Below, in pieces: positions 1 through 64,000 of a stretch of 64,000 nt of DNA. The stretch spans positions 1-64,000 of the forward strand of contig NZ_CP121695.1 in assembly GCF_029761915.1 (NCBI RefSeq). Direction: 5' to 3'. The first letter of the stretch is position 1; every line of letters starts with the position of its first letter. The notes below the pieces were generated by a model that saw nothing but the letters and a program-made list of their open reading frames with translations, made no database searches and was not told where the DNA came from. The position numbers were made by a program, and so were the translations under genes. This stretch comes from Bradyrhizobium sp. CB1650. GTDB taxonomy: Bacteria; Pseudomonadota; Alphaproteobacteria; Rhizobiales; Xanthobacteraceae.

Positions 1-1413
1 ATGACAACACCGGAACAGGATCGCTGGTCACGCGTGAAGGGACGGCTGCGCTCGAGCGTTGGTGAAGACGTCTATACGAGCTGGTTTGCCCGCATGGATC
101 TGGAAGGGGTGCAGGAGGAGAGCGTGCGGCTTTCGGTTCCGACCCGCTTCCTGAAGAGCTGGATCCAGGCCCATTATGCCGAGCGCGTGCTGTCCTGCTG
201 GCAGGCCGAGATGCCGGAAGTGCATCGCATCGATCTCACCGTCCGCTCCGCGGTGCGCCCGATGGCGCAGCCGAAGGAGGCGCCCGCGCCGGTCGAGGCC
301 CGCCGTGCGCCCGCGCCAGAGCTGCGCTCGACCGCGACTGCGCCGGTCTCCGCCAATCACGATGCGCTCGGCGGCTCGCCGCTCGATCCGCGCCTGACCT
401 TCGCGAGCTTCGTCGTCGGCCGCTCCAACACGCTGGCGCATGCGGCGGCGCGCCAGGTCGCCGAGGGGCGCAGAGGCGATCCCGTGATGTTCAACCCGCT
501 CTACATTCATGCCGGCGTCGGCCTCGGCAAGACGCATCTCTTGCAGGCGGTGACCTGGGCCGGCAATTCCGGCAACGAGCGCAAGGTGCTCTATCTCACC
601 GCGGAAAAATTCATGTACGGCTTCGTCGCCGCGCTGAAGACGCAGACGGCGCTCGCCTTCAAGGAGGCGCTGCGCGGCATCGACGTGCTCGTCATCGACG
701 ACCTGCAATTCCTTCAGGGCAAGTCGACCCAGGCCGAGTTCTGTCACACGCTGAATGCGCTGATCGACGCCGGCCGCCAGGTCGTGATCGCGGCCGACCG
801 TCCGCCGTCCGACCTCGAGAGCCTCGACGATCGCGTCCGCTCGCGGCTCGCCGGCGGCCTCGTGGTCGAGATGGCCTCGCTGGGGGAAGAGCTGCGGCTC
901 GGCATTCTCAAGTCGCGCGTTGCGGCGGCCCGCACCCATCATGCGACCTTCGACGTGCCGGAGGAGGTCTTGAACTATCTGTCGCGCGCCATCACCCATA
1001 ACGGCCGCGACCTCGAAGGCGCGATCAACCGGCTTCTTGCTCACTCCAAGCTGAATAACCAGCCGGTGACGCTGGAGATGGCCGAGCGCGAGGTGCGCGA
1101 CCTGATCCGGCCGCAGGAGCCCAAGCGCATCAAGATCGAGGACATCCAGCGCGTGGTGGCCCGGCAGTACAATGTCAGCCGCTCCGACCTCTTGTCCTCG
1201 CGCCGGACCGCCAACGTGGTCCGCCCGCGCCAGGTCGCGATGTACCTCGCCAAGACGCTGACGCTGCGCTCGCTGCCGGAGATCGGCCGCCGCTTCGGCG
1301 GACGCGACCACACCACGGTGCTGCACGCGGTGCGCAAGATCGAGTCCCTGGTCAGCAAGGACACCGCGCTGTCCGAGGAGGTCGAGTCGCTCAAGCGCCA
1401 GCTTCAGGAATAA
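1..1413 (+). CDS. dnaA: Chromosomal replication initiator DnaA
   Basis: Initiates chromosome replication by binding origin DnaA boxes and opening the duplex. The 470-residue protein has the N-terminal DnaB/DiaA-interaction domain (about 1-80), a Pro/Ala-rich linker (about 85-130), an AAA+ domain with Walker A (GVGLGKTH, residues 172-179) and Walker B (LVIDD, about 230-234), and the C-terminal DNA-binding signature [16 protein letters not shown]. The length is normal for alphaproteobacteria. The ATG is the first base of the window, so the assembly was probably rotated to this gene and its promoter is not visible. It heads the dnaA-dnaN-recF-gyrB block. Confidence 0.98.
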
Positions 1414-1444
1414 ACGCCTAAGCCGTCCGGAATTCTGACTTCGC

Positions 1445-1472
1445 CCGCCGCCCCGGTCCGCCGGGGCGGCGG
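1445..1472. terminator. GC-rich hairpin after dnaA
   Basis: Perfect 12-bp inverted repeat (arms CCGCCGCCCCGG and CCGGGGCGGCGG, 4-nt loop) about 30 bp after the dnaA stop. There is no T tract, so intrinsic termination is not certain. The rest of the 250-bp dnaA-dnaN gap shows no gene and no consensus DnaA box. Confidence 0.5.
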
Positions 1473-1665
1473 CTCGCGTTGGCCCCTAAATCATGGGGAA
1501 CTGGCGCTCAATCCCTTGAATCCGAGGGCTTTCCGCGTCACCTTGCGCGACCCGGGGGGCTTTGATCATATCGGGTGGAATGATCCGGCTTTTCGGGTTC
1601 TTCGGTGCCGTGGCGCGCTTCCGGCCGCCCGGCTTTTCCATCATGGGAATCGGGCGGGTAGTGCA

Positions 1666-2784
1666 ATGAAGGTTACGGTCGAACGCGCGCAACTGCTGAA
1701 ATCGCTGGGCCATGTCCATCGCGTGGTCGAGCGCCGCAACACGATTCCGATCCTCGGCAACGTCCTGGTCCGCGCCGAGAACGCGAAATTGTCGCTCAAG
1801 GCGACCGACCTCGACCTCGAGGTGACCGAGACGCTTCCCGCGGAAACCGCGACCGCGGGCTCCACCACCGTGCCGGCACACATGTTCTACGACATCGTGC
1901 GCAAGCTGCCGGACGGCTCGCAGATCGTGCTTGAGGCCGACGGCGACCGCGCCGTGCTGGCGATCCGCGCCGGCCGTTCGCGCTTCACGCTGCAGACGCT
2001 GCCTGAGAATGATTTCCCGGATCTGGCCGCCGGCGACATGTCGCATTCCTTCTCGCTCGCTGCCAAGGACGTGAAGCGACTGATCGACCGCACCCAGTTC
2101 GCGATCTCCACCGAGGAGACGCGCTACTATCTCAACGGCATCTATCTGCACGCGGCCGGCACGGCCAAGGCCGCGACCTTGCGCGGCGTCGCCACCGACG
2201 GCCACCGTCTCGCCCAGCTCGATCTGGTCCAGCCCAACGGCGCCGCCGGCATGCCCGGCGTGATCGTGCCGCGCAAGACCGTCGGCGAAGTGCAGCGCCT
2301 GATCGAGGACTCTGAAGCCGAGATCACGATCGAGCTGTCGCAGGCCAAAATCCGCTTCACCATCGGCAATGTCGTGCTGACGTCCAAGCTGATCGACGGC
2401 ACCTTCCCCGACTACGGCCGCGTAATCCCGCAGAACAACGACAAGGAGCTCGTCGTCGACAAGAAGGATTTCGAGAACGCGGTCGACCGCGTCTCGACGA
2501 TTTCGAGCGAACGCGGTCGCGCGGTAAAACTGTCGCTGTCGGCGGGCAAGCTGGTGTTGTCGGTGACCAATCCGGATTCCGGCAGCGCGACAGAGGAGAT
2601 CGAGGTCGAATACGCCTCCGACGCCCTCGATATCGGCTTCAACTCGCGCTATCTGCTCGACATCGCCGCCCAGATCGAGGGCGAGGTTGCAACGCTGAAG
2701 CTCGCCGACCCCGGCTCGCCGACCCTGGTCCAGGACCGCGACGACAAGAGCGCGCTATACGTGCTGATGCCGATGCGGGTGTGA
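1666..2784 (+). CDS. dnaN: DNA polymerase III beta sliding clamp
   Basis: Ring-shaped processivity clamp that tethers the replicative polymerase and other repair factors to DNA. The start is placed at the ATG giving MKVTVERAQLLKSL, the conserved clamp N-terminus. The reading frame is open 150 nt further upstream, but that extension does not resemble the family. The resulting 372 residues are the usual length, with three repeated clamp folds and a C-terminus ending in YVLMPMRV, typical of the partner-binding pocket. It lies between dnaA and recF as in most bacteria. Confidence 0.97.
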   Translation: MKVTVERAQLLKSLGHVHRVVERRNTIPILGNVLVRAENAKLSLKATDLDLEVTETLPAETATAGSTTVPAHMFYDIVRKLPDGSQIVLEADGDRAVLAIRAGRSRFTLQTLPENDFPDLAAGDMSHSFSLAAKDVKRLIDRTQFAISTEETRYYLNGIYLHAAGTAKAATLRGVATDGHRLAQLDLVQPNGAAGMPGVIVPRKTVGEVQRLIEDSEAEITIELSQAKIRFTIGNVVLTSKLIDGTFPDYGRVIPQNNDKELVVDKKDFENAVDRVSTISSERGRAVKLSLSAGKLVLSVTNPDSGSATEEIEVEYASDALDIGFNSRYLLDIAAQIEGEVATLKLADPGSPTLVQDRDDKSALYVLMPMRV

Positions 2785-2803
2785 GGGGAATCCTCCTCTC
2801 GTC

Positions 2804-2826
2804 ATGGCCGGGCGTGACCCGGCCAT
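2804..2826. repeat. Palindromic repeat, left of GIY-YIG gene
   Basis: 9-bp perfect arms ATGGCCGGG and CCCGGCCAT around a CGTGA loop, 20 bp after the dnaN stop. It resembles the dispersed intergenic palindromes of Bradyrhizobium and could also end dnaN transcription. A mate lies at 3139-3161 on the other side of the next gene. Confidence 0.7.
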
Positions 2827-2838
2827 CCATCGAACAAG

Positions 2839-3126
2839 ATGACCTATTGGGTGTACATTCTCGCAAGCAAGCCCGGCGGAACACTCTATATCGGCGTCAC
2901 CAACAATCTGGTCAGACGCGTCTACGAGCATCGCGAAGGCTTGGCGGAAGGGTTCACGAAGCGTTACGGGATCAAGACTCTGGTCTATTTTGAGGCGCAC
3001 GAAACCATCGCGGCTGCGCTTCAACGCGAAAAGAACATCAAGCATTGGTCGCGCGAGTGGAAGATCGATCTGATCGCGAAGAGCAATCCCGAGTGGCGAG
3101 ACCTATATGTTGAAATTGTCCGCTGA
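2839..3126 (+). CDS. GIY-YIG domain small endonuclease (UPF0213 type)
   Basis: A 95-residue single-domain GIY-YIG protein. It begins MTYWVYILAS and continues TLYIGVTNNLVRRVYEH, which supplies the two Tyr motifs (WVY...LYIGVT) and the catalytic Arg region. QREKNIKHWSREWK is the family's conserved C-terminal half. Members are presumed nucleases of uncertain cellular role. The gene interrupts the usual dnaN-recF adjacency and is closely bracketed by two palindromic repeats (2804-2826 and 3139-3161), which suggests it arrived as a small repeat-bounded unit. That is an inference. Confidence 0.9.
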   Translation: MTYWVYILASKPGGTLYIGVTNNLVRRVYEHREGLAEGFTKRYGIKTLVYFEAHETIAAALQREKNIKHWSREWKIDLIAKSNPEWRDLYVEIVR

Positions 3127-3138
3127 CGCGGAGGATGG

Positions 3139-3161
3139 ATTGCCGGGTCAAGCCCGGCAAT
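3139..3161. repeat. Palindromic repeat, right of GIY-YIG gene
   Basis: 9-bp arms ATTGCCGGG and CCCGGCAAT with a TCAAG loop, 12 bp after the GIY-YIG stop and 11 bp before recF. The loop orientation is opposite to the copy at 2804-2826, so the two copies flank the gene as inverted elements. Confidence 0.75.
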
Positions 3162-3172
3162 GACGAGCTAAC

Positions 3173-6998
<3,826 letters not shown>

Positions 6999-7030
6999 CG
7001 CTGGTTGCGACTGTCGGGGAACACATTTCT

Positions 7031-7080
7031 CTGACTCTACAACGCAATTGCCTGACTCGATTTACGCACAACTCTGACTC
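7031..7080. repeat. Three phased CTGACTC direct repeats
   Basis: CTGACTC occurs at 7031-7037, 7052-7058 and 7074-7080, i.e. every 21-22 bp or about two helical turns, starting 33 bp after gyrB. The stretch is more AT-rich than its surroundings. The 300-bp gap from gyrB to 7300 otherwise contains no gene that I can support. Confidence 0.55.
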
Positions 7081-7113
7081 AATGGCTTGCTACCGAAGGT
7101 AGATTGAGTATGG

Positions 7114-7126
7114 TTGGAGCGGGCGC
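7114..7126. repeat. 13-bp direct repeat, left copy (tRNA-Gly-tail-like)
   Basis: TTGGAGCGGGCGC here is repeated at 63017-63029. From its second T it reads like the reverse complement of a tRNA-Gly 3' end plus CCA (TGGAGCGGGCG). It may be a worn attachment-site remnant; a chance repeat is also possible. Confidence 0.3.
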
Positions 7127-7299
7127 GACCTGTGGTTAAGGGCGCACCCCAGCATTTTATCTATTTCATTTACTTTGGCGAGCTTCGGGGCCCCTCGACC
7201 GGTTAAGACAGAGCCGACGTTCTCGAACATCTACGTCGTTGACGACGGCGGCTTCGGGAGCGCATCGAGCCGAGCCGGCAAACGGGAGCTCATGACGCC

Positions 7300-7752
7300 G
7301 TGAAAATGCCCGTCCCCTTCAGCGTTCCCTCGCTGCCCTTCCAATCCCAGGAACTGCTGGCCAGGGCCCGACAGTATCGGGCCGTTGCTATGGCCTTGGT
7401 CGATATCGACAACGGTCGTCCGAATTGGCCCAAGTACACCCTGCTGTTTCATGCGATCGAACTGGCATTGAAGGCGGCCATCGTTTCATACGGCGAACGA
7501 AGCGTGCCGAAGCCGTCCTGTCCACAACCCGGCAACCACGATCTGAGTGCCCTCTACGATTACGCAACCGCGTACGGATTGATCCGGCGGCGGGAAATCG
7601 TGGACGATCTTCCACATATCTCCGAGCTGCACGTCATCCATTATGCGCGATACCCGCAGGTCCCGGTCAGACCAGTGGCATTGATTTCGCAATACGACGA
7701 TCTCGCCGACATGATTTTGAATGACGTTTCCGATGCCTTAAGGGTCGGATAG
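7300..7752 (+). CDS. HEPN-like domain hypothetical protein
   Basis: 150 residues starting at GTG (or at the ATG two codons later). The central pattern LLFHAIELALKAAI followed by HDLSALYDYA resembles HEPN-type helical domains. Some of these act as RNases in toxin-antitoxin or defence systems, others as accessory helical bundles. The RNase signature RxxxxH is not clearly visible, so catalytic activity is doubtful. It is the first gene after gyrB and is convergent with the Fic gene, so the two are not an operon. Confidence 0.55.
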   Translation: MKMPVPFSVPSLPFQSQELLARARQYRAVAMALVDIDNGRPNWPKYTLLFHAIELALKAAIVSYGERSVPKPSCPQPGNHDLSALYDYATAYGLIRRREIVDDLPHISELHVIHYARYPQVPVRPVALISQYDDLADMILNDVSDALRVG

Positions 7753-7844
7753 GTCGTGTCAATGCATTCCCCACCACACTTACTCGGCAAGTGAAACCGT
7801 TTCGAGGCTGATGCCGTGCGCCCCGGATCGTGGCCGCGGGGGAC

Positions 7845-9059
7845 TTATTCCGCGGTCGCGTCTGGCGCCGCTTCGGCGGGCAGGATCGGCTCTTCGCCGA
7901 ACGGGCGGTTGATGATGTTCAGCGCCTCGCTTGCAGCGTAGATACGGTTGCGCGAGTAGCCCGTGCGCTCCGCGAGAATACCCGCCCCCTCCAACTGCGC
8001 GATAGCCTGGTGCGCCTGCGGAGGACTGATTCCGAGGAGTTCGCCGAGCCGTTTGGCGGTAACGACCGGATAATGGGGCAGTTCCTCGAGAGCGCGCGCG
8101 GCCGCCGACCCCTTCCGGAACTTGCGACGATCGCTCCACCGGTCAGAAAGCTCGGTCAGTGCCGTCCGCGTCTTCATGAGCTCATCGACAGTTCCAGTCA
8201 CGGCATCCGCCATGAAGGCAATGATCGGCTGCCAGTCGAGCCGCTGCTGCGCGTCCTTCAACGACGCGTAGTAAGCACCCTTCTTCGCCTCAATGTACGG
8301 CGACAGGTAGAGAGGCACGTGCTTCTCGGCCGCCATCATCAGCGGAAGAAGAAGGCGGCCGACGCGGCCGTTGCCGTCGCGAAATGGGTGGACCGCCTCG
8401 AAATGAGTATGGGCGATGGCCATCCGGGTGATGAGGCCCTGGGTCATCTGCTGCATTCCCTCGTTGCGGAGGTAGTCGACCGTCTGGGCGAGGCAAACCG
8501 GCACGTCGTCGGGCGGCGGCGGATTCATGCTCGAATATGCGATGTTGCCGCCTCCACCGATCCACACGACGCGCGTGCGGAGTTCGCCCGGAACGTCCTG
8601 GTAGTCGGGGTCGTCCTTCATGACCGCGCGGTGCAGATCCTTCACCAGCTCGATCGTGAAGATGCGGTCTCCGTCTTTCGCCGCCATCGGGATGAAATCG
8701 TCGAGCGCGACGGCGTAATTGCGCACCTGGCGCGCGGCGTCCTCGGCATCGTCGCCGCCCGTCTCTTCAACCGAAAGGATTTCGTCGAGCGTGCTTTGAG
8801 TGCCCTCGATCGACGACGAACTGACCGCCTCGCGGCGGGTCAGGATTCGGCTGACGATGTAGGGGTCCCTCATCTGCGCGGCGATGGTGTCTATCTTCCC
8901 TAGCGCGCCCCGGGCATCGTCGAGCGCCTTCGCCGCCTGGGCAATCGGGACGCCTTCCTCTGGAGGGGGCGGCGGAATGATCCCATAATGGGAGGCATAG
9001 GGCGCAGGAAGCCGTTTCAGGGTCTCCCGGATAGCGTGACTGAGATCGCTGCGCTTCAT
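7845..9059 (-). CDS. Fic family protein with N-terminal inhibitory motif
   Basis: Predicted AMP-transferase acting on protein hydroxyls. The full Fic motif HPFRDGNGRVGR is present (about residues 224-235 of the 404 counted from MKRSDLSH). The auto-inhibitory S-x-x-x-E-G motif (S81 to G86) lies upstream, making this the class with inhibition inside the same chain. The C-terminus (about 340-404) looks like a winged helix, suggesting DNA binding or self-regulation. The in-frame start 66 nt further upstream is less likely because it adds a non-family extension. The 3' end faces the HEPN-like gene. Confidence 0.9.
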   Translation of the reverse strand: MKRSDLSHAIRETLKRLPAPYASHYGIIPPPPPEEGVPIAQAAKALDDARGALGKIDTIAAQMRDPYIVSRILTRREAVSSSSIEGTQSTLDEILSVEETGGDDAEDAARQVRNYAVALDDFIPMAAKDGDRIFTIELVKDLHRAVMKDDPDYQDVPGELRTRVVWIGGGGNIAYSSMNPPPPDDVPVCLAQTVDYLRNEGMQQMTQGLITRMAIAHTHFEAVHPFRDGNGRVGRLLLPLMMAAEKHVPLYLSPYIEAKKGAYYASLKDAQQRLDWQPIIAFMADAVTGTVDELMKTRTALTELSDRWSDRRKFRKGSAAARALEELPHYPVVTAKRLGELLGISPPQAHQAIAQLEGAGILAERTGYSRNRIYAASEALNIINRPFGEEPILPAEAAPDATAE

Positions 9060-9125
9060 GGCAAAGCCTAATTTGCTACCTGTTTTGCTATTTATAATTA
9101 GGTTTCTTGAAGAAAGCCATAACAC

Positions 9126-9624
9126 AGCTCCTATTTTGGAGACCTCTTAAGGGTTCCATGAGATCGCAGCAACATTTAGCTGCCCATCTGGCCGGACTGC
9201 TGGTATTTACGCACCGGGCATCGAGGATCTCTCTGACGTAGGTGGGGGAAGAACAGGAAGTACAACAGCCTTTCCTGACAGCCTTAAGTGCCTCAAGAAG
9301 CCCCGCGAGATCGGCCGCGGCGAAGGCGCGACAACGTCCCGTCCGGGGCGGGCCATCCCCAGCAGCGGCGGTTTTTAGCGTCGATGAGATGATCATGATC
9401 GGCATGCTGATCATGATCACCTCGATCGTGGTGCTGATGCTGATGCTAGTGCTGCCGAGGACGATGATCATCACCGCGATTGACATGTCGACACTGGTCG
9501 GAGGCAGCGCATTGCCGATAGGCCCGTCCTGATCGGAGCGACCAGCGCGCGCCGGCGCGTGAACGCCTTTTTCGCGCGCGCGCATTCCGCGGCCGAAATG
9601 CAGGCGCGGCGCATCGACTAGCTT
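9126..9624. other. Gene-free stretch with ATGATC/His-Asp low-complexity tract
   Basis: I see no convincing gene here. About 9381-9490 is low-complexity (repeated GATCATGATC and CTGATG units). On the plus strand it encodes a Met/Ile/Leu-rich hydrophobic run. On the minus strand it encodes a His/Asp-rich run (HQHQHH, DHDQHADHDH) broken by a TAG. The latter resembles a metal-binding tail of a decayed gene, but I cannot name it. Confidence 0.35.
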
Positions 9625-9627
9625 TGG

Positions 9628-9761
9628 ATGCGGAGCGCGATTTTGCGCCCGCCCGTCGGGATGCGCCGCCCGGGGTCTCTCTGGAGGCAGCCGCGGTCGC
9701 GATCGCTGAGGTCCCGAATTCGATCGGTGACACATGCCCGGAGTGCCCCGACGTGGTCTAA
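9628..9761 (+). pseudogene. Fragment related to the small gene at 16920
   Basis: One frame reads PPGVSLEAAA and ends SIGDTCPECPDVV. This matches PPGVSPDEAAA and SIGDTCPECPPDG at the C-terminus of the 88-residue protein encoded at 16920-17186. I could not find an intact 5' half, so I read it as a 3' remnant of a second copy, 40 bp upstream of dinB. Confidence 0.4.
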
Positions 9762-9801
9762 CGGCTGCGACGACTCGCCTGCGAACCACTATAATCCGCG
9801 C

Positions 9802-10911
9802 ATGGCCACAGCCGAGCCCGAGCAAGGCGCTTCGACGGCGTCCCATCGCAAGATCATCCACATCGACATGGATGCGTTCTATGCGTCCGTGGAACAGCGC
9901 GACAACCCGGACCTCCGCGGAAAACCGGTCGCGGTGGGTGGCTCGGCGGAGCGAGGCGTCGTGGCTGCCGCGAGCTACGAAGCCAGGAAGTTCGGCGTGC
10001 GCTCCGCGATGCCGTCGATCACTGCGAAACGGCAGTGTCCCGATCTTATCTTCATCAAGCCGCGCTTCGAGGTCTACAAGGCCATCAGCCGCCAAATCCG
10101 CGACATCTTCGCCGAGCACACGCCAATCATCGAACCGCTGTCGCTGGACGAGGCGTATCTCGACGTCACCGAAAACCTGCAGGGCATCCCCCTCGCCCGC
10201 GACGTCGCGCTGCGGATCCGTGAGAAGATCAAGGCCGAGACAGGCCTCAACGCTTCCGCCGGCATCAGCTACAACAAGTTTCTGGCGAAGCTCGCTTCGG
10301 ACCATAGGAAGCCGAACGGCCAGTACGTCATCTCTCCGGAGATGGGGGCCGCGTTCGTGGAGTCGCTGCCCGTCGGAAAATTCCACGGCATCGGTCCGGC
10401 GACGAGCGCGAAGATGAATGGCCTCGGCATCTTCACCGGAATGGACATTCGCAACCAGACGCTCGAGTTCATGAATGCCAACTTCGGCAAGTCCGGCGCC
10501 TACTACTACTGGATCTCGCGCGGCGTCGATGACCGTCCCGTCCGCGCAAATCGTATCCGCAAGTCCGTCGGCGCCGAGAATACGTTCTCGGTGGACCTCA
10601 CGACATTCGATGCCATGGCCGACGAGCTCCGGCCACTGATCGAAAAGGTCTGGCAGCACTGCGAGAGCTCCGGCAACCGGGGGCGAACGGTGACGCTTAA
10701 GGTCAAGTTCTTCGATTTCGAGTTCATCACGCGAAGCCGGTCGGTCCCGACGGTCGTGTCGAGCCGGGACGACTTGGAGAGCTTGGCGATCGGCCTGCTG
10801 CAGGCCGAGATGCCCTTCCCGAAGGCGGTTCGCCTGCTGGGCGTGTCACTGTCCTCGCTGCAAACGCTGGGGAACGACGATGTCGAACCTCAGCTCGATC
10901 TGCCCATCTGA
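9802..10911 (+). CDS. dinB: DNA polymerase IV (Y-family translesion polymerase)
   Basis: Error-prone polymerase that extends past damaged template bases. The start is the ATG giving MATAEPEQGA, after which the Y-family N-terminus follows (IHIDMDAFYASVEQ, with the first catalytic Asp). The second catalytic motif is SLDEAYLDV, and the fingers/palm motif YEARKFGVRSAMP is also present. 369 residues is normal for DinB. A partial SOS half-site (GAAC at 9783) lies upstream but no complete LexA box was found. A divergent phosphodiesterase gene follows. Confidence 0.95.
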   Translation: MATAEPEQGASTASHRKIIHIDMDAFYASVEQRDNPDLRGKPVAVGGSAERGVVAAASYEARKFGVRSAMPSITAKRQCPDLIFIKPRFEVYKAISRQIRDIFAEHTPIIEPLSLDEAYLDVTENLQGIPLARDVALRIREKIKAETGLNASAGISYNKFLAKLASDHRKPNGQYVISPEMGAAFVESLPVGKFHGIGPATSAKMNGLGIFTGMDIRNQTLEFMNANFGKSGAYYYWISRGVDDRPVRANRIRKSVGAENTFSVDLTTFDAMADELRPLIEKVWQHCESSGNRGRTVTLKVKFFDFEFITRSRSVPTVVSSRDDLESLAIGLLQAEMPFPKAVRLLGVSLSSLQTLGNDDVEPQLDLPI

Positions 10912-10992
10912 CGCTGCGCATGGATGCGACTTACAGCCTGGCGGCCGAGATGGCGCAGAAAGCTTCGCCTAGCTGAACGTGCGCGGCGCGGC

Positions 10993-11460
10993 CTATCCGA
11001 CTTCAAGATCGTGGATGATCGGTTTCAATCCGTCGGGCCTGACTGCGAGGCTCGCAAGCGTAATCGGTAGCTTGAAGCGTCGGCGCCCGGCGCTGCCGGG
11101 ATTCACGTAGAGCAGGCCGTCGACGGTAGTGACCTTCGGCATATGGGAGTGGCCGGAAACAATGACATCGATGCCCTGAGCTACGGGGTCGACCTGCAGG
11201 GCGTTGAGGTCGTGCAAAACGTAGAACAACCGTCCGGCGAGCCGCACGAACTCGGTTTCGGCAAATTCGGTGGCCCACTCGCCCGTATCCACGTTTCCTC
11301 TGATCGCCGTGACGGGAGCAATCCTCCGCAGTACGGTGATGATCTCGGGATCGCCGATGTCGCCGCCATGAATGATGTGGTCGACATGGGCCAGCGCGCG
11401 CAGCGCCTCCGGCCTGAGCAGGCCGTGCGTATCCGAGATGATGCCGATGGTGAAGGTCAT
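10993..11460 (-). CDS. YfcE/MJ0936-type metallophosphoesterase
   Basis: 155-residue calcineurin-like phosphodiesterase counted from MTFTIGIISDTHG. The metal-binding motifs are in order: SDTHG, HGGDIGD, GNVD, and SGHSH with the trailing NPGS. Small proteins of this family hydrolyse phosphodiesters; the natural substrate here is unknown. An in-frame start 21 nt upstream is possible but less family-like. Confidence 0.9.
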   Translation of the reverse strand: MTFTIGIISDTHGLLRPEALRALAHVDHIIHGGDIGDPEIITVLRRIAPVTAIRGNVDTGEWATEFAETEFVRLAGRLFYVLHDLNALQVDPVAQGIDVIVSGHSHMPKVTTVDGLLYVNPGSAGRRRFKLPITLASLAVRPDGLKPIIHDLEVG

Positions 11461-11543
11461 CGAAGCGTCCGGTTGAAGCACCTTATCGCGCGTTGGGGCG
11501 CGGTTTCCCGATGCACCGCCGGTGCCCCCGGGACATCAACCGC

Positions 11544-12038
11544 CTAAGCCGACTTCCGCCGCTGGCCCGTCGCGGGTTTTTTCGCCGCTGCTTCCTTCGC
11601 CGGCTTCTTGCCTTGGATCGGCATCAGCATCTCTTTCTGGCCTGCCACCGCTTTGCGAGGCTTTTGGCGGGCTTTGCTGGCTTCGCCGGAGTGGCCTCCC
11701 GACGACGCTCTGCCGCAGCGCCTCCATCAGATCGACCACGTTTTCGCCCTTCGGCCGCTCCTTCGAATTTCTTCGGGTCGAACGTCCCTGCCTTCTGGGT
11801 CACGATCTGTCTGGCGAGGTCGAGCATATCCTTGGTGACTTTGACGTTCTGGCTCTCGTCGAAATACTCCTGCTCGCTGCGCACTTCATATGGGTAGCGA
11901 AGCAGCGTTCCGACGAGTCCCTTGTCCTTGGGTTCGAGCGCGATGCTTCTCGCTCTCCGATGTCGCCGGATAGAGAGCGACCGGGCAGGTGACCAGCGAG
12001 AGGCGGAGAAAGCCCATCCAGTTGGCGCGCGGGGCCAT
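11544..12038 (-). pseudogene. Decayed second Ku gene
   Basis: On the minus strand the sequence starts MAPRANWMGFLRLSLVTCPVA and, after the TSES region, jumps to ALEPKDKGLVGTLLRYPYEV. About 135 codons present in the intact Ku at 19976-20899 are missing. Further frame changes separate the middle from a recognisable Lys/Ala-rich C-terminus ending RRKSA. The DNA upstream of the start is also shared with the intact gene (GTACGCAGAACTCCG and GGATTCAAGACGAAC in both). It is a non-functional duplicate left by internal deletion and frameshifts. Confidence 0.9.
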
Positions 12039-12154
12039 GGTACGCAGAACTCCGGTTCGGGACGGCTCGGATTCAAGACGAACAGCAGGACCTGGTTCCG
12101 ACCGCCTGCACGACCCACAGGAGGATATTTTTCACGCCGCCTATCGACTCTATT

Positions 12155-12169
12155 GTTCTCGTTATGTTC
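12155..12169 (+). promoter_or_regulatory. LexA/SOS box
   Basis: GTTC-N7-GTTC, an exact match to the alphaproteobacterial SOS box, immediately before the three-gene operon ending in the SRAP gene. It overlaps the most upstream ATG (12164), so translation probably starts further downstream. Confidence 0.75.
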
Positions 12170-12172
12170 TAT

Positions 12173-12583
12173 ATGCGGATGACTGATCGACCCGCGAGCT
12201 GGCGCATGCCGACACCCAAGCAGTTGGAGAAGATGGCCCGTGCCGTCCGCAAGAACGCGCCCCTAGCGCGCGGCCTGGCTCCGGACGACGACCTGCCGCC
12301 CGAATACTGGCAGGCCGTCCTGGACGACGCCGGCGCCGACGCGGGCCGCCCCAGTCCCGGCCCCTCGGGCCACTTGCAGCGGCTGAGCCAGATTCCCCAG
12401 CACCTGCTGCGGGTGGCCTGCCGGCGCTGCAGCAGGACCATTGAGATCCAGCGGGCGGATGCCGTCCGGCTGTACGGTCCAGACGCGCTCTGGAAGGACG
12501 TCGGCCAGCGGCTGCTCGACAACATGTGCACGCAGCGCACCGGTCGCCATGAGGAAGACGGCTGCTGGCCAGACTACGGATAG
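12173..12583 (+). CDS. Hypothetical protein with C-terminal Cys motif
   Basis: First gene of a likely SOS operon (12.2-13.8 kb). About 136 residues if the ATG at 12173 is used; in-frame ATGs at 12179 and 12206 are also possible and none has a strong ribosome site. The C-terminal half has LLRVACRRCSRTIEIQ followed by DNMCTQRTGRHEEDGCW, a likely zinc ribbon. I do not recognise a named family. The SOS box and the downstream SRAP gene suggest a DNA-damage role, by context only. Confidence 0.65.
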   Translation: MRMTDRPASWRMPTPKQLEKMARAVRKNAPLARGLAPDDDLPPEYWQAVLDDAGADAGRPSPGPSGHLQRLSQIPQHLLRVACRRCSRTIEIQRADAVRLYGPDALWKDVGQRLLDNMCTQRTGRHEEDGCWPDYG

Positions 12584-12592
12584 GCGCCAGCG

Positions 12593-13042
12593 ATGGCGCC
12601 CAAGCACCCCCCGACCCCGCTCTCCGGAGGCAACCACAAGGCGCTGGCGAAGGAGCTCGGCCGCGCTCGCGGCATGACGACGATCCTTGCGGCCCAGTCC
12701 GCCGAAGCCCGGGCGGAAGGCGAGGCGCTGATCCGGAGGGCGGACAAGCTGCTCTGCGAATCCTGGAACGAACGCATGTGGGCTGACGGAGGGCCCATCG
12801 ATCCGTCGCCCACGATCGACCAGGCCGTGAACGGCGGCTATAGCTGGCTCCAGATCGAGTGCTCACGCTGCAAGGCCGCGCGCGACGTCGACCTAGCGGC
12901 GCTCATCCGCCCCTCGACGACGTTCGTGCACGACCTTGCCAGCCGCCTGCGATGCCGGAAATGCGCCAAAGCCGGCAAGCGACCGGCTGCCATCCTGCTG
13001 CAGCTGTCCCATCGGGCGCGGCATCCAGATCCGGAGACCTGA
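12593..13042 (+). CDS. Hypothetical zinc-ribbon protein
   Basis: 149 residues. The C-terminal half carries ECSRCKAARDVDLAAL and LRCRKCAKAGKRP, two CxxC pairs typical of a zinc ribbon. The N-terminus is helical and charged. The gene starts 9 bp after the preceding gene and stops 4 bp before the SRAP start, so the three are almost certainly co-transcribed. The function is unknown; nucleic-acid binding is plausible. Confidence 0.75.
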   Translation: MAPKHPPTPLSGGNHKALAKELGRARGMTTILAAQSAEARAEGEALIRRADKLLCESWNERMWADGGPIDPSPTIDQAVNGGYSWLQIECSRCKAARDVDLAALIRPSTTFVHDLASRLRCRKCAKAGKRPAAILLQLSHRARHPDPET

Positions 13043-13046
13043 AGCC

Positions 13047-13772
13047 TTGTGCAATTTGTACTCGATCACCACCAACCAGGCCGCCATCGGCGCGCTGTTC
13101 CGCGTCGTCAACCGCTACGTCGGGAATCTAGCGCCGATACCCGGTGTGTTTCCGGACTACAAGGCCCCGGTCGTCCGTACCGGCCCGCATGGCCGTGAGG
13201 TCGCCACCGCGCGCTGGGGCATGCCGTCGTCATCGAAGGCGCTGATGGACGCGACCAAGAAGCGCGCCGAGAAGCTGCAGGCCAAGGGCAAGACAGTCGA
13301 CTTCAAGGAATTGCTTCGGATGGAGCCGGACGGCGGCACGACTAACATCCGGAACGTGAAGAGCAAGCACTGGACGCGATGGCTGGGGCCGGAGCACCGC
13401 TGCGTGGTCCCGTTCAACAGCTTCAGCGAGTTCAACAAGGCCGAGGGCGGCGACATCTGGTTCGCGCTCGACGAGACGCGTCCGCTCCTCTGCTTTGCCG
13501 GCATCTGGACCAACTGGACATCGGTCCGGAAGGTCAAGGAAGGCGAGACCACCAACGATCTCTACGCGTTCCTGACGACAGAGGCGAATGCCGAAGTGTT
13601 CGCCATCCACCCGAAGGCGATGCCCGTGATCCTGACGACGCCCGAAGAGGTCGAAACCTGGATGACCGCGCCGGCTGAGGAGGCCCTGAAGCTGCAGCGG
13701 CCCCTCCCGGACGGGAGGCTGCGGATCGTCGCGCGGGGTGTGAAGGAGGATCCTGCCGGACTGATGACGTGA
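13047..13772 (+). CDS. SOS response-associated peptidase (SRAP, YedK/HMCES type)
   Basis: Self-processing protein that crosslinks to abasic sites in single-stranded DNA through its Cys2. The start is set to TTG at 13047 because it yields Met-Cys-Asn-Leu-Tyr, placing the catalytic Cys at position 2; a GGAG lies about 10 bp upstream. Other key residues are visible: Asn/Arg in TNIRNVKSKHW, the Glu in PFNSFSEFN and the His in IHPKAMPVIL. 241 residues is a normal length. It is the third gene of an operon preceded by a perfect SOS box. Confidence 0.92.
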   Translation: MCNLYSITTNQAAIGALFRVVNRYVGNLAPIPGVFPDYKAPVVRTGPHGREVATARWGMPSSSKALMDATKKRAEKLQAKGKTVDFKELLRMEPDGGTTNIRNVKSKHWTRWLGPEHRCVVPFNSFSEFNKAEGGDIWFALDETRPLLCFAGIWTNWTSVRKVKEGETTNDLYAFLTTEANAEVFAIHPKAMPVILTTPEEVETWMTAPAEEALKLQRPLPDGRLRIVARGVKEDPAGLMT

Positions 13773-14029
13773 CTGGCAGGGAGGCGACGGTCGGGGCGGT
13801 TCGCTGTCGTCTCTGCCGCACGACTCCCTTGAAGGCCTGCAGCTCGGCAGGCCGATCTGACCCTGCGGTCTGCATTGACGGCCGCCCGAAGGAAAATTTA
13901 GCACAATCAAGGCGAGCAGGTGCCTAAAACCGCAATTTTCGTTCGGTTTCTGCTCCGAAAGCCGATATCTTGGACGGGCAAAATGCCGGGTCGGGCGAAG
14001 CCGGCCCATCGTCGACAATCGGGGGGAGA

Positions 14030-16759
14030 ATGGCGCAATCATCGGTGAAGACGAAGGCGGTTAGGACGGGGACCGGGAAAACTAGCCAAAAAGAACAACT
14101 CTCGACCATCGCCGACGATACCCTCGGATTCTTTTCGGACATCGCCGATGCCGCCAACGCAAAGCTCGGAGAAGCCCGCGCTTCCGGTGCGGAATCATTC
14201 GCTGTTGTCAACACGCTGACCGGGGCTAATGCCGTTCAAAACATGAGCGACATCACGTCGGAACAACGGCAACAACTCGTCGATCTCGCACGGGAGCCTG
14301 CGATCGCGCGTCTCGTCCTCCGTGACGAGGAAGGCGAGGAGAAGGTCTACTTCATTGCGCGCGCCGGGACGCTCCCCCACGACCGCCATTCCATGGCGAG
14401 CTATCGCTCACCGATCGGACGAATGGCGTCGCTGCCCGTCGGAGGCGACCAGGATGTGCGCACGTCGAAGGGCATGCGCAATTTCGAGGTGGCCGAACGC
14501 GCGGTCTTGCAACCGGACATCAAAGACAAGAAGTGGGATTCTCACGATACTGTACTTCAAGGTGCCAACTATGGTCCCATCACGGTTACTTCTCTCCGTG
14601 AGCTTCTGAAGTCCACGGGTGCCGCGGAAATCGCCGACATCCTCGATGCGCTTCTGGCCGAAGGCAGGGAAGCCGACAACGTACTGGAAGGCCTGCGCCG
14701 CAATGCCATCCTCAAGATGGGTTTGCGGGATCAACCCCTGCTCGATCAGTACCAGGACGAGATCTTCCGCCTGCCGCTGGACAGCCGGCTGGTGATATTG
14801 GGGCCGCCCGGCACCGGCAAGACCACCACGCTGATCAAGAGGCTTGGACTGAAGCTGGATCGCGAATTTCTGCAAGCGGAGGAAGAGGCGCTTATTGCGC
14901 GCTCGTTCGCTGGAGCCGCCGGTCATACCGGAAGCTGGCTGATGTTCACTCCCACAGAATTGTTGAAACTCTATCTCAAGGAGGCATTTGCGCGAGAAGG
15001 TATCGCGGCGCCGGATGCGCGATTGCAGACATGGGACGACTATCGGCGCGAACTTGCGCGCAACAGGTTCGGCATTCTGCGCGCCGGTCTCGGGTCGGGC
15101 ACCTTCGTTCTCAAATCCGCTTTCGACCCTCTGCTGACGGAGACCGTCGGCCGCCAAACCGCATGGTTCGAGGATTTCGAGAACTGGCACATCCAGACGT
15201 TCTGGGCAGAGGTCACGCAACACGCAAAGATACTCGCGGACAACCACGATCCCGAGGCATCGCGGGTCGGGAAGCGCTTGACGCGGACGCTGGACGGAAC
15301 GGGGGATACATCGTCCGCACAGTTCATTGAGATCGGCGAAGCCGCGGACGACGTCCGCGCCTTGATTGCCAAGATCAAGGCCGAGACCGATCTCACGATC
15401 AGGAACGCGTTCTCCGTTGAATTGAGGCGGGATCCGACCTTGCTCACGCAGCTCATCGCGTTCCTCGCGACGATGACCGAGACGACTGATGAGCCCGACG
15501 ATGCAGATGGGGACGAGGATGAAGACGCCCCGCCGCCGGCCGATGCTCGCAATGCCGCTTTCGAGGCGTACATGCGGGCAATTCGAGCTCACTCGCGCGC
15601 TTTGGCCGTCGGCCGGTCGCTCCCGACACAGAGCCGCAACAGGAAGATCATCGACTGGCTCGGCAGCAAGATGCCCGCCGCAGACCAGTTGCGCTCGATC
15701 GGCGAAAGTCTCCAGGTCCAGTCGTCGGCTCGCCGGTTCGCGAACCCCATGCGGCGTCTGATCTCCGGCGTTCCGGCGCGCTACCGTCGATTCCGTCGCG
15801 AACGGCAGGCTGAAAATCGGTGGTATCGCTCGGAGCCATTCGCCGCGACTGACCTTTCTCCTCTGGAAGCCGACGTCCTTTTGCTCGCGACGTTGCGTGC
15901 AGCCAACGGACTTCTCGCGAACAGAACGATTGCTGCCGAGGTTGCCGCCGGAAAGCATCCGGCCTTACAATCATTCCGAGACGCTTTGCGCAACCAGATC
16001 GTGATCGACGAGGCGACGGACTTCTCCCCGTTGCAGTTGGCATGCATGGCAAACCTGTGCGATCCGGCGACGCGGTCATTTCTGGCGTGCGGCGACTTCA
16101 ATCAACGTGTAACAAGCTGGGGCAGTCGTTCTATCGACGAACTGAAATGGGTTTTCCCTGACATCGACGTCCGGACCATCAACATCAGTTACCGTCACAG
16201 CAAAGAACTCAACGAATTCGCGAACCGTATTGCCCAGCTTTCGGGGACTTCGCCCAACACTCAACTCCCTGCACATGTAATCAACGATGGCGTGCGTCCA
16301 GTCCACGCGAACGGATTGCGCGATCGTCGCGACGTTTGCGCCTGGCTGGCCGATCGTATTGGCGAAATCGAAAACCTTACGGGATCGCTGCCATCAATCG
16401 CGGTGCTGGTAAATGAAGAGGCTGAGGTGGAACCGCTTGCGCAAACCCTCGATGCGGCACTTGCCGACAAAAATCTCCACGCCGTAGCTTGTGTTCGCGG
16501 TCAGTCCGTAGGCCAGGAAAACGACGTTCGGGTCTTCGACGTCCAGCACATCAAAGGACTCGAGTTCGAGGGTGTATTCTTTGTTGGGGTGGACAGGCTC
16601 GCCGAGCGGGCGCCCGATCTTTTCGACAAATACCTGTACGTCGGCGCCACACGTGCCGCCTACTATCTCGGCCTCACGACAGAGGGTCCCGCTCTTCCGA
16701 TGAAACTGGAAAGCTTGAACGGCATGTTCGCTGATCATTGGCCAAAGCGGCACATCTGA
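14030..16759 (+). CDS. UvrD-like superfamily 1 helicase/ATPase
   Basis: 909 residues from the ATG at 14030, which follows a GGGGGGAG ribosome site; an in-frame ATG at 13970 lacks one. Walker A is GPPGTGKTT (258-265) and a Walker B-like VIDEATDFSP lies near 658. The C-terminal motifs HIKGLEFEGVFFVGVD and YVGATRAAYYL fit a UvrD_C_2 helicase end. The first 250 residues are unlike standard UvrD and may be a regulatory domain. A Glu/Asp-rich loop lies near residues 490-500. No operon partner is evident. A near SOS box (GTTC-N7-GCTC) lies at 13941. Confidence 0.8.
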   Translation: MAQSSVKTKAVRTGTGKTSQKEQLSTIADDTLGFFSDIADAANAKLGEARASGAESFAVVNTLTGANAVQNMSDITSEQRQQLVDLAREPAIARLVLRDEEGEEKVYFIARAGTLPHDRHSMASYRSPIGRMASLPVGGDQDVRTSKGMRNFEVAERAVLQPDIKDKKWDSHDTVLQGANYGPITVTSLRELLKSTGAAEIADILDALLAEGREADNVLEGLRRNAILKMGLRDQPLLDQYQDEIFRLPLDSRLVILGPPGTGKTTTLIKRLGLKLDREFLQAEEEALIARSFAGAAGHTGSWLMFTPTELLKLYLKEAFAREGIAAPDARLQTWDDYRRELARNRFGILRAGLGSGTFVLKSAFDPLLTETVGRQTAWFEDFENWHIQTFWAEVTQHAKILADNHDPEASRVGKRLTRTLDGTGDTSSAQFIEIGEAADDVRALIAKIKAETDLTIRNAFSVELRRDPTLLTQLIAFLATMTETTDEPDDADGDEDEDAPPPADARNAAFEAYMRAIRAHSRALAVGRSLPTQSRNRKIIDWLGSKMPAADQLRSIGESLQVQSSARRFANPMRRLISGVPARYRRFRRERQAENRWYRSEPFAATDLSPLEADVLLLATLRAANGLLANRTIAAEVAAGKHPALQSFRDALRNQIVIDEATDFSPLQLACMANLCDPATRSFLACGDFNQRVTSWGSRSIDELKWVFPDIDVRTINISYRHSKELNEFANRIAQLSGTSPNTQLPAHVINDGVRPVHANGLRDRRDVCAWLADRIGEIENLTGSLPSIAVLVNEEAEVEPLAQTLDAALADKNLHAVACVRGQSVGQENDVRVFDVQHIKGLEFEGVFFVGVDRLAERAPDLFDKYLYVGATRAAYYLGLTTEGPALPMKLESLNGMFADHWPKRHI

Positions 16760-16919
16760 AGCGAAGCGCGCGGGAAGGGGTCTCGAATACTCCAAGCCAG
16801 TAGAGCCGGGCGGAACACGTGGACAGCCGAAGCTCTGCCAATTGCGAATCCCTGACCCGTGCTAGTCGCCCGGAACGAGCGAGAGGGCGGAAGGATTCGT
16901 CCCGGCAGGAGCGATCTCG

Positions 16920-17186
16920 ATGCTGATGATCAAAGACCGACGGCCGGCGATCCGGACGCTACGCGGCTGGGCGATCGGCGTGCTCCAGGAAGCCGGCGCC
17001 ATTCACGAATGCGAGGAGCACGGTTGGGCGAAGGACCGGGCCGACCCGCACGCTCGCGAGCGGGCTTTCGAGATCGCTCGGCAGGATCAACCGCCCGGCG
17101 TCTCTCCGGACGAAGCCGCGGCCGAGGTGCGCGATATTCTGGATTCGATCGGCGACACCTGCCCGGAGTGCCCGCCCGATGGCTAG
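16920..17186 (+). CDS. Small hypothetical protein, CPEC tail
   Basis: 88-residue soluble protein (start MLMIKDRRPAIRTLRGW) ending SIGDTCPECPPDG. I recognise no domain; the terminal CPEC could bind metal. A fragment of a second copy lies upstream of dinB (9628-9761). Its stop overlaps the end of the convergent 55-residue gene. Confidence 0.65.
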   Translation: MLMIKDRRPAIRTLRGWAIGVLQEAGAIHECEEHGWAKDRADPHARERAFEIARQDQPPGVSPDEAAAEVRDILDSIGDTCPECPPDG

Positions 17187-17350
17187 GCCGTCTCTTCTCT
17201 CGGCTCTCGGCCGAACGGCACCTGCAGGCGAGTGAGTTCGATCCACGCCAGTGCGGCGTTGATCCATCTCTGCCTTTCGGCTCCATCGGCTTCGGCGGCG
17301 TGCTTCATCGCCGCGATCGCCTCGCGCTCGGGATCGTAGTCGCCGTCCAT
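17183..17350 (-). CDS. Small hypothetical protein (55 aa)
   Basis: Reads MDGDYDPEREAIAAMKHAAE and ends PREETA. Acidic and helical, with an ordinary codon pattern for this genome. It converges on and overlaps the 16920 gene by 3 bp. No family recognised. Confidence 0.5.
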   Translation of the reverse strand: MDGDYDPEREAIAAMKHAAEADGAERQRWINAALAWIELTRLQVPFGREPREETA

Positions 17351-17478
17351 GGGCCGAAATATAGTCGGGATGGTAAACGATCACGCATCGATGCGACCGT
17401 AGGAATCCGGGGGACTGCCAGGGCGACGGCGGACAGCCCGCGGCGCCCGCCAGGCTCGCGCCAAGGCACGGGCTTGAT

Positions 17479-17580
17479 TCAGAAGATGCCGAGGAGAGCG
17501 AAAACGGCGACCTCACCCAGGAAAGCCAAGGTCATGATCGCGACGGTGAGAAACACGTCGCCTATCGGCATGAGGGGCAT
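17479..17580 (-). CDS. Tiny single-membrane-span peptide (33 aa)
   Basis: Reads MPLMPIGDVFLTVAIMTLAF and then a second hydrophobic stretch ending LLGIF. It could be a one-helix membrane protein. No recognisable family and no strong ribosome site, so it remains tentative. Confidence 0.3.
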   Translation of the reverse strand: MPLMPIGDVFLTVAIMTLAFLGEVAVFALLGIF

Positions 17581-17708
17581 GGGCAAGGCCTCGCGTGTCC
17601 TGCGCCCCTGTCGTGAACACATGAAGCCGGCGAAAAGTTTCGGTTCCGCCTGCGAGGTCCGGGGTATAGGGTTCGCGGCAGGGGCAGGCCCTTCTCCCGG
17701 GGCAGATC

Positions 17709-17789
17709 ATGCGAGTCCTCGAACTGTCATGCTGGTGCGTGACCGCGACGGGTCTGGTCGTGGTGGTGGCGGTCCTGGCGCTGCTCTGA
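17709..17789 (+). CDS. Tiny hydrophobic peptide (26 aa)
   Basis: Reads MRVLELSCW followed by a Val/Leu-rich helix ending VLALL. A possible one-helix membrane peptide, weakly supported. The 180 bp after it hold nothing I can name. Confidence 0.25.
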   Translation: MRVLELSCWCVTATGLVVVVAVLALL

Positions 17790-17970
17790 GTTCCGGCTCA
17801 GTTGTCCGGCCGCCGTGACACGGCCCCCGCCATGCTAAGAAGCTGGAGGACGCAGCGACCGGTTCGTTGGCGAACGCTGTTCGGCGGGGCGGCGCCTCGG
17901 CGTGGTTGCGTCAAGCAGAGGACCGGTGTCGAGGTTCTCGAGTCTGAATCGCCCGATGCGGTCGCGCCGG

Positions 17971-18204
17971 TCACGTGACCGTCGTTTCGCCGCCGGCAGT
18001 CCTGGGTAATGAGACCCCACCCGCAGCATCGGTCGCTTCGTAGCCGGGAGAGGCTCGCGGCTCCTCGGCCTGCTCCTTGAGATCGGCAGCCTTCTCGACC
18101 AGACCGGCGGCGACCGTCGGATCGGTTGTCGTCTTCGCGAATTTGAGCAGGGTGGCCGCCTGTCGGTTCAGATACTCTCGTCCTGGCACGTCTTGATTTC
18201 CCAA
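17971..18204 (-). CDS. Small hypothetical protein (77 aa)
   Basis: Starts MGNQDVPGREYLNRQAATLL and contains a conserved-looking helical core (LLKFAKTTTDPTVAAGLVEKA). Short proteins with this Ala/Leu/Lys helix are common in Bradyrhizobium accessory regions. No known function. Confidence 0.55.
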   Translation of the reverse strand: MGNQDVPGREYLNRQAATLLKFAKTTTDPTVAAGLVEKAADLKEQAEEPRASPGYEATDAAGGVSLPRTAGGETTVT

Positions 18205-18352
18205 CAGGCGCTATTCGGATTTAAGCTCCCAATCGGAAAGTACAACCTTAGCGATTCGTTCCGTGGAAATGTCCAAAAGTGAACATTGGCCGGAAGCCGC
18301 AACCAATTCGATGTCTGGATGTTGGCAGCATCGAGGAGCCTAGCCCGGTCCG

Positions 18353-18538
18353 ATGAGGAACCCGATCTCGATCGATGCCAAGCAGAGCCGCGCCATCGCG
18401 GCCGAAATCGGCGAGCGGCTGCGCTTTTGGATGCCCCTCGAGAAGGAACTTCCTCCGACCCTGAAATCGCTGCTCGATCGGCTCGGCGCCTCTAAGACAG
18501 CGCCACGTCACGCTAACGCGGATGCGCCCGCACCCTGA
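18353..18538 (+). CDS. Small hypothetical protein next to histidine kinase
   Basis: 61 residues, MRNPISIDAKQSRAIAAEIG then a basic helix and ELPPTLKSLLDRL. It overlaps the 3' end of the convergent kinase gene by 26 bp. The C-terminal pattern faintly recalls NepR-type anti-sigma factors, but I would not assign it. Confidence 0.4.
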   Translation: MRNPISIDAKQSRAIAAEIGERLRFWMPLEKELPPTLKSLLDRLGASKTAPRHANADAPAP

Positions 18539-19461
18539 CCCGCAACCCGGGGTCCAACCGCTCATATACGATCTCGCCATCGAGTTGTTGGGCAAGGAGC
18601 TGGACGATGCGGGACCCCAGTCCACCCGGCTCGGTGCTGCCCTGAAGGCCGATGCCGTTGTCGGATGCCGATAGCTCGATGCCGTCGCCTTTCGACAAAG
18701 AGACGAGGACGCTTCCCGGCTTGTCGCCGGGAAACGCATACTTCAGCGAGTTCGTGACCAGCTCGTTCGCGATCATGCCGATGGCGAGCGCATGGCTGTT
18801 CGGCAAGTGAATGTCCTCACAGATCACCTTGAAGGCGACCGGCCCGGATGGAGCCAGGGACTGAAACACCTTCTCGACCACCTCGGTCAGGAAGTAGCGC
18901 ATATTCACCGAGCGCGAGTCCTCCTTGAGCGAGAGGTGGTCGTACACCTCGGCCATCACCTGCAGGCGGCGCGCGGTTGCCTCCAGCGCGGAAGCGACCT
19001 CCGGCCCGCCGTGTCTTGCCTCGAGCCGGATCATCCCGCTGAGCATGGCGAGGTTGTTCTTCGTCCGGTGAGCCATCTCCTGCAGCAGCACGGCCTTGGT
19101 CTTGTCCGCCAGCATGACGCGCCGGAGCTCGGCGCGCTGGAATTCGGCGACGGTCGCCGTCCCGGCCGCCGTGATCGCGAAGAGCGAATTCGTCGCGAAG
19201 AAATCGAGACCAAAGCCGCCTGCGTAGCTGAGATAGGCGCCGACGCCGACCGCGACGATCGCCGCGAAGATTCCGGAGCCTCGATCGAAGATCAGACCCG
19301 AGAGAAACACGCCGGGCAGCAGCAGGAAATACCCCGGCGCCGGTCTGCATCTGGAGCGTCATCTGCAGCACGGCGCACGCCACCATGATGCATGCCGAAA
19401 TGCCGTACCGGACCGGGCTCGGAAGCCTGTGCTCCAGAACCAGCGGGTAGAGCCTATTCAT
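18513..19461 (-). pseudogene. Membrane HisKA_2-type histidine kinase, frameshifted
   Basis: The distal frame (to 19310 and upstream) encodes two or three hydrophobic segments, the HisKA_2 phosphoacceptor box EMAHRTKNNLAML, an N box (ANELVTNSLKYAF) and a G box (SDNGIGL). The first about 40 codons (MNRLYPLVLEHRLPSPVRYG and a first membrane helix, start 19461) are in another frame. The frames meet at a CCCC run at 19332-19335, where a one-base change would restore APGYFLLLPGVFLSG. The rebuilt protein would be about 316 residues with a DUF4118-like membrane anchor. A real frameshift or a homopolymer error are both possible. Confidence 0.75.
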
Positions 19462-19616
19462 GGGATCCAAGCCGTAAGCAGATGTCGCTCCCCGGTGCCG
19501 ACGCATAGTGTGCCCGCCGCCGCGTGACCCTGGCAAGCGCAGCGGCCCTTGCGCGCCTTTCATGAGCGACGATCCTGATCGCCGGCCAAAAATCAAAGGG
19601 GCGCGTATTCGACGCC

Positions 19617-19814
19617 TCACGTCTTTGGCTTCTGCTTTTCTACCGCTTCGCGAGCCAAGCGCTCCGCCTTCAGGCGCTCCCGGTTTGCATGGAACGCCTG
19701 CTGGTCGCGTTCATGCTCGGAGACCGGCGCCTTCGCGCTGGTGTCGCGAAACACCTTTCGCGCTTCCCGTTCGGCTGCGGTCGGTATCCTTCGGTTCGAT
19801 GTGCGATTGCTCAT
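19617..19814 (-). CDS. Small basic hypothetical protein (65 aa)
   Basis: Starts MSNRTSNRRIPTAAEREARK; highly charged, rich in Arg/Lys/Glu, ending KQKPKT. The shorter start is preferred because GGAGG lies upstream of it. Small proteins like this are common near Ku genes in Bradyrhizobium, but its role is unknown. Confidence 0.55.
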   Translation of the reverse strand: MSNRTSNRRIPTAAEREARKVFRDTSAKAPVSEHERDQQAFHANRERLKAERLAREAVEKQKPKT

Positions 19815-19975
19815 TGCTCCCTCCTTCGGGCGCAAACGGTCCTTGCGCTATGTTGCGCATTCGGACCGCCAACCTAGGGGGTAGGTTTTTCCCCGGACGG
19901 GGCTTTTGGGGGGCCGGGGGCATGGATTCGACTCTTCGCGAACCCATTCGTTCCAATCTCTTGGTGTCTCGAAGA

Positions 19976-20899
19976 TTACGCAGACTTCCGACGCGCTCCA
20001 GCGGGCTTCTTCGCCGCAGCTTCCTTCGCCGGCTTCTTGCCCTCGATCGACATCAGCATTTCCTTCTGGCCGCTGGCTACTCTCTTCGGCTTCTTGGTGG
20101 GCTTACCCGCCTTCTCCGGCGCGGCTTCCTTGCCGACCGATCGGCGCAGCGCCTCCATCAGATCGACGACGTTGGTCGCCGCGGGCTTCGACTTGGGCGT
20201 GATCGGTTTGCCGGCGCGCTTCTGGTTGATCAGATCGATCAGCGCGGTCTCATAGTGGTCTTCGAACTTCTCCGGATCGAAGCGCCCGGCCTTCTGGTTG
20301 ACGATGTGCTTGGCCAGGTCGAGCATGTCCTTGGTGACCTTCACGTCCTGGATCTCGTCGAAATACTCCTGCTCGCTGCGCACTTCATAAGGATAGCGCA
20401 GCAACGTGCCGACCAACCCTTTGTCCATCGGTTCGAGCGCGATGATGTGCTCGCGGTTGGTCAGCACGACGCGACCGATGGCGACCTTGTTCATCTCGCG
20501 GATGGTCTCGCGGATCACTGCGAAGGCGTCGTGTCCGACCTTGCCGTCGGGCCTGATGTAGTAGGGACGGATCAGGTAGCGCGGGTCGATGTCGGATCGA
20601 TCGACGAACTCGTCGATCTCGATGGTGCGCGTGGACTCTAGCGCGATCTCCTCGAGCTCCTCTTTCGAAACCTCGATGTACTGCCCCTTCTCGAGTTCAT
20701 AGCCCTTGACGATGTCCTCGTTGGGGACCTCGTCGCCGGTATCGGCGTCGACCTTCAGGTACTTGATCCGGTGACCGGTCTGGCGGTTGAGCTGGTTGAA
20801 CGAGATCTTCTCACTCTCCGACGTCGCCGGATACAGCGCCACGGGACAGGTCACCAGCGAGAGACGCAGGAAGCCTTTCCAGTTGGCTCGAGGTGCCAT
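19976..20899 (-). CDS. ku: Non-homologous end-joining protein Ku
   Basis: Homodimeric ring that binds DNA ends and recruits the ligase LigD. 307 residues starting MAPRANWKGFLRLSLV, the hallmark of bacterial Ku. It contains the conserved core IALEPMDKGLVGTLLRYPYEV and a Lys/Ala-rich C-terminal tail (KKPAKEAAAKKPAGARRKSA) used for DNA binding. No ligD is adjacent. A broken second copy lies at 11544-12038. Confidence 0.96.
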   Translation of the reverse strand: MAPRANWKGFLRLSLVTCPVALYPATSESEKISFNQLNRQTGHRIKYLKVDADTGDEVPNEDIVKGYELEKGQYIEVSKEELEEIALESTRTIEIDEFVDRSDIDPRYLIRPYYIRPDGKVGHDAFAVIRETIREMNKVAIGRVVLTNREHIIALEPMDKGLVGTLLRYPYEVRSEQEYFDEIQDVKVTKDMLDLAKHIVNQKAGRFDPEKFEDHYETALIDLINQKRAGKPITPKSKPAATNVVDLMEALRRSVGKEAAPEKAGKPTKKPKRVASGQKEMLMSIEGKKPAKEAAAKKPAGARRKSA

Positions 20900-21015
20900 G
20901 TACGCAGAACTCCGATTGGGACGAGCTTGGATTCAAGACGAACGGGGCGGCTGGGTTCCGACATGGCGGAGGAGCAATTGCAGCCGACGGCGCCCGTCCC
21001 TGGCCCCAGCTGGCG

Positions 21016-21255
21016 TCAGCGCACCCCGACGTGTTCGATCTCGAAGCGAAGGCCGACGCGAAGGACGGGGCCCACCTCATCCCGCACTTGGATCGCAAGG
21101 GTTCGAACCTCTGAACCGGGCAGGACGTCCTTGGCGAGGTCCGCAATCGCACGGGAGGCCTCGCGTTTCACGTCCTCGAACGAAGCAATCTCTACCCCGA
21201 CGTCATCGGAGACGAACTTCTCGTTGGCGGAGGTATCAAAGTAATAGCGGGGCAT
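21016..21255 (-). CDS. DUF6894 family small protein
   Basis: 79 residues beginning MPRYYFDTSANEKFVSDDVG, the characteristic DUF6894 opening. Function unknown. A possible sigma-EcfG-type promoter (GGAAC-N16-GGTT on this strand, 21263-21287, one mismatch in the -10) lies just upstream, suggesting stress expression. A second member lies at 63098-63319. Confidence 0.75.
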   Translation of the reverse strand: MPRYYFDTSANEKFVSDDVGVEIASFEDVKREASRAIADLAKDVLPGSEVRTLAIQVRDEVGPVLRVGLRFEIEHVGVR

Positions 21256-21345
21256 TCACCAAAACCGGCTGCGGCTGCCACCGTTCCTAGGCGCGACGCC
21301 CTGAGCAGCGCTTGACTCGAAACGAACAAACCATGAACATAAAGC

Positions 21346-21564
21346 ATGCCCGCTGCATCCGAACCTGCCGTGCCCGCCCAGGGCGACCTCGAACTCGCCG
21401 CCGACCAAGCCATCGCGGCCTGCGGCGGCGACGCCCGGGAAGCCGTGAAGGCGCTCATCGTCGCCAACGACTTCCTCGAGGCCCAGATCGAAGGTCTCCG
21501 GAGGAAGGTCTCGACGGGTTACGCCCCGGGGACGGCTGCCGGGCGCGCGCGAACAGAGGAGTGA
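21346..21564 (+). CDS. Small hypothetical protein (72 aa)
   Basis: MPAASEPAVPAQGDLELAAD followed by a helical core (DAREAVKALIVANDFLEAQI). Six bp separate its stop from the next gene. Its 3' part lies in DNA that recurs at 37630, where only the 3' end is retained. Confidence 0.55.
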   Translation: MPAASEPAVPAQGDLELAADQAIAACGGDAREAVKALIVANDFLEAQIEGLRRKVSTGYAPGTAAGRARTEE

Positions 21565-21569
21565 GCCAG

Positions 21570-21818
21570 ATGACTGACGTGACCTACTACGTCGCTCTAC
21601 CGTTCGTTTTCTCCGATGACGGCATCGCCGCCGGCGAGGCGGCCGAGTGCCTCAGTGCCAACGCCGCGATCATGCGGGCCGAGACGCTCTCCCAGAAGCC
21701 GGGCAATGCCGGGGCCATCGCGTTCTCGCGGACCGGAGACCCGTCAAGCGGGGACTTCGGTGACGCCAAGCTGATCCGGAAGCTCGGCGAGGTGCCGGAT
21801 GACCTGAGCACGCTGTGA
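21570..21818 (+). CDS. Hypothetical protein, duplicated (copy 1)
   Basis: 82 residues starting MTDVTYYVALPFVFSDDGIA. 76 of 82 residues are identical to the protein at 37700-37948, and about 70 bp of upstream DNA is also shared. The GEAAECLSANAAIMRAE and GAIAFSRTGDPSSGDF stretches look like one compact alpha/beta fold. Function unknown. Confidence 0.7.
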   Translation: MTDVTYYVALPFVFSDDGIAAGEAAECLSANAAIMRAETLSQKPGNAGAIAFSRTGDPSSGDFGDAKLIRKLGEVPDDLSTL

Positions 21819-21837
21819 AGCTCGACTGGGTCCGCAG

Positions 21838-22062
21838 CTACTTCTGAGGCGCCGGCGCCTGGGCGTTCGAGTTGTTTGGGTTCTGCTGCTTGTTGGCTTC
21901 GTGATGGCCGATCGCGCAGCCCGCCGCTGCGCCCAGCTTGCCATGTCCGGCAATGTGGCCGGCGACGCCGCCGACGATGGCGCCTTTGATGCATCCCTTG
22001 GCTTCCGCCGGCGAGATCGAGGCGAGCGCGAGGACGCACGCTGCTGCAAGGACTGCTTTCAT
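21838..22062 (-). CDS. Secreted glycine-zipper small protein (copy 1)
   Basis: 74 residues with a signal peptide (MKAVLAAACVLALASISPAEA), a glycine-rich zipper segment (GAIVGGVAGHIAGHGKLGAA) and a Asn/Pro/Ala-rich tail. Probably envelope-associated. A close relative is at 43715-43942. The 230 bp upstream carry a short look-alike (about 22150-22180) of the 3' end of the 21570 gene. Confidence 0.65.
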   Translation of the reverse strand: MKAVLAAACVLALASISPAEAKGCIKGAIVGGVAGHIAGHGKLGAAAGCAIGHHEANKQQNPNNSNAQAPAPQK

Positions 22063-22292
22063 GGTGCTCTCCGAATTCCCGATTGGGCTTGCGGGTCAAG
22101 TCGTCCGAACGGGCACGGTTCCATATGGCTCCGTCACGGCGCCTTCAGCATGCCGGACGACCCGAGCACGCTGCGAGAGCGACCTATCGTCCGCCTCCGC
22201 GAGCGCCGAGTTCGCGTCGCATAGAGGGCGAGGAGAGCCGCCGCCGCACTGCTGTTAGATGTCGCCGAGCGGCAGCGGGAAAGGTGCCGTCC

Positions 22293-22607
22293 CTAGTTCC
22301 GGCTGTGCGATGTACGTGGATTATGTGCCTTCAGCTTGACGTGAAGCACAGTCGCATAGGCCCCGCTCGCGTCGTGGGCGGTACCTGCAAGCTCCTGGCC
22401 CATTCTGCCTGCAGGCGTCAGGGCGCCTCCATTCAAAACATCCCGGTTCGGGTATTCTGCCGCAAAAGTCGATGGGTTCTGGACGGCCCACAAGGGAAGC
22501 TGCTCCGCACTGGCAGAGGCCAAGCCGATCATCGACAGCATCCCAGCCGCGACGAGAGCTTTGATTCGAGACGCCGATCCAAGGCCGAGAACAGAATTGC
22601 GTGACAT
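22293..22607 (-). CDS. Small periplasmic hypothetical protein
   Basis: 104 residues with a basic N-terminus and hydrophobic signal segment (ALVAAGMLSMIGLASASA), then a short mature region with NPSTFAAEYPNRDVLNGG. A good ribosome site (AAAAGGAGTG) precedes the ATG. No known family recognised. Confidence 0.6.
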   Translation of the reverse strand: MSRNSVLGLGSASRIKALVAAGMLSMIGLASASAEQLPLWAVQNPSTFAAEYPNRDVLNGGALTPAGRMGQELAGTAHDASGAYATVLHVKLKAHNPRTSHSRN

Positions 22608-22752
22608 CGAGACACTCCTTTTCGGTTGAGCAACAATTCCGAAATGAGTGTACGAATGCGATGTCGGACGATGAATGTCCGCGAAGGTCAGTTACATGCT
22701 CGAAGGTCTCAAACTTGCTCGGCGACCGCATTGGATCTTGCACACGACGGCA

Positions 22753-23028
22753 TCAGTGCGCGGGTCGAACGCGCGATTCTTTGACGACAGATGAGACAAT
22801 CCGATCGAACGTTTCGAGCGCGGCATCCGTCGCCAAATCCACCATCTGCCGGTAGGTTGCTTGGGTAAATTGAGTGAGGCTATCCCGGATCGCGGCAGCC
22901 AGCTCCTCCTCCGTCACCGACGAACGATGCGGCATCGTTCGCCCGGTGAGCTGACAAAATAGATTCAGACGGTAGACTTCGGCCGCGACTTGCCAGGCCC
23001 AATCTTCGAGATTCAACTTTTCGATCAT
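22753..23028 (-). CDS. Hypothetical helical protein (91 aa)
   Basis: Starts MIEKLNLEDWAWQVAAEVYR and contains SSVTEEELAAAIRDSLTQF. The reading frame remains open upstream, so a longer start is possible, but this ATG gives the natural protein-like part. It lies after the SDR gene on the same strand. No family recognised. Confidence 0.5.
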   Translation of the reverse strand: MIEKLNLEDWAWQVAAEVYRLNLFCQLTGRTMPHRSSVTEEELAAAIRDSLTQFTQATYRQMVDLATDAALETFDRIVSSVVKESRVRPAH

Positions 23029-23093
23029 TACGTAGCCGCGATCGTCTCGATCGTATTGGGCCTGCCCATTGCACCCAGGCTCAATTGCCGCGC

Positions 23094-23843
23094 TCAAACC
23101 GCGCTCAAGCCGCCGTCGACGACGAGATCGGCGCCGGCGACGTAGCTGCTCTCGTCGGAAGCCAGGAACAGCGCAGCCGAAGCAATCTCCTCCGGCCGCC
23201 CGAGCCGGTTGAGCGGTGTGGCGGCGGTAAAGCTCGCTCTGATGGCATCGGCGCCTTCTTTCGTCGCCGCCTGTGCATCGATGATGGGCGTATCGATCGC
23301 ACCGGGGCTGATCGCATTGACCCGAATGCCGCGGTCCTTCAATTCGGCGGTCCACGTTCGCACGAACGAGCGGACGCTTGCCTTCGTAGCGCTGTAGGAG
23401 CCGTAGCGCGGAATGCCCTTGAAGGCGGCGATGGACGAGATCAGGATGATCGCGCCGCCATCGCGGAGAAGCGGCAGCGCTTTCTGGACCGTGAACAGAA
23501 GCCCGCGCACGTTGATGCCGAACGTCCGGTCGAAATTCTGTTCGGTAGTCTCCGCAAGAGGCTCCGGATCGATGAAGCCGGCGTTCGCGACCAGAACATC
23601 GATCTTACCACTCTCGCGCTTGATCCTCTCATAGAGCCGATCGAGATCCTGGAGGTTCTGCACGTCCCCTTGGACAGCGGTCGCCCGGTCGCCGATAAGA
23701 GCGACCGCCATGTTGAGTTCGTCCTGGCGGCGACCGGTGATGTAGACGAACGCCCCTTCCCGCGCGAACCGCTGGGCGGTCGCGAGCCCGAGACCGCTGC
23801 TGCCCCCGGTCACCACCGCTACTTTGTCCTGCAATCTGAGCAT
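23094..23843 (-). CDS. SDR family oxidoreductase
   Basis: Classical short-chain dehydrogenase/reductase of 249 residues. The Rossmann motif is TGGSSGLG, NAG is at NAGFID, the catalytic Ser is in LISSIAAF and the active-site YSATK gives Tyr and Lys. The C-terminal GADLVVDGGLSAV is typical of the family. The exact substrate is not deducible. It follows the PRISE-type reductase on the same strand by 59 bp, so the pair likely forms one operon, with a regulatory motif at 25167. Confidence 0.92.
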   Translation of the reverse strand: MLRLQDKVAVVTGGSSGLGLATAQRFAREGAFVYITGRRQDELNMAVALIGDRATAVQGDVQNLQDLDRLYERIKRESGKIDVLVANAGFIDPEPLAETTEQNFDRTFGINVRGLLFTVQKALPLLRDGGAIILISSIAAFKGIPRYGSYSATKASVRSFVRTWTAELKDRGIRVNAISPGAIDTPIIDAQAATKEGADAIRASFTAATPLNRLGRPEEIASAALFLASDESSYVAGADLVVDGGLSAV

Positions 23844-23902
23844 GGTTTTCTCCTCTCTCAGTCAGCGGCCGTCTCGAAGCGGCCGCGCAATCCACATCCG
23901 AT

Positions 23903-25018
23903 CTATTTCGATACCGGCGGCAGAAACTTCCGATCGATCAGAGACTGCAGCGCCTTGCGGAACGAGAGCTCCGTGTCGACCGTCTTCGAGAATCCTGCCT
24001 GGCGCAGCTTGATGGTGCTCACGAAGGCTCGCGGCCCTGCCGGGGCGCCATAGGCGAACGCGAAGTCCGCATGCTGATCCCCTTGACCGACGAACTCACG
24101 GAGGTTGTGCGAGCGAAGGCCGTGCTTCGCGACGATCTTGTCCCAGACGCCCGAGTTCTCGGCGATGTAGGCCGTCACGCTCGTCGGACTATCCGCTCCG
24201 GCTTCGGTACCGAGGGTCTCTGCCAAGCCCGGCCACACGTTGCGCCACTCGAACACGTCGCCGTTGGTGATGTTGAACGCCTCGTTCGCTGCCTGCGGCG
24301 ACTGAGCGGCCCAGACCATCACGTCGCCGACGAGATCCGCATCGGCGGCCTCCCAGACGAACGACGGGCCGCCAGGGAATCCGAACGGCTCTCCCTTTTC
24401 GCGGCGGATAGCCGCGTAGACCCCGATAGCCGGCAGAACGTTCAACGCGCCCGGAGTAGGCCCCGTGACGAGCTGCGGACGCAGGGCGGTGTAGTTGAAC
24501 CCGTGTTTGGCGCCGGCCTCGCCGACATAGGCCTCCTGGTCGAAGAAGAAGTTCGGGTGATCCTTGCGGGCATCACGTTCGCGTGCCGGGATCGGAATCG
24601 GGTGCAGATGCACGCCATAGACCTTCGTCCCCTGCAGGATGCTGATGTGCCGGAAGTCGGAGGCGTTGCGGACGATCGGTTCGACCACGTTGCGCAACAT
24701 GGCGTTGTTGGTGTCGATCTGGTCCTTGCTCGACCAGCCGGCCACCAGCTCCGGCTTCTCATGCAGGGCCGTGTAGGCGATGTGCGTGACGTCCGTCAGC
24801 GGCTCGAAGGCGGCGCGGGACTTTTCCTCGTCCCGCAGATCGACGGAGAGAAACTGGACCTCGCGGCCGCTCGGCAGCTCGGGCTTGCGGCGTGATACGC
24901 CGATCACATCCCAGCCTGCATCGAGAAACTTCTCGATGGCCGCCACGCCGAGTAGACCGCTCGCGCCCGTGACGAGGACCCTATCCCGTGCGGTGTTTGC
25001 CTGATTGTTCGTGCTCAT
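23903..25018 (-). CDS. Extended SDR, PRISE/progesterone 5-beta-reductase-like
   Basis: 371 residues from MSTNNQANTARDRVLV. The N-terminal Rossmann motif TGASGLLG is followed by the PRISE-type hallmarks: an ILQGTKVYGVHL strand and a NFFFDQEAYV segment (family form GxKxY and NFYYxxED). PRISE enzymes reduce activated C=C bonds of enones with NADPH, which fits the Old Yellow Enzyme and peroxiredoxin elsewhere in the cluster. A CATTCC-N5-RGAATR site lies about 150 bp upstream. Confidence 0.82.
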   Translation of the reverse strand: MSTNNQANTARDRVLVTGASGLLGVAAIEKFLDAGWDVIGVSRRKPELPSGREVQFLSVDLRDEEKSRAAFEPLTDVTHIAYTALHEKPELVAGWSSKDQIDTNNAMLRNVVEPIVRNASDFRHISILQGTKVYGVHLHPIPIPARERDARKDHPNFFFDQEAYVGEAGAKHGFNYTALRPQLVTGPTPGALNVLPAIGVYAAIRREKGEPFGFPGGPSFVWEAADADLVGDVMVWAAQSPQAANEAFNITNGDVFEWRNVWPGLAETLGTEAGADSPTSVTAYIAENSGVWDKIVAKHGLRSHNLREFVGQGDQHADFAFAYGAPAGPRAFVSTIKLRQAGFSKTVDTELSFRKALQSLIDRKFLPPVSK

Positions 25019-25166
25019 GTTCCCGACCTCTTGTTGTCGTAGGTGCTGGCCACGGATCTCACGTTCCGTGGCGGTCAACGCGAGCCCTTGATCGTCTCCC
25101 GTCTCCCTTGCCGGAGATAATTGCGCATCCGCGGTCGGCCCGGCAGTTTTCTCGAGGTGATAGTGT

Positions 25167-25185
25167 TCATTCCGACCAGGAATGA
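25167..25185. promoter_or_regulatory. Putative LysR-type site A
   Basis: TCATTCC-N5-GGAATGA, a perfect 7-bp inverted repeat with the T-N11-A spacing of LysR operators, upstream of the PRISE/SDR pair. The 280-bp gap 25019-25300 contains nothing else I can name. Confidence 0.6.
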
Positions 25186-25300
25186 CAGGAGCCGATACCT
25201 TTCGCGTCCCGCGGCCATGGCCAGCGTCACGATCGCTGGGGGTAGGGATCGGTGAGACGTCTTGTCTTGCTGCTAGTGGTTGCCAGCCCGTTGTCCGAAG

Positions 25301-26242
25301 CTATGCAGATGTCGCGTTGGCCTCGAGCCATTTCGCGATGTTGGCCGCGGCATCGCCATAGAAGATACGGTACAGATCTTCGGTGACGTAGCCGATGTGA
25401 GGCGTCGCCAGGACGTTTTCCAGCCTCCGAAAGGGATGATCGGAGGGTAGCGGCTCATGATCGAACACGTCTACCGCCGCGCCGGCGATCCTGCGCGCCC
25501 GCAGCGCCTCGACGAGGGCCGCCTCGTCGACGATCGGACCACGTGATGTGTTCACCAGTTTCGCGGTGGGCTTCATCAGAGCGAACTCGGGCGCGCCGAC
25601 CAGGCCTCTGGTACGGCCGCTCAGCACTAGATGTATCGTCACGACATCCGCCTCGCGGAACAGGGTCTGCTTGTCAACGAGAGTAGCACCGGCGGCACTG
25701 GCCTTCTCCTCGGTGAGGTTCTGGCTCCAGGCGATCACCTTCATTCCGAAGGCGAGACCGATGCGAGCGACTTCCCTTCCGATGTTGCCTAATCCGACGA
25801 TCGCGAGGCTTTTGCCGCGCAGGTTCGTGCCGAGACCGGTCTGCCACCCGCCGGCCCTGAGCGAAGCAGCCTCACGGTCTATGCCCCGCATGCTGGCCAG
25901 AATCAGCGACCAGGTGAACTCGATGGTCGGAGTGGAATCGTAGCCGGTCGCGGTGACCGCGATTCCGAGATCTGTGGCGGCCTGGCTGTCGATCGATGCG
26001 TTTCGGGGCCCCGTTGAAGCTATCAGTTTCAGGTTCGGTAACCGATCCAGGATTTCCCGTGGAAGCGGCGTGCGCTCGCGCATGACGCATACCACGTCGA
26101 ACGGTCGCAACAATTCGACGACTGCCGAAGGATCGGCCACGTGGTCGTTGAACACGGTGATCTCGGCGTGTCGGCGGACGCCGGACCAGTCGGCGAGCCG
26201 CAGCGCCACATTCTGGTAGTCATCGAGGATTGCAACTTTCAT
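25301..26242 (-). CDS. D-2-hydroxyacid dehydrogenase
   Basis: NAD-dependent dehydrogenase of the D-isomer-specific family, 313 residues from MKVAILDDYQNVAL. It has the nucleotide-binding GLGNIGREVARIG, the substrate Arg region NTSRGPIVDE, the Glu in FDHEPLP and the catalytic His in TPHIGYVT. A start 18 nt upstream is also possible. The specific hydroxyacid is unknown. The stop of the alpha/beta hydrolase gene lies 14 bp upstream on the same strand. Confidence 0.9.
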   Translation of the reverse strand: MKVAILDDYQNVALRLADWSGVRRHAEITVFNDHVADPSAVVELLRPFDVVCVMRERTPLPREILDRLPNLKLIASTGPRNASIDSQAATDLGIAVTATGYDSTPTIEFTWSLILASMRGIDREAASLRAGGWQTGLGTNLRGKSLAIVGLGNIGREVARIGLAFGMKVIAWSQNLTEEKASAAGATLVDKQTLFREADVVTIHLVLSGRTRGLVGAPEFALMKPTAKLVNTSRGPIVDEAALVEALRARRIAGAAVDVFDHEPLPSDHPFRRLENVLATPHIGYVTEDLYRIFYGDAAANIAKWLEANATSA

Positions 26243-26256
26243 CGGACCACTCTCCG

Positions 26257-27078
26257 TCACTGCTTCGCAAAGAACTCGGCCAGAGCTCCCGCCACGCCTT
26301 TGGGGTCATTCTCCATCGGAATGTGTCCTGCCGAACTGATCCGGACGAGCTTGGTCTCGGGTATCTCACGGGCGTAGCGTTCGGCAAAATTGACGGTCTG
26401 GAACGGATCGTCCACGCCCCAAACCAGAAGCTTGGGCTTCCTGGATTGAAGCAGCGCCGGCAGCATCTCCATCGTGTAGCGGTGGTCCGCCGCTCCGGCG
26501 AGCGCCAGCCACGATCGTGCGACCCTCGGATCCGTCCAGGGCTCGAGGTATTCGGCGATCTCGGCTTCGCTCGCAGGACGCCCTAGCGCCTTCACGACGG
26601 ACACGCGACGCGCGGCGAGAATGTCGTCCCTCGTCGTCGCGGCCGCCACTGTCGGGTCTCGGAAGCGGGCGACGCCGGGCACCGGCCAGGAATCGTACAT
26701 GACCCCGTTCACCACGGCGACGCGCGGCACCTCCACGGCACCTGCGAGCATCAGGTGCTGCGCCACGCCTCCGCCGATGTCGTGGCCGGCGACCACTACT
26801 GGGCCCTTGTGTCCGATCGCCTCGAGAAAGCGCAGCAGCCAGGCGGAAAGCCGCGGGACCGAAGCCTCCTCCACCGTAAGTTCGCCACCCGAGCGGCCAA
26901 AGCCGGGGAAGTCCACCGCCACGGGGCGCAGGCCCGCGGCGGCAATGCCATCGAGCACGGGCTGCCAGACCCGGCTCCAATAGGTGCCATGAAGCAGCAG
27001 CACCAGAGGACCGCCGTCGCCGGCGGTGAGATAACTGATCTGAACGCCGCCTACATCGACTGTCTCGCGCCTTGTCAT
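26257..27078 (-). CDS. Alpha/beta hydrolase with Asp nucleophile
   Basis: 273 residues from MTRRETVDVGGVQISYL. LLLHGTYWSRVW forms the oxyanion loop and GHDIGGG places Asp where esterases have Ser, as in epoxide hydrolases and haloalkane dehalogenases. The catalytic His lies in SSAGHIPMEND. The Trp that follows the nucleophile in true dehalogenases is Ile here, so an epoxide-hydrolase-like role is more likely. Probably co-transcribed with the dehydrogenase gene downstream. Confidence 0.82.
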   Translation of the reverse strand: MTRRETVDVGGVQISYLTAGDGGPLVLLLHGTYWSRVWQPVLDGIAAAGLRPVAVDFPGFGRSGGELTVEEASVPRLSAWLLRFLEAIGHKGPVVVAGHDIGGGVAQHLMLAGAVEVPRVAVVNGVMYDSWPVPGVARFRDPTVAAATTRDDILAARRVSVVKALGRPASEAEIAEYLEPWTDPRVARSWLALAGAADHRYTMEMLPALLQSRKPKLLVWGVDDPFQTVNFAERYAREIPETKLVRISSAGHIPMENDPKGVAGALAEFFAKQ

Positions 27079-27246
27079 CGGATGATCCTCCTCACATGTA
27101 CCTTGCCGAGCCCGACCGCTTCGATCTGGCTGAAAACGTCTTCGTGTCGCGGCGCCTCGCAGTACGCGATCGCCGTAGGTGCGTTCGCCTGTCACTGAAA
27201 AAGTCGCCATCTCCGCGACATCGTCGGGAACGAGCGACCGCGTTCG

Positions 27247-27951
27247 TCATTTTGCCCGCACGCCTGCGGCAGTCTGACCGAACAGGATTTTCTTTCCTTC
27301 TTCGGTGACGGTCGGGCGATTCGAGTATGGCTCGCCTTTCGCATAGGCGCGCTGCGTCGCCGGGCGCGAGCGAACGCTGTTGAACCAGCGCCGCAGGTTC
27401 GGGAAGTCGTCGAGGTTCTGCTGCTGGCGCTTTCAGGGCACGATCCAGGGGTAGCACGCCATGTCGGCAATGCTGTAGTCATCGCCGGCGACGAACGTGC
27501 GGTTTTCGAGATGGCGGTCGAGCACGCCGTAGAGACGGTTCGTCTCCTTGACGTAGCGCTCGATCGCATAGGGGATTTTGCTCGGCGCATAGAGCCCGAA
27601 GTGATGGTTCTGTCCGGCCATCGGCCCCAGCCCGCCGACCTGCCAGAACAGCCATTCCATCACCGTCTTGCGGCCACGGACGTCGTTCGGCATGAACCGG
27701 CCGGTGTTTTCGGCCAAGTACAGCAGGATCGCGCCGGACTCGAACACCCTGATCGGGTCGCCGTCGTCGGACGGCACAAGGTCGATAATGGCCGGCATGC
27801 GGTTGTTCGGCGAGATGGCGAGAAAGTCGGGCTTGAACTGATCGCCGGCGCTGATGTCGACGGGATGGATCGTGTAGTTCAGTCCTGCCTCCTCCAGGAA
27901 CATCGCGATCTTGTGGCCGTTCGGCGTCGGCCAATAGTAAAGCTCGATCAT
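27247..27951 (-). pseudogene. Glutathione S-transferase interrupted by in-frame TGA
   Basis: Starts MIELYYWPTPNGHKIAMFLE after AGGAG (an ATG 18 nt upstream is also in frame). The YfcG/Ure2p-like thioredoxin fold and the first part of the helical domain run to CYPWIVP, where TGA (27433-27435) sits in place of a Trp codon. The same frame then continues for 61 sense codons with typical GST sequence (LDDFPNLRRWFNSV) to a stop at 27247. A single G-to-A change explains the break. It may be a recent nonsense mutation or a sequencing error. Confidence 0.85.
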
Positions 27952-28025
27952 TTGGATCTCCTCGCTCATTCGTCAGCCAAGAGATGCAGGGCGCCCGCGC
28001 CTAGGCATGGCGCCCCGCATCTAGC

Positions 28026-28601
28026 TCAGGCAGCCGGCCTCAACTTTCCGGGTGCGCTCCACTCGGCGCCCTTCATGAAGGCGTCGTTCGGCGTCTGCGC
28101 GAGATGGTTGGTGTAGTTCGAGATGAGCTTCGTAGCCGCGAGGACGAGAATATCGAGTGCGGCGCGGTTGTCGTAGCCCGCAGCCTTGAACGCGGCGACG
28201 TCGGCCTCGCTCACGAATCCGCGCTGGCGGGTGATCTTGGCGGCGAACTCGCGCAGCGCCTGCAGCTTGGGATCGGCGATCGGCCGGCCCTCGCGGACGG
28301 CGGCGATCGTGTCGTCGTCGACCTTTGCCATGCGCGACAGATTGGTGTGGCCGGCCATGCAATACGTGCACTCGTTTTCGTAGATGATCGCGAGATAGAC
28401 GATGTTGCGCTCCTGCGGGGTGAAGCCAGTCTTTTCCGCAATTCCCCAAAGGGTGCTGTAAGCCTCCAGAGCAGCGGGACTTTCCGCCAGCACGCGATGA
28501 AGATTGGGAACGAACCCCCACGCCTTTTGGACGCCGTTGAGAATCTCGGCCGAGGCCGCCGGTGCGGTGGAGTTGTCGTGGATCGAGAAGCCGTTGATCA
28601 T
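28026..28601 (-). CDS. AhpD-like carboxymuconolactone decarboxylase family protein
   Basis: 191 residues, MINGFSIHDNSTAPAASAEI, with the redox motif ENECTYCMAGH (CxxC plus His), as in AhpD-type alkylhydroperoxidases. It may reduce peroxides or act as an oxidoreductase partner. A CATTCC-N5-AGAATG site lies 90 bp upstream of the start, and the GST gene follows on the same strand, so the two are likely in one unit. Confidence 0.88.
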   Translation of the reverse strand: MINGFSIHDNSTAPAASAEILNGVQKAWGFVPNLHRVLAESPAALEAYSTLWGIAEKTGFTPQERNIVYLAIIYENECTYCMAGHTNLSRMAKVDDDTIAAVREGRPIADPKLQALREFAAKITRQRGFVSEADVAAFKAAGYDNRAALDILVLAATKLISNYTNHLAQTPNDAFMKGAEWSAPGKLRPAA

Positions 28602-28690
28602 GTGCGCTCTCCTGTTGGCAAAGCTTGGGTTGGCATCCGCACCCTGCTTCATTCCAGCTCCCCTAGGCAGAGAGGCGGAGGCGATATCAA

Positions 28691-28708
28691 TCATTCCTCC
28701 AAAGAATG
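28691..28708. promoter_or_regulatory. Putative LysR-type site B
   Basis: TCATTCC-N5-AGAATG upstream of the minus-strand AhpD-like/GST genes. The preceding GCGATATC recurs before site D. Member of the five-copy set (see findings). Confidence 0.6.
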
Positions 28709-28764
28709 GGGCAGGCAATCGAATGATGGGTAAGGGTGACGAACCGTTCGTCCGGAGCGCTCAG

Positions 28765-28781
28765 CATTCCCCAGCGGAATA
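28765..28781. promoter_or_regulatory. Putative LysR-type site C
   Basis: CATTCC-N5-GGAATA, 84 bp after site B and upstream of the plus-strand dehalogenase gene. B and C therefore serve the two divergent transcription units. Confidence 0.55.
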
Positions 28782-28974
28782 ATAGATATGCCTGCATCGA
28801 CGCTGGTTAGAATGGAGCCGGCGTCATAGCCGTTTTCGGCTCGGCAATATCGAAATCAGACGCGGACCGCGCGTGACCTTATCAATGACGTTCGACGGCG
28901 ACCGGACCTCCGCAATGCTCGACTTGCTCGATCAGGGCGGTGGGCGGACGTCCTATAGGACAAGGGAGAACGGA

Positions 28975-29898
28975 ATGAGAGCGGCAGGAGCAGCGCACGT
29001 GTTCTCACAGGAGCAGTGGCCGTTCGAGCCGAAGTTCAAGCGTGTCAACGGCTGGCGCATGCACTACGTCGACGAGGGCGCCGGCGATCCGGTAGTTCTC
29101 CTGCATGGCAACCCGGCGTGGGGGTTTCTTTACCGCAAGTTCGTGAAGCCGCTGACCGAGGCGGGCCGGCGCGTCATCATTCCTGACATGATCGGGTTTG
29201 GCCTGTCGGAGAAGCCGGTTCGCGAACAGGCGCACAGCCTCGATGGTCATATCGCAAATCTCACCGGCTTGCTGCGGCAATTGGACGTGCGCGACGCGGC
29301 CATGGTTTGCCACGATTGGGGTGGCCCCACGGGTCTTGGATTCGCATTGTCCAATCCCGACCGCGTCCGCGCCCTGGTGATCATGAGCACATGGGCCTGG
29401 CCGCTGCCTCCGGCCGAATTCCACAAACGAATATTCCCTTGGCGCATGATGCACGCGCCCATGGTCGGTCCGTATCTCCTCGGCCGCCATGACACCCTCG
29501 CCGGCCGCGGCATGTACCTATCGGTGGTCGATCGAAAGAAGTTCGCAGCCGAGGCTCAGTCCGTCTACGAAGGCATATTGCCGGATCCCGGCTCGCGTCT
29601 TCTGACCTGGACATGGCCGCGCTGGATTCCCTTGGACGAGAGCGCCCGCGGATTTGCGCGATTCGAATGGCTTGAGCGCGAGCTGAAGAAGTCGAAGTTT
29701 CCGACGCTTCTTGTATGGGGCAGAGAGGACGAGGTTTTCGATTACAAGACGTTCGCGTCTCGTTTCAAGGAATTGATCCCTCACGCTGAAGGGCCCCTGC
29801 TGGTGACGGGGCGACACTTCCTGCAGGAAGATTCGGGAGCCGAGATCGCCGCGACGATCAATCTTTTCCTCAACCGCATCGACGGGAGGCAGTCGTGA
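28975..29898 (+). CDS. Haloalkane dehalogenase-like alpha/beta hydrolase
   Basis: 307 residues from the ATG at 28975, which has a strong AGGGAGA ribosome site; in-frame starts up to 28873 exist without one. Motifs are VVLLHGNPAWGF (oxyanion), VCHDWGG (Asp nucleophile plus the halide-binding Trp), and a late GRHFLQED with the catalytic His. These fit haloalkane dehalogenases better than the hydrolase at 26257. The true substrate is unknown. Its stop overlaps the GTG of the next gene, so the two are coupled. Confidence 0.85.
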   Translation: MRAAGAAHVFSQEQWPFEPKFKRVNGWRMHYVDEGAGDPVVLLHGNPAWGFLYRKFVKPLTEAGRRVIIPDMIGFGLSEKPVREQAHSLDGHIANLTGLLRQLDVRDAAMVCHDWGGPTGLGFALSNPDRVRALVIMSTWAWPLPPAEFHKRIFPWRMMHAPMVGPYLLGRHDTLAGRGMYLSVVDRKKFAAEAQSVYEGILPDPGSRLLTWTWPRWIPLDESARGFARFEWLERELKKSKFPTLLVWGREDEVFDYKTFASRFKELIPHAEGPLLVTGRHFLQEDSGAEIAATINLFLNRIDGRQS

Positions 29899-30296
29899 CG
29901 AACGTAGAAATCATCGATCATCCGGAGCTTGCCGGAACGAGAAGGGCGCTGGTGCTGACCGAGGACCGCGTTGGGCACTACCCGGAGTTCCGGGATTTCT
30001 TCGTCCGCACCTTTTCTCTCAATTCCAGGGGTTTGTCGCGGCCTGGCTACCTGCGGGCTCCTTCCGGGATGATGTACGCGCTGGTGTTTATCGGGCGGAG
30101 CGGTGAACCATTTCCGGACGGGATCGAGGTCTACGCCCTGCCCTCTGCGCTGGAGCCTTTGGACGACGCCAAGGTAGACACCGATTTGTGGGCGCTGCTC
30201 AGGTGGATGATCGACGGAGTCGGAGGCGAATGGCGCGTCGAAGATCTCGACGCAACAGGCCGGCTCTATCAGCTCAGCGCCGCCGGTCCAGGGTAG
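29895..30296 (+). CDS. Hypothetical protein coupled to dehalogenase
   Basis: 133 residues starting with a GTG that overlaps the previous stop (GTGA). Starts MTNVEIIDHPELAGTRRALV and contains DGIEVYALPSALEPL. No family recognised. Translational coupling suggests a related metabolic role. Confidence 0.6.
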   Translation: MTNVEIIDHPELAGTRRALVLTEDRVGHYPEFRDFFVRTFSLNSRGLSRPGYLRAPSGMMYALVFIGRSGEPFPDGIEVYALPSALEPLDDAKVDTDLWALLRWMIDGVGGEWRVEDLDATGRLYQLSAAGPG

Positions 30297-30303
30297 GATC
30301 GCC

Positions 30304-31473
30304 CTATTCGGCCGCGAGGTTCCTGAACTCCTCGCCATCGTGCAGAATCACGCCGGACAGCGGATCGAATTGGCCGACCCAAGGCTGGCGTGCGAGCACG
30401 GCCTTGGTATGGGCGTAGCCCGCCTCCCAACGCTGCTTGATACCGGCGGGGCTGAAATCGACGTCCTTGGTATGATTCTCCTGCGATAGCTGCGGAGCCA
30501 GGAGCTGCACGACGTGCATCCGCGTCTGGCAGCCGTAGGCGACGAGTTCGCGCACCTCCGGCCGGTTACGCTCGGCCTCCGGCAATCGCGCCGCGAGCTC
30601 ATTGATGACGTGTCGCAGCCGGTGCGCCTGCTGATGTCGCGTGATCTGGCTTGCGATCCGGCTGGAGTATTGGAGATCCTTCTGGCGGTTGAGAACCTCC
30701 GCCATTGTGGTCGGCTCGCCGCCGATCGGATTCCAGAGGTGGACTGTGAAGATGAGCGAATCCCGGCGCGGGTCGTCGTCGAGCCCGACTTCCGTCGGCG
30801 TGTTCGAGAGGATGCCGCCATCCCAATACAGCTCGCCGTCGACGCGCGCCCCGGGGAACGCCGGCGGCAATGCACCGGATGCCATGATGTGCTTCACGTC
30901 CAGCTTGTAGCGGCGGCTGTCGAAATACGTCATCCGGCTGGTGCGTACGTGGGCCGCCCCGACCGTCAGGCGCAGCCTCCCCCGGTTGATCAGATCGAAG
31001 TCGACGAGTTCGGAGAGCGTGGCTTCGAGCGGCGCCGTCGAGTAGTAGCCGGCGTGCTCCGGGCCTAGCGGGTAGAAGTCGCCGACGTGAGCGAGCGGAG
31101 TGGGCGTGAAGAAGCCAGGTATCCCGCGCGTTACGGTTCTCCAGTACGACCATTTGTCGGCGAGTCCCAGCGGTGCGCCGAAGTCCCAGTCGGGCTCGCG
31201 CTGTACTCTGCTCCAGAACTCCTTCAACTTCGGCAGACGGTCCTGCCGCGCGTTCCCCGCGATCAGGCTGGCGTTGATGGCTCCGATGGAAGTGCCGACG
31301 ATCCAATCAGGCTCGATGCCAGCCTCATGCAGCGCCTGGTACACGCCGGCCTGGTAGGCGCCGAGCGCGCCGCCGCCCTGCAGCACCAAGACGATTTGGC
31401 CCGGCATACTGTCCGAATCCGAAGTTGTGGTCGCTGATGTGGCCGCCGTCCGATGCTCGCTCGGGTATCCCAT
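30304..31473 (-). CDS. Patatin-like phospholipase (DUF3734 type)
   Basis: 389 residues from MGYPSEHRTA. The patatin dyad is visible: GGGALGAYQAG (oxyanion), GTSIGAI (nucleophile Ser) and DGGILSN (catalytic Asp). The long C-terminal region with RIASQITRHQQAHRLRHVI fits the DUF3734 subgroup. Predicted acyl-ester hydrolase, possibly acting on membrane lipids. An upstream in-frame extension to 31599 is less likely because it is low-complexity. Confidence 0.88.
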   Translation of the reverse strand: MGYPSEHRTAATSATTTSDSDSMPGQIVLVLQGGGALGAYQAGVYQALHEAGIEPDWIVGTSIGAINASLIAGNARQDRLPKLKEFWSRVQREPDWDFGAPLGLADKWSYWRTVTRGIPGFFTPTPLAHVGDFYPLGPEHAGYYSTAPLEATLSELVDFDLINRGRLRLTVGAAHVRTSRMTYFDSRRYKLDVKHIMASGALPPAFPGARVDGELYWDGGILSNTPTEVGLDDDPRRDSLIFTVHLWNPIGGEPTTMAEVLNRQKDLQYSSRIASQITRHQQAHRLRHVINELAARLPEAERNRPEVRELVAYGCQTRMHVVQLLAPQLSQENHTKDVDFSPAGIKQRWEAGYAHTKAVLARQPWVGQFDPLSGVILHDGEEFRNLAAE

Positions 31474-31543
31474 TGGAGGCCTCCTGCTTCCGACTTGCCG
31501 CGCCTGCAGCGCCCGATCGAGGCGCTCAGGCCGCAGTGCTTTT

Positions 31544-31777
31544 TCATCCTCGACAATGGAACATGCAGCGCAACAAGGTCTCCAGATGCGGCGCGGCAAT
31601 GACTGCGAGGCTCGCCACCGCGCTGCCGGTCATCGCATAGGCCAACAAGGCAGCCCTTATCGTCCCGCTCAGAGTCTGAACGGTTTCGAAGATGACGGCT
31701 TTGGCCCAGGTCATCTGCCTGGCGACGGTCCCAGCCTTCCCAATAGGTATCGCGGTCGGGTGTTGATTGGTGCTCAT
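31544..31777 (-). CDS. Small membrane protein (77 aa)
   Basis: MSTNQHPTAIPIGKAG then a hydrophobic run (ALLAYAMTGSAVASLAVIAA). Its start is 76 bp from regulatory site D and divergent from the LysR gene. No family recognised. It is unlike the GC-rich enzymes around it. Confidence 0.5.
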   Translation of the reverse strand: MSTNQHPTAIPIGKAGTVARQMTWAKAVIFETVQTLSGTIRAALLAYAMTGSAVASLAVIAAPHLETLLRCMFHCRG

Positions 31778-31852
31778 CGCTCGCTCTCTCCTTTTGCCCG
31801 CAGAGATGGCCAATTCCAGCGCGCCGTGGCAGATAGGACCGAGCGATATCGC

Positions 31853-31870
31853 TCATTCCTACGGAGAATA
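31853..31870. promoter_or_regulatory. Putative LysR-type site D (autoregulatory)
   Basis: TCATTCC-N5-AGAATA ending 6 bp before the LysR ATG, with GCGATATC directly upstream as at site B. The position fits autoregulation and control of the divergent small membrane gene. Confidence 0.6.
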
Positions 31871-31876
31871 GACGAA

Positions 31877-32755
31877 ATGGATCGCCTGGCATCGATGGAG
31901 ACGTTCGTGCGGGTGGTGGAGACAGGCTCCTTCTCCGGCGCTGCCAGACAGCTTCGCGTCGGACAGCCGGCCGTGTCCAAATCGATCGCTCAGCTCGAGG
32001 AATACCTGGGCGTCAAGCTGTTGACCCGATCGACGCGCGGGCTAACTCCGACCGAAGCAGGGCTCGGTTATCTCGAACGCGCCAGGCGAGCGCTCGAGGA
32101 AGCCGCCGAGGCAGAGCTCGCCGCACGCGGAGCCGGAGCAGGCCTCAAAGGACGATTGCGCATCTGCGCCGCTGTGACGTTCGCCCGGATCCATCTCATT
32201 CCGATGTTGCCGCAGTTCATGGCCCAGCATCCGGAGCTGGATCTCGAGGTGATTCTCGACGACCGCCAGATCGACCTGGTCCAGGAAGGCATCGACGTGG
32301 CGCTTCGGATGGGAAAGATGATGGACTCCACTTTGACGGCACGACGCGTCGCGCGATGCAAGCGGCTCGTTCTCGGAACGCCCGCCTACTTCGATCGCGC
32401 CGGCATGCCTGCCACGCCGAGCGAACTGAGCAGGCACCAGGCGATCGTCTACCTACAGGAGGGCGCGGTTTGGTCCTTCAGCCGCGAAAGCACTGAATTG
32501 TCGGTCAGCGTGCAAAGCAGATTGCGCGTCACCGCCGCGGAAGGCGTCAGAGCAGCAGTGCTCTCCCATGCAGGTCTGACGATCGCGTCGGAGTGGATGT
32601 TCAGCCCGGAGCTGCAATCGGGCGCCGTGCGTACGGCCCTGTCCGAATGGAGTCTTCCGCCGCTCGACCTATGGGCGGTGCTTCCTACGGGGCGCGCGGC
32701 GACGGCCAAAGCGCGCGCCTTCGTAGATTTCTTCGAGCGCACGTTCAACGCCTGA
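31877..32755 (+). CDS. LysR family transcriptional regulator
   Basis: 292 residues from MDRLASMETFVRVVETGSFS. The N-terminal winged HTH (AARQLRVGQPAVSKSIAQLE) and the LysR substrate-binding core (LRICAAVTFARIHLIPMLPQF) are typical. The in-frame region upstream to 31427 does not belong to the protein. It is the best candidate for the factor that recognises the five CATTCC-N5-RGAATR motifs scattered through 25.1-33.3 kb. Confidence 0.92.
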   Translation: MDRLASMETFVRVVETGSFSGAARQLRVGQPAVSKSIAQLEEYLGVKLLTRSTRGLTPTEAGLGYLERARRALEEAAEAELAARGAGAGLKGRLRICAAVTFARIHLIPMLPQFMAQHPELDLEVILDDRQIDLVQEGIDVALRMGKMMDSTLTARRVARCKRLVLGTPAYFDRAGMPATPSELSRHQAIVYLQEGAVWSFSRESTELSVSVQSRLRVTAAEGVRAAVLSHAGLTIASEWMFSPELQSGAVRTALSEWSLPPLDLWAVLPTGRAATAKARAFVDFFERTFNA

Positions 32756-32909
32756 TCCCGGCAAACCGCCGACGACGGGATCTAGGTCTGAGAATGAGAC
32801 GAACGGGCATCCTTTCGATATAATCCGGCATTCAACGTCTCGATCTCCTGAGTACGGTGACACGCAACGGAGCAGCTCATTCCGAGCCTCCTGCACGCGG
32901 AGTGTCACC

Positions 32910-33221
32910 ATGTCCCCCACCTCGATCCTGAATCCCTTGAGCAGGGCAGCCGCCCGCATCGCGCTATCCCTCGCCCTGCTGTCGCCGGCGCACGCAGCCG
33001 ACCAGCAGTATGCCGCTGCCGTCTACCCGGATGTGTCCCGCAGCGCTCAGCGCGCGCCGACGGTGTTGACGTCGCGTTTGCCCTGGGTCGCTCCGGTTGG
33101 CCATCGCCAGCCCCGTTTGGCGGACGTTCCCCGAGATGAATCCGTTGCCGCGTGGGAAAGCCAGCAACGCCAGGCGAACGAGGAATTGGACCGCAAGCTG
33201 ATCATCTGCAAGGGGTGCTGA
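32910..33221 (+). CDS. Small exported hypothetical protein
   Basis: 103 residues with a signal peptide (ARIALSLALLSPAHAA) and a short mature region ending DRKLIICKGC. A terminal CKGC could bind metal or form a disulfide. No family recognised. The ATG at 32910 is the only reasonable start. Confidence 0.55.
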   Translation: MSPTSILNPLSRAAARIALSLALLSPAHAADQQYAAAVYPDVSRSAQRAPTVLTSRLPWVAPVGHRQPRLADVPRDESVAAWESQQRQANEELDRKLIICKGC

Positions 33222-33236
33222 CACACTGCACGGCAA

Positions 33237-33254
33237 TCATTCCAGCCCGGAATA
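33237..33254. promoter_or_regulatory. Putative LysR-type site E
   Basis: TCATTCC-N5-GGAATA, about 115 bp before the peroxiredoxin gene, following the stop of the exported-protein gene by 16 bp. Confidence 0.6.
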
Positions 33255-33367
33255 AGCGCTAGTCCGACACCCCGGCTACCTCATCCGACGGTCTCCTCTA
33301 GGTTCTGCACGTCACTTCCAAGAACGGGCGGCGCCGCCGTCCTCAAGCAGACCCCAAGGAGACCGTC

Positions 33368-34042
33368 ATGTCGCTTCAAGCCAAGCTCGACGCTTTCAAA
33401 GCCGATTTCGAAGCCGGAAAGCCGCCCTACAACGTTCCGCGCTCCGTCATCGAGACGATGCATCGCGCCACCGCGGAGCTGATCGAATCCGGCGCCGCCA
33501 AGCGCGCCAAGAAGGCCGGAGACCTTGCTCCGTCGTTCTCGCTGAAGGATCCGGAGGGCAACGTCGTGAGCTCGGCGGACCTGCTGAAACGGGGCCCGCT
33601 GGTGCTCAGCTTCTACCGCGGCGTCTGGTGCCCGTACTGCAACATGGAGCTGCAGGCGCTTGAAGCGGTGAAACCGGAGTTCGACAAGTACGGCGCCTCA
33701 CTGGTCGCGATCTCGCCCCAGACCGCGCCCAACAGCCGCAAGTCGGTGCGTCAGAACAAGCTGTCGTTCCCGATTCTGTCGGATGCGAAGGGTAAGGTCG
33801 GCGCCGCGTTCGGCCTGCGCTTCCATCTGCCCGACTATCTGGTCGAGCTCTACAAGCAGCTCAAGAACGATCTGCCGACGTTCAACGACGACCCGAGTTG
33901 GGCGCTGCCGATGCCGGCCCGCTACGTGATCGGACAGGACGGCGCGATCCTCTATTCCGAAGTGAACCCCGACTACACCCGCCGGCCGGAGCCTGAAGAC
34001 ATGATCCCGGTCCTCCAGCGGGCGACGGCCGTCCACGCGTGA
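33368..34042 (+). CDS. AhpC/TSA-type peroxiredoxin-like protein
   Basis: 224 residues, starting MSLQAKLDAFKADFEAGKPP. The redox centre FYRGVWCPYCNMEL has a CxxC, and the region after it (LVAISPQTAPNS) is typical of redoxins of this branch. It probably reduces peroxides with a thiol partner. Site E lies upstream and the Old Yellow Enzyme gene follows 81 bp downstream, so the two may form an operon. Confidence 0.9.
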   Translation: MSLQAKLDAFKADFEAGKPPYNVPRSVIETMHRATAELIESGAAKRAKKAGDLAPSFSLKDPEGNVVSSADLLKRGPLVLSFYRGVWCPYCNMELQALEAVKPEFDKYGASLVAISPQTAPNSRKSVRQNKLSFPILSDAKGKVGAAFGLRFHLPDYLVELYKQLKNDLPTFNDDPSWALPMPARYVIGQDGAILYSEVNPDYTRRPEPEDMIPVLQRATAVHA

Positions 34043-34123
34043 CGGCGATGAGGCGGCCGGTGGGGCGCAACGACCACCGGCCGCTGTCCTTCAACCCAAA
34101 CACACCCGGAAAGGAACCCACCG

Positions 34124-35227
34124 ATGTCCAAGCTCTTCACCCCGACCCAGGTCGGCCCCTACCGTTTATCCCATCGCGTCGCCATGGCGCCGTTGACGCG
34201 GATGCGCTCCGATCCCGGTGACATTCCGAGCGAGCTAATGATCGAATACTACAAGCAGCGCACGACGAAGGGCGGGCTGATCATCTCGGAGGCCACCCCG
34301 GTCTCGATCCGCGGCAACGGTTACGCCGGCGCTCCCGGCATCTACTCCGACACGCAGATCGCGGGATGGCGGCGCGTCACCGACGCCGTCCATGCCAAGG
34401 GCGGCCGCATCTTCCAGCAATTGTGGCACGTCGGCCGGCAATCGCATGTCGACCTACAGCCGAACGGGGACGCGCCGGTCGCGCCGTCCGCCATCGCAGC
34501 CGAAGGCTATGCATACTCCAAGCGCGGCGAGGTCCCGTTTTCGATGCCTCGCGCACTCGAACTGCATGAGATCCCCGGCATCATCGAAGAGTTTCGATCG
34601 GGCGCCGAGCGCGCGCTGCGAGCCGGCTTCGATGGCGTCGAGATCCACGGCGCGAACGGCTATCTGCCCGACCAATTCCTGCAGGACGGGACCAACAAGA
34701 GGACCGACGAGTACGGCGGCTCGATCGAAAATCGCGCCCGCTTCATGCTGGAGGTCACGCAGGCCGCCATCTCCGTCTGGGGTGCCGATCGCGTCGGCGT
34801 GCGCATCGCCCCGAGCGGGACCTACGGTTCGATGTCGGACAGTGATCCTGCGGCGACCTTCGGCTTCCTGACCACGCAGCTCGACCGCCTGGGCATCGCC
34901 TACCTCCACGTCGTCGAGCCGCGCATCAAGGGCACCGAGGAGATCGCGCATGGCAAGGCTCCGATAGCAGCTCAGCATCTGCGGCCGAAGTTCTCGCGGA
35001 CCTTGATCGCGGCCGGCGGCTTCACCCCGGCCTCGGCGGAAGCCGTCGTCACCTTCGGCGATGCCGACCTCGTCGCTTTCGGTCGCCACTTCATCTCGAA
35101 CCCGGATCTTCCGGAGCGGATCCGACAGGGGCTGCCGCTCACGCCCTACGACCGATCGACCTTCTACGGCGGCGACGCGCGCGGATACACGGACTACCCG
35201 ACCGCGCAATCGGCGGCAGCGGCCTGA
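34124..35227 (+). CDS. Old Yellow Enzyme family alkene reductase
   Basis: FMN-dependent NADPH reductase of electrophilic alkenes and nitro compounds. 367 residues beginning MSKLFTPTQVGPYRLSHRVA. The substrate-binding pair is present in EIHGANGYLPDQFL (H..N), with the conserved GTNKRTDEYGGSIENRARF following. The length matches NemA-like enzymes. It is convergent with the AraC gene and fits the redox theme of this cluster. Confidence 0.95.
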   Translation: MSKLFTPTQVGPYRLSHRVAMAPLTRMRSDPGDIPSELMIEYYKQRTTKGGLIISEATPVSIRGNGYAGAPGIYSDTQIAGWRRVTDAVHAKGGRIFQQLWHVGRQSHVDLQPNGDAPVAPSAIAAEGYAYSKRGEVPFSMPRALELHEIPGIIEEFRSGAERALRAGFDGVEIHGANGYLPDQFLQDGTNKRTDEYGGSIENRARFMLEVTQAAISVWGADRVGVRIAPSGTYGSMSDSDPAATFGFLTTQLDRLGIAYLHVVEPRIKGTEEIAHGKAPIAAQHLRPKFSRTLIAAGGFTPASAEAVVTFGDADLVAFGRHFISNPDLPERIRQGLPLTPYDRSTFYGGDARGYTDYPTAQSAAAA

Positions 35228-35245
35228 CAGCGGCCAGCATCATCT

Positions 35246-36274
35246 TTAGGCCGGCGAGGTAGCGTCCCCGCTCTTCGCTGGCCTACTTGCGTCGGAAGTC
35301 TTCGTCGAATCGCCGGCTGCCGGCGGCTTTGCGAAGACGTCCCGACCCGTCGGCTCCTGCAGCTTGCGCCACTGCGCCGGCGTGACGCCCATGTGGCTCT
35401 TGAACGCGCGCTGGAAGGCGGCTTCGGATTGATAGCCAACCGCCTCCGCCACGGCACCCGTCGAAAGAGACGACTTCCTCAACTCGTTCGCAGCCATCGT
35501 CATCCGGATGTCCGTCAGAAGATCGGAAGCCGACCGGCCGAGCTTCTCCTGAAACTGGCGGGCCAACGTAGCACGCGACATGTTGCACAGGTTCGCGAGA
35601 TCGGGCAGCGACCAGGCGCGGGCGGGATCGGCGAACATGGCGGCCACGGCCGGCGCCAGACGCGGATGACCGGCCAAGGCCAGAAGGCCGCGCGGCGCAT
35701 CTTCTGCTTCGCTCGCGAGCCGCAGCACAAGCGCGAACATCGCGGTCGATAGCGCGTTCAGCATCGCGCGTCCTCCGAGGCGATCGTCCGCCGTCTCGCC
35801 GCGCATCAGGGCGACCAGGCCGGCGAGCTGCGTGGAATTCTCAACTCCGTCGTTGCCACCGGCATGCACGACCAGGCGAGGCGGCAGATAGCTGCGCACC
35901 AGGCGGTCGTGAGGGGGCGCGATCGTGAAGTGTCCACACAACAGGTCGAGCCGCTCGCCTTTGCCTGCGTTCTCGCTGATGACGAGATTGAGCTCTTGTC
36001 GGTTTCGTGCCGGCTTCGGCCGCGCTCCGCCGCCGTCATGCATGACGTGCCGTGGGTTGCCCGGCAGCAGCAGGATATCGCCGGTCTCGAGCCGCAGCGG
36101 CTTGCCGCCGGCTGGATCCTCCAACACGGCCGAGCCGCCGATGACCGCGTGATAGGGGATCTCGTTCGCGTCGCCCGGCCCCTGATCGATCCGCCAGGGC
36201 GCGCCGTAGGAGCAGCGCAAATCCAAACGACCGCGCACCGGCATCATTTCGAACAACCTGCTGAGCCAGTCCAT
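35246..36274 (-). CDS. AraC family regulator with N-terminal cupin (RclR-like)
   Basis: 342 residues from MDWLSRLFEMMPVRGRLDLR. The N-terminal cupin (about 30-180) contains GDILLLPGNPRHVMHD. The C-terminal tandem HTH includes SDLLTDIRMTMAANELR and VAEAVGYQSEAAFQRAFKSHMG. A long Lys/Ser/Ala-rich tail follows. It diverges from the AhpD-like and DUF417 genes, and the set recalls the reactive-chlorine regulon of enteric bacteria (RclR with RclC). That parallel is an inference. Confidence 0.85.
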   Translation of the reverse strand: MDWLSRLFEMMPVRGRLDLRCSYGAPWRIDQGPGDANEIPYHAVIGGSAVLEDPAGGKPLRLETGDILLLPGNPRHVMHDGGGARPKPARNRQELNLVISENAGKGERLDLLCGHFTIAPPHDRLVRSYLPPRLVVHAGGNDGVENSTQLAGLVALMRGETADDRLGGRAMLNALSTAMFALVLRLASEAEDAPRGLLALAGHPRLAPAVAAMFADPARAWSLPDLANLCNMSRATLARQFQEKLGRSASDLLTDIRMTMAANELRKSSLSTGAVAEAVGYQSEAAFQRAFKSHMGVTPAQWRKLQEPTGRDVFAKPPAAGDSTKTSDASRPAKSGDATSPA

Positions 36275-36297
36275 CGCTTCTCTCCTACCGAGCCAAC

Positions 36298-36355
36298 ATG
36301 AGACGATAAGGCATATATTCGAGCCCACGCGACATTCAACGTCTCATTTCGAGCT
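36298..36355. promoter_or_regulatory. Divergent AraC control region
   Basis: Between divergent starts at 36274 and 36409. An 8-bp inverted repeat (ATGAGACG at 36298-36305, CGTCTCAT at 36340-36347) overlaps two TTCGAGC half-sites (36319 and 36349) spaced 30 bp apart, three helical turns. The layout fits tandem binding by an AraC-type factor. Confidence 0.4.
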
Positions 36356-36408
36356 CTTATTGTCACTGCGCAATCGTTCACCACCCAACCCAACAAAGGA
36401 GTGCCAAC

Positions 36409-36945
36409 ATGTCCCGTCTTTCAGTCCCCAATCTCGAATCCGATGCCGGTCCCTCGGGCCAGGTCTATGCCCAGATCAAGAAGGCTATCGGCAACGTGCC
36501 GAATACCTTCGCGGCAATCGCTGCCCACGGCCCGGCCGCACTCAAGGCCGTCCTCGCCGCCGACACCGTGCTCTCTGCGGGCTCCTTGTCGAAGCGCGAC
36601 CAGGAAGCCATCAAGCTCGTCATCTCCGAGGTGGCGGGTTGCGACTACTGCGTGGCCGCTCACAGCCTGCTCGGCAAGCTCGCGGGCCTCAAGCCCGACG
36701 AACTGAAGAACATCCGTGAGCGCCGGGCGACCGGCGACGAGAAGCGCGACGCGCTGATCCGCTTCGTCCGCAAGCTCGCCCAGTCCAGCGGCACCGTCAG
36801 CGACGACGACTTCGCCGCGATCAGGGTCGCCGGCTACACCGACGCGCAGCTCGTCGAGATCAGCCTCGCATTCGCGACCACCGTCTTCACCAACGTCTTT
36901 AACCGCATCAACGACACCGAGATCGACTTCCCCCGCGTCGCGTGA
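36409..36945 (+). CDS. AhpD-like carboxymuconolactone decarboxylase protein (second)
   Basis: 178 residues from MSRLSVPNLESDAGPSGQVY. The redox motif is VAGCDYCVAAHSLLG (CxxC, His). It differs from the 28026 protein in length and is only distantly related. It is followed by the DUF417 gene 47 bp downstream and diverges from the AraC gene, suggesting joint control. Confidence 0.9.
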   Translation: MSRLSVPNLESDAGPSGQVYAQIKKAIGNVPNTFAAIAAHGPAALKAVLAADTVLSAGSLSKRDQEAIKLVISEVAGCDYCVAAHSLLGKLAGLKPDELKNIRERRATGDEKRDALIRFVRKLAQSSGTVSDDDFAAIRVAGYTDAQLVEISLAFATTVFTNVFNRINDTEIDFPRVA

Positions 36946-36991
36946 AGCGATGCCGCGTCCAGTCAGATCTCCAGCAGAAAGGATCACGACC

Positions 36992-37495
36992 ATGAGTACG
37001 CTCTCCGTTAACGCTCAAAACCCGATCGTCCGCGCCCTGCACCGGTCCGGCCTCCTTGCCGAGGACCTCGACTATCACGTCGTCCGGACCTCGATGGTGA
37101 TCATGTTCGCCTTCTTCGGCTACCAGAAGTGGTTTCCGTACGAATTCGAACGGCTGGTCCCGTTCATCAGCAACGGCCCGCTGATCTGGTGGCTCTATCC
37201 GGTGTTCGGCCACGCCGGCGCAAGCTACTTCCTGGGCGCGTCCGAGTTCACCTTCGGAGCCCTGCTGCTCGCGGGCTTCTGGGACAAGCGCCTCGGCGTC
37301 CTCGGCGCCCTCGGTTCGACGGGCACGTTCATCGCGACCGTCACCATCATTCCCTTCATGCCGGAGGGCTGGGACGTCGCTGCGGGAGGCTTCCCCGCGA
37401 TGACCGGCAACGTGCCCTTCCTGATGAAGGACGTCGTCCTGCTCGCGGTTTCGCTCTACCTGCTGAGACAGGACGTGGTTCGCCTGACGCGGTAA
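36992..37495 (+). CDS. DUF417 membrane protein (RclC/YkgB-like)
   Basis: 167 residues from MSTLSVNAQNPIVRALHRSG, with four hydrophobic segments (around MVIMFAFFGYQKW, YFLGASEFTFGALLLAGF, FIATVTIIPFM and VVLLAVSLYLL). The FGYQKW and conserved ASEF motifs are DUF417 traits. In E. coli RclC belongs to the reactive-chlorine response. The start follows a good AGAAAGGA site; an in-frame ATG at 36950 lacks one. Confidence 0.82.
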   Translation: MSTLSVNAQNPIVRALHRSGLLAEDLDYHVVRTSMVIMFAFFGYQKWFPYEFERLVPFISNGPLIWWLYPVFGHAGASYFLGASEFTFGALLLAGFWDKRLGVLGALGSTGTFIATVTIIPFMPEGWDVAAGGFPAMTGNVPFLMKDVVLLAVSLYLLRQDVVRLTR

Positions 37496-37699
37496 AGCGC
37501 ACTCCCGCGGAAGGCGATGCGTCGCCGGCGAGCTTCATGCTCGCCGGCGGTTGCGCGTCAGCACGGTAGAGTAGCGCCAGGAGCGCCGGATCCGATTGCG
37601 ATCAATCGCTCGGGAGACGACGCCACCTTCGGAGGAAGGTCTCGACGGGCTACGCCCGGGGGCGGCTTCCAGGAGCGCGAGACCAGAGGAGTGACCGAG

Positions 37700-37948
37700 A
37701 TGACTGACGTGACCTACTACGTCGCTCTACCGTTCGTTTTCTCCGACGACGGCGTGGCCGCCGGCGAGGCGGCCGAATGCCTCAGCGCCAACGCCGCCGT
37801 CGTGCGGGCCGAGGCCCTGTCCCGGAAGCCCGGAAACGCCGGCGCCATCGCGTTCTCGCGAACCGGAGACCCTTCCAGCGGCGACTTCGGCGACGCCAAG
37901 CTGATCCGGAAGTTCGGCGAGGTGCCTGACGATCTCAGCACGCTGTGA
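37700..37948 (+). CDS. Hypothetical protein, duplicated (copy 2)
   Basis: 82 residues differing from the 21570 protein at only about 6 positions (I/V, M/V and similar). The shared DNA starts at 37630, matching 21499 onward, and ends at the stop codon. The partner small gene that precedes copy 1 is absent here except for its last codons. Confidence 0.7.
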   Translation: MTDVTYYVALPFVFSDDGVAAGEAAECLSANAAVVRAEALSRKPGNAGAIAFSRTGDPSSGDFGDAKLIRKFGEVPDDLSTL

Positions 37949-37962
37949 GCGGCGGCTTCGGT

Positions 37963-38130
37963 TCACTCGTCGCTCGGTCCGGCGGCGTCTCCTCGCTCGA
38001 GCAGGTTCAGCGCCGTCTCGATCTGGGCGAGCAACGCCTGGATTTCCTCGCGCTCGTTCGGCCCTGGATCGCTCTCCAGGCGCTCCAGGAGCGCCTGCTT
38101 CCGCGCGAGCAGCTTTGCGACCGTCGACAT
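37963..38130 (-). CDS. Small coiled helical protein (55 aa)
   Basis: MSTVAKLLARKQALLERLES and then NEREEIQALLAQIETALNLL; heptad-like Leu pattern. Ends RGDAAGPSDE. No known family. It sits in a run of small genes on mixed strands. Confidence 0.5.
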   Translation of the reverse strand: MSTVAKLLARKQALLERLESDPGPNEREEIQALLAQIETALNLLERGDAAGPSDE

Positions 38131-38237
38131 CGAGCCTCCCACGTTGGCATCTACGAACGAGGTGGTGCGCCCACAACGAACTTGCCAGTCCTGGCTCTGC
38201 GAGGCCCAGATCTCGTCGGGACCGATTTTCCGGGCCG

Positions 38238-38420
38238 CTATTTCGCCGGCGGCCGCAGCGGTCCTTCCACCCATTTCCGGGCCGCGGGATCGTGCAGCGG
38301 ATCCTCGTCGCAAGCGGAGCAGACGTAGCGCTCCGCGCCTCTGGCGGCCTCGTCGCGGACAAGCTTCATCGGCCGCCCGCAGTGCGGGCACGGCTTCCGG
38401 ATCGGATGCAGCAGCGTCAT
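38238..38420 (-). CDS. Small zinc-ribbon protein (60 aa)
   Basis: MTLLHPIRKPCPHCGRPMKL followed by RYVCSACDEDPL gives two CxxC pairs about 27 residues apart, a compact zinc ribbon. Ends GPLRPPAK. Function unknown; likely nucleic-acid or protein binding. Confidence 0.65.
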   Translation of the reverse strand: MTLLHPIRKPCPHCGRPMKLVRDEAARGAERYVCSACDEDPLHDPAARKWVEGPLRPPAK

Positions 38421-38539
38421 CTGGCTTCCCCCGCCCCGGTCAGCGTAGTGCCGTTTGCCAGACAGGCACAAGCGATCTCTTGACGTGAGCCTCGCCGACC
38501 ATCGAAGATCAGTGTTCGGTGATGTTGTGGGGTGGCGTC

Positions 38540-38737
38540 ATGGAAGAGTTCTACAGCGGCTTCGCAGAGCGGGCGCGCGATTTGGCGGAGAAGGCGGACC
38601 CGTTCACACGCCGACGGCTGCTCGATCTCGCCAAGAGGTACGAAGCCAGGAGCAAACCCGGCGGAAACACCCGGCCGCTGCCGCCGCCGCGCACCACCCC
38701 GCCCTCGACGATCTTCTCCGGCAGCGGGGAAGCGTGA
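38540..38737 (+). CDS. Small hypothetical protein (65 aa)
   Basis: MEEFYSGFAERARDLAEKAD then PFTRRRLLDLAKRYEA, a charged helix seen in many short Bradyrhizobium proteins. The ATG at 38540 is preferred over one 21 nt upstream. No function known. Confidence 0.55.
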   Translation: MEEFYSGFAERARDLAEKADPFTRRRLLDLAKRYEARSKPGGNTRPLPPPRTTPPSTIFSGSGEA

Positions 38738-38799
38738 GGAAGGGGTACTAAGGTTGACCGAGCAGTAGAGACTTCCGACCGGCCGATGCCGGCCCGCGA

Positions 38800-39045
38800 T
38801 CAACCTTGCTTCAGCGCATCCTTGACCTCTCGGGCTGGCCAGCTTTCGCCGGCTGGGACGACGCGGACCTTGACGCCGCCGCCGACTAGCGTGTGCGAGG
38901 CCACGTCATCGTCCGCCATGGTCACCGTCAGATCAGTCTCGGGCTTCCAAGCAAGCGTAAGGTCAAGATCGCCCGGAAACACCTGCCATTGCGAGCCGTC
39001 TTCGAGTTCGACGAGGTGGCTTTCCGAATGCGACCGGATCTTCAT
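38800..39045 (-). CDS. Small hypothetical protein (81 aa)
   Basis: MKIRSHSESHLVELEDGSQW; beta-rich, ending AREVKDALKQG. Its ATG overlaps the stop of the preceding zinc-ribbon gene (ATGA-type), so the two are coupled. No family recognised. Confidence 0.6.
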   Translation of the reverse strand: MKIRSHSESHLVELEDGSQWQVFPGDLDLTLAWKPETDLTVTMADDDVASHTLVGGGVKVRVVPAGESWPAREVKDALKQG

Positions 39046-39239
39046 CAGGCCGCGTCCAGTGTCCGCTGCGGGTCGCGCTGCACGGACGCACGCCGCAGCC
39101 GGCCGGCTTCGTCACCATGGCACCTTGGACACCTGAACCGGATATCCGGCTGCGCGGATGACGTCCGCTGCAGGTTCGCGGCCATGGGCCAGGCGCCGCA
39201 GCGGGGGCATTTTTCCAAGAGGGTCTCGGTTTCGATCAT
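39045..39239 (-). CDS. Small double-CxxC zinc-ribbon protein (64 aa)
   Basis: MIETETLLEKCPRCGAWPMA and FRCPRCHGDEAGRLRR provide a Cys4 ribbon. Overlaps the next gene at 39045. The frame stays open upstream but that part is not protein-like. Confidence 0.6.
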   Translation of the reverse strand: MIETETLLEKCPRCGAWPMAANLQRTSSAQPDIRFRCPRCHGDEAGRLRRASVQRDPQRTLDAA

Positions 39240-39434
39240 CGTGACGGCTCCTTCAAGGCGAGCCCCCAAGCTTGCGAACGGCCTGGACTTGCACAGGTTC
39301 CAGCCTCGGCGCCTCTCCTCGATATCTGCCGGCGAAACCGTTCTCGACGGCAGATCCATTCGTGAACCAACAATCGCTCCTGCCGTTGTGCCGGCATCCG
39401 GACGCCCTCGAGTGCGTGCATTGAAACGACAACC

Positions 39435-39650
39435 ATGAAGACCTACTCGCACCAGCATCTCGATCCAGCCGGCACGTGGGAGCGGACCTATCTCGAGTCG
39501 CTGATCCGCGAGGATTTCGAGCGATGCCATCCCGGTGAGACGCTGGACGATCTCAAGCGGCGAGCGTCCTTTTCGAGAGAGGACCGAGGCCTGCTGCGGG
39601 ACTGGATGGCCGTCGCGGCGGCGCGCGCCGCGGCAGCAACGCGCGGCTAA
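39435..39650 (+). CDS. Small hypothetical protein (71 aa)
   Basis: MKTYSHQHLDPAGTWERTYL then ESLIREDFERCHPGETLDDL and a basic Ala-rich end. Typical of short conserved proteins of this genus; no function known. It lies just before the convergent response-regulator gene. Confidence 0.55.
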   Translation: MKTYSHQHLDPAGTWERTYLESLIREDFERCHPGETLDDLKRRASFSREDRGLLRDWMAVAAARAAAATRG

Positions 39651-39722
39651 AGGAGCGCGCGGGCAAGCCACGATCCGCTGCCACCCTTATGGGCTCGATC
39701 AAGGGATCGGAAATTCACAAGT

Positions 39723-40103
39723 TCAAGCCGCCCCGCTATCGAGCAGCTGCGAGACGGCGGCAGCCAATTGCGCCGGCGCAAAGGGCTTCTGAATCAGGAC
39801 GCTGCCGTCGACGCCCTGCGATTGCCAGTCAGGCGCGCCGGCGCTCGTCATGTAGACCACAGGAAAGCCAGGCGTGATCTCCCTGATCTGGCGCGCCAGC
39901 TCCCAGCCGCTGATGCCGTCACCCAGGTTGACGTCGGTCAGCAGGACCCGACATCCCTCGCGGCCATCGCGAAACGTGGACAGGGCCGCCTCGCCCGAAT
40001 GGACCGAGCAGGCCTCGAAACCGCCGTCGGACAAGGCGTCCTCGACGAAGCTGGCGATGAGAGCCTCATCCTCCACGACCAGAACACGAACGGAATCACT
40101 CAC
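39723..40103 (-). CDS. Single-domain response regulator
   Basis: 126-residue receiver domain starting at GTG (VSDSVRVLVVEDEAL) with GAGAGTTGAAA upstream. The phospho-Asp lies in VLLTDVNLGDG, the conserved Thr in YMTSAG and the Lys in IQKPFAP. There is no output domain, so it probably relays phosphate or regulates a partner. No cognate kinase is adjacent; the nearest is the broken one at 18.5 kb. Confidence 0.88.
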   Translation of the reverse strand: MSDSVRVLVVEDEALIASFVEDALSDGGFEACSVHSGEAALSTFRDGREGCRVLLTDVNLGDGISGWELARQIREITPGFPVVYMTSAGAPDWQSQGVDGSVLIQKPFAPAQLAAAVSQLLDSGAA

Positions 40104-40174
40104 TTTCAACTCTCCTCGGCGATCATCCCTGATCGTCGACCGGCGGTGGTGCGTCGCCAGAGTGTCGTCCCGCC

Positions 40175-40540
40175 TCAGGCCACCGGCACACCGTAGTAGG
40201 CGTTCACGGAGCGCGTGGTCGCGGGGTCGCTCCAATTCCAACTGCTCTCGTCGGCGTATTTGGGAGCGCCGCGGAGCTGGTCCTGGGTGATGCCGGTGAC
40301 GTAGCCGCCGAGGTTGGTGTCGTATTTCAACGCCTGCCAGGGCAGCGGATAGTGATCGTCGCCGATGCCAAGCAGGCCGCCGAAGCTGAGCACCGCGTAC
40401 GACACCTTGCCGCTGACCTTGTCGATCATCACGCGCTCGATGTAACCGACCTTTTCCCCGTCGGCCCCGTACACGTTCGTGCCCTCGACCTTGTCGCTTC
40501 CGATGAGGCTAAACGTCTCGCGATCTTCCATAGTCGCCAT
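40175..40540 (-). CDS. PRC-barrel domain protein
   Basis: 121 residues, MATMEDRETFSLIGSDKVEG, with the PRC core GADGEKVGYIERVMIDKVSG and LPWQALKYD. PRC-barrel stress proteins of this length are common in rhizobia. A sigma-EcfG-type promoter lies at 40572-40596, 31 bp upstream of the ATG. Confidence 0.88.
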   Translation of the reverse strand: MATMEDRETFSLIGSDKVEGTNVYGADGEKVGYIERVMIDKVSGKVSYAVLSFGGLLGIGDDHYPLPWQALKYDTNLGGYVTGITQDQLRGAPKYADESSWNWSDPATTRSVNAYYGVPVA

Positions 40541-40571
40541 GATGACCTCCTGGATGTTGTCTTCGGAAGTC

Positions 40572-40596
40572 AACGGGGCCACTTTGGCTCCGTTCC
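40572..40596 (-). promoter_or_regulatory. Sigma-EcfG-type promoter for PRC-barrel gene
   Basis: On the minus strand: GGAAC (40596-40592), 16-bp spacer, CGTT (40575-40572). This matches the general-stress GGAAC-N16/17-CGTT consensus of alphaproteobacteria. Confidence 0.65.
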
Positions 40597-40685
40597 TGGC
40601 AGGTGCCGAGGCTAAACTTGATCTCCCGGGCATCGGATGAGGTGGCCGCGATACCGGTCCGGAAGAGATGGCAGAGGGCGCGAAG

Positions 40686-40877
40686 ATGGAACTGACCGAT
40701 CTGGAGCGCGATTTTCTGAGGAAGCTCCTCGGCGAATCCTGGGTTAGCCCGCCGACGTTCGACCACGAAATTGTGGCGCGGCTCCTGGAGCTGGGTCTGG
40801 TGGAAACCGAACCGCTTCCGTCCGGAGATATCGAGTACCGCGTCACCGACGCCGGTCGGGCGGCGGCGACCGCGTAA
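40686..40877 (+). CDS. Small winged-helix-like protein (63 aa)
   Basis: MELTDLERDFLRKLLGESWV then ARLLELGLVETEPLPSGDIEYRVT, the classic wing of a small MarR/PadR-like fold. It could be a small transcriptional modulator. The ATG at 40686 is preferred to one 18 nt upstream. The remaining gap up to the CsbD terminator has no gene. Confidence 0.55.
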   Translation: MELTDLERDFLRKLLGESWVSPPTFDHEIVARLLELGLVETEPLPSGDIEYRVTDAGRAAATA

Positions 40878-41025
40878 AACACAGATCGGCCGGTCCAGCG
40901 ATTTCGCAATTGAAGTTCGGGACGAGCACTGGCCGCTATTCCAAGCTGCCGTTGTTTTCGCGTTCAAAAGGCCCATGAGGTAAGGCCGTCTGCACTCTGC
41001 CCGACGGACCAGTAGAAAAGAAAAA

Positions 41026-41050
41026 GGCCGCCCGGAGGCGGCCAGTTTTT
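41026..41050. terminator. Bidirectional intrinsic terminator
   Basis: Stem GGCCGCC/GGCGGCC with a CGGA loop (41026-41043), preceded by an A run and followed by a T run, so it works in both directions. It ends the minus-strand CsbD transcript, 18 bp after that stop. Confidence 0.85.
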
Positions 41051-41067
41051 GATCTTCCGTCTTCTGC

Positions 41068-41265
41068 TTATTTCTTGAGGGCGTCTGCGGCGTCCCGCGC
41101 TGCATCCTTGACATCTCCCGCAGCGTTGTGGGCGGATCCCTTGGCCTTATCGATCTTGCCCTCAGTTTCCAGGTCCTTGTCGCCAGTGAGCTTGCCGGCA
41201 CCTTCTTTGATGGCGCCTTTTGCCTTGTCGGCAGCGCCCTTCACGTGTTCTCGGTCCATGATCAT
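41068..41265 (-). CDS. CsbD family stress protein
   Basis: 65 residues, MIMDREHVKGAADKAKGAIK, with the CsbD repeats KGAADKAKGAIKEGAGKLTG and KGSAHNAAGDVKDAARDAA. Small, highly charged stress protein of unknown mechanism. A start 6 nt further on (MDREHV) is equally likely. It has its own sigma-EcfG-type promoter and terminator. Confidence 0.88.
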   Translation of the reverse strand: MIMDREHVKGAADKAKGAIKEGAGKLTGDKDLETEGKIDKAKGSAHNAAGDVKDAARDAADALKK

Positions 41266-41295
41266 GTTCCTTTGCTGTCCGGACAACCATCACCC

Positions 41296-41321
41296 AACGA
41301 AAGTCGTTGCGCAGACGTTCC
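41296..41321 (-). promoter_or_regulatory. Sigma-EcfG-type promoter for CsbD gene
   Basis: GGAAC (41321-41317), 17-bp spacer, CGTT (41299-41296) on the minus strand; ends about 30 bp before the CsbD start. The rest of the 286-bp gap to 41552 holds no gene that I can support. Confidence 0.7.
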
Positions 41322-41551
41322 TCGGAGACCATCGGCGAGATAACGCCCCCTCGAATTGACGTCCGCTCGGTGAGGCATAGCGGACTAGATCTGCTCATCT
41401 TCAGTCTTCGCCTTCTGACCCCCCATTAGCGGACATGCGCGGGACCAAGGCCGAGGGCCTGCTTTAGACGTCAAGGCAGAGGGGCAGATGCTACGGGGTT
41501 GATCTCGGCTATTCAGGCGGCGACAATGGAGTAGGCCTCGAGGTCCGCTGG

Positions 41552-42877
41552 ATGACTGACTTCAAGCTGCCAGAGACGCGGTATGCCCAGAGCGGCGACG
41601 TTAGCATCGCCTATCAAGTAATGGGCGACGGGCCGATTGACCTGATTTTGGTTCCCGGCTTCATCTCACACATCGAATTTCAGCACGAATTGCCAGGATA
41701 TACCGCTTTTCTGCGGCGGCTCGCGGGATTCGCCCGGGTCGTGACTTTCGATAAGCGCGGACAAGGGATGTCGGACCGGATATCGGGTGCGCCGACGCTC
41801 GAAGTGCGTATGGACGATGTCCGGGCCGTCATGGATACCATCGGCTCCAGGCGCGCGGCGCTTGTCGGGTTCTCCGAAGGTGGTTGCATGAGTGTCCTGT
41901 TCGGCGCGACATACCCTGAGCGCGTGTCGCACCTAGTTCTGACGGGTTGTTTCAGCCGATCCGCGGACCGTCTCTCAGATGAGGCGTGGGAAGCACGCTT
42001 CGAGCAGATCCTAAGGCTGTGGGGTACCGGCGATCTGACTAAGACCATCGCTCCGAGCGAGGCGGTCGATCCGGCTGTGATCGCGCAATATGCCAAGTGG
42101 GAGCGGTTGGCGAGTAGTCCCGGCGCACTGCGAACACTCCTACGGCTCAACCGCCAGATCGACGTCACCGCGATCCTGCCGACGTTGCAGGTGCCGACGC
42201 TCGTGTTGCACAGCAAAGCCGATCTCCAAGTGCCGGTCAATCTCGGCCGAAAGCTCGCCGCCGCGATTTCGGGCGCCAGATACATCGAATATCCCAGTGG
42301 CGACCACGCGGTCTGGACCGCCAACAATGAAGCCGTCCCCGGAGATATCGAGGAGTTCGTCACCGGCCGCCGCGATCATGGCACGGTTGAGTTCGAGCGA
42401 GTGCTCGCGACCGTGCTATTCACCGATATTGTTGACTCCACCCGCAGAGCGACTGCGATGGGCGACGAGCGCTGGCTTCGGCTGCTCGGCAATCACGATC
42501 AGATTGCAAGAGAAATTGTCGGTAAGCACCGCGGCAATCTGGTGAAGAGCACTGGTGATGGCGTTCTCGCGACCTTCGACGGTCCTGGACGAGCGGTGCG
42601 CTGCGCCCTCGCCTTTGGCTCGGCGGCGAAACAGATCGGGCTCTCCGTTCGCGCCGGCCTGCACACCGGGGAAATCGAGATCAGAGGCAATGACATTGGT
42701 GGCATCGCCGTGCACGGGGCCGCGCGCGTCATGTCGCATTGCGGATCCGACGAAGTTCTGGTGTCGCGCGTGGTCACGGACCTCGTCGCCGGAGCCGGGC
42801 TGAAATTCGCAGAGCGCGGTTCTTACGAACTCAAAGGACTGCCCGGGAAGTGGGATCTGTTTTCTGTGAGCGGATAA
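41552..42877 (+). CDS. Alpha/beta hydrolase fused to class III nucleotidyl cyclase
   Basis: 441 residues. The N-terminal part (about 10-265) is an alpha/beta hydrolase with VTFDKRGQGMSD, nucleophile elbow GFSEGG and a late His in PSGDHAVW. The C-terminal part (about 280-440) is a class III cyclase domain: VLFTDIVDSTRRATAMGDERW with metal-binding Asp residues, STGDGVLATFDGP and LHTGEIEIRG. This fusion is widespread in Bradyrhizobium. The hydrolase may sense a small molecule and control cAMP formation; that is inferred. Confidence 0.9.
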   Translation: MTDFKLPETRYAQSGDVSIAYQVMGDGPIDLILVPGFISHIEFQHELPGYTAFLRRLAGFARVVTFDKRGQGMSDRISGAPTLEVRMDDVRAVMDTIGSRRAALVGFSEGGCMSVLFGATYPERVSHLVLTGCFSRSADRLSDEAWEARFEQILRLWGTGDLTKTIAPSEAVDPAVIAQYAKWERLASSPGALRTLLRLNRQIDVTAILPTLQVPTLVLHSKADLQVPVNLGRKLAAAISGARYIEYPSGDHAVWTANNEAVPGDIEEFVTGRRDHGTVEFERVLATVLFTDIVDSTRRATAMGDERWLRLLGNHDQIAREIVGKHRGNLVKSTGDGVLATFDGPGRAVRCALAFGSAAKQIGLSVRAGLHTGEIEIRGNDIGGIAVHGAARVMSHCGSDEVLVSRVVTDLVAGAGLKFAERGSYELKGLPGKWDLFSVSG

Positions 42878-43153
42878 GTTATCGAAACCGCAAGCCGCTT
42901 TTTGGCTCCTTAGCAGGCATGGACTCCGGACGTCAGCTTCTCGCCTGTTTGAGTTTTCAGCTGCAACCCGGGCAGATTGGAGGAACGATAATCCTGCTGC
43001 CCCATTGACCTGCAGGGACCGTCGCCCGCCGTTGAACTACGGCGCCTGTCGCGGATAGCCAAAGGTCTCACGACCCGCTGTTCAGAACTAGCGCTCGCGA
43101 GGATAGCCAAAGGCGGCGGCCTCCGGAATCTCGGTGTTCTCGCAGGCACGTGC

Positions 43154-43621
43154 TTATCTGCCCCTCAGCGAGAGGCTGATCCGCGTTACGATGTCGTCCC
43201 ACTCGCGCTCTTCGCTCGCCGGGTAGTTGATCAGGACGCAGTGAATCAATCCGCTCGCGAAGTTGCACCGGTCGTACCAGACCTTGTCGCCCTTATAGCT
43301 GGACACCGCAAAGAACCGAGGCGTCGTTCGCTTGTACTGAATGCGCGCAGGCGGACGCTTCTTTGCGAGGAATGCAGCAGGTGAATCGTTCGAGACGTTG
43401 GGTGCGGCCTGGATCGTAAGGTCGGCTCTCCCATCCGCGGTCCGAAATCGCTGTCCGTAGCCGTCCGGCCGGCCCGCTTCTTCGGTAAAGATCGAGGCCG
43501 GAAAGTCGACGGAGGTACCTGTCTGCGGGATGGAATAGGTCGTCCATCTCACCGGTTGCGCCGAGACTGCTGAGGTCGAGGCGGCAAGTCCAAGAACGAG
43601 CGCCGACACTGCCGATTTCAT
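43154..43621 (-). CDS. Exported hypothetical protein (155 aa)
   Basis: Starts MKSAVSALVLGLAASTSAVSA, a clear signal peptide, then a beta-rich domain with SVDFPASIF, RPDGYGQRF and a pair of Cys (DRCNF, IHCVL). Probable periplasmic protein with one disulfide. No family named. An upstream ATG (43645) is also in frame. Confidence 0.65.
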   Translation of the reverse strand: MKSAVSALVLGLAASTSAVSAQPVRWTTYSIPQTGTSVDFPASIFTEEAGRPDGYGQRFRTADGRADLTIQAAPNVSNDSPAAFLAKKRPPARIQYKRTTPRFFAVSSYKGDKVWYDRCNFASGLIHCVLINYPASEEREWDDIVTRISLSLRGR

Positions 43622-43714
43622 CGCGTCTCCTCCCACGATCATCATGGTGCCGACGTTCGGATCGACCTCCGGCGCAAGGCGGCGTCACGACGAACCGCCC
43701 ACAGCTCCGGAAGA

Positions 43715-43942
43715 TCACTTCCGGCCCGACGGCGCCTGAGCATTCGAATCGTTCGGGTTCTTCTTGTTCGCCTCATGATGGCCGATCACGCAGCCGGCGG
43801 CAGCGCCGAGCTTGCCGTGCCCTGCCATGTGGCCGGCGACGCCTCCGACGATGGCGCCCTTGATGTAGCCCTTCGCGTCCGCGCCGGTGGCCGATGCCAG
43901 CGCCATTGCGGCTACGCATGCCGCCGTGAAGATCCATTTCAT
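43715..43942 (-). CDS. Secreted glycine-zipper small protein (copy 2)
   Basis: 75 residues with signal peptide MKWIFTAACVAAMALASATG and the zipper GAIVGGVAGHMAGHGKLGAA, nearly the same as copy 1 at 21838-22062. The signal-peptide halves differ more than the mature parts, as expected for an old duplication. Confidence 0.65.
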   Translation of the reverse strand: MKWIFTAACVAAMALASATGADAKGYIKGAIVGGVAGHMAGHGKLGAAAGCVIGHHEANKKNPNDSNAQAPSGRK

Positions 43943-44158
43943 GAGCGTTCTCCGGGCCCGGTTTCTGCGAGATCAATTCGATCCGGCGGCCGTCGTTCCG
44001 CTGCGGGCACGTTCCTGACTGCAGCTCCGCGATATCGCTCATCGGCAGCGAAGCCGGCCTCGCCGGCGAGAGCCGCCACCCAGCGCCGCACCAAGGAGCA
44101 AGTCGCCGGCCTCCGAGTTTCCCTCTGTTGGACCAAGTCGTTCACGTTCGGAGAGGTC

Positions 44159-44839
44159 ATGCGCGCGGTCAAGGAGAGCAAACGGTCCAGGAGGTCCCGC
44201 TTCCTCCGCGACGCGATGGTCGACGTGCAGATTGCCAGCCGCGGCATCCGCAGCAGGCGGGTCCTGCTGGCGATGCGGCAGGTCCCCCGCGAGATCTTCC
44301 TCGATCGGCGGTTCGCGGAAGCCGCGTATGAAGACAGCGCCGTGCCGATCCCGAAGGGGCAGACCATCTCTCAGCCCTACATCGTCGCCAGGATTCTCGA
44401 GGCCGCCGCGATCGCCAAGTCGGACCGAGTGCTGGAGATCGGCGCGGGTTCGGGTTATCTGGCGGCGCTCGCCGCTAAGCTCGGGCGGGAGGTTTGCGCG
44501 CTCGAGCGCCATGAAGCATTGGTGCAGCGCGCCCGATCGCGCCTTCGGCATCTCGGATGCCGCAACGTGGATCTGCGTCAGGGCGACGGGACCGCAGGAT
44601 GGCCGGATGGCGGCGAGTTCGACGTGATCCTGGTGTCGGCCGCCGGCGCGCAGACGCCCGCGGCTCTCAAGTTTCAACTGGCTCCGTCGGGACGACTTCT
44701 GATCCCGCTCGGCGATCCTGACGGTGTGCAGTGGCTGACGAAGCTGACACGCGGACCGGACGATCGTTTCGTCGAGGAAAGGATAGAGGAGGTCCGCTTC
44801 GTTCCTCTTGTCGCCGGCGACGAGCCGCGGAAGCCATGA
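44159..44839 (+). CDS. Protein-L-isoaspartate O-methyltransferase-like
   Basis: 226 residues from MRAVKESKRSRRSRFLRDAM. The SAM-binding motif VLEIGAGSGYLAALAA and the entry PKGQTISQPYIVARILEAA are typical PCMT features. The in-frame extension upstream to 43775 covers other DNA and is unlikely. PCMTs repair damaged aspartyl residues; this branch is short and its target may differ. Confidence 0.9.
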   Translation: MRAVKESKRSRRSRFLRDAMVDVQIASRGIRSRRVLLAMRQVPREIFLDRRFAEAAYEDSAVPIPKGQTISQPYIVARILEAAAIAKSDRVLEIGAGSGYLAALAAKLGREVCALERHEALVQRARSRLRHLGCRNVDLRQGDGTAGWPDGGEFDVILVSAAGAQTPAALKFQLAPSGRLLIPLGDPDGVQWLTKLTRGPDDRFVEERIEEVRFVPLVAGDEPRKP

Positions 44840-45002
44840 TGGCCGGCTTTGGCTTGTGGCGTAAATCGCGCAGCATGTGAAACTGGTCGCTTGGCTTATC
44901 TGTCGGCGCTCCTGAACTGAGTCCAGCGCGGCCCAATAGGGCAGATCTCCCCGAAAAGGCGGTGAATCGCCCGAGTCTTCGGTTACCTCAAGGGCCGATT
45001 CC

Positions 45003-45944
45003 GTGCCACACAGGTCACCCGATATCAAATCTCCCGGCAACGAGATGTCGACGAACCAGATGGATCTGGAAGCGATGGCTGAGGCGCTGGCCCGGTCGCC
45101 CGACTACCGGGTGCTTCGTCGCCTGGTCGCTCGGCCGCCGTACATCCCAGCCATCGGCCAAGAGGTCAGGACCGGAATTTTGCTCGACACCGAAACGACG
45201 GGCCTCGATCACGCCAGGGATGAGATCATCGAGCTCGGGATGGTCAAGTTCGACTACACGGGGGACGGGCGGATCGTCGGCGTCCGCGACACGTTCTCCG
45301 CCTTCAACGAGCCGAGTGCGTCGATCTCCCCGGAAGTGACGGCACTCACCGGCATCACCGACGAAGTGGTGGCCGGACACAAATTCGACGATGCCGCTGT
45401 GAACGCCTTCGTTGACGATTCGGTGGTCGTGGTTATCGCGCACAACAGCGGGTTCGATCGGAAATTTGCCGAGCGCTACTGGCCCGTGTTCGAACATAAG
45501 GCCTGGGGCTGCAGCATGAGCGAGATCGACTGGCGCAAGCACGGCTTCGTGGGCTCGCAGCTCGGTTATCTGCTGAACGGCGCCGGCTTCTTCCACCAGG
45601 CACACCGGGCGGTCGACGACTGCCACGCACTGTTGGAGGTTCTCGCTTTCGAATTGCCGACAACGGGCTCGCCGGCGCTGGCGCTCCTGCTCGAGACGGC
45701 ACGACGGAAGACCCTGCGGGTCTGGGCGGAGCAGTCGCCGTTCGAACTCAAGGACTCGTTGAAACGCCGCGGCTATCGCTGGAACGACGGCAGCGACGGT
45801 CGACCGAAGTCCTGGTACATCGACGTTGCCGAGGCCGCGTTCGCCGACGAGATCGCGTTTCTGCGGACCGAGATCTATTTCCGCGACGCCGATCCGCGGG
45901 TCCAGGAATTGACCGCCTTCTCCCGCTTCTCGGCGAGGATCTGA
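45003..45944 (+). CDS. DEDDh 3'-5' exonuclease (DnaQ-like)
   Basis: 313 residues (or 299 if the ATG at 45045 is used). Exonuclease motifs are in order: LLDTETTGLDH (D, E), IAHNSGFDRKF (D) and HRAVDDCHALL (H, D). The C-terminal part resembles a nucleotide-recognising extension with WNDGSDGRPKSWYI. Probably acts in proofreading, repair or RNA trimming. The short spacing to the next gene suggests co-transcription. Confidence 0.9.
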   Translation: MPHRSPDIKSPGNEMSTNQMDLEAMAEALARSPDYRVLRRLVARPPYIPAIGQEVRTGILLDTETTGLDHARDEIIELGMVKFDYTGDGRIVGVRDTFSAFNEPSASISPEVTALTGITDEVVAGHKFDDAAVNAFVDDSVVVVIAHNSGFDRKFAERYWPVFEHKAWGCSMSEIDWRKHGFVGSQLGYLLNGAGFFHQAHRAVDDCHALLEVLAFELPTTGSPALALLLETARRKTLRVWAEQSPFELKDSLKRRGYRWNDGSDGRPKSWYIDVAEAAFADEIAFLRTEIYFRDADPRVQELTAFSRFSARI

Positions 45945-46017
45945 CGTGCAACATTCACATCGCGCGCGCCCTATCGGCCCGATTCGGGCTATGCCGAGCA
46001 ACCAAGGATTAAAAAGG

Positions 46018-46272
46018 ATGGCGTTCACGCTGAACGAAGCATTCCGAGTGCTGCGCGCGCGGGGTGTAACCGAAATGAAGGTCAGCCTCCCGGAGAACGA
46101 GATCGTCGAGGGGCCGGCCGATGGCTGGGCCTACTATAGCTACGGAAAGGAATTCTATTTCTGCGTCGACGGCAACGGCAATGTAGTCGGCGGCCAGAAA
46201 GGTTTCGAAGAGCAGCTGAGCGTGCTGAGAGCGAAGAAACCCACGGCGGTCCGAGCGAATTCCAAGACTTGA
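46018..46272 (+). CDS. Hypothetical protein (84 aa)
   Basis: MAFTLNEAFRVLRARGVTEM then a beta-rich core DGWAYYSYGKEFYFCVDGNG and a short basic tail. The frame is open 72 nt further upstream but the ATG at 46018 gives the natural protein. No family recognised. Confidence 0.55.
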   Translation: MAFTLNEAFRVLRARGVTEMKVSLPENEIVEGPADGWAYYSYGKEFYFCVDGNGNVVGGQKGFEEQLSVLRAKKPTAVRANSKT

Positions 46273-46338
46273 TCGTGCTCGAAGCGGACTCGCCCCGAGG
46301 TCGATCATGGTTGCGGCCGCGAGCGACGTTCTGGGGCG

Positions 46339-47595
46339 CTATCCAGCGACCGCTCCTGTCTTTCGTTCACCAGTGCGAGCCCAGAGTAGGGCGAGCGGCC
46401 CCACCGAACTCCCGACAGCGAGCACGATGAATACCAGCAACCATCCGCCCGCGCTCTGGGGGCCGCCGGCGAGGTCGAGCGCCACGCCCGTTCCCCAGGC
46501 TCCGGCGGCCGAGAGCCCGAAGCCGACGGTGGAGTGAAGCGCCATGGTGGCGCCCCGATGATCTCGGGTAGCCGCGGCCGACATGCCGGCGGTCAGCGCG
46601 CCGGAATCCGCGGGCACGGTGAGTGCGTACGCGAGCAGCAGGAGCGCGAGGACCCAAGCCGGCGCGCTCACGTTCGCCCCAAGGAGCAGAGCTACCGCTG
46701 CCGACGCGATCATCACGATCGTGATGGCGCGGTGCCGTCCGAACTTCAGCGCAGCCTCGTTGCCCAAGATGCTGGCTGGCATGGACAGGATGGCGAAGAA
46801 GAAGCTCACCATGACAGGCGAGAGCCACGAAGAGGCGCCCTGATGGCCGATTACGAAAGTCCAGAATCCGACGAGCCAGGTCCGGATGCCGTAAAGCTCG
46901 AAGCAATGAGCCCCGTAGCCGAGGATGTAACCGAGCGCCTCGCGGTTCGCGAGGACCGGCTTGAAATCCAGGAGGCGCCCCCGCCTTGGCGCCGGCCGGC
47001 GAGTGTCCATCAGGAGGCATGCGATCACCATCGCGATCGGTCCTGCGCCGGTGAGCACGAACGCCCAGCGCCAACCCCGGCCGTCCGCGATCACTTGAGC
47101 GGCGAGGAAGGAAATTCCAACCCCGAGCGAGAAGCTCGACGTGTAGAGCGTGACCGCCCGCGACGTGTCGCCGGCCGGCAAGCGGTCGGTGAGAGCCTTG
47201 AGCCCAGGCATATAGGCGCCGGCGAAGCCGAGACCCGCGAGCGACCAGATGGCCATACCTGACCAGAAACCGACTGCGAACAGACCGAACGCGATGGTCG
47301 CGATACCGCTGACCACGGAGCCGCACAGGAGGACAAGACGGGCATCGATCCGGTCTGTGAGCGTGGTCAGCACAGGGACCGCAAGCATGTAGCCGAACGC
47401 GTAACCGCTGGCGAGCAGGCCGCCTTCGGCGGCGCTCAGGCCCCAGGCCGGCATGAGGTGTTGAGCGAGGTTGGCCGATAGGGCGACGTGCGGCAGCAAG
47501 TTGCCGACTTGGCCGATGCACATGGCCGCGATCAGCGGCCAGCCGAAGAGGCTACGAATTTTGCCCTCCCACCTGGACCGGCTGTGATGTCGCAT
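46339..47595 (-). CDS. MFS transporter (distal gene of arsenic-type operon)
   Basis: 418 residues with twelve hydrophobic segments; the cytoplasmic loop motif TDRIDARLVLL after the second helix is a major-facilitator trait. It starts inside the end of the upstream MFS gene (overlap of 44 bp). Being third after the flavoprotein, it is probably part of the arsenic response, but the substrate is unknown. Confidence 0.85.
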   Translation of the reverse strand: MRHHSRSRWEGKIRSLFGWPLIAAMCIGQVGNLLPHVALSANLAQHLMPAWGLSAAEGGLLASGYAFGYMLAVPVLTTLTDRIDARLVLLCGSVVSGIATIAFGLFAVGFWSGMAIWSLAGLGFAGAYMPGLKALTDRLPAGDTSRAVTLYTSSFSLGVGISFLAAQVIADGRGWRWAFVLTGAGPIAMVIACLLMDTRRPAPRRGRLLDFKPVLANREALGYILGYGAHCFELYGIRTWLVGFWTFVIGHQGASSWLSPVMVSFFFAILSMPASILGNEAALKFGRHRAITIVMIASAAVALLLGANVSAPAWVLALLLLAYALTVPADSGALTAGMSAAATRDHRGATMALHSTVGFGLSAAGAWGTGVALDLAGGPQSAGGWLLVFIVLAVGSSVGPLALLWARTGERKTGAVAG

Positions 47596-48772
47596 CGCCC
47601 GTACGAAGGAGCAAAAGCGCGATGAACGCGGACATGGAGGCGGTCGCGCTGATCCACAGCGCGCCGCGACCGAGATGCTCCACCATTATCCCGAGGATCA
47701 GGGGCGCCGCCGCGCCTGTCAGACGGGAAGGGAGCGAAATCATGCCGACCCGCTTCCCGAATCCCGCTGGCCCGAACAACGCCAACGGCAACGTGCCGCG
47801 CGCGATCGTGATGATCCCGTTGCCGGCGCCGTAAAGGACGGCGAAAACCGGGGCGAAGAACGAGCCTCCTGCGATCAGCGTGGCGACGCCGATCGGGTTC
47901 ATGAGCATGGCGAGTCTTGCCGACAACAGCGGATGGAATCGGCCGAGGAGACCCGCTTCGAGCAGACGAGCGCCGACTTGGGCAGGCCCGACCAACGTTC
48001 CTGCGAGCAAGGCGTGAGCCGGCGTCGCGCCGAATGCGACCAGCATCGTCGGTAGGATGGCCGAGACGCCCGAACTGACGAAGCTTGCCGCCGCGAACAT
48101 GTAGGCGAGCACGCCCATCGCGAAGTTTTCGCTCTGGCCCCCTCGATGTGAGCTCCGGCCAGATGCCGGGTCCGAAGTCTGATCCTGCGGCGTGGCACGC
48201 GGCAGCGAGAGATTGAGCGGCAGCGCGAGGAAGACGTGAATGACGGCCCATACCTGGCAGGCAGCGCGCCAGCCATACTCAGCATCCAACCAGGTCGTGA
48301 GCGGCCAGCCGACGGTGCTGGCGAACCCGGCGATCAAGGTGATGCCTGTGATCGATTTTCGGGAGCCCGTTCCGTAGATGCGGGCAAGCGTCGCGAACGC
48401 AGCTTCGTAAAGGCCCATGCCCATGCCGATCCCGAGCAGCATCCAGGCGGCGATCAATAGTACCGCTCCATGGGCGCTGGATAGCAGCAGCAAGCCCGCG
48501 GCAAACACAGCGTTCGAGGTCGCGAGCAGGAGGCGTCCTCCGAACCGGTCGATCGCGTGACCGACGCGCGGCCCGAGAAGTCCGGAAATGACGAGAGCGC
48601 CCGAGAGCGCCGCGAACACCCAGGTCGGCGTGAGGCCCACATCCTTCGCTATGGGCCCAGCAAGGACGGCAGGGAGATAATAGCTCGATGCCCACGCGAT
48701 GGTTTGACCCGTGCCGAGTCCGATAACGACGGCGACAGGGCCCAGCGTGCGCCCCGCAGAAACCTCGCTCAT
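47552..48772 (-). CDS. MFS transporter (proximal)
   Basis: 406 residues from MSEVSAGRTLGPVAVVIGLG, with about twelve helices and the motif GHAIDRFGGRLLL after helix 2. Its ATG overlaps the flavoprotein stop (ATGA), a sign of translational coupling. Sits in an ars-type operon, so efflux of an arsenical or antimonial is plausible. Not assigned to ArsK or ArsJ. Confidence 0.85.
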   Translation of the reverse strand: MSEVSAGRTLGPVAVVIGLGTGQTIAWASSYYLPAVLAGPIAKDVGLTPTWVFAALSGALVISGLLGPRVGHAIDRFGGRLLLATSNAVFAAGLLLLSSAHGAVLLIAAWMLLGIGMGMGLYEAAFATLARIYGTGSRKSITGITLIAGFASTVGWPLTTWLDAEYGWRAACQVWAVIHVFLALPLNLSLPRATPQDQTSDPASGRSSHRGGQSENFAMGVLAYMFAAASFVSSGVSAILPTMLVAFGATPAHALLAGTLVGPAQVGARLLEAGLLGRFHPLLSARLAMLMNPIGVATLIAGGSFFAPVFAVLYGAGNGIITIARGTLPLALFGPAGFGKRVGMISLPSRLTGAAAPLILGIMVEHLGRGALWISATASMSAFIALLLLRTGDATSQPVQVGGQNS

Positions 48773-50136
48773 GAACAACCACACCCCGAAGCGCCGGCCT
48801 TCTTTGCCGTTTCGTCGGCCACGCAGCACGCGGACGCGCTCTCCTTCGCAGGGCCACCGCAGCAGCTCGATGAGGCTCCGCTCTCGACGCCGGCGCGCGT
48901 GCAGACGCCTGTCTCGGGCAGCTCCAGCTCGACCCGCTCGGCAGCTTCCTTATCGCCGGCGATGTCGGCCACGATCGAGCGGACCTGTTCGTAGCCGGTG
49001 ATCATGAGGAAGGTCGGCGCCCGGCCGTAGGATTTGATGCCGGCGAGGTAGAAGCCGGGGTCGTCCTGGGCGAGTTCGCGCGCCCCATGTGGCCGCACGG
49101 TGCCGCAGGAGTGCTCGTTGGGATCGATCAGCGGCGCCAGCGCCACGGGCGCCTCGATCGCAGGGTCGAGCCGGAGGCGGATTTCGCTCAGGAACGAGAG
49201 GTCCGGACGAAAGCCGGTCGCGACGACTAGCTCGTCGACCACGACGCTGCGCCCGCGGCACGCGGACGAGGTCGCGATCCGGAGGCGGCCGTCGGCCTGC
49301 GTAATGGCGGCGACGGGAAAGCCGGCTTCGACCTGGACCTGACCGGATCCGACGACGGAAGCGAAGTGGGCGCCGAGTTCGCCGCGGGCGGCCAGCTTGT
49401 CGTTCGCTCCGCCACCGAAGGCCTTGGCCGGGTCCGTCCCGCGCAGGAGCCAGATCGGGCGGGTCCGGGACGCCTGCTGCGCCAAAGTCGTCAGGTCGAT
49501 CAAAGTGCCGATCGCCGAGTGCCCCGCGCCTAGCACCGCCACCGTCTTGCCGGCGAAGCGCGGCCGCTCCTTTCCGAGGACGTCGGGCAGGCCGTAGGAA
49601 ATCCGGTCGGCTGCCTCGCGTTCACCGAGTGCAGCCAGGCCGCCGGCACCGGCGGGGTTGGGCGAAGCCCAGGTCCCGGACGCGTCGATCACCGCATCCG
49701 CGCGCAGCGTCTCCGGCCCCTTGCCGTTCTGGCAGCGGATTTCGAACTGGGCCTGCTCGCAACCCTTGGTCTTCGCCTTGTCGAAGCCAGCGCGCCCGAC
49801 GGCGGTGACGCGGCAGGAGGTCCGGATCACTTCGCGCAGCGGCGTCTTGGTAGCCAGCGGCTCGATGTAACGTTCGAGGAGTTCGGCCCCGGTCGGGTAG
49901 ACATGCGGATCCGGCGAATTCCAGCCGGTCGGCGCGAGCAGGCGCGCGGCGGCCTTGTCGACGTTGTACTCCCACGGCGAGAACAACTGCACGTGCTGCC
50001 ACTGCCGCACGGAATGCCCGGCTTCAGGCCCCGCCTCGAGCACGATCGGCGTCATGCCGCGCTCCATGACGTGGGCCGCGGCGGCGAGGCCAACGGGGCC
50101 TGCTCCGATAATTGCGACCGTCTTCCCTGCGTGCAT
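48769..50136 (-). CDS. FAD/NAD(P)-dependent flavoprotein with Cys-rich tail
   Basis: 455 residues from MHAGKTVAIIGAGPVGLAAA. The first Rossmann motif is GAGPVGLAAA and the second GAGHSAIGT; VVATGFRPD is the conserved ATG. Such monooxygenase-like flavoproteins occur in ars operons, where they may oxidise organoarsenicals. The C-terminus (about 415-455) is unusually Cys-rich (SSCCGGP, ACCVAD, GCGCS), suggesting metalloid binding. It follows arsR directly. Confidence 0.86.
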   Translation of the reverse strand: MHAGKTVAIIGAGPVGLAAAAHVMERGMTPIVLEAGPEAGHSVRQWQHVQLFSPWEYNVDKAAARLLAPTGWNSPDPHVYPTGAELLERYIEPLATKTPLREVIRTSCRVTAVGRAGFDKAKTKGCEQAQFEIRCQNGKGPETLRADAVIDASGTWASPNPAGAGGLAALGEREAADRISYGLPDVLGKERPRFAGKTVAVLGAGHSAIGTLIDLTTLAQQASRTRPIWLLRGTDPAKAFGGGANDKLAARGELGAHFASVVGSGQVQVEAGFPVAAITQADGRLRIATSSACRGRSVVVDELVVATGFRPDLSFLSEIRLRLDPAIEAPVALAPLIDPNEHSCGTVRPHGARELAQDDPGFYLAGIKSYGRAPTFLMITGYEQVRSIVADIAGDKEAAERVELELPETGVCTRAGVESGASSSCCGGPAKESASACCVADETAKKAGASGCGCS

Positions 50137-50182
50137 CGGATTCTCCCATCCTTCTAGAAACATCGAACGATCCGGCAAAAAA

Positions 50183-50500
50183 TCAGGCCGCCGGCCGGGC
50201 CTCCTTGCAGTCCGCCTCGTCGGCGCAGCACTCGGCGACCAGGAACCCAACCAAGCTCCGCATCGTGTCATATTCGGCATGGCAGACGAGGGTCGTACCC
50301 TCGCGCACCTGCGAGATCAGGCCGACGGCGACGAGAGCCTTGACGTGATGCGACAGCGTGGACGCGGGAATCTTCAGCCGCTCCTGCAACCGCCCGACCG
50401 GCATGCCTGCGTGGCCGGCGCGGACAAGCGTCCGGTAGATCTTCAGCCGGGTCGGGTTGCCCAGCGCTTCCAGGTGTGCGGCGGCGTCATCGATCTTCAT
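50183..50500 (-). CDS. ArsR-type repressor
   Basis: 105 residues, MKIDDAAAHLEALGNPTRLK, a canonical ArsR/SmtB winged helix (ASTLSHHVKALVAVGLISQ). The Cys pair near the C-terminus (CADEADC) could bind As(III). It is the first gene of the minus-strand operon. Its start is 40 bp from an imperfect inverted repeat. Confidence 0.9.
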   Translation of the reverse strand: MKIDDAAAHLEALGNPTRLKIYRTLVRAGHAGMPVGRLQERLKIPASTLSHHVKALVAVGLISQVREGTTLVCHAEYDTMRSLVGFLVAECCADEADCKEARPAA

Positions 50501-50539
50501 GGCCACACCATAAACCCGTCCGTTCGAGTGGTCAACCAT

Positions 50540-50650
50540 ATTTCTAGAATATTGGAAATAGCGATCCGCTCCATGTCCTGCCGGCACGCCTTCCGCCTCG
50601 AATCCGATTGACGCGGCCAGAATATTTCCATAAGTCTGGATATATGGAAA
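50540..50650. promoter_or_regulatory. Operators of the divergent arsR pair
   Basis: Two inverted repeats: ATTTC...GAAAT at 50540-50559 and a perfect 8-bp TTTCCATA (50625-50632)/TATGGAAA (50643-50650). The right arm of the latter contains the ATG (50644) of the plus-strand regulator, so it could block both transcription and translation start. Confidence 0.55.
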
Positions 50651-51006
50651 CAGAAGAAGCCGTCCTGGCGCTCGCCGCCCTTTCCCAGTCGACCCGTCTG
50701 GAGGCCTTCCGGACACTGGTCCGGCACGAACCCGACGGTCTTGCGGCCGGCGACCTCGCCCGCCTGTTGGAAGTCCCGCCGAATACGCTTTCGGCGCATC
50801 TGGCGATCTTGACCCGAGCCCGCCTGGTGACCTCCGAACGGCGCAGCCGCTCGATCGTCTACCGCGCCAGTCTCACTGAATTCCGCGACGTCGCGGTATT
50901 CCTGCTGCGGGACTGCTGCGGCGGGCGGCCGGAAGTTTGCGAACCGGTCGTCGAAAGCCTGCAATCCTGCTGCTCTCCGAAACGAAAGGAGCGAACCCGT
51001 GGCTGA
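50644..51006 (+). CDS. Second ArsR-type repressor
   Basis: 120 residues, METEEAVLALAALSQSTRLE. Winged-helix DNA-recognition part is PPNTLSAHLAILTRARLV. Three Cys clusters (DCCGG, VCEP, SCCS) at the C-terminus could bind metalloid. It overlaps the arsC start by 8 bp. The start codon lies in the operator, which implies autoregulation. Confidence 0.88.
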   Translation: METEEAVLALAALSQSTRLEAFRTLVRHEPDGLAAGDLARLLEVPPNTLSAHLAILTRARLVTSERRSRSIVYRASLTEFRDVAVFLLRDCCGGRPEVCEPVVESLQSCCSPKRKERTRG

Positions 51007-51355
51007 TCACCGCTTCAATGTCCTATTCCTCTGCACCGGCAACTCGGCGCGCTCGATCCTCGCCGAGTCGATCCTTCGAAAGGACGGGGCTGGCCGCTTC
51101 CAGGCCTTCTCCGCCGGCAGCACGCCGAAAGGCGCTGTGCACCCGCTGGCGCTGCGGACGCTGGAAAGCATGGACTACCCGATCGACGGGATGCGCTCGA
51201 AGAGCTGGTTGGAGTTCGCCGCGCCCGATGCGCCGGTCATGGATTTCGTCTTCACCGTCTGCGACAACGCCGCCGGCGAGGCCTGCCCCATCTGGCCCGG
51301 TCAGCCGATGACCGCGCACTGGGGCATCGAGGATCCCGCCGGGGCAGATTCGTAG
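50999..51355 (+). CDS. arsC: Arsenate reductase, LMW-phosphatase type, truncated
   Basis: Starts with GTG overlapping the repressor gene. The active-site P-loop CTGNSARS (CX5R with catalytic Cys12) and the resolving-Cys region CDNAAGEACPIW are intact. The protein ends at residue 118 with HWGIEDPAGADS, whereas relatives continue for a further helical part of about 50-60 residues. The last codons after EDPA do not look family-like, so the 3' end was probably lost by an insertion or deletion at about 51340. Activity is uncertain. Confidence 0.85.
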   Translation: MADHRFNVLFLCTGNSARSILAESILRKDGAGRFQAFSAGSTPKGAVHPLALRTLESMDYPIDGMRSKSWLEFAAPDAPVMDFVFTVCDNAAGEACPIWPGQPMTAHWGIEDPAGADS

Positions 51356-51536
51356 ATACATCCACTCGCGCCACCACTCTCGCAAATTCAACAATGAGAA
51401 CCCGGCTGTCCCCGGTCCAGCCACCATTTCGCTTTTTGCGTATATTATGCCTCGCGGGGAAGCCACGTCCCAGCCGAAGCAGAAGACACAAGAGGCCCAC
51501 CTGAGCCGCTCGACCATCAAAAGAAGCTGCTTCTTG

Positions 51537-51556
51537 AATCCTTGAAATTAAGGATT
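51537..51556. promoter_or_regulatory. Palindrome upstream of XRE gene
   Basis: AATCCTT/AAGGATT 7-bp arms with a GAAATT spacer; a likely operator for the downstream XRE regulator. The 10 bp TAAGGATTAT at 51549-51558 recurs inverted at 62981-62990, at the end of the last tniQ gene. Confidence 0.45.
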
Positions 51557-51636
51557 ATTGCTGTGGCGTGCGTTGGCAGGGGTTCTCCTTGCCTCTTTTT
51601 ACTTTGACGCGCGGCAAAGGATTTGCGGGAAAAGAC

Positions 51637-51882
51637 GTGGCAGAATCTGAGTCCTTCGCAAAAATCCAAAAGCGGGTGCGGGCTGCGCTTGGCCAGAGGG
51701 TCAAGGACCTGAGACATTCCCGCAAGCGGAGCCAGGCCGACTTGGCAGAAGACGCTGGTATCCGTCGTGCTCTGGTAAGCCAGATCGAGCGAGGGGATGC
51801 CAATCCCCGCCTGGACACGATCCTGCGTATCGCATCGGCACTTAAAGTTGAACCGGCTGCGCTACTGAGCTTGAAGGGTTAA
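51637..51882 (+). CDS. XRE-family transcriptional regulator
   Basis: About 81 residues from a GTG (longer starts possible). The HTH is typical: LRHSRKRSQADLAEDAGIRRALVSQIERG followed by NPRLDTILRIASALKVEP. Probably controls the following genes or the transposon. The palindrome at 51537 is in the right place to be its operator. Confidence 0.85.
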   Translation: MAESESFAKIQKRVRAALGQRVKDLRHSRKRSQADLAEDAGIRRALVSQIERGDANPRLDTILRIASALKVEPAALLSLKG

Positions 51883-52162
51883 ATCCATCAAAAGATAGAA
51901 CGTCGAATTGTTCGTCAAAACTTTCGACGAGTCGAAAGTGAGACACGACGGCCACAGGTTCGACGCAATCTTAGTGTACGCTATATCATACATCGCTTGG
52001 TGGAGCATTCTATCGGGCGCCTGCAGCCGACCAAGCTTCGCGATTGCTGCGCCAGCGACAGCACGACGGATTGGCACCTCCTTCATAGAAAATGAGCGAA
52101 GCTCACCAGCGCCGATCAGGAAGAATCCCGTCCTCACCTCCAACCTATCGGGACTCCGCATC

Positions 52163-52759
52163 ATGCTTGTTCAGTTTCCAAAATCTCGCCATGCCCACGC
52201 ACGCCCCTTCCTATTCACAAGTCCGAAATGCCGCGCCGCCATACCCGTGCACGACATTCTTCTTCGATATGCGCTGGAACAGGCTTCATTGGACTCTTCA
52301 GTCCGCGAAATCGAATATCGAAGCGGCCCTCAGATAGACTGCCCGCCAATCTCGCTGGCGGGCGCGGTTCTTCGAAAAGAGGGCGGTCAATTTCTCCTTC
52401 GCGTACATGCTACCCGACCCCGGCGCAGCGAGGAGGAACACGCCCGACTCAACTTCGTCTTGGAGCGCCATGGCCTCCGATTGCTCGAGCGGGATTCGCA
52501 AGATTTGTACCGCGAACCGCTATTTTCGAATGCGCGGGCTGTTTGGTCTCATAGGGACCGGCACGTATCGCTTATGGATCGACTGAAGATTGCGGTAGCG
52601 CTCGAAGAGGGCCCCCAATCCATCATTGAACTCGAAGATCGCGCTCGCCTAACTTGCGACGTTGTTGCAGTAGTCTGTGCTCTTACCTGCGAGAACCTTG
52701 TGAGATTGAATCTCCACGACGTCGCTCTCGGTCCGCAAACAATTGTGCTTGGACCTTAG
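52163..52759 (+). CDS. TnsA-like protein lacking catalytic residues
   Basis: 198 residues from MLVQFPKSRHAHARPFLFTS; a longer in-frame start at 51908 is possible. By eye the C-terminal half (PLFSNARAVWS, LMDRLKIAVALEEGP, SIIELEDRARL, CENLVRLNL) parallels the C-terminal domain of TnsA at 55801 (PRLGNAELIVS, TIRELRAASKL, ARGQLIPVD). In the N-terminal half the nuclease EVK strand has become LRVHAT and the Asp is absent. It is therefore probably catalytically dead. The relation is an inference. Confidence 0.5.
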   Translation: MLVQFPKSRHAHARPFLFTSPKCRAAIPVHDILLRYALEQASLDSSVREIEYRSGPQIDCPPISLAGAVLRKEGGQFLLRVHATRPRRSEEEHARLNFVLERHGLRLLERDSQDLYREPLFSNARAVWSHRDRHVSLMDRLKIAVALEEGPQSIIELEDRARLTCDVVAVVCALTCENLVRLNLHDVALGPQTIVLGP

Positions 52760-52906
52760 ACACTGCCACTTCGACCGCCTTTCGCTGGGCCGTCTCGACG
52801 GCCGTAGCAAGCGGGGAGTGAAACGGCCGAGCTCGTCGACGATATAAGGACGCGCGGATCGTGTCTAACAGATCGGTCTGCGCGATCTCGGCTTCGCGCG
52901 ATCATA

Positions 52907-53143
52907 GTGACGACGGAGGCCAACGCGAACCTCGACTGGTCTCACCGCGATCGCCCGGTGCCGGTCGATTTGAGGATGCGCGTGCTGCGGATCCCGATCG
53001 ATCACAGGCCGCTGCTGCTCGGCCGCCTGCTCGACGCCATCCGTTCTGACCGCGATCCCATCGCGGGCGTGCTGACGATGGCCTGCTCCGATCTTCTCGG
53101 AATCGATTTGACGTGCGGTCCGCTCGGACCGCTCTCCTTGTGA
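52907..53143 (+). CDS. Small protein preceding FtsH-like gene (78 aa)
   Basis: MTTEANANLDWSHRDRPVPV then DHRPLLLGRLLDAIRSD. Its stop lies 10 bp before the protease gene, so they are probably co-transcribed. No known family. An adaptor or regulator of the protease would fit the position. Confidence 0.55.
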   Translation: MTTEANANLDWSHRDRPVPVDLRMRVLRIPIDHRPLLLGRLLDAIRSDRDPIAGVLTMACSDLLGIDLTCGPLGPLSL

Positions 53144-53153
53144 GGTCACGTTC

Positions 53154-55304
53154 ATGAAGAAACCTACCAGCCGCCGCCCTTCCAAGAAGCCCGCTGTCAA
53201 CTACCGGATGGCGCCCAAGAGACTCGTCGACCTGACGTGCTCGCCTAGAAAGCTCTTCACGGACCGCTGCTTCGACGTCATGAATCGCAGATTCGTAGAC
53301 CTGAATCCGCCGTCGGACGACTTCGAAATTGAGGCCGGTGATCGAGAAGACGAGAGTGCGCCGTCCAAACCGGTGAAGCGTGGCCGGCAATCCGCGTTGA
53401 CCGCGGTGATCGGCGCGGCCTTCGAGGCCGTGGTCTCGAAGCAGATCTCCCGCAAGCTGGAGCACGGTCAGGCGCTCGCGGCCATCGTGGTTGTGCCCTC
53501 GCCCGCCTGGGTCGGGCCTATGACGAATTACTTCCGCGTGACCTTCGGTGGCCGCTGGCTGCTGCAGGCCCGCGATGGCAAAAGCCGGACCCAGAACAGC
53601 GAGATCGGGTCGGACGAGGTCTCGCGCGATTTGGCGCGGGGATTGTGTGTAGCCGGCATTTCCGCCGACGCCATGCTGCTTCCGCGCGCCTTGGTCGCCT
53701 CCGTCGACATCACGGTTCATGTCGCGCCGCCCACGTCGGCCGTGCTGCGCACCGCAATCGCTCGCTTCGCCAAACGGCCGCCGAAAGACCTTCCGCCAGG
53801 GCTGGGCCTCGGTCTCGATCTGCATGAGATTGTTGCCTGCTTCCGGCCCGGATCCGGACCCCAGAAGATCGCCCGGCGGCTCGAATCCGCGACGTTAGCG
53901 CTGCGCGGGGGCGAGCACGGCGTGCGGGTGCCCGACCTCGCTGAAGCGCTCGAGTACGGAGAGGCCAGGACTTGGGGCATGCAGCTCGCGCGAGATTTGG
54001 GCGACTATCGTAAGGGTCTCATTTCGTGGAATGATCTACCTAAGGGTGTCGTGCTAGTTTCTGAGCCGGGCCTGGGGAAGTCTCTGTACGCGCATAGCCT
54101 CTCTCGCCATTGCGGGCTGCCGATCGTGGTCTCGAGCGTTGCGGACTGGTTTACGCAGGGACGATCTTATTTGGATGAGGTCATCAGATCGATGCGTGCC
54201 GTCTTCGACAAGGCCGCAGCGCTTGCCGGCAGCCCAAATAGGGAATACAACCATAAAGTGAAATCTGGATGCATTCTATTTCTAGATGAAATTGATGCAA
54301 TTCCGAATCGTGCAACCCTTGACGGCCGCAATCGTGACTTTTGGCTGCCGATTTTGACAGACCTCCTTTTGAGGCTGGATAACGCCTGCGATCCGCGTGC
54401 CGGCGTGATCCTGGTTTCGGCGACTAACAATCCACAGGGCATCGATCCCGCGTTGCTCCGTCCGGGACGGCTCGAGAAGATGATCAAGATCGAGCGCCCG
54501 GGCCCCGAGGGCGTGCTGAACATTCTCAAGTTTCACGTCGCCGGCGCGGTGCCTGAGCGGGAGCTCGCCGAACTGGCTGCCGTGGCGGACCGCTCGACGG
54601 GCGCGGAAATCATGGCCTGGGTCCGGGAAGCCCGCCGCATCGCCCGCCAGGCGGGGCGGCCGCTCAAAGCCGACGATTTGCGCGCCGCGGCGATGAACGT
54701 GAAGGAGCTGCCGCCAGAGACGGACTGGCGTATCTGCGTCCATGAGGCGGGCCACGCGGCTTCCGCGCTCGCCATCGGCCACGGTCAGGTCATGCACTGC
54801 GTGGTGGGGTCGCGCGTCGGGACGGAAAACCGCACGCTAATCAACGCGGACCAGGGCGACCTGGCGACGCGGAGCACGATCGAAGACCGGGCGACCGTGC
54901 TGTTGGCCGGCCGCTCGGCCGAGCGCGTGCTGCTCAAGGATGGTCAGTCGATCGGCGCCGGTGGAGATTCCGAATCCGACATCGGCCTTGCCACGGAAGC
55001 CATCGCTTCCCTTCACCTGTCCTGGGGTTTGGGGTCAACCGTCAGCTATCTCGGGACCCGTAGCCAGGTCGTCGAGGCCGTGCGTTACGACAGCTCGCTA
55101 CGCGCTCTGGTCGAAGCCGACCTCCAGAGGCTGCAGGCGCGGGCCGACAAGATCGTGGAGATCCATCGCGACGCCGTCGTTGCCATCGCGAAGGCGCTGC
55201 AGAAGAGCCGGCAACTGCGCGGCGATGCCGTCCGCGCGATCTTCGAACAGCACCTGCCGGTCCGGGCCGGCAAAGTGAAGGGGGCCAAGTCGTGCTTGTC
55301 GTGA
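53154..55304 (+). CDS. Soluble FtsH-like AAA ATPase with M41 metallopeptidase domain
   Basis: 716 residues. An N-terminal extension of about 280 residues has no membrane segment, unlike true FtsH. AAA motifs follow: Walker A SEPGLGKS (303-310, a divergent loop), Walker B LFLDEID (375-381), sensor SATN (422-425) and Arg-finger region LLRPGR (434-439). The peptidase has HEAGH (530-534) and a later Asp in SESDIGLATEA as third zinc ligand. It is thus likely an active ATP-driven cytoplasmic protease. Operon with small genes on both sides. The target is unknown. Confidence 0.85.
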   Translation: MKKPTSRRPSKKPAVNYRMAPKRLVDLTCSPRKLFTDRCFDVMNRRFVDLNPPSDDFEIEAGDREDESAPSKPVKRGRQSALTAVIGAAFEAVVSKQISRKLEHGQALAAIVVVPSPAWVGPMTNYFRVTFGGRWLLQARDGKSRTQNSEIGSDEVSRDLARGLCVAGISADAMLLPRALVASVDITVHVAPPTSAVLRTAIARFAKRPPKDLPPGLGLGLDLHEIVACFRPGSGPQKIARRLESATLALRGGEHGVRVPDLAEALEYGEARTWGMQLARDLGDYRKGLISWNDLPKGVVLVSEPGLGKSLYAHSLSRHCGLPIVVSSVADWFTQGRSYLDEVIRSMRAVFDKAAALAGSPNREYNHKVKSGCILFLDEIDAIPNRATLDGRNRDFWLPILTDLLLRLDNACDPRAGVILVSATNNPQGIDPALLRPGRLEKMIKIERPGPEGVLNILKFHVAGAVPERELAELAAVADRSTGAEIMAWVREARRIARQAGRPLKADDLRAAAMNVKELPPETDWRICVHEAGHAASALAIGHGQVMHCVVGSRVGTENRTLINADQGDLATRSTIEDRATVLLAGRSAERVLLKDGQSIGAGGDSESDIGLATEAIASLHLSWGLGSTVSYLGTRSQVVEAVRYDSSLRALVEADLQRLQARADKIVEIHRDAVVAIAKALQKSRQLRGDAVRAIFEQHLPVRAGKVKGAKSCLS

Positions 55305-55558
55305 CCATCGAACTGGTGCCCGGAGGGTTCGAGCCGATGCGGCGCACGATCGGCAGCATCCGCATCTCGAACGAAACCGATCTGGCGAAGGTGAGCAACT
55401 ACCGCATCGTCGCCCAGGAGGCGGCGAACCGCCTGACAGGCGATCCGGCCGGCATCGCCGAGTGCATGGTCCGCGACCACCCGCGCCAGCAGCGCGTGTG
55501 GGCTCTGCTTCAGAAGGCGTGCGAGGAGCTCATGAAGGCCGATTTCGTCGAGCTATAG
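55292..55558 (+). CDS. Small protein coupled to the FtsH-like gene (88 aa)
   Basis: Starts with GTG inside the last codons of the protease gene (13-bp overlap): MLVVTIELVPGGFEPMRRTI. It contains a beta-rich start (TIGSIRISNETD) and a helical end (VWALLQKACEELMKADF). Overlap argues for a stoichiometric partner. No known family. Confidence 0.6.
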   Translation: MLVVTIELVPGGFEPMRRTIGSIRISNETDLAKVSNYRIVAQEAANRLTGDPAGIAECMVRDHPRQQRVWALLQKACEELMKADFVEL

Positions 55559-55800
55559 CGACCGAGCGGAGATCGACCAAATCGCCGATGCGGGCGGCAC
55601 GCCTAGGCAAGGTTGAAAAGTAACAGCTTGCGATGCGGAGATTACCAGCCGTTCACCAACACCGGTTCACCAAGGATTCATCACGCCATCATCGCAGGCG
55701 CGAGGAAAACCTTTCCGCAACTTCAATTTGAGTAGCGTGCAGATCCGTTTCCCGCCTTCGGCACGGACCTGTCCGCCGCCTCCCACGGAAGCCATAGCTA

Positions 55801-56496
55801 ATGAGCGTACAAACGCGTGCCAAGCACATCGGCCGGTCCGACGCGAGTCGGAAGGTCGTGACGTACCGTAGCGGACACTTCACAGGATTCGTGCCATCCC
55901 GCAAGAACAAGGACATGGTCCAGTACGAAAGCATTCTCGAGCGGGACTACATCCAGTTGCTCGAGTCCGACCCGGGCGTGCTGAAGTATTCCGAACAGCC
56001 AAAAGCGCTTCGGTGGTCCGACGGGGAGCACAGCTACAAGACGACTTTCGATTTCGCGGTCACCCGGCGCGATAAGACCAAGTACCTGGCCGAGGTCAAG
56101 CCGCTCGCGAAGGTGCTCAAGTATGAGTTGGACGAGCTATACGGGTACGCCCGCGCAGCCGCGATATCAAAGGGATATTCCGATCTCGAGGTCTGGACCG
56201 ACCGCGAGATCAGGGCGATGCCGCGACTCGGCAACGCCGAACTGATCGTGTCCAGCGAGACGGCGTTCAGTGAGCAGGCATTCGAGCTGGCGTTGCTGAC
56301 AGCGATCGCCTCGATGCGCCGCCATTCGGACCGCGCCACCATCCGGGAACTGCGTGCCGCATCGAAGCTGGGCAATGCGGCGTACTGGCAAGTCATCCGC
56401 ATGGTTGCGCGCGGACAGTTGATCCCGGTCGATGCGACTGCGCCACTCGACGATCGCGCAATCCTGAGGTTCGCTGGACAAGGGGGCCGCGCATGA
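55801..56496 (+). CDS. tnsA: TnsA heteromeric transposase endonuclease
   Basis: 231 residues. Tn7-type restriction-endonuclease fold: YESILERDYIQLLESDPGV (Glu motif), TTFDFAVTRR (catalytic Asp) and YLAEVKP (EVK with catalytic Lys). TnsA cuts the 5' ends of the transposon while TnsB cuts the 3' ends, giving cut-and-paste excision. The C-terminal part (about 150-231) is a winged-helix domain for TnsC contact. Its stop overlaps the tnsB ATG. The 242-bp gap upstream holds a short repeated CGTTCACCAA/GGTTCACCAA pair but no gene. Confidence 0.9.
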   Translation: MSVQTRAKHIGRSDASRKVVTYRSGHFTGFVPSRKNKDMVQYESILERDYIQLLESDPGVLKYSEQPKALRWSDGEHSYKTTFDFAVTRRDKTKYLAEVKPLAKVLKYELDELYGYARAAAISKGYSDLEVWTDREIRAMPRLGNAELIVSSETAFSEQAFELALLTAIASMRRHSDRATIRELRAASKLGNAAYWQVIRMVARGQLIPVDATAPLDDRAILRFAGQGGRA

Positions 56497-58919
56497 ATGC
56501 TCCGCTGATACGATTGAACAAGGGTGACGCCGTCGTCATCGATGGCGTCAGGTACGAAGAGAAGCTCCGCACCAAGTGCTCGCTGACCCTCTGTCCGATT
56601 GGCGGCGAGGTCGCGCGCACGTTCACGGCCGAGGAATTGGCTGATCTCTATTTCGATCCCGCCGGGCGCATGAAGATCGAGCGGGCCACGCCAGCAGCGC
56701 TTGAGGAGGAACTGGTCGAGACGGTTTCCCGCCCCTTCGAAAGCTTTACCGCCGATCAGCAGACGGAGATGCTGAAGCGTCTCGACTACGTCAAAGGATG
56801 CGACCGCTTCTTCCCGCGCGGCTGTTACAGCAAGCGGCCGGATGGGGGATACGCAAAGATCGCGCTCATCGTCGCGCGCTACCGCAGGCTGGTTTGTGCT
56901 AGGGACGAAGGTTGCCGCCCGCGCAGCCTAGGCCTCGACGAAGTCAGCGGATCGACGTTGCGCGACTGGTATGGCAGGTGGATCAGATCGGGCCGCATGC
57001 TCGGGGCGCTCGCTCCTCTCACTCACAGGAGAGGAAGCAAGAAGCCCAAAATGGACGGTGCTGTCAGGGGCATCATCGCGAAATACGTCCGCCAGAAATG
57101 GCTCACCCTGGAAAGGCCGACGTTGACCGTCGTGCATCAGATGATCTGTGGCGAGATCGAGCTGGTGAATTCGCAGCGGGTCGGCGGCTCCCTGGTCGAA
57201 CCGAGCGAGATGGCGGTGCGGCGTTGGATCGGGAAGAACCTCGACCGATATGAGATCATTTTCTACCGCCGCGGACGTAAGGAAGCCGATCACGAAGCCC
57301 GTTTGACGAAGCGGGCGCCGGTCGCGACCCGCCCGCTTCAGATCGTGGAGTTCGATGACACGCCGCTCGACATCATCATCGTCGACGATAACGGCAAGCC
57401 GATAGGCCGGGCCTATCTCACTGCAGGCATCTGCCTTACCACAGGCATGATCGTCGGCTGGTACATCGGGATCGAAAACCCGAGCTGGTCGACGGTAATG
57501 CAGGCCCTCCGCATGGCAGTGCTGAAGAAGGACGAGAAGGAGCTCGAGGGCTGCGGAGCGGAATCGCCTTACCCCGTGTACGGCCTTCCGGAGATGATCA
57601 AGATGGATAACGGCGCGGCATACCGGTCGCAGTCGATGGTCGCTGCTGCGGGGCAGCTTCAGATCGAGTTGCGCCTGGTGCCCGTAGGCAAACCGCACCT
57701 CAAGGGCAAGGTCGAGCGGTTCTTCGGAGAGGTGGCGCGCGACTTCTTCAGCCTCATGCCCGGTCGTACATTTGCGAATGTGCAGGAACGCGGGGACTAC
57801 GATTCCGAAGGCTACGCGCGATTCACGCTCCGCGATGTGCGCCGGATGTTCATGCGGTGGGTAGTCGATATCTACCACAATCGGCCAAACAGCCGAAGCT
57901 TCGGTCAGACGCCGCTCGAACGGTGGCAAGCGCTGTCCGGCGCCGGAGTGAGGCTGCCTCCCGAGGCGATGGACTTGGCCCCGCTGATCGGCCTGGTGAT
58001 CAATCGTACCATCGTGGCCGAAGGCATCACCTTCATGGGGCTTCACTACAGCAGCCCTGCGCTGAAGGATTTTCGGAAGCGAGGCCATCTCGGCCAACAG
58101 TGGATGGTCAAGATCGACCCCTTGGACATCGGCCAGGTACTGGTCCTGGACGAGCGGAAGCACCGGTGGACAGCGGTGCCATGCGTCCACCCCGAGCTGG
58201 TTGACGGATTGACGCTGCGGATGTGGATGGATGTGGTCTCCGCGGCCCGCGACATGACAGAGCAAGGCCGGCGCGTGCGCCGTTCGAGCCTTCTCAAGGC
58301 CCGCGAAAACCTGATGCGGGCCGCCCGGAAGGCAGGCAACAAGCCTCGCGGCAAGATCACCGAGAAAGACTATCGCTGGATGCAGGAGCGGCTCGACGAT
58401 CCGGACTTCAAGATTTCAGTGGAGCTGGATGAATCCGCCGAGGAGGGGAAGCCGAGGACGCCGAAGGAGGCCGCCTCGGCGCGTCGTAAGGACCGGCGCG
58501 CGGCGCAACCGACATCACCAGATCATGATCGATCAGCGACGGAGCCGGCATCGAAGGCAAAGGGCCATCCCGTCGCTGAGCGCGAGGTGCCGGGCGCCGC
58601 GACGAAGGCACGCGAACAAGAAGTGGCCGACGAGGTGGAGGAGCTCGAGGAAGAGGATAAGCTTCGCGCGTTTCGCGAGGACAGCGCCAGAAAAAGCGGC
58701 GGCCCCGACCTCGGCAAAACCATCACAACTCCCGCCCGGCAGCAGGCTGGGAAACTCCCTGAAGTGTCCGCGCCGCCGCTTTCGCCTGGAAACCATCCAG
58801 CAGAGGAGGAAAAGCAGGCCAAAGTCCCCGTGACCAGCGCGCAAAGCCCGACGAGCTCCGGGGTGAGATCAAGGCGGCGAAGTCTGGTGGACGAGAATGA
58901 CGACGACCTGTTTGGCTAA
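56493..58919 (+). CDS. tnsB: TnsB DDE transposase
   Basis: 808 residues; Mu/Tn7-type rve transposase. Catalytic residues by eye are D288 (VEFDDTPLD), D372 (IKMDNGAAY) and E408 (LKGKVERFFGEV), with 35 residues between the last two. DNA-end-binding HTH parts lie in about 85-260, and a Mu C-like domain follows after 480. The C-terminal about 150 residues are charged and low-complexity, suited to TnsC contact. It overlaps tnsA by 4 bp and precedes tnsC by 12 bp. Confidence 0.93.
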   Translation: MNAPLIRLNKGDAVVIDGVRYEEKLRTKCSLTLCPIGGEVARTFTAEELADLYFDPAGRMKIERATPAALEEELVETVSRPFESFTADQQTEMLKRLDYVKGCDRFFPRGCYSKRPDGGYAKIALIVARYRRLVCARDEGCRPRSLGLDEVSGSTLRDWYGRWIRSGRMLGALAPLTHRRGSKKPKMDGAVRGIIAKYVRQKWLTLERPTLTVVHQMICGEIELVNSQRVGGSLVEPSEMAVRRWIGKNLDRYEIIFYRRGRKEADHEARLTKRAPVATRPLQIVEFDDTPLDIIIVDDNGKPIGRAYLTAGICLTTGMIVGWYIGIENPSWSTVMQALRMAVLKKDEKELEGCGAESPYPVYGLPEMIKMDNGAAYRSQSMVAAAGQLQIELRLVPVGKPHLKGKVERFFGEVARDFFSLMPGRTFANVQERGDYDSEGYARFTLRDVRRMFMRWVVDIYHNRPNSRSFGQTPLERWQALSGAGVRLPPEAMDLAPLIGLVINRTIVAEGITFMGLHYSSPALKDFRKRGHLGQQWMVKIDPLDIGQVLVLDERKHRWTAVPCVHPELVDGLTLRMWMDVVSAARDMTEQGRRVRRSSLLKARENLMRAARKAGNKPRGKITEKDYRWMQERLDDPDFKISVELDESAEEGKPRTPKEAASARRKDRRAAQPTSPDHDRSATEPASKAKGHPVAEREVPGAATKAREQEVADEVEELEEEDKLRAFREDSARKSGGPDLGKTITTPARQQAGKLPEVSAPPLSPGNHPAEEEKQAKVPVTSAQSPTSSGVRSRRRSLVDENDDDLFG

Positions 58920-58931
58920 GGAGACTACCTG

Positions 58932-60041
58932 GTGACCGAGAATTCGCAGAAGAAAGTGATCGCGGAAATTTTGCGAGATGCCGACGAGGCGCTCTATTCG
59001 GAGATTGATCCGGACCGGAAATTCAATCGGTTGCGGACGATCGACCCCCAGCGCCTGGCGCGAAGGGCGAAGCTGAAGGCTTTCCGGTCAATCGATGTCT
59101 CGACGGCAAAGGGCGTGGCCGCGAAGCAGTACCTCGAGGGCATGCTGGATCGCGTGGACGCCGGTGTCGAAGGCAACTGCCTTGTCCTCCACGGGCGGAC
59201 CGGCGCGGGGAAGACGCACATCATTAAGCGCCTAGTCGCCCACCCCGACCTGCAGCAGCAGGAGACGGAAGAAGGGAAGTACCGCCCGCTGCTGAAGATC
59301 GTGGCTCCGGCCCCTTGCACGCTGAAGACGCTCGGCCTTCGAATTCTTCATCGCCTCGGCTATCGGCCCAAGAAGGTGCTGCGCGAGAACGAGGTCTGGG
59401 ACCGGGTGGAGGCGAACCTGAGAGCTCAGGGTGTCGCGATTCTCGTCATCGACGAGATGCACAACGTACTGGCTGGCCGCAACTCGGCCGAGCGCCACAA
59501 GATCGCGATGACGCTGAAGTCCCTGATGGTCTCCGAGGAGAATCCCGTTCAACTGATCCTGGCCGGATTGGACTCGCTGAAGAAGTTCGTCACCGGCTAC
59601 AGCGAGCTTCATCGTCGGACCCATTTCGTCGAACTCGTCGCATTGGACGGCGTCAAGGATGCTAAGAAGATCGTGAAGTTCCTGAAAGGCCTCGAGGAGA
59701 AGCTTGGCGTGGATACGTGCGGCTTTACGGAACACGACATGCCGCATCGCTTCTGGTTCGCTTCTCGCGGTCTTGTGGGGCGCATGGCCTACTTCGCGCA
59801 GGAGGCGGCCACGATCGCGGTCTCACTCGATGACGACGTGGTCCGCGAGGAGCACCTGGCGGAGGCGTACAGCCGGCCGTACGGCGTCGACGACGATCGA
59901 AACCCGTTCACTGTCCGGAATCCGCGCCTGCTGAAGATGCCGAAGAAGGAAGAAGACATCCGCGATGACGACGAAACTTTCTTGCGCGGCACAAAGAAAC
60001 GCAAGACCGACGATGACGAAGAGGAGCTCTCCGAGGATTGA
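58932..60041 (+). CDS. tnsC: TnsC AAA+ transposition regulator
   Basis: 369 residues from a GTG with AAGGAG upstream. Walker A GRTGAGKT (88-95) and Walker B LVIDE (171-175) identify a TniB/TnsC AAA+ ATPase; HNVLAGRNSAERH follows as in the family. It links the target-selection protein to TnsAB. The C-terminal tail (about 330-369) is highly acidic and basic in alternation. It overlaps the tniQ start by 29 bp. Confidence 0.92.
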   Translation: MTENSQKKVIAEILRDADEALYSEIDPDRKFNRLRTIDPQRLARRAKLKAFRSIDVSTAKGVAAKQYLEGMLDRVDAGVEGNCLVLHGRTGAGKTHIIKRLVAHPDLQQQETEEGKYRPLLKIVAPAPCTLKTLGLRILHRLGYRPKKVLRENEVWDRVEANLRAQGVAILVIDEMHNVLAGRNSAERHKIAMTLKSLMVSEENPVQLILAGLDSLKKFVTGYSELHRRTHFVELVALDGVKDAKKIVKFLKGLEEKLGVDTCGFTEHDMPHRFWFASRGLVGRMAYFAQEAATIAVSLDDDVVREEHLAEAYSRPYGVDDDRNPFTVRNPRLLKMPKKEEDIRDDDETFLRGTKKRKTDDDEEELSED

Positions 60042-61830
60042 GATCCGGCCTCGCCGCAATTCCGGAGAGGGAGCCATCGGCTACCTGATGAGGATGGCCC
60101 GTGCTCATGGCATCCCGAAGCTGCCCGAGATGCTGCTCCAGCTCGGGATTCCTTGGTTCAAGCTCGCCCAGGGCAAGCAGGTCGATGTGGTAGCCAATGC
60201 CGCCGCCGCCGACCTCGCTGCACTTTCCTACGACACGGGCATCGTAGCGGACGGCAAGGTCCTCTTGCGTGGAGAGCGGCTCTACCGGGGACAATGGTCA
60301 GTGTATGCGGGCCGTCGCGCTTGTCCGGGATGTCTCGCAGACGATCCGATCGACCCCAGATTGCCGCGTCGATGGCACCGCGCCTGGTGGGACGTTCAGC
60401 CCTTGACGGTATGCCCCATCCATGGAGCGCGGCTGCTCGGGTCATGTGCTCGATGTGGGGAGCACCTGGACTTCCGCTCGACCGCAATAGACCGCTGCTC
60501 CAACGGTCATGCTCTCATCGAAGCAGGCACGTCGCGAGCCCCGATCGCCGCCTGCGCAGGAGACGAGTACCTGTTGAGCAGACTCGGAGCAGTACCGCGA
60601 ATCGCGTGCAGGGTGCTCGATAGCGGGACGTTGGGCGATGCCATTCAAGCCCTCGATCTTGTCGGCGCGGCATCGCTGAAGGGGCACGCCTTGCGGGAGG
60701 CCCGCGGTATCGACAGGCACGTGTTGCTTGACGCAGGTTATCGCGTGTTCGCCGCATGGCCCGCAGCATTTGACGCGATCTTGGATGCTCTGCTCGCCGC
60801 GTCCGGCATCGGACCCGGAAGATGGGGCGCCGCAGCGGCTTACGGACAATTTCATTCCGGATTGCACGAACTGGGAAACGGCCTCATTGCTACGGCGCTG
60901 AAGGAACGGACAAGGCGACATGCCGTCGCCAACGGCGTGGCGATTTCGCGCATGGTGTTCGGAGTGGTCGAGCCAGCAAAGGACCTCTGCTCGATCAAGG
61001 AGGCCGCAGGTCGTTTGGGCCTGGGCTTCGAACGCGCCCGCCGGGAGCTTGCCGGACGGGGCTTGGTCCCTCAACATACGCGCCGAGGTACGCCCGTAGC
61101 GATCCCTCGGGTCGCGGTGGAGAACCTCCTCTCGGAAAGGCGCGCGACATTGGGTTTGAGAATGGTCGCGAAGGAACTCCGTATCGGGCGCATGCAGGCC
61201 CGACGGCTGGCCTCCGCGGGTGTTTTCGGAGCAGCCGGTACGATCCTGCGAGGCAACCTCGACCAGTTCATCGAGAAGCTATCGGCAATCGCGCCTCTCG
61301 TTCCGCAGAAGGATGGAACGCCCCTGCCCAAAGGCTGCCGGACCGCGCGCTGCGGGATCGATCTAGCCGTTGACGCCATTCTCAAGGGTCGCATCCACGT
61401 TGCGGGATTCTGCCCGGGACGGGGGCTCGACGGTGTTCTTGTGCGTATCACGGACCTTCGACAACTCGGCAAGGACGAGCGGGATAGGATGACCATCGAT
61501 GACGCAGCGGACTTGCTTGAATTGAAGTGGGAGACCGTTCGGGGGCTGATCAGGCTTCGGCTGCTCCGGTCCGGCAAGGACGGGATTGCGCGCGCAGCGA
61601 TCGAGGCGTTCCGGAGGGATTTCGTGTTGGGTGTGCGGTTGGCGCAAGCCGCCAGCCTCTGCTCGCGCACATTGATGAAGGTAATGTTCGAAGCAGGCAT
61701 TAGTCCGGCCGCGGCTCCCCCACGCTGCCGCCAAGTATTCTATCGCCGTTTGGACATCGTGAGCAGCCGACGTATCGCCTCCACGTACCCGGCACTTCGT
61801 GCTGTGGCTTCGACGAACGAGGCGGCATAA
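60013..61830 (+). CDS. tniQ: TniQ/TnsD target-selection protein with tandem HTH tail
   Basis: 605 residues from ATG MTKRSSPRIEIRPRRNS inside the tnsC end. The TniQ zinc-finger pattern is intact: ACPGCLADDP, VCPIHGARL, GSCARCGEHL and DRCSNGH. The C-terminal half has two Xis/MerR-like HTH units (SIKEAAGRLGLGFERARREL and TIDDAADLLELKWETVRGLI), plausibly reading the attachment site. TnsD-type proteins bind a fixed site; this one probably has its own. No Cas partner is present. Confidence 0.88.
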   Translation: MTKRSSPRIEIRPRRNSGEGAIGYLMRMARAHGIPKLPEMLLQLGIPWFKLAQGKQVDVVANAAAADLAALSYDTGIVADGKVLLRGERLYRGQWSVYAGRRACPGCLADDPIDPRLPRRWHRAWWDVQPLTVCPIHGARLLGSCARCGEHLDFRSTAIDRCSNGHALIEAGTSRAPIAACAGDEYLLSRLGAVPRIACRVLDSGTLGDAIQALDLVGAASLKGHALREARGIDRHVLLDAGYRVFAAWPAAFDAILDALLAASGIGPGRWGAAAAYGQFHSGLHELGNGLIATALKERTRRHAVANGVAISRMVFGVVEPAKDLCSIKEAAGRLGLGFERARRELAGRGLVPQHTRRGTPVAIPRVAVENLLSERRATLGLRMVAKELRIGRMQARRLASAGVFGAAGTILRGNLDQFIEKLSAIAPLVPQKDGTPLPKGCRTARCGIDLAVDAILKGRIHVAGFCPGRGLDGVLVRITDLRQLGKDERDRMTIDDAADLLELKWETVRGLIRLRLLRSGKDGIARAAIEAFRRDFVLGVRLAQAASLCSRTLMKVMFEAGISPAAAPPRCRQVFYRRLDIVSSRRIASTYPALRAVASTNEAA

Positions 61831-61887
61831 AGCTACGCCAAACCTCGGACTTCAACGCCGCAAAGCGATACTTTCTCAATTCGTTTA

Positions 61888-61982
61888 CCTTGCATGGCTG
61901 AATTGCAAGGACAAAACAAGTCTAGCTTCCTGAAATAGCAAATCGAGAACCTCTGTGTGGCACTACGACGTCGTCGTAGCGC
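61888..61982. repeat. Two palindromes between the tniQ genes
   Basis: CCTTGCA/TGCAAGG (61888-61910, 9-nt loop), and an almost perfect 12-nt-arm palindrome at 61959-61982 (core CTACGACG-T-CGTCGTAG). The second palindrome ends 13 bp before the tniQ2 GTG. They could be operators, an RNA hairpin or transposase-binding sequence. Confidence 0.55.
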
Positions 61983-61994
61983 CGGAGGGGCTTC

Positions 61995-62984
61995 GTGAGT
62001 TTTGCTATTCCTCAAGATTTTGATGCGCGTCGTCAACCTCTCGACACCCGCGTAGTTCTCTTCACCGACGAGCCCGCTTTTGCCTTAGCTCAACGCCTAG
62101 CCAGGCGTAATGGTGCGAGCTCTTTGTCCGACTTCTGCAGTGACATGGGCCTTTCCCACGCGGACGTTGTTCAGGGACGAGCGACAGCGAGAATTGCTGA
62201 ACTCGCAAAGGCTGATCCGGTCGTCCTAGAGGGGACCACGTTCGTCAGACAGGATCGCAAAACGGTGCGCTTGGGGAACGAGGTGCTCAAATCGAGTGAT
62301 TGGTCATTTCGTTCTTTGCGAACGTGCCCGAAATGTCTCGAAGAGGATATCGAGTTCGGGAAAGGCGATCCGGATTACAGGGCGCATGTGAGATCCTGGT
62401 GGAACTTGGCCTTCATCTACGTCTGTCCCTTCCACAATATCCTTCTAATCACCTACCATCCTGATGACGCAAAGAAGACCCTTGACCCCGAAGCTCTGGA
62501 CGTCCGCTTTGCGGCCGGCGACGAGCACGACTTGGCGTTTGCACCGTTGGAAAAGGGTGCTCTGGGTGCAGAAGTCGAAAAATACTTGCTTGGAAGGCTC
62601 GGGTTCATGACCTCAGTCAAGCACAAGAGTCTTGATAGTCTAGCACTCCGGCACGCGGTCGATTTGATGGATCGCATTGGAGCGGCGGCGGTTGGAGGGA
62701 CGTTCGCGCACACCAATCGCGATGGCACTGTTTCTCGACGTGAGGCCTTGTCCGCCGGATACGCCATCCTCAGCGACGGGAGAGCCGGTCTTGTTCGGCT
62801 GTTCGAACGGATACGCGAAGAGGCCAGTGCAGCCGAGGATGAATGGATACCAAAGGCGCAATACGGCCTACTTTATGCCTGGCTGTTCCATTTATCTACG
62901 CGCGATATTGAGGGATACGAACCCATTCGAGAGCTAATGCTTGAATCCATAGGCTCCCCAAAGGCCAGACTTTTGCTGCGATAA
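61995..62984 (+). CDS. Second TniQ-domain protein, short
   Basis: 329 residues from GTG, with a GGAGGGG site just upstream. Contains FTDEPAFALAQRLARRNG, RTCPKCLEEDIEF and YVCPFHNILL, matching the TniQ fold. The second Cys pair of the finger is missing (LLITYHPDD). It ends in EPIRELMLESIGSPKARLLLR, at a place where longer relatives continue. It could be a deliberately short TniQ paired with the larger one, or a C-terminally cut gene. Confidence 0.8.
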   Translation: MSFAIPQDFDARRQPLDTRVVLFTDEPAFALAQRLARRNGASSLSDFCSDMGLSHADVVQGRATARIAELAKADPVVLEGTTFVRQDRKTVRLGNEVLKSSDWSFRSLRTCPKCLEEDIEFGKGDPDYRAHVRSWWNLAFIYVCPFHNILLITYHPDDAKKTLDPEALDVRFAAGDEHDLAFAPLEKGALGAEVEKYLLGRLGFMTSVKHKSLDSLALRHAVDLMDRIGAAAVGGTFAHTNRDGTVSRREALSAGYAILSDGRAGLVRLFERIREEASAAEDEWIPKAQYGLLYAWLFHLSTRDIEGYEPIRELMLESIGSPKARLLLR

Positions 62985-63016
62985 TCCTTAGGGCGGGCAC
63001 TCATAAGCTCGGTTGC

Positions 63017-63029
63017 TTGGAGCGGGCGC
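63017..63029. repeat. 13-bp direct repeat, right copy (tRNA-Gly-tail-like)
   Basis: TTGGAGCGGGCGC, the partner of the copy at 7114-7126. It lies 33 bp after the tniQ2 stop in a gene-free gap. Confidence 0.3.
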
Positions 63030-63097
63030 ACTTGATGTCGGCTTGGCCCCCAACATCGATGCAAAACCGGACAACCGCCGTCGGGCCAACAGCAGAC

Positions 63098-63319
63098 TCA
63101 CCGCGTAGGCGATCGGGCGATGGAAACCTTCACGGTCACGGTGCCAATCGTCCCATCGTCGGACGAGACCGTCAGAGTGAGTGGATCCGTCAGATCCTGC
63201 TGGTCACGGGCGAGCAAAAGCGCAGTCTGCGCGGCCTCTTTGACGGCCGCGTCAGCGTCTATGAACTCGACCCCCTCTTCATCAGGAGGGTTCCCGGGTT
63301 GAGAGAAATAGAAGCGCAT
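63098..63319 (-). CDS. DUF6894-like small protein
   Basis: 73 residues, MRFYFSQPGNPPDEEGVEFI, with the DUF6894 opening (RFYF...DEEG) and an Ala-rich helix (AVKEAAQTALLLARDQQ). It differs from the 21016 protein by an insertion near residue 8. Function unknown. It follows the Crp-type gene by 15 bp, so it may be co-transcribed. Confidence 0.7.
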   Translation of the reverse strand: MRFYFSQPGNPPDEEGVEFIDADAAVKEAAQTALLLARDQQDLTDPLTLTVSSDDGTIGTVTVKVSIARSPTR

Positions 63320-63334
63320 TCCAAACCGAAGCTC

Positions 63335-64000
63335 TCAGGAGGAAGGAACGTTCCTAGTCAAGTATAGATAGCTCTCGTCGAAGCCCGACGCTTGGACGAC
63401 CTTCTCATAATCCTCGATCGTCACAAAGTTCTTTTGCAAGTCGAGAACCCGCTCTGCACGGAACGCCTGCAACACTCTGTTGACGTGCACCGTGCTTAAT
63501 CCGAGCGCTTCGCCTAGTTCGGATTGCGTCACCGGAAACTCAAACTCTTCTCCGTTCGTCAGCCCGACTGCGGCCATGCGCTGCCGCAACTCGGCGAGAA
63601 GGTGCGCCATACGTGCGGCGGCCGGTCGCACTCCCATGTTCACGATCCACTCGCGGAAGATAGCCGCGTCTACCAGCGTCTCCCGCCAGAGCGCGCAGGC
63701 GATCGAGGGGTGGGTCCGGACCACGTGTTCCAAGGCGGAATGAGCGATAAAGCCCACCGTTGCTGGAGACATTGTTGCGAGGTCATGATCCATCGTTTTC
63801 AAAAAGAGGCTCTGAAGATCCGGGATGTCGCCTGGGATGTGAAAGGAAAGGATCTGCCGTTTTCCATTGTTGGCGACCTTGGAGCGGCATGCGAAGCCCT
63901 TGATGATCAGACAGCAACGGCTGGGACGATCCCCTTCCGAGACAAGATAGGTGTCCGCAGGAACGACTCTGGTCTCCACCTTAAGGGAATGAATGGCTTT
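63335..64000 (-). CDS. Crp/Fnr family regulator, 5' end beyond window
   Basis: At least 221 codons; the reading frame is open to the window edge (a GTG at 63979 is the first possible start inside it). The cyclic-nucleotide-binding-like domain starts with VVPADTYLVSEGDRPSRCCL and the HTH has VTQSELGEALGLSTVHVNRVLQAF. The effector is unknown; FNR-type iron-sulfur Cys are not seen. The true start is probably about 20-30 codons upstream of the window edge. Confidence 0.85.
   Translation of the reverse strand, partial: KAIHSLKVETRVVPADTYLVSEGDRPSRCCLIIKGFACRSKVANNGKRQILSFHIPGDIPDLQSLFLKTMDHDLATMSPATVGFIAHSALEHVVRTHPSIACALWRETLVDAAIFREWIVNMGVRPAAARMAHLLAELRQRMAAVGLTNGEEFEFPVTQSELGEALGLSTVHVNRVLQAFRAERVLDLQKNFVTIEDYEKVVQASGFDESYLYLTRNVPSS

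Follow-up and report, generated by a model that had tools for sequence, protein, structure and literature searches.

A Cas-free Tn7-like transposon family of Bradyrhizobium with two TniQ selectors and a probable attachment site at the 3′ end of gyrB

What kind of element is built around a tns operon that is followed by two tniQ genes and no visible Cas gene, and what might the second selector be for? Such an operon lies on the forward strand of the window studied here, the first 64,000 nucleotides (64 kb) of the chromosome of Bradyrhizobium sp. CB1650 (G000; a single 9.43-Mb contig, C1). It occupies 55.8–63.0 kb in the order tnsA-tnsB-tnsC-tniQ1-tniQ2, and our profile searches recovered all five genes where the first-pass annotation, made from the letters alone, had placed them. 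The product of tnsA (55801..56496) matches PF08722 (E = 1.5e-4, score 22.7 against a cut-off of 26.5) and NF033179 (E = 1.3e-10) only below their cut-offs, and retains the E...D...EVK active site, read by eye, of a TnsA. The DDE transposase TnsB (56493..58919) exceeds the Pfam cut-off for Mu-transpos_C and stays below that for rve, its nearest solved sequence being PseTnsAB (E = 4.5e-52), and the AAA+ regulator TnsC (58932..60041) matches TniB (E = 2.2e-20) and the solved VchTnsC (E = 4.3e-9). The transposase and regulator expected of a Tn7-like element are thus both present. They are joined by two selectors, each above the Pfam TniQ cut-off: the long, TnsD-like TniQ1 (59965..61830, 621 aa, with the real start probably near 60013) and the short TniQ2 (61995..62984, 329 aa), which consists of the core only. 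A search of the 9.43-Mb genome at E ≤ 0.001 gave no third TniQ. The nearest solved relatives of TnsB, TnsC and TniQ1 are CAST proteins of the I-F kind.

The first-pass annotation had taken positions 51537–63000 as the element. These limits turn out to be those of a conserved inner block, and the element runs well beyond them on both sides. Comparison with Bradyrhizobium sp. RP6 (G039) yields a conserved block at 51534–62990, scattered patches in the cargo, and a lone stretch at C1:74797-75037 in which a 21-bp repeat occurs four times. A matrix derived from these four murA-side repeats only (74889, 74921, 74943 and 75009, outside the window) was run over 116 kb; it scored three inverted 21-bp repeats next to gyrB, at 7018, 7039 and 7061, at 22–24 bits, the best score elsewhere, both ends excluded, being 14.3 bits. 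The gyrB-proximal end (7012..7081, reverse strand) is compact and starts TGTCGGGG, whereas the murA-proximal end is spread and has 75035 as its last base. On the left, the gyrB stop codon is followed by 8 nt, GCGAC and TGTCGGGG; on the right, GAGGACA is followed by GCGAC and then by murA, the QYIVEGG motif of which starts 301 bp further. The two GCGAC copies (7007..7011, and C1:75036-75040 beyond the window), read directly, form a perfect 5-bp target duplication. From these junctions and the repeats on both sides, the element is delimited as C1:7012-75035, 68,024 bp, with TGT...ACA ends, several inverted TnsB-type repeats (three compact, four spread) and a 5-bp duplication, as in Tn7-like elements. 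The repeats and duplications proposed as a check just outside the block were thus found, at 7012 and 75035 rather than at its edges: neither at 51.5 kb nor just upstream of tnsA are there convincing inverted repeats or duplications. That the inner block of 51.5–63 kb is nevertheless the whole element, with the outer ends belonging to something else, is very improbable. It is the longest unbroken similarity between the two genomes, with only scattered patches (11.5–22, 37.6–38.7 and 42 kb) and the far end beyond it; against this, Tn7-type ends and duplications bracket the block in three genomes, and it holds the sole TniQ machinery found in the CB1650 genome.

The 68-kb element sits behind an intact host gyrB (4563..6998, forward strand, 811 aa, identified by gene call and C-terminal translation), beginning 13 nt past the stop codon and before murA. 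The tns genes point away from gyrB, just as those of Tn7 point away from its target gene. Relatives occupy the same place. The element of strain RP6 (C66:178-60436, 60 kb) has a perfect GCTTC duplication and starts 13 nt past the gyrB stop; that of B. iriomotense (G179; C2:310677-434975, 124 kb) has a perfect GGAGC duplication and starts at 12 nt; that of B. manausense (G190; C105:61304-106138, 45 kb) has a perfect GTCTT duplication and starts at 13 nt; and a further one (G171; C4:1906808 to about 2002053, ~95 kb) has imperfect duplications only, starts at 14 nt and abuts murA with its other end. All five turn their compact end to gyrB. Strains lacking the element, the comparison with which had been suggested at the outset, supply the natural counterpart: G294, with a gyrB 3′ end 96% identical to ours, has an uninterrupted site with a single GCGAC, and G289 has an uninterrupted site closely similar to the flanks of the B. 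iriomotense element. Because relatives repeat the same place and orientation and empty sites exist, we conclude, on comparative grounds, that the 3′ end of gyrB is the attachment site of this element family. The best explanation of the locus, in which we have considerable confidence, is a Cas-free Tn7-like transposon of 68 kb homing to the 3′ end of gyrB; what the genome sequences establish directly is where the element ends, its target duplication, its one orientation, the existence of an empty site, and that relatives have used this site again and again.

The gyrB 3′ end is present in 262 of the 265 genomes of the genus, and the far end of the element family in 8. Three of these 8, CB1650 included, are also the only genomes with a TnsB at least 79% identical, and in all three the ends bracket the tns operon. 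Two relatives count against this explanation: in the B. manausense element at gyrB, tnsABC was not found by tblastn, and the G171 element, besides its want of a perfect duplication, has no tnsABC in the 73 of ~95 kb read. Nor does the latter have a TniQ inside. Degenerate far ends persist between gyrB and murA in two further genomes (G156, G187). Besides, murA was not recognised within 1.5 kb behind gyrB in 14 of 30 loci, those of CB1650 and B. iriomotense included, which may make the interval a hotspot for insertions of other kinds. One genome (G036, C211:5674-5896) shows two ends of the family back to back, a murA-type end, 5–6 bp and a gyrB-type end; the bases between them match those behind its own gyrB, a site that itself lacks any end. 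This arrangement may be a tandem array or an excision product; a junction from a circle was considered and dropped, the contig having no exact terminal overlap.

Most of the element is cargo. The gyrB-side part (7300..51355) encodes Fic, a Y-family polymerase, SRAP, a UvrD-like helicase, Ku, dehydrogenases, hydrolases, regulators, an MFS protein and others, Pfam giving matches for 26 of the 30 ORFs scanned and for 2 of another 3; the murA-side part has few long ORFs. The SRAP and Ku genes (12897–13769 and 19979–20932 in the window) are common to all three dual-TniQ elements, those of CB1650, RP6 and B. iriomotense. One could speculate that a Ku protein within a cut-and-paste element bears on repair of the donor break.

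Does the second selector work with a guide? The view that the locus is a Tn7-like element free of Cas and equipped with two TniQ proteins has stood up. The whole elements of CB1650, RP6, B. iriomotense and B. manausense were scanned for exact repeats, and no CRISPR-like array turned up; the scan recovered a synthetic control array but would miss one repeat-spacer unit standing alone. No Cas domain, be it of Cascade, Cas12k or otherwise, was found in the 48 CB1650 ORFs scanned (40 in the cargo and 8 in the operon region, some small ORFs lying outside the scan), and nothing in Rfam reached gathering scores in the 64-kb window, the last 11 kb of the element lying outside it. We then compared the ORFs of the CB1650 element with the RP6 and B. 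iriomotense elements (E ≤ 1e-6, best match above 60 bits). Matched in both were a stretch at ~11.5–12.3 kb, SRAP, Ku, an XRE-type regulator (51568..51882, forward strand; HTH_3, E = 1.6e-13), the gene P1 and its second copy (see below), an FtsH-like gene, tnsABC, both tniQ genes, shadow frames and the far end; a hydrolase-cyclase gene had a weak match in the B. iriomotense element. No gene downstream of tniQ2 is shared by the three, so that the guide partner entertained in the first-pass annotation is not an adjacent one; it is possible that a partner is encoded elsewhere. As for the other suggestion made there, two fixed attachment sites, one site was found, gyrB, where all three dual-TniQ elements of the clade that could be placed reside.

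The same annotation had held that pairs of TniQ proteins are known chiefly from CRISPR-associated lineages. Many CASTs do carry two (Annual Review, PMC11406308, in its accessible part). However, the accessible part of Faure 2023 counts 998 dual TniQ loci, or 1,048 if those with more than two are included, compared with 2,905 that have one TniQ, and describes the Tn7017 branch as mostly without Cascade, so that dual TniQ without Cas was already on record and the premise was too strong. In-place duplication on many occasions is inferred there for the dual loci. The CB1650 pair appears to have a different history. In a tree of 46 TniQ cores (2 of 48 dropped for a short core, the rows of G190 C47 and G196 left untrimmed, and midpoint rooting used for drawing only), TniQ1 and TniQ2 are separated by a branch with 98/95 support, and each side also holds selectors of single-TniQ loci. 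Hence the pair is, judging by the tree, not a recent duplication; an ancient one is possible. In two related loci from another family of the order (G528 C44 and G570 C44), a further long tniQ lies on the other strand, and here too the branch divides the two selectors of each locus. Within the TniQ2 clade, the selector of the B. manausense element, also at gyrB, branches deepest. It is 639 aa long and still has a C-terminal arm, so that TniQ2 has probably lost its own.

Which of the two selectors reads gyrB? The TniQ1 structure model (pLDDT 82) has a TniQ core followed by a long helical C-terminus. Profile and model both match best a solved TniQ (7u5d, I-F3b), TnsD being weaker and mainly over the core. 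From the model and one weak HTH_17 match, below the Pfam cut-off, the arm is probably a helix-turn-helix. Between CB1650 and B. iriomotense, both with elements at gyrB, it is 40–64% identical per 50-residue block from residue 367. Between CB1650 and RP6, 250-bp windows running from the 3′ half of tniQ1 into the start of tniQ2 are 94–99% identical (67–92% over the rest of the operon), and dS falls to 0.26 in tniQ1 and 0.17 in tniQ2, compared with 0.65–0.90 in tnsABC. This higher local identity and lower dS indicate that the reading arm was exchanged recently between the two lineages; the tract, 60809–62308 in the window, spans the TniQ1 arm and the start of tniQ2. We regard TniQ1 as the likely gyrB reader. 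It is not proven, because the B. manausense element, also at gyrB, carries a long selector of the TniQ2 clade instead of TniQ1; the divergence of the arm between the CB1650 and B. iriomotense elements likewise tells against it. An alternative that we consider quite improbable is that TniQ2 or its long ancestor reads gyrB and TniQ1 serves another site. The B. manausense protein, sole selector of its element and deepest branch of the clade, scores 318 bits over its core with the TniQ2 profile, whereas none of the nine remaining proteins scored, TniQ2 aside, exceeds 103. Yet TniQ2 itself, at 329 aa, has no C-terminal arm, and the B. manausense element, which has lost tnsABC, might just as well have lost a TniQ1 too. 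Moreover, the C-terminus of its selector is the best of those compared with the TniQ1 C-terminal profile, at 101 bits, if barely above the next, at 95.8 bits, from an element not seen at gyrB. With so small a difference, this profile was rejected as a gyrB-specific mark.

With TniQ1 as the likely gyrB reader, a role has to be sought for TniQ2. Its structure model is poor (pLDDT 57.7, pTM 0.45) and was left unused, and its profile finds no solved relative up to E = 1. That tniQ2 is a decaying leftover without a role seems unlikely to us. The protein does look shortened, given the long deepest member of its clade; however, ten TniQ2 relatives were found, all of at most 343 aa in a search that admits proteins up to 1.75 times the query length, and the frame is open in all three dual-TniQ elements. 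Furthermore, dN/dS between CB1650 and RP6 is 0.30 in tniQ2 and 0.24 in tniQ1, both below 1 (between CB1650 and B. iriomotense it is 0.16 in tniQ1 and saturated in tniQ2). Somewhat less doubtful, and worth entertaining as a minority view, is that TniQ2 is partnered by an unknown guide, either an RNA or a protein, and serves a target outside the chromosome. The apparent constraint on TniQ2 between CB1650 and RP6 and the proposal, in the accessible part of Faure 2023, that a short TniQ marks an extra selector speak for this idea; it is opposed by the lack of a shared gene behind tniQ2 and of CRISPR-like arrays in the four elements, and, for plasmids, by the finding of no TnsB more than 60% identical among the best 5,000 of 72,556 records. 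Separately, a Bradyrhizobium sp. NBAIM14 record labelled "agmatine deiminase" (P0020) ends in a segment that shares 91% identity with the C-terminal 33 residues of TniQ2; it may be a scar left by an element since lost, or a deletion may have fused the two.

Upstream of tnsA lie further companions. An FtsH-like protein (53154..55304, forward strand) combines an AAA+ ATPase domain (PF00004, E = 1.4e-19) with an M41 metalloprotease domain (PF01434, E = 1.3e-8; HEAGH motif) and matches solved FtsH structures. It is preceded by P1 (51908..52759, forward strand), the start of which is uncertain and which is conserved from residue 80 or so onwards, and by a second, shorter copy of P1 (ORF 52808-53140). 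P1 is a remote TnsA relative in which the catalytic residues of TnsA cannot be recognised. In the one pair compared, hhalign aligned P1 with TnsA at a probability of 97.5 over 184 columns. The catalytic E, D and K are absent, by eye, from the CB1650 protein; also by eye, some second copies and the copy of G494 may retain an aspartate. Among the 34 places listed by the TnsB search, 18 tns loci were examined. The FtsH-like gene lies upstream of tnsA in 15 of these 18, two of which (G223, G083) had been chosen because FtsH was already seen nearby, its nearness having been noted beforehand for three others as well (G048, G190 C47, G067). Within the 15, the gene is on the other strand in G570 and broken or partial in G223 and G076; it is missing at G196 and G088, and G528 has P1 alone upstream. 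P1 is upstream in 13 of the 18. Loci found by TnsB alone, in an order-wide search, have the FtsH-like gene in 4 of 5 cases, and the tns loci with the gene span three families of the order. Searched from the other direction, FtsH-like genes occur at 37 places in 36 of 265 genomes (E ≤ 1e-90); 28 of these places were examined, and 13 (8, plus 5 of a set of 20 that excludes places already known to lie beside tns genes) are next to tns genes, whereas 15 are not, within the stretch read. Because of these 15, we rejected the idea that the gene belongs to Tn7 elements alone; it does accompany tns loci frequently. The literature searched, which covers few subscription papers and includes the accessible parts of PMC10910872 and Faure 2023, holds no description of an element-borne protease or active-site-less TnsA relative upstream of tnsA.

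Phage Mu offers a precedent in that its transposition complex is dismantled or licensed by the host ClpX. One may guess that the FtsH-like protease likewise helps to take the transposition complex apart. The fuller proposal, in which the unfoldase-protease and the active-site-less TnsA relatives dismantle or license TnsA-TnsB and TniQ2, once a full-length selector, has become a short adaptor for a second, non-CRISPR target, is a speculative one to which we attach a low probability.

By analogy with Tn7, transposition to gyrB would proceed as follows. TnsB would bind the end repeats and, together with TnsA, cut the element out; TnsC would couple TnsA and TnsB to the target complex; and TniQ1 would use its long helical C-terminus, probably of helix-turn-helix type, to read the end of gyrB and would direct insertion 12–14 nt past the stop codon, so that gyrB stays whole. 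More tentatively, TniQ2, its DNA-reading arm lost, might be a second adaptor for another class of target, e.g., plasmids, acting with a non-adjacent partner, or else a co-subunit.

In kind, this is an ordinary Tn7-like transposon that carries two selectors, the unusual feature being that these selectors parted long ago. As far as we have searched, the gyrB site and the companion pair of a protease and an active-site-less TnsA relative are new. Indeed, the literature searched, which covers few subscription papers and includes the accessible parts of PMC8649781, PMC11406308, PMC12452197 and Faure 2023, holds no report of gyrB as an attachment site. We thus have a precisely delimited Tn7-like family with such a site, natural empty sites and a long-separated selector pair, in which the role of a second, short TniQ without Cas can be tested directly. 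The recurrent protease and TnsA relative upstream of tnsA, for their part, suggest an element-borne control step.

The closest known systems include Tn7 itself, with its characteristic end layout, 5-bp duplication and insertion behind glmS in a single orientation. The CB1650 element shares with the TnsD pathway of Tn7 the proteins TnsA, TnsB, TnsC and TniQ/TnsD, the TGT...ACA ends with compact and spread repeats, the 5-bp duplication, and insertion behind an essential gene in one orientation. It differs in targeting gyrB rather than glmS, in having a second, short TniQ, and in that no TnsE was recognised, in searches of which none was specific to TnsE. Moreover, its tns genes are remote from both of the ends, at 12 and 49 kb, which is not so in classical Tn7 and counts against the proposed reading. 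A paralogue of gyrB, parE, is the target of the TnsD of a second system, Tn7017. In this type I-F3 CAST (EasCAST), as described in the accessible part of PMC11406308 and compared by description rather than by sequence, there are likewise two TniQ proteins, one of them for a fixed site; by contrast, neither Cascade nor an array was found here, and the site is gyrB, not parE. Finally, the dual TniQ-TnsD loci in the accessible part of Faure 2023 resemble ours in the tandem of a long and a short selector, but while in-place duplication is inferred for those loci, the two selectors of the gyrB element stand on opposite sides of a well-supported branch.
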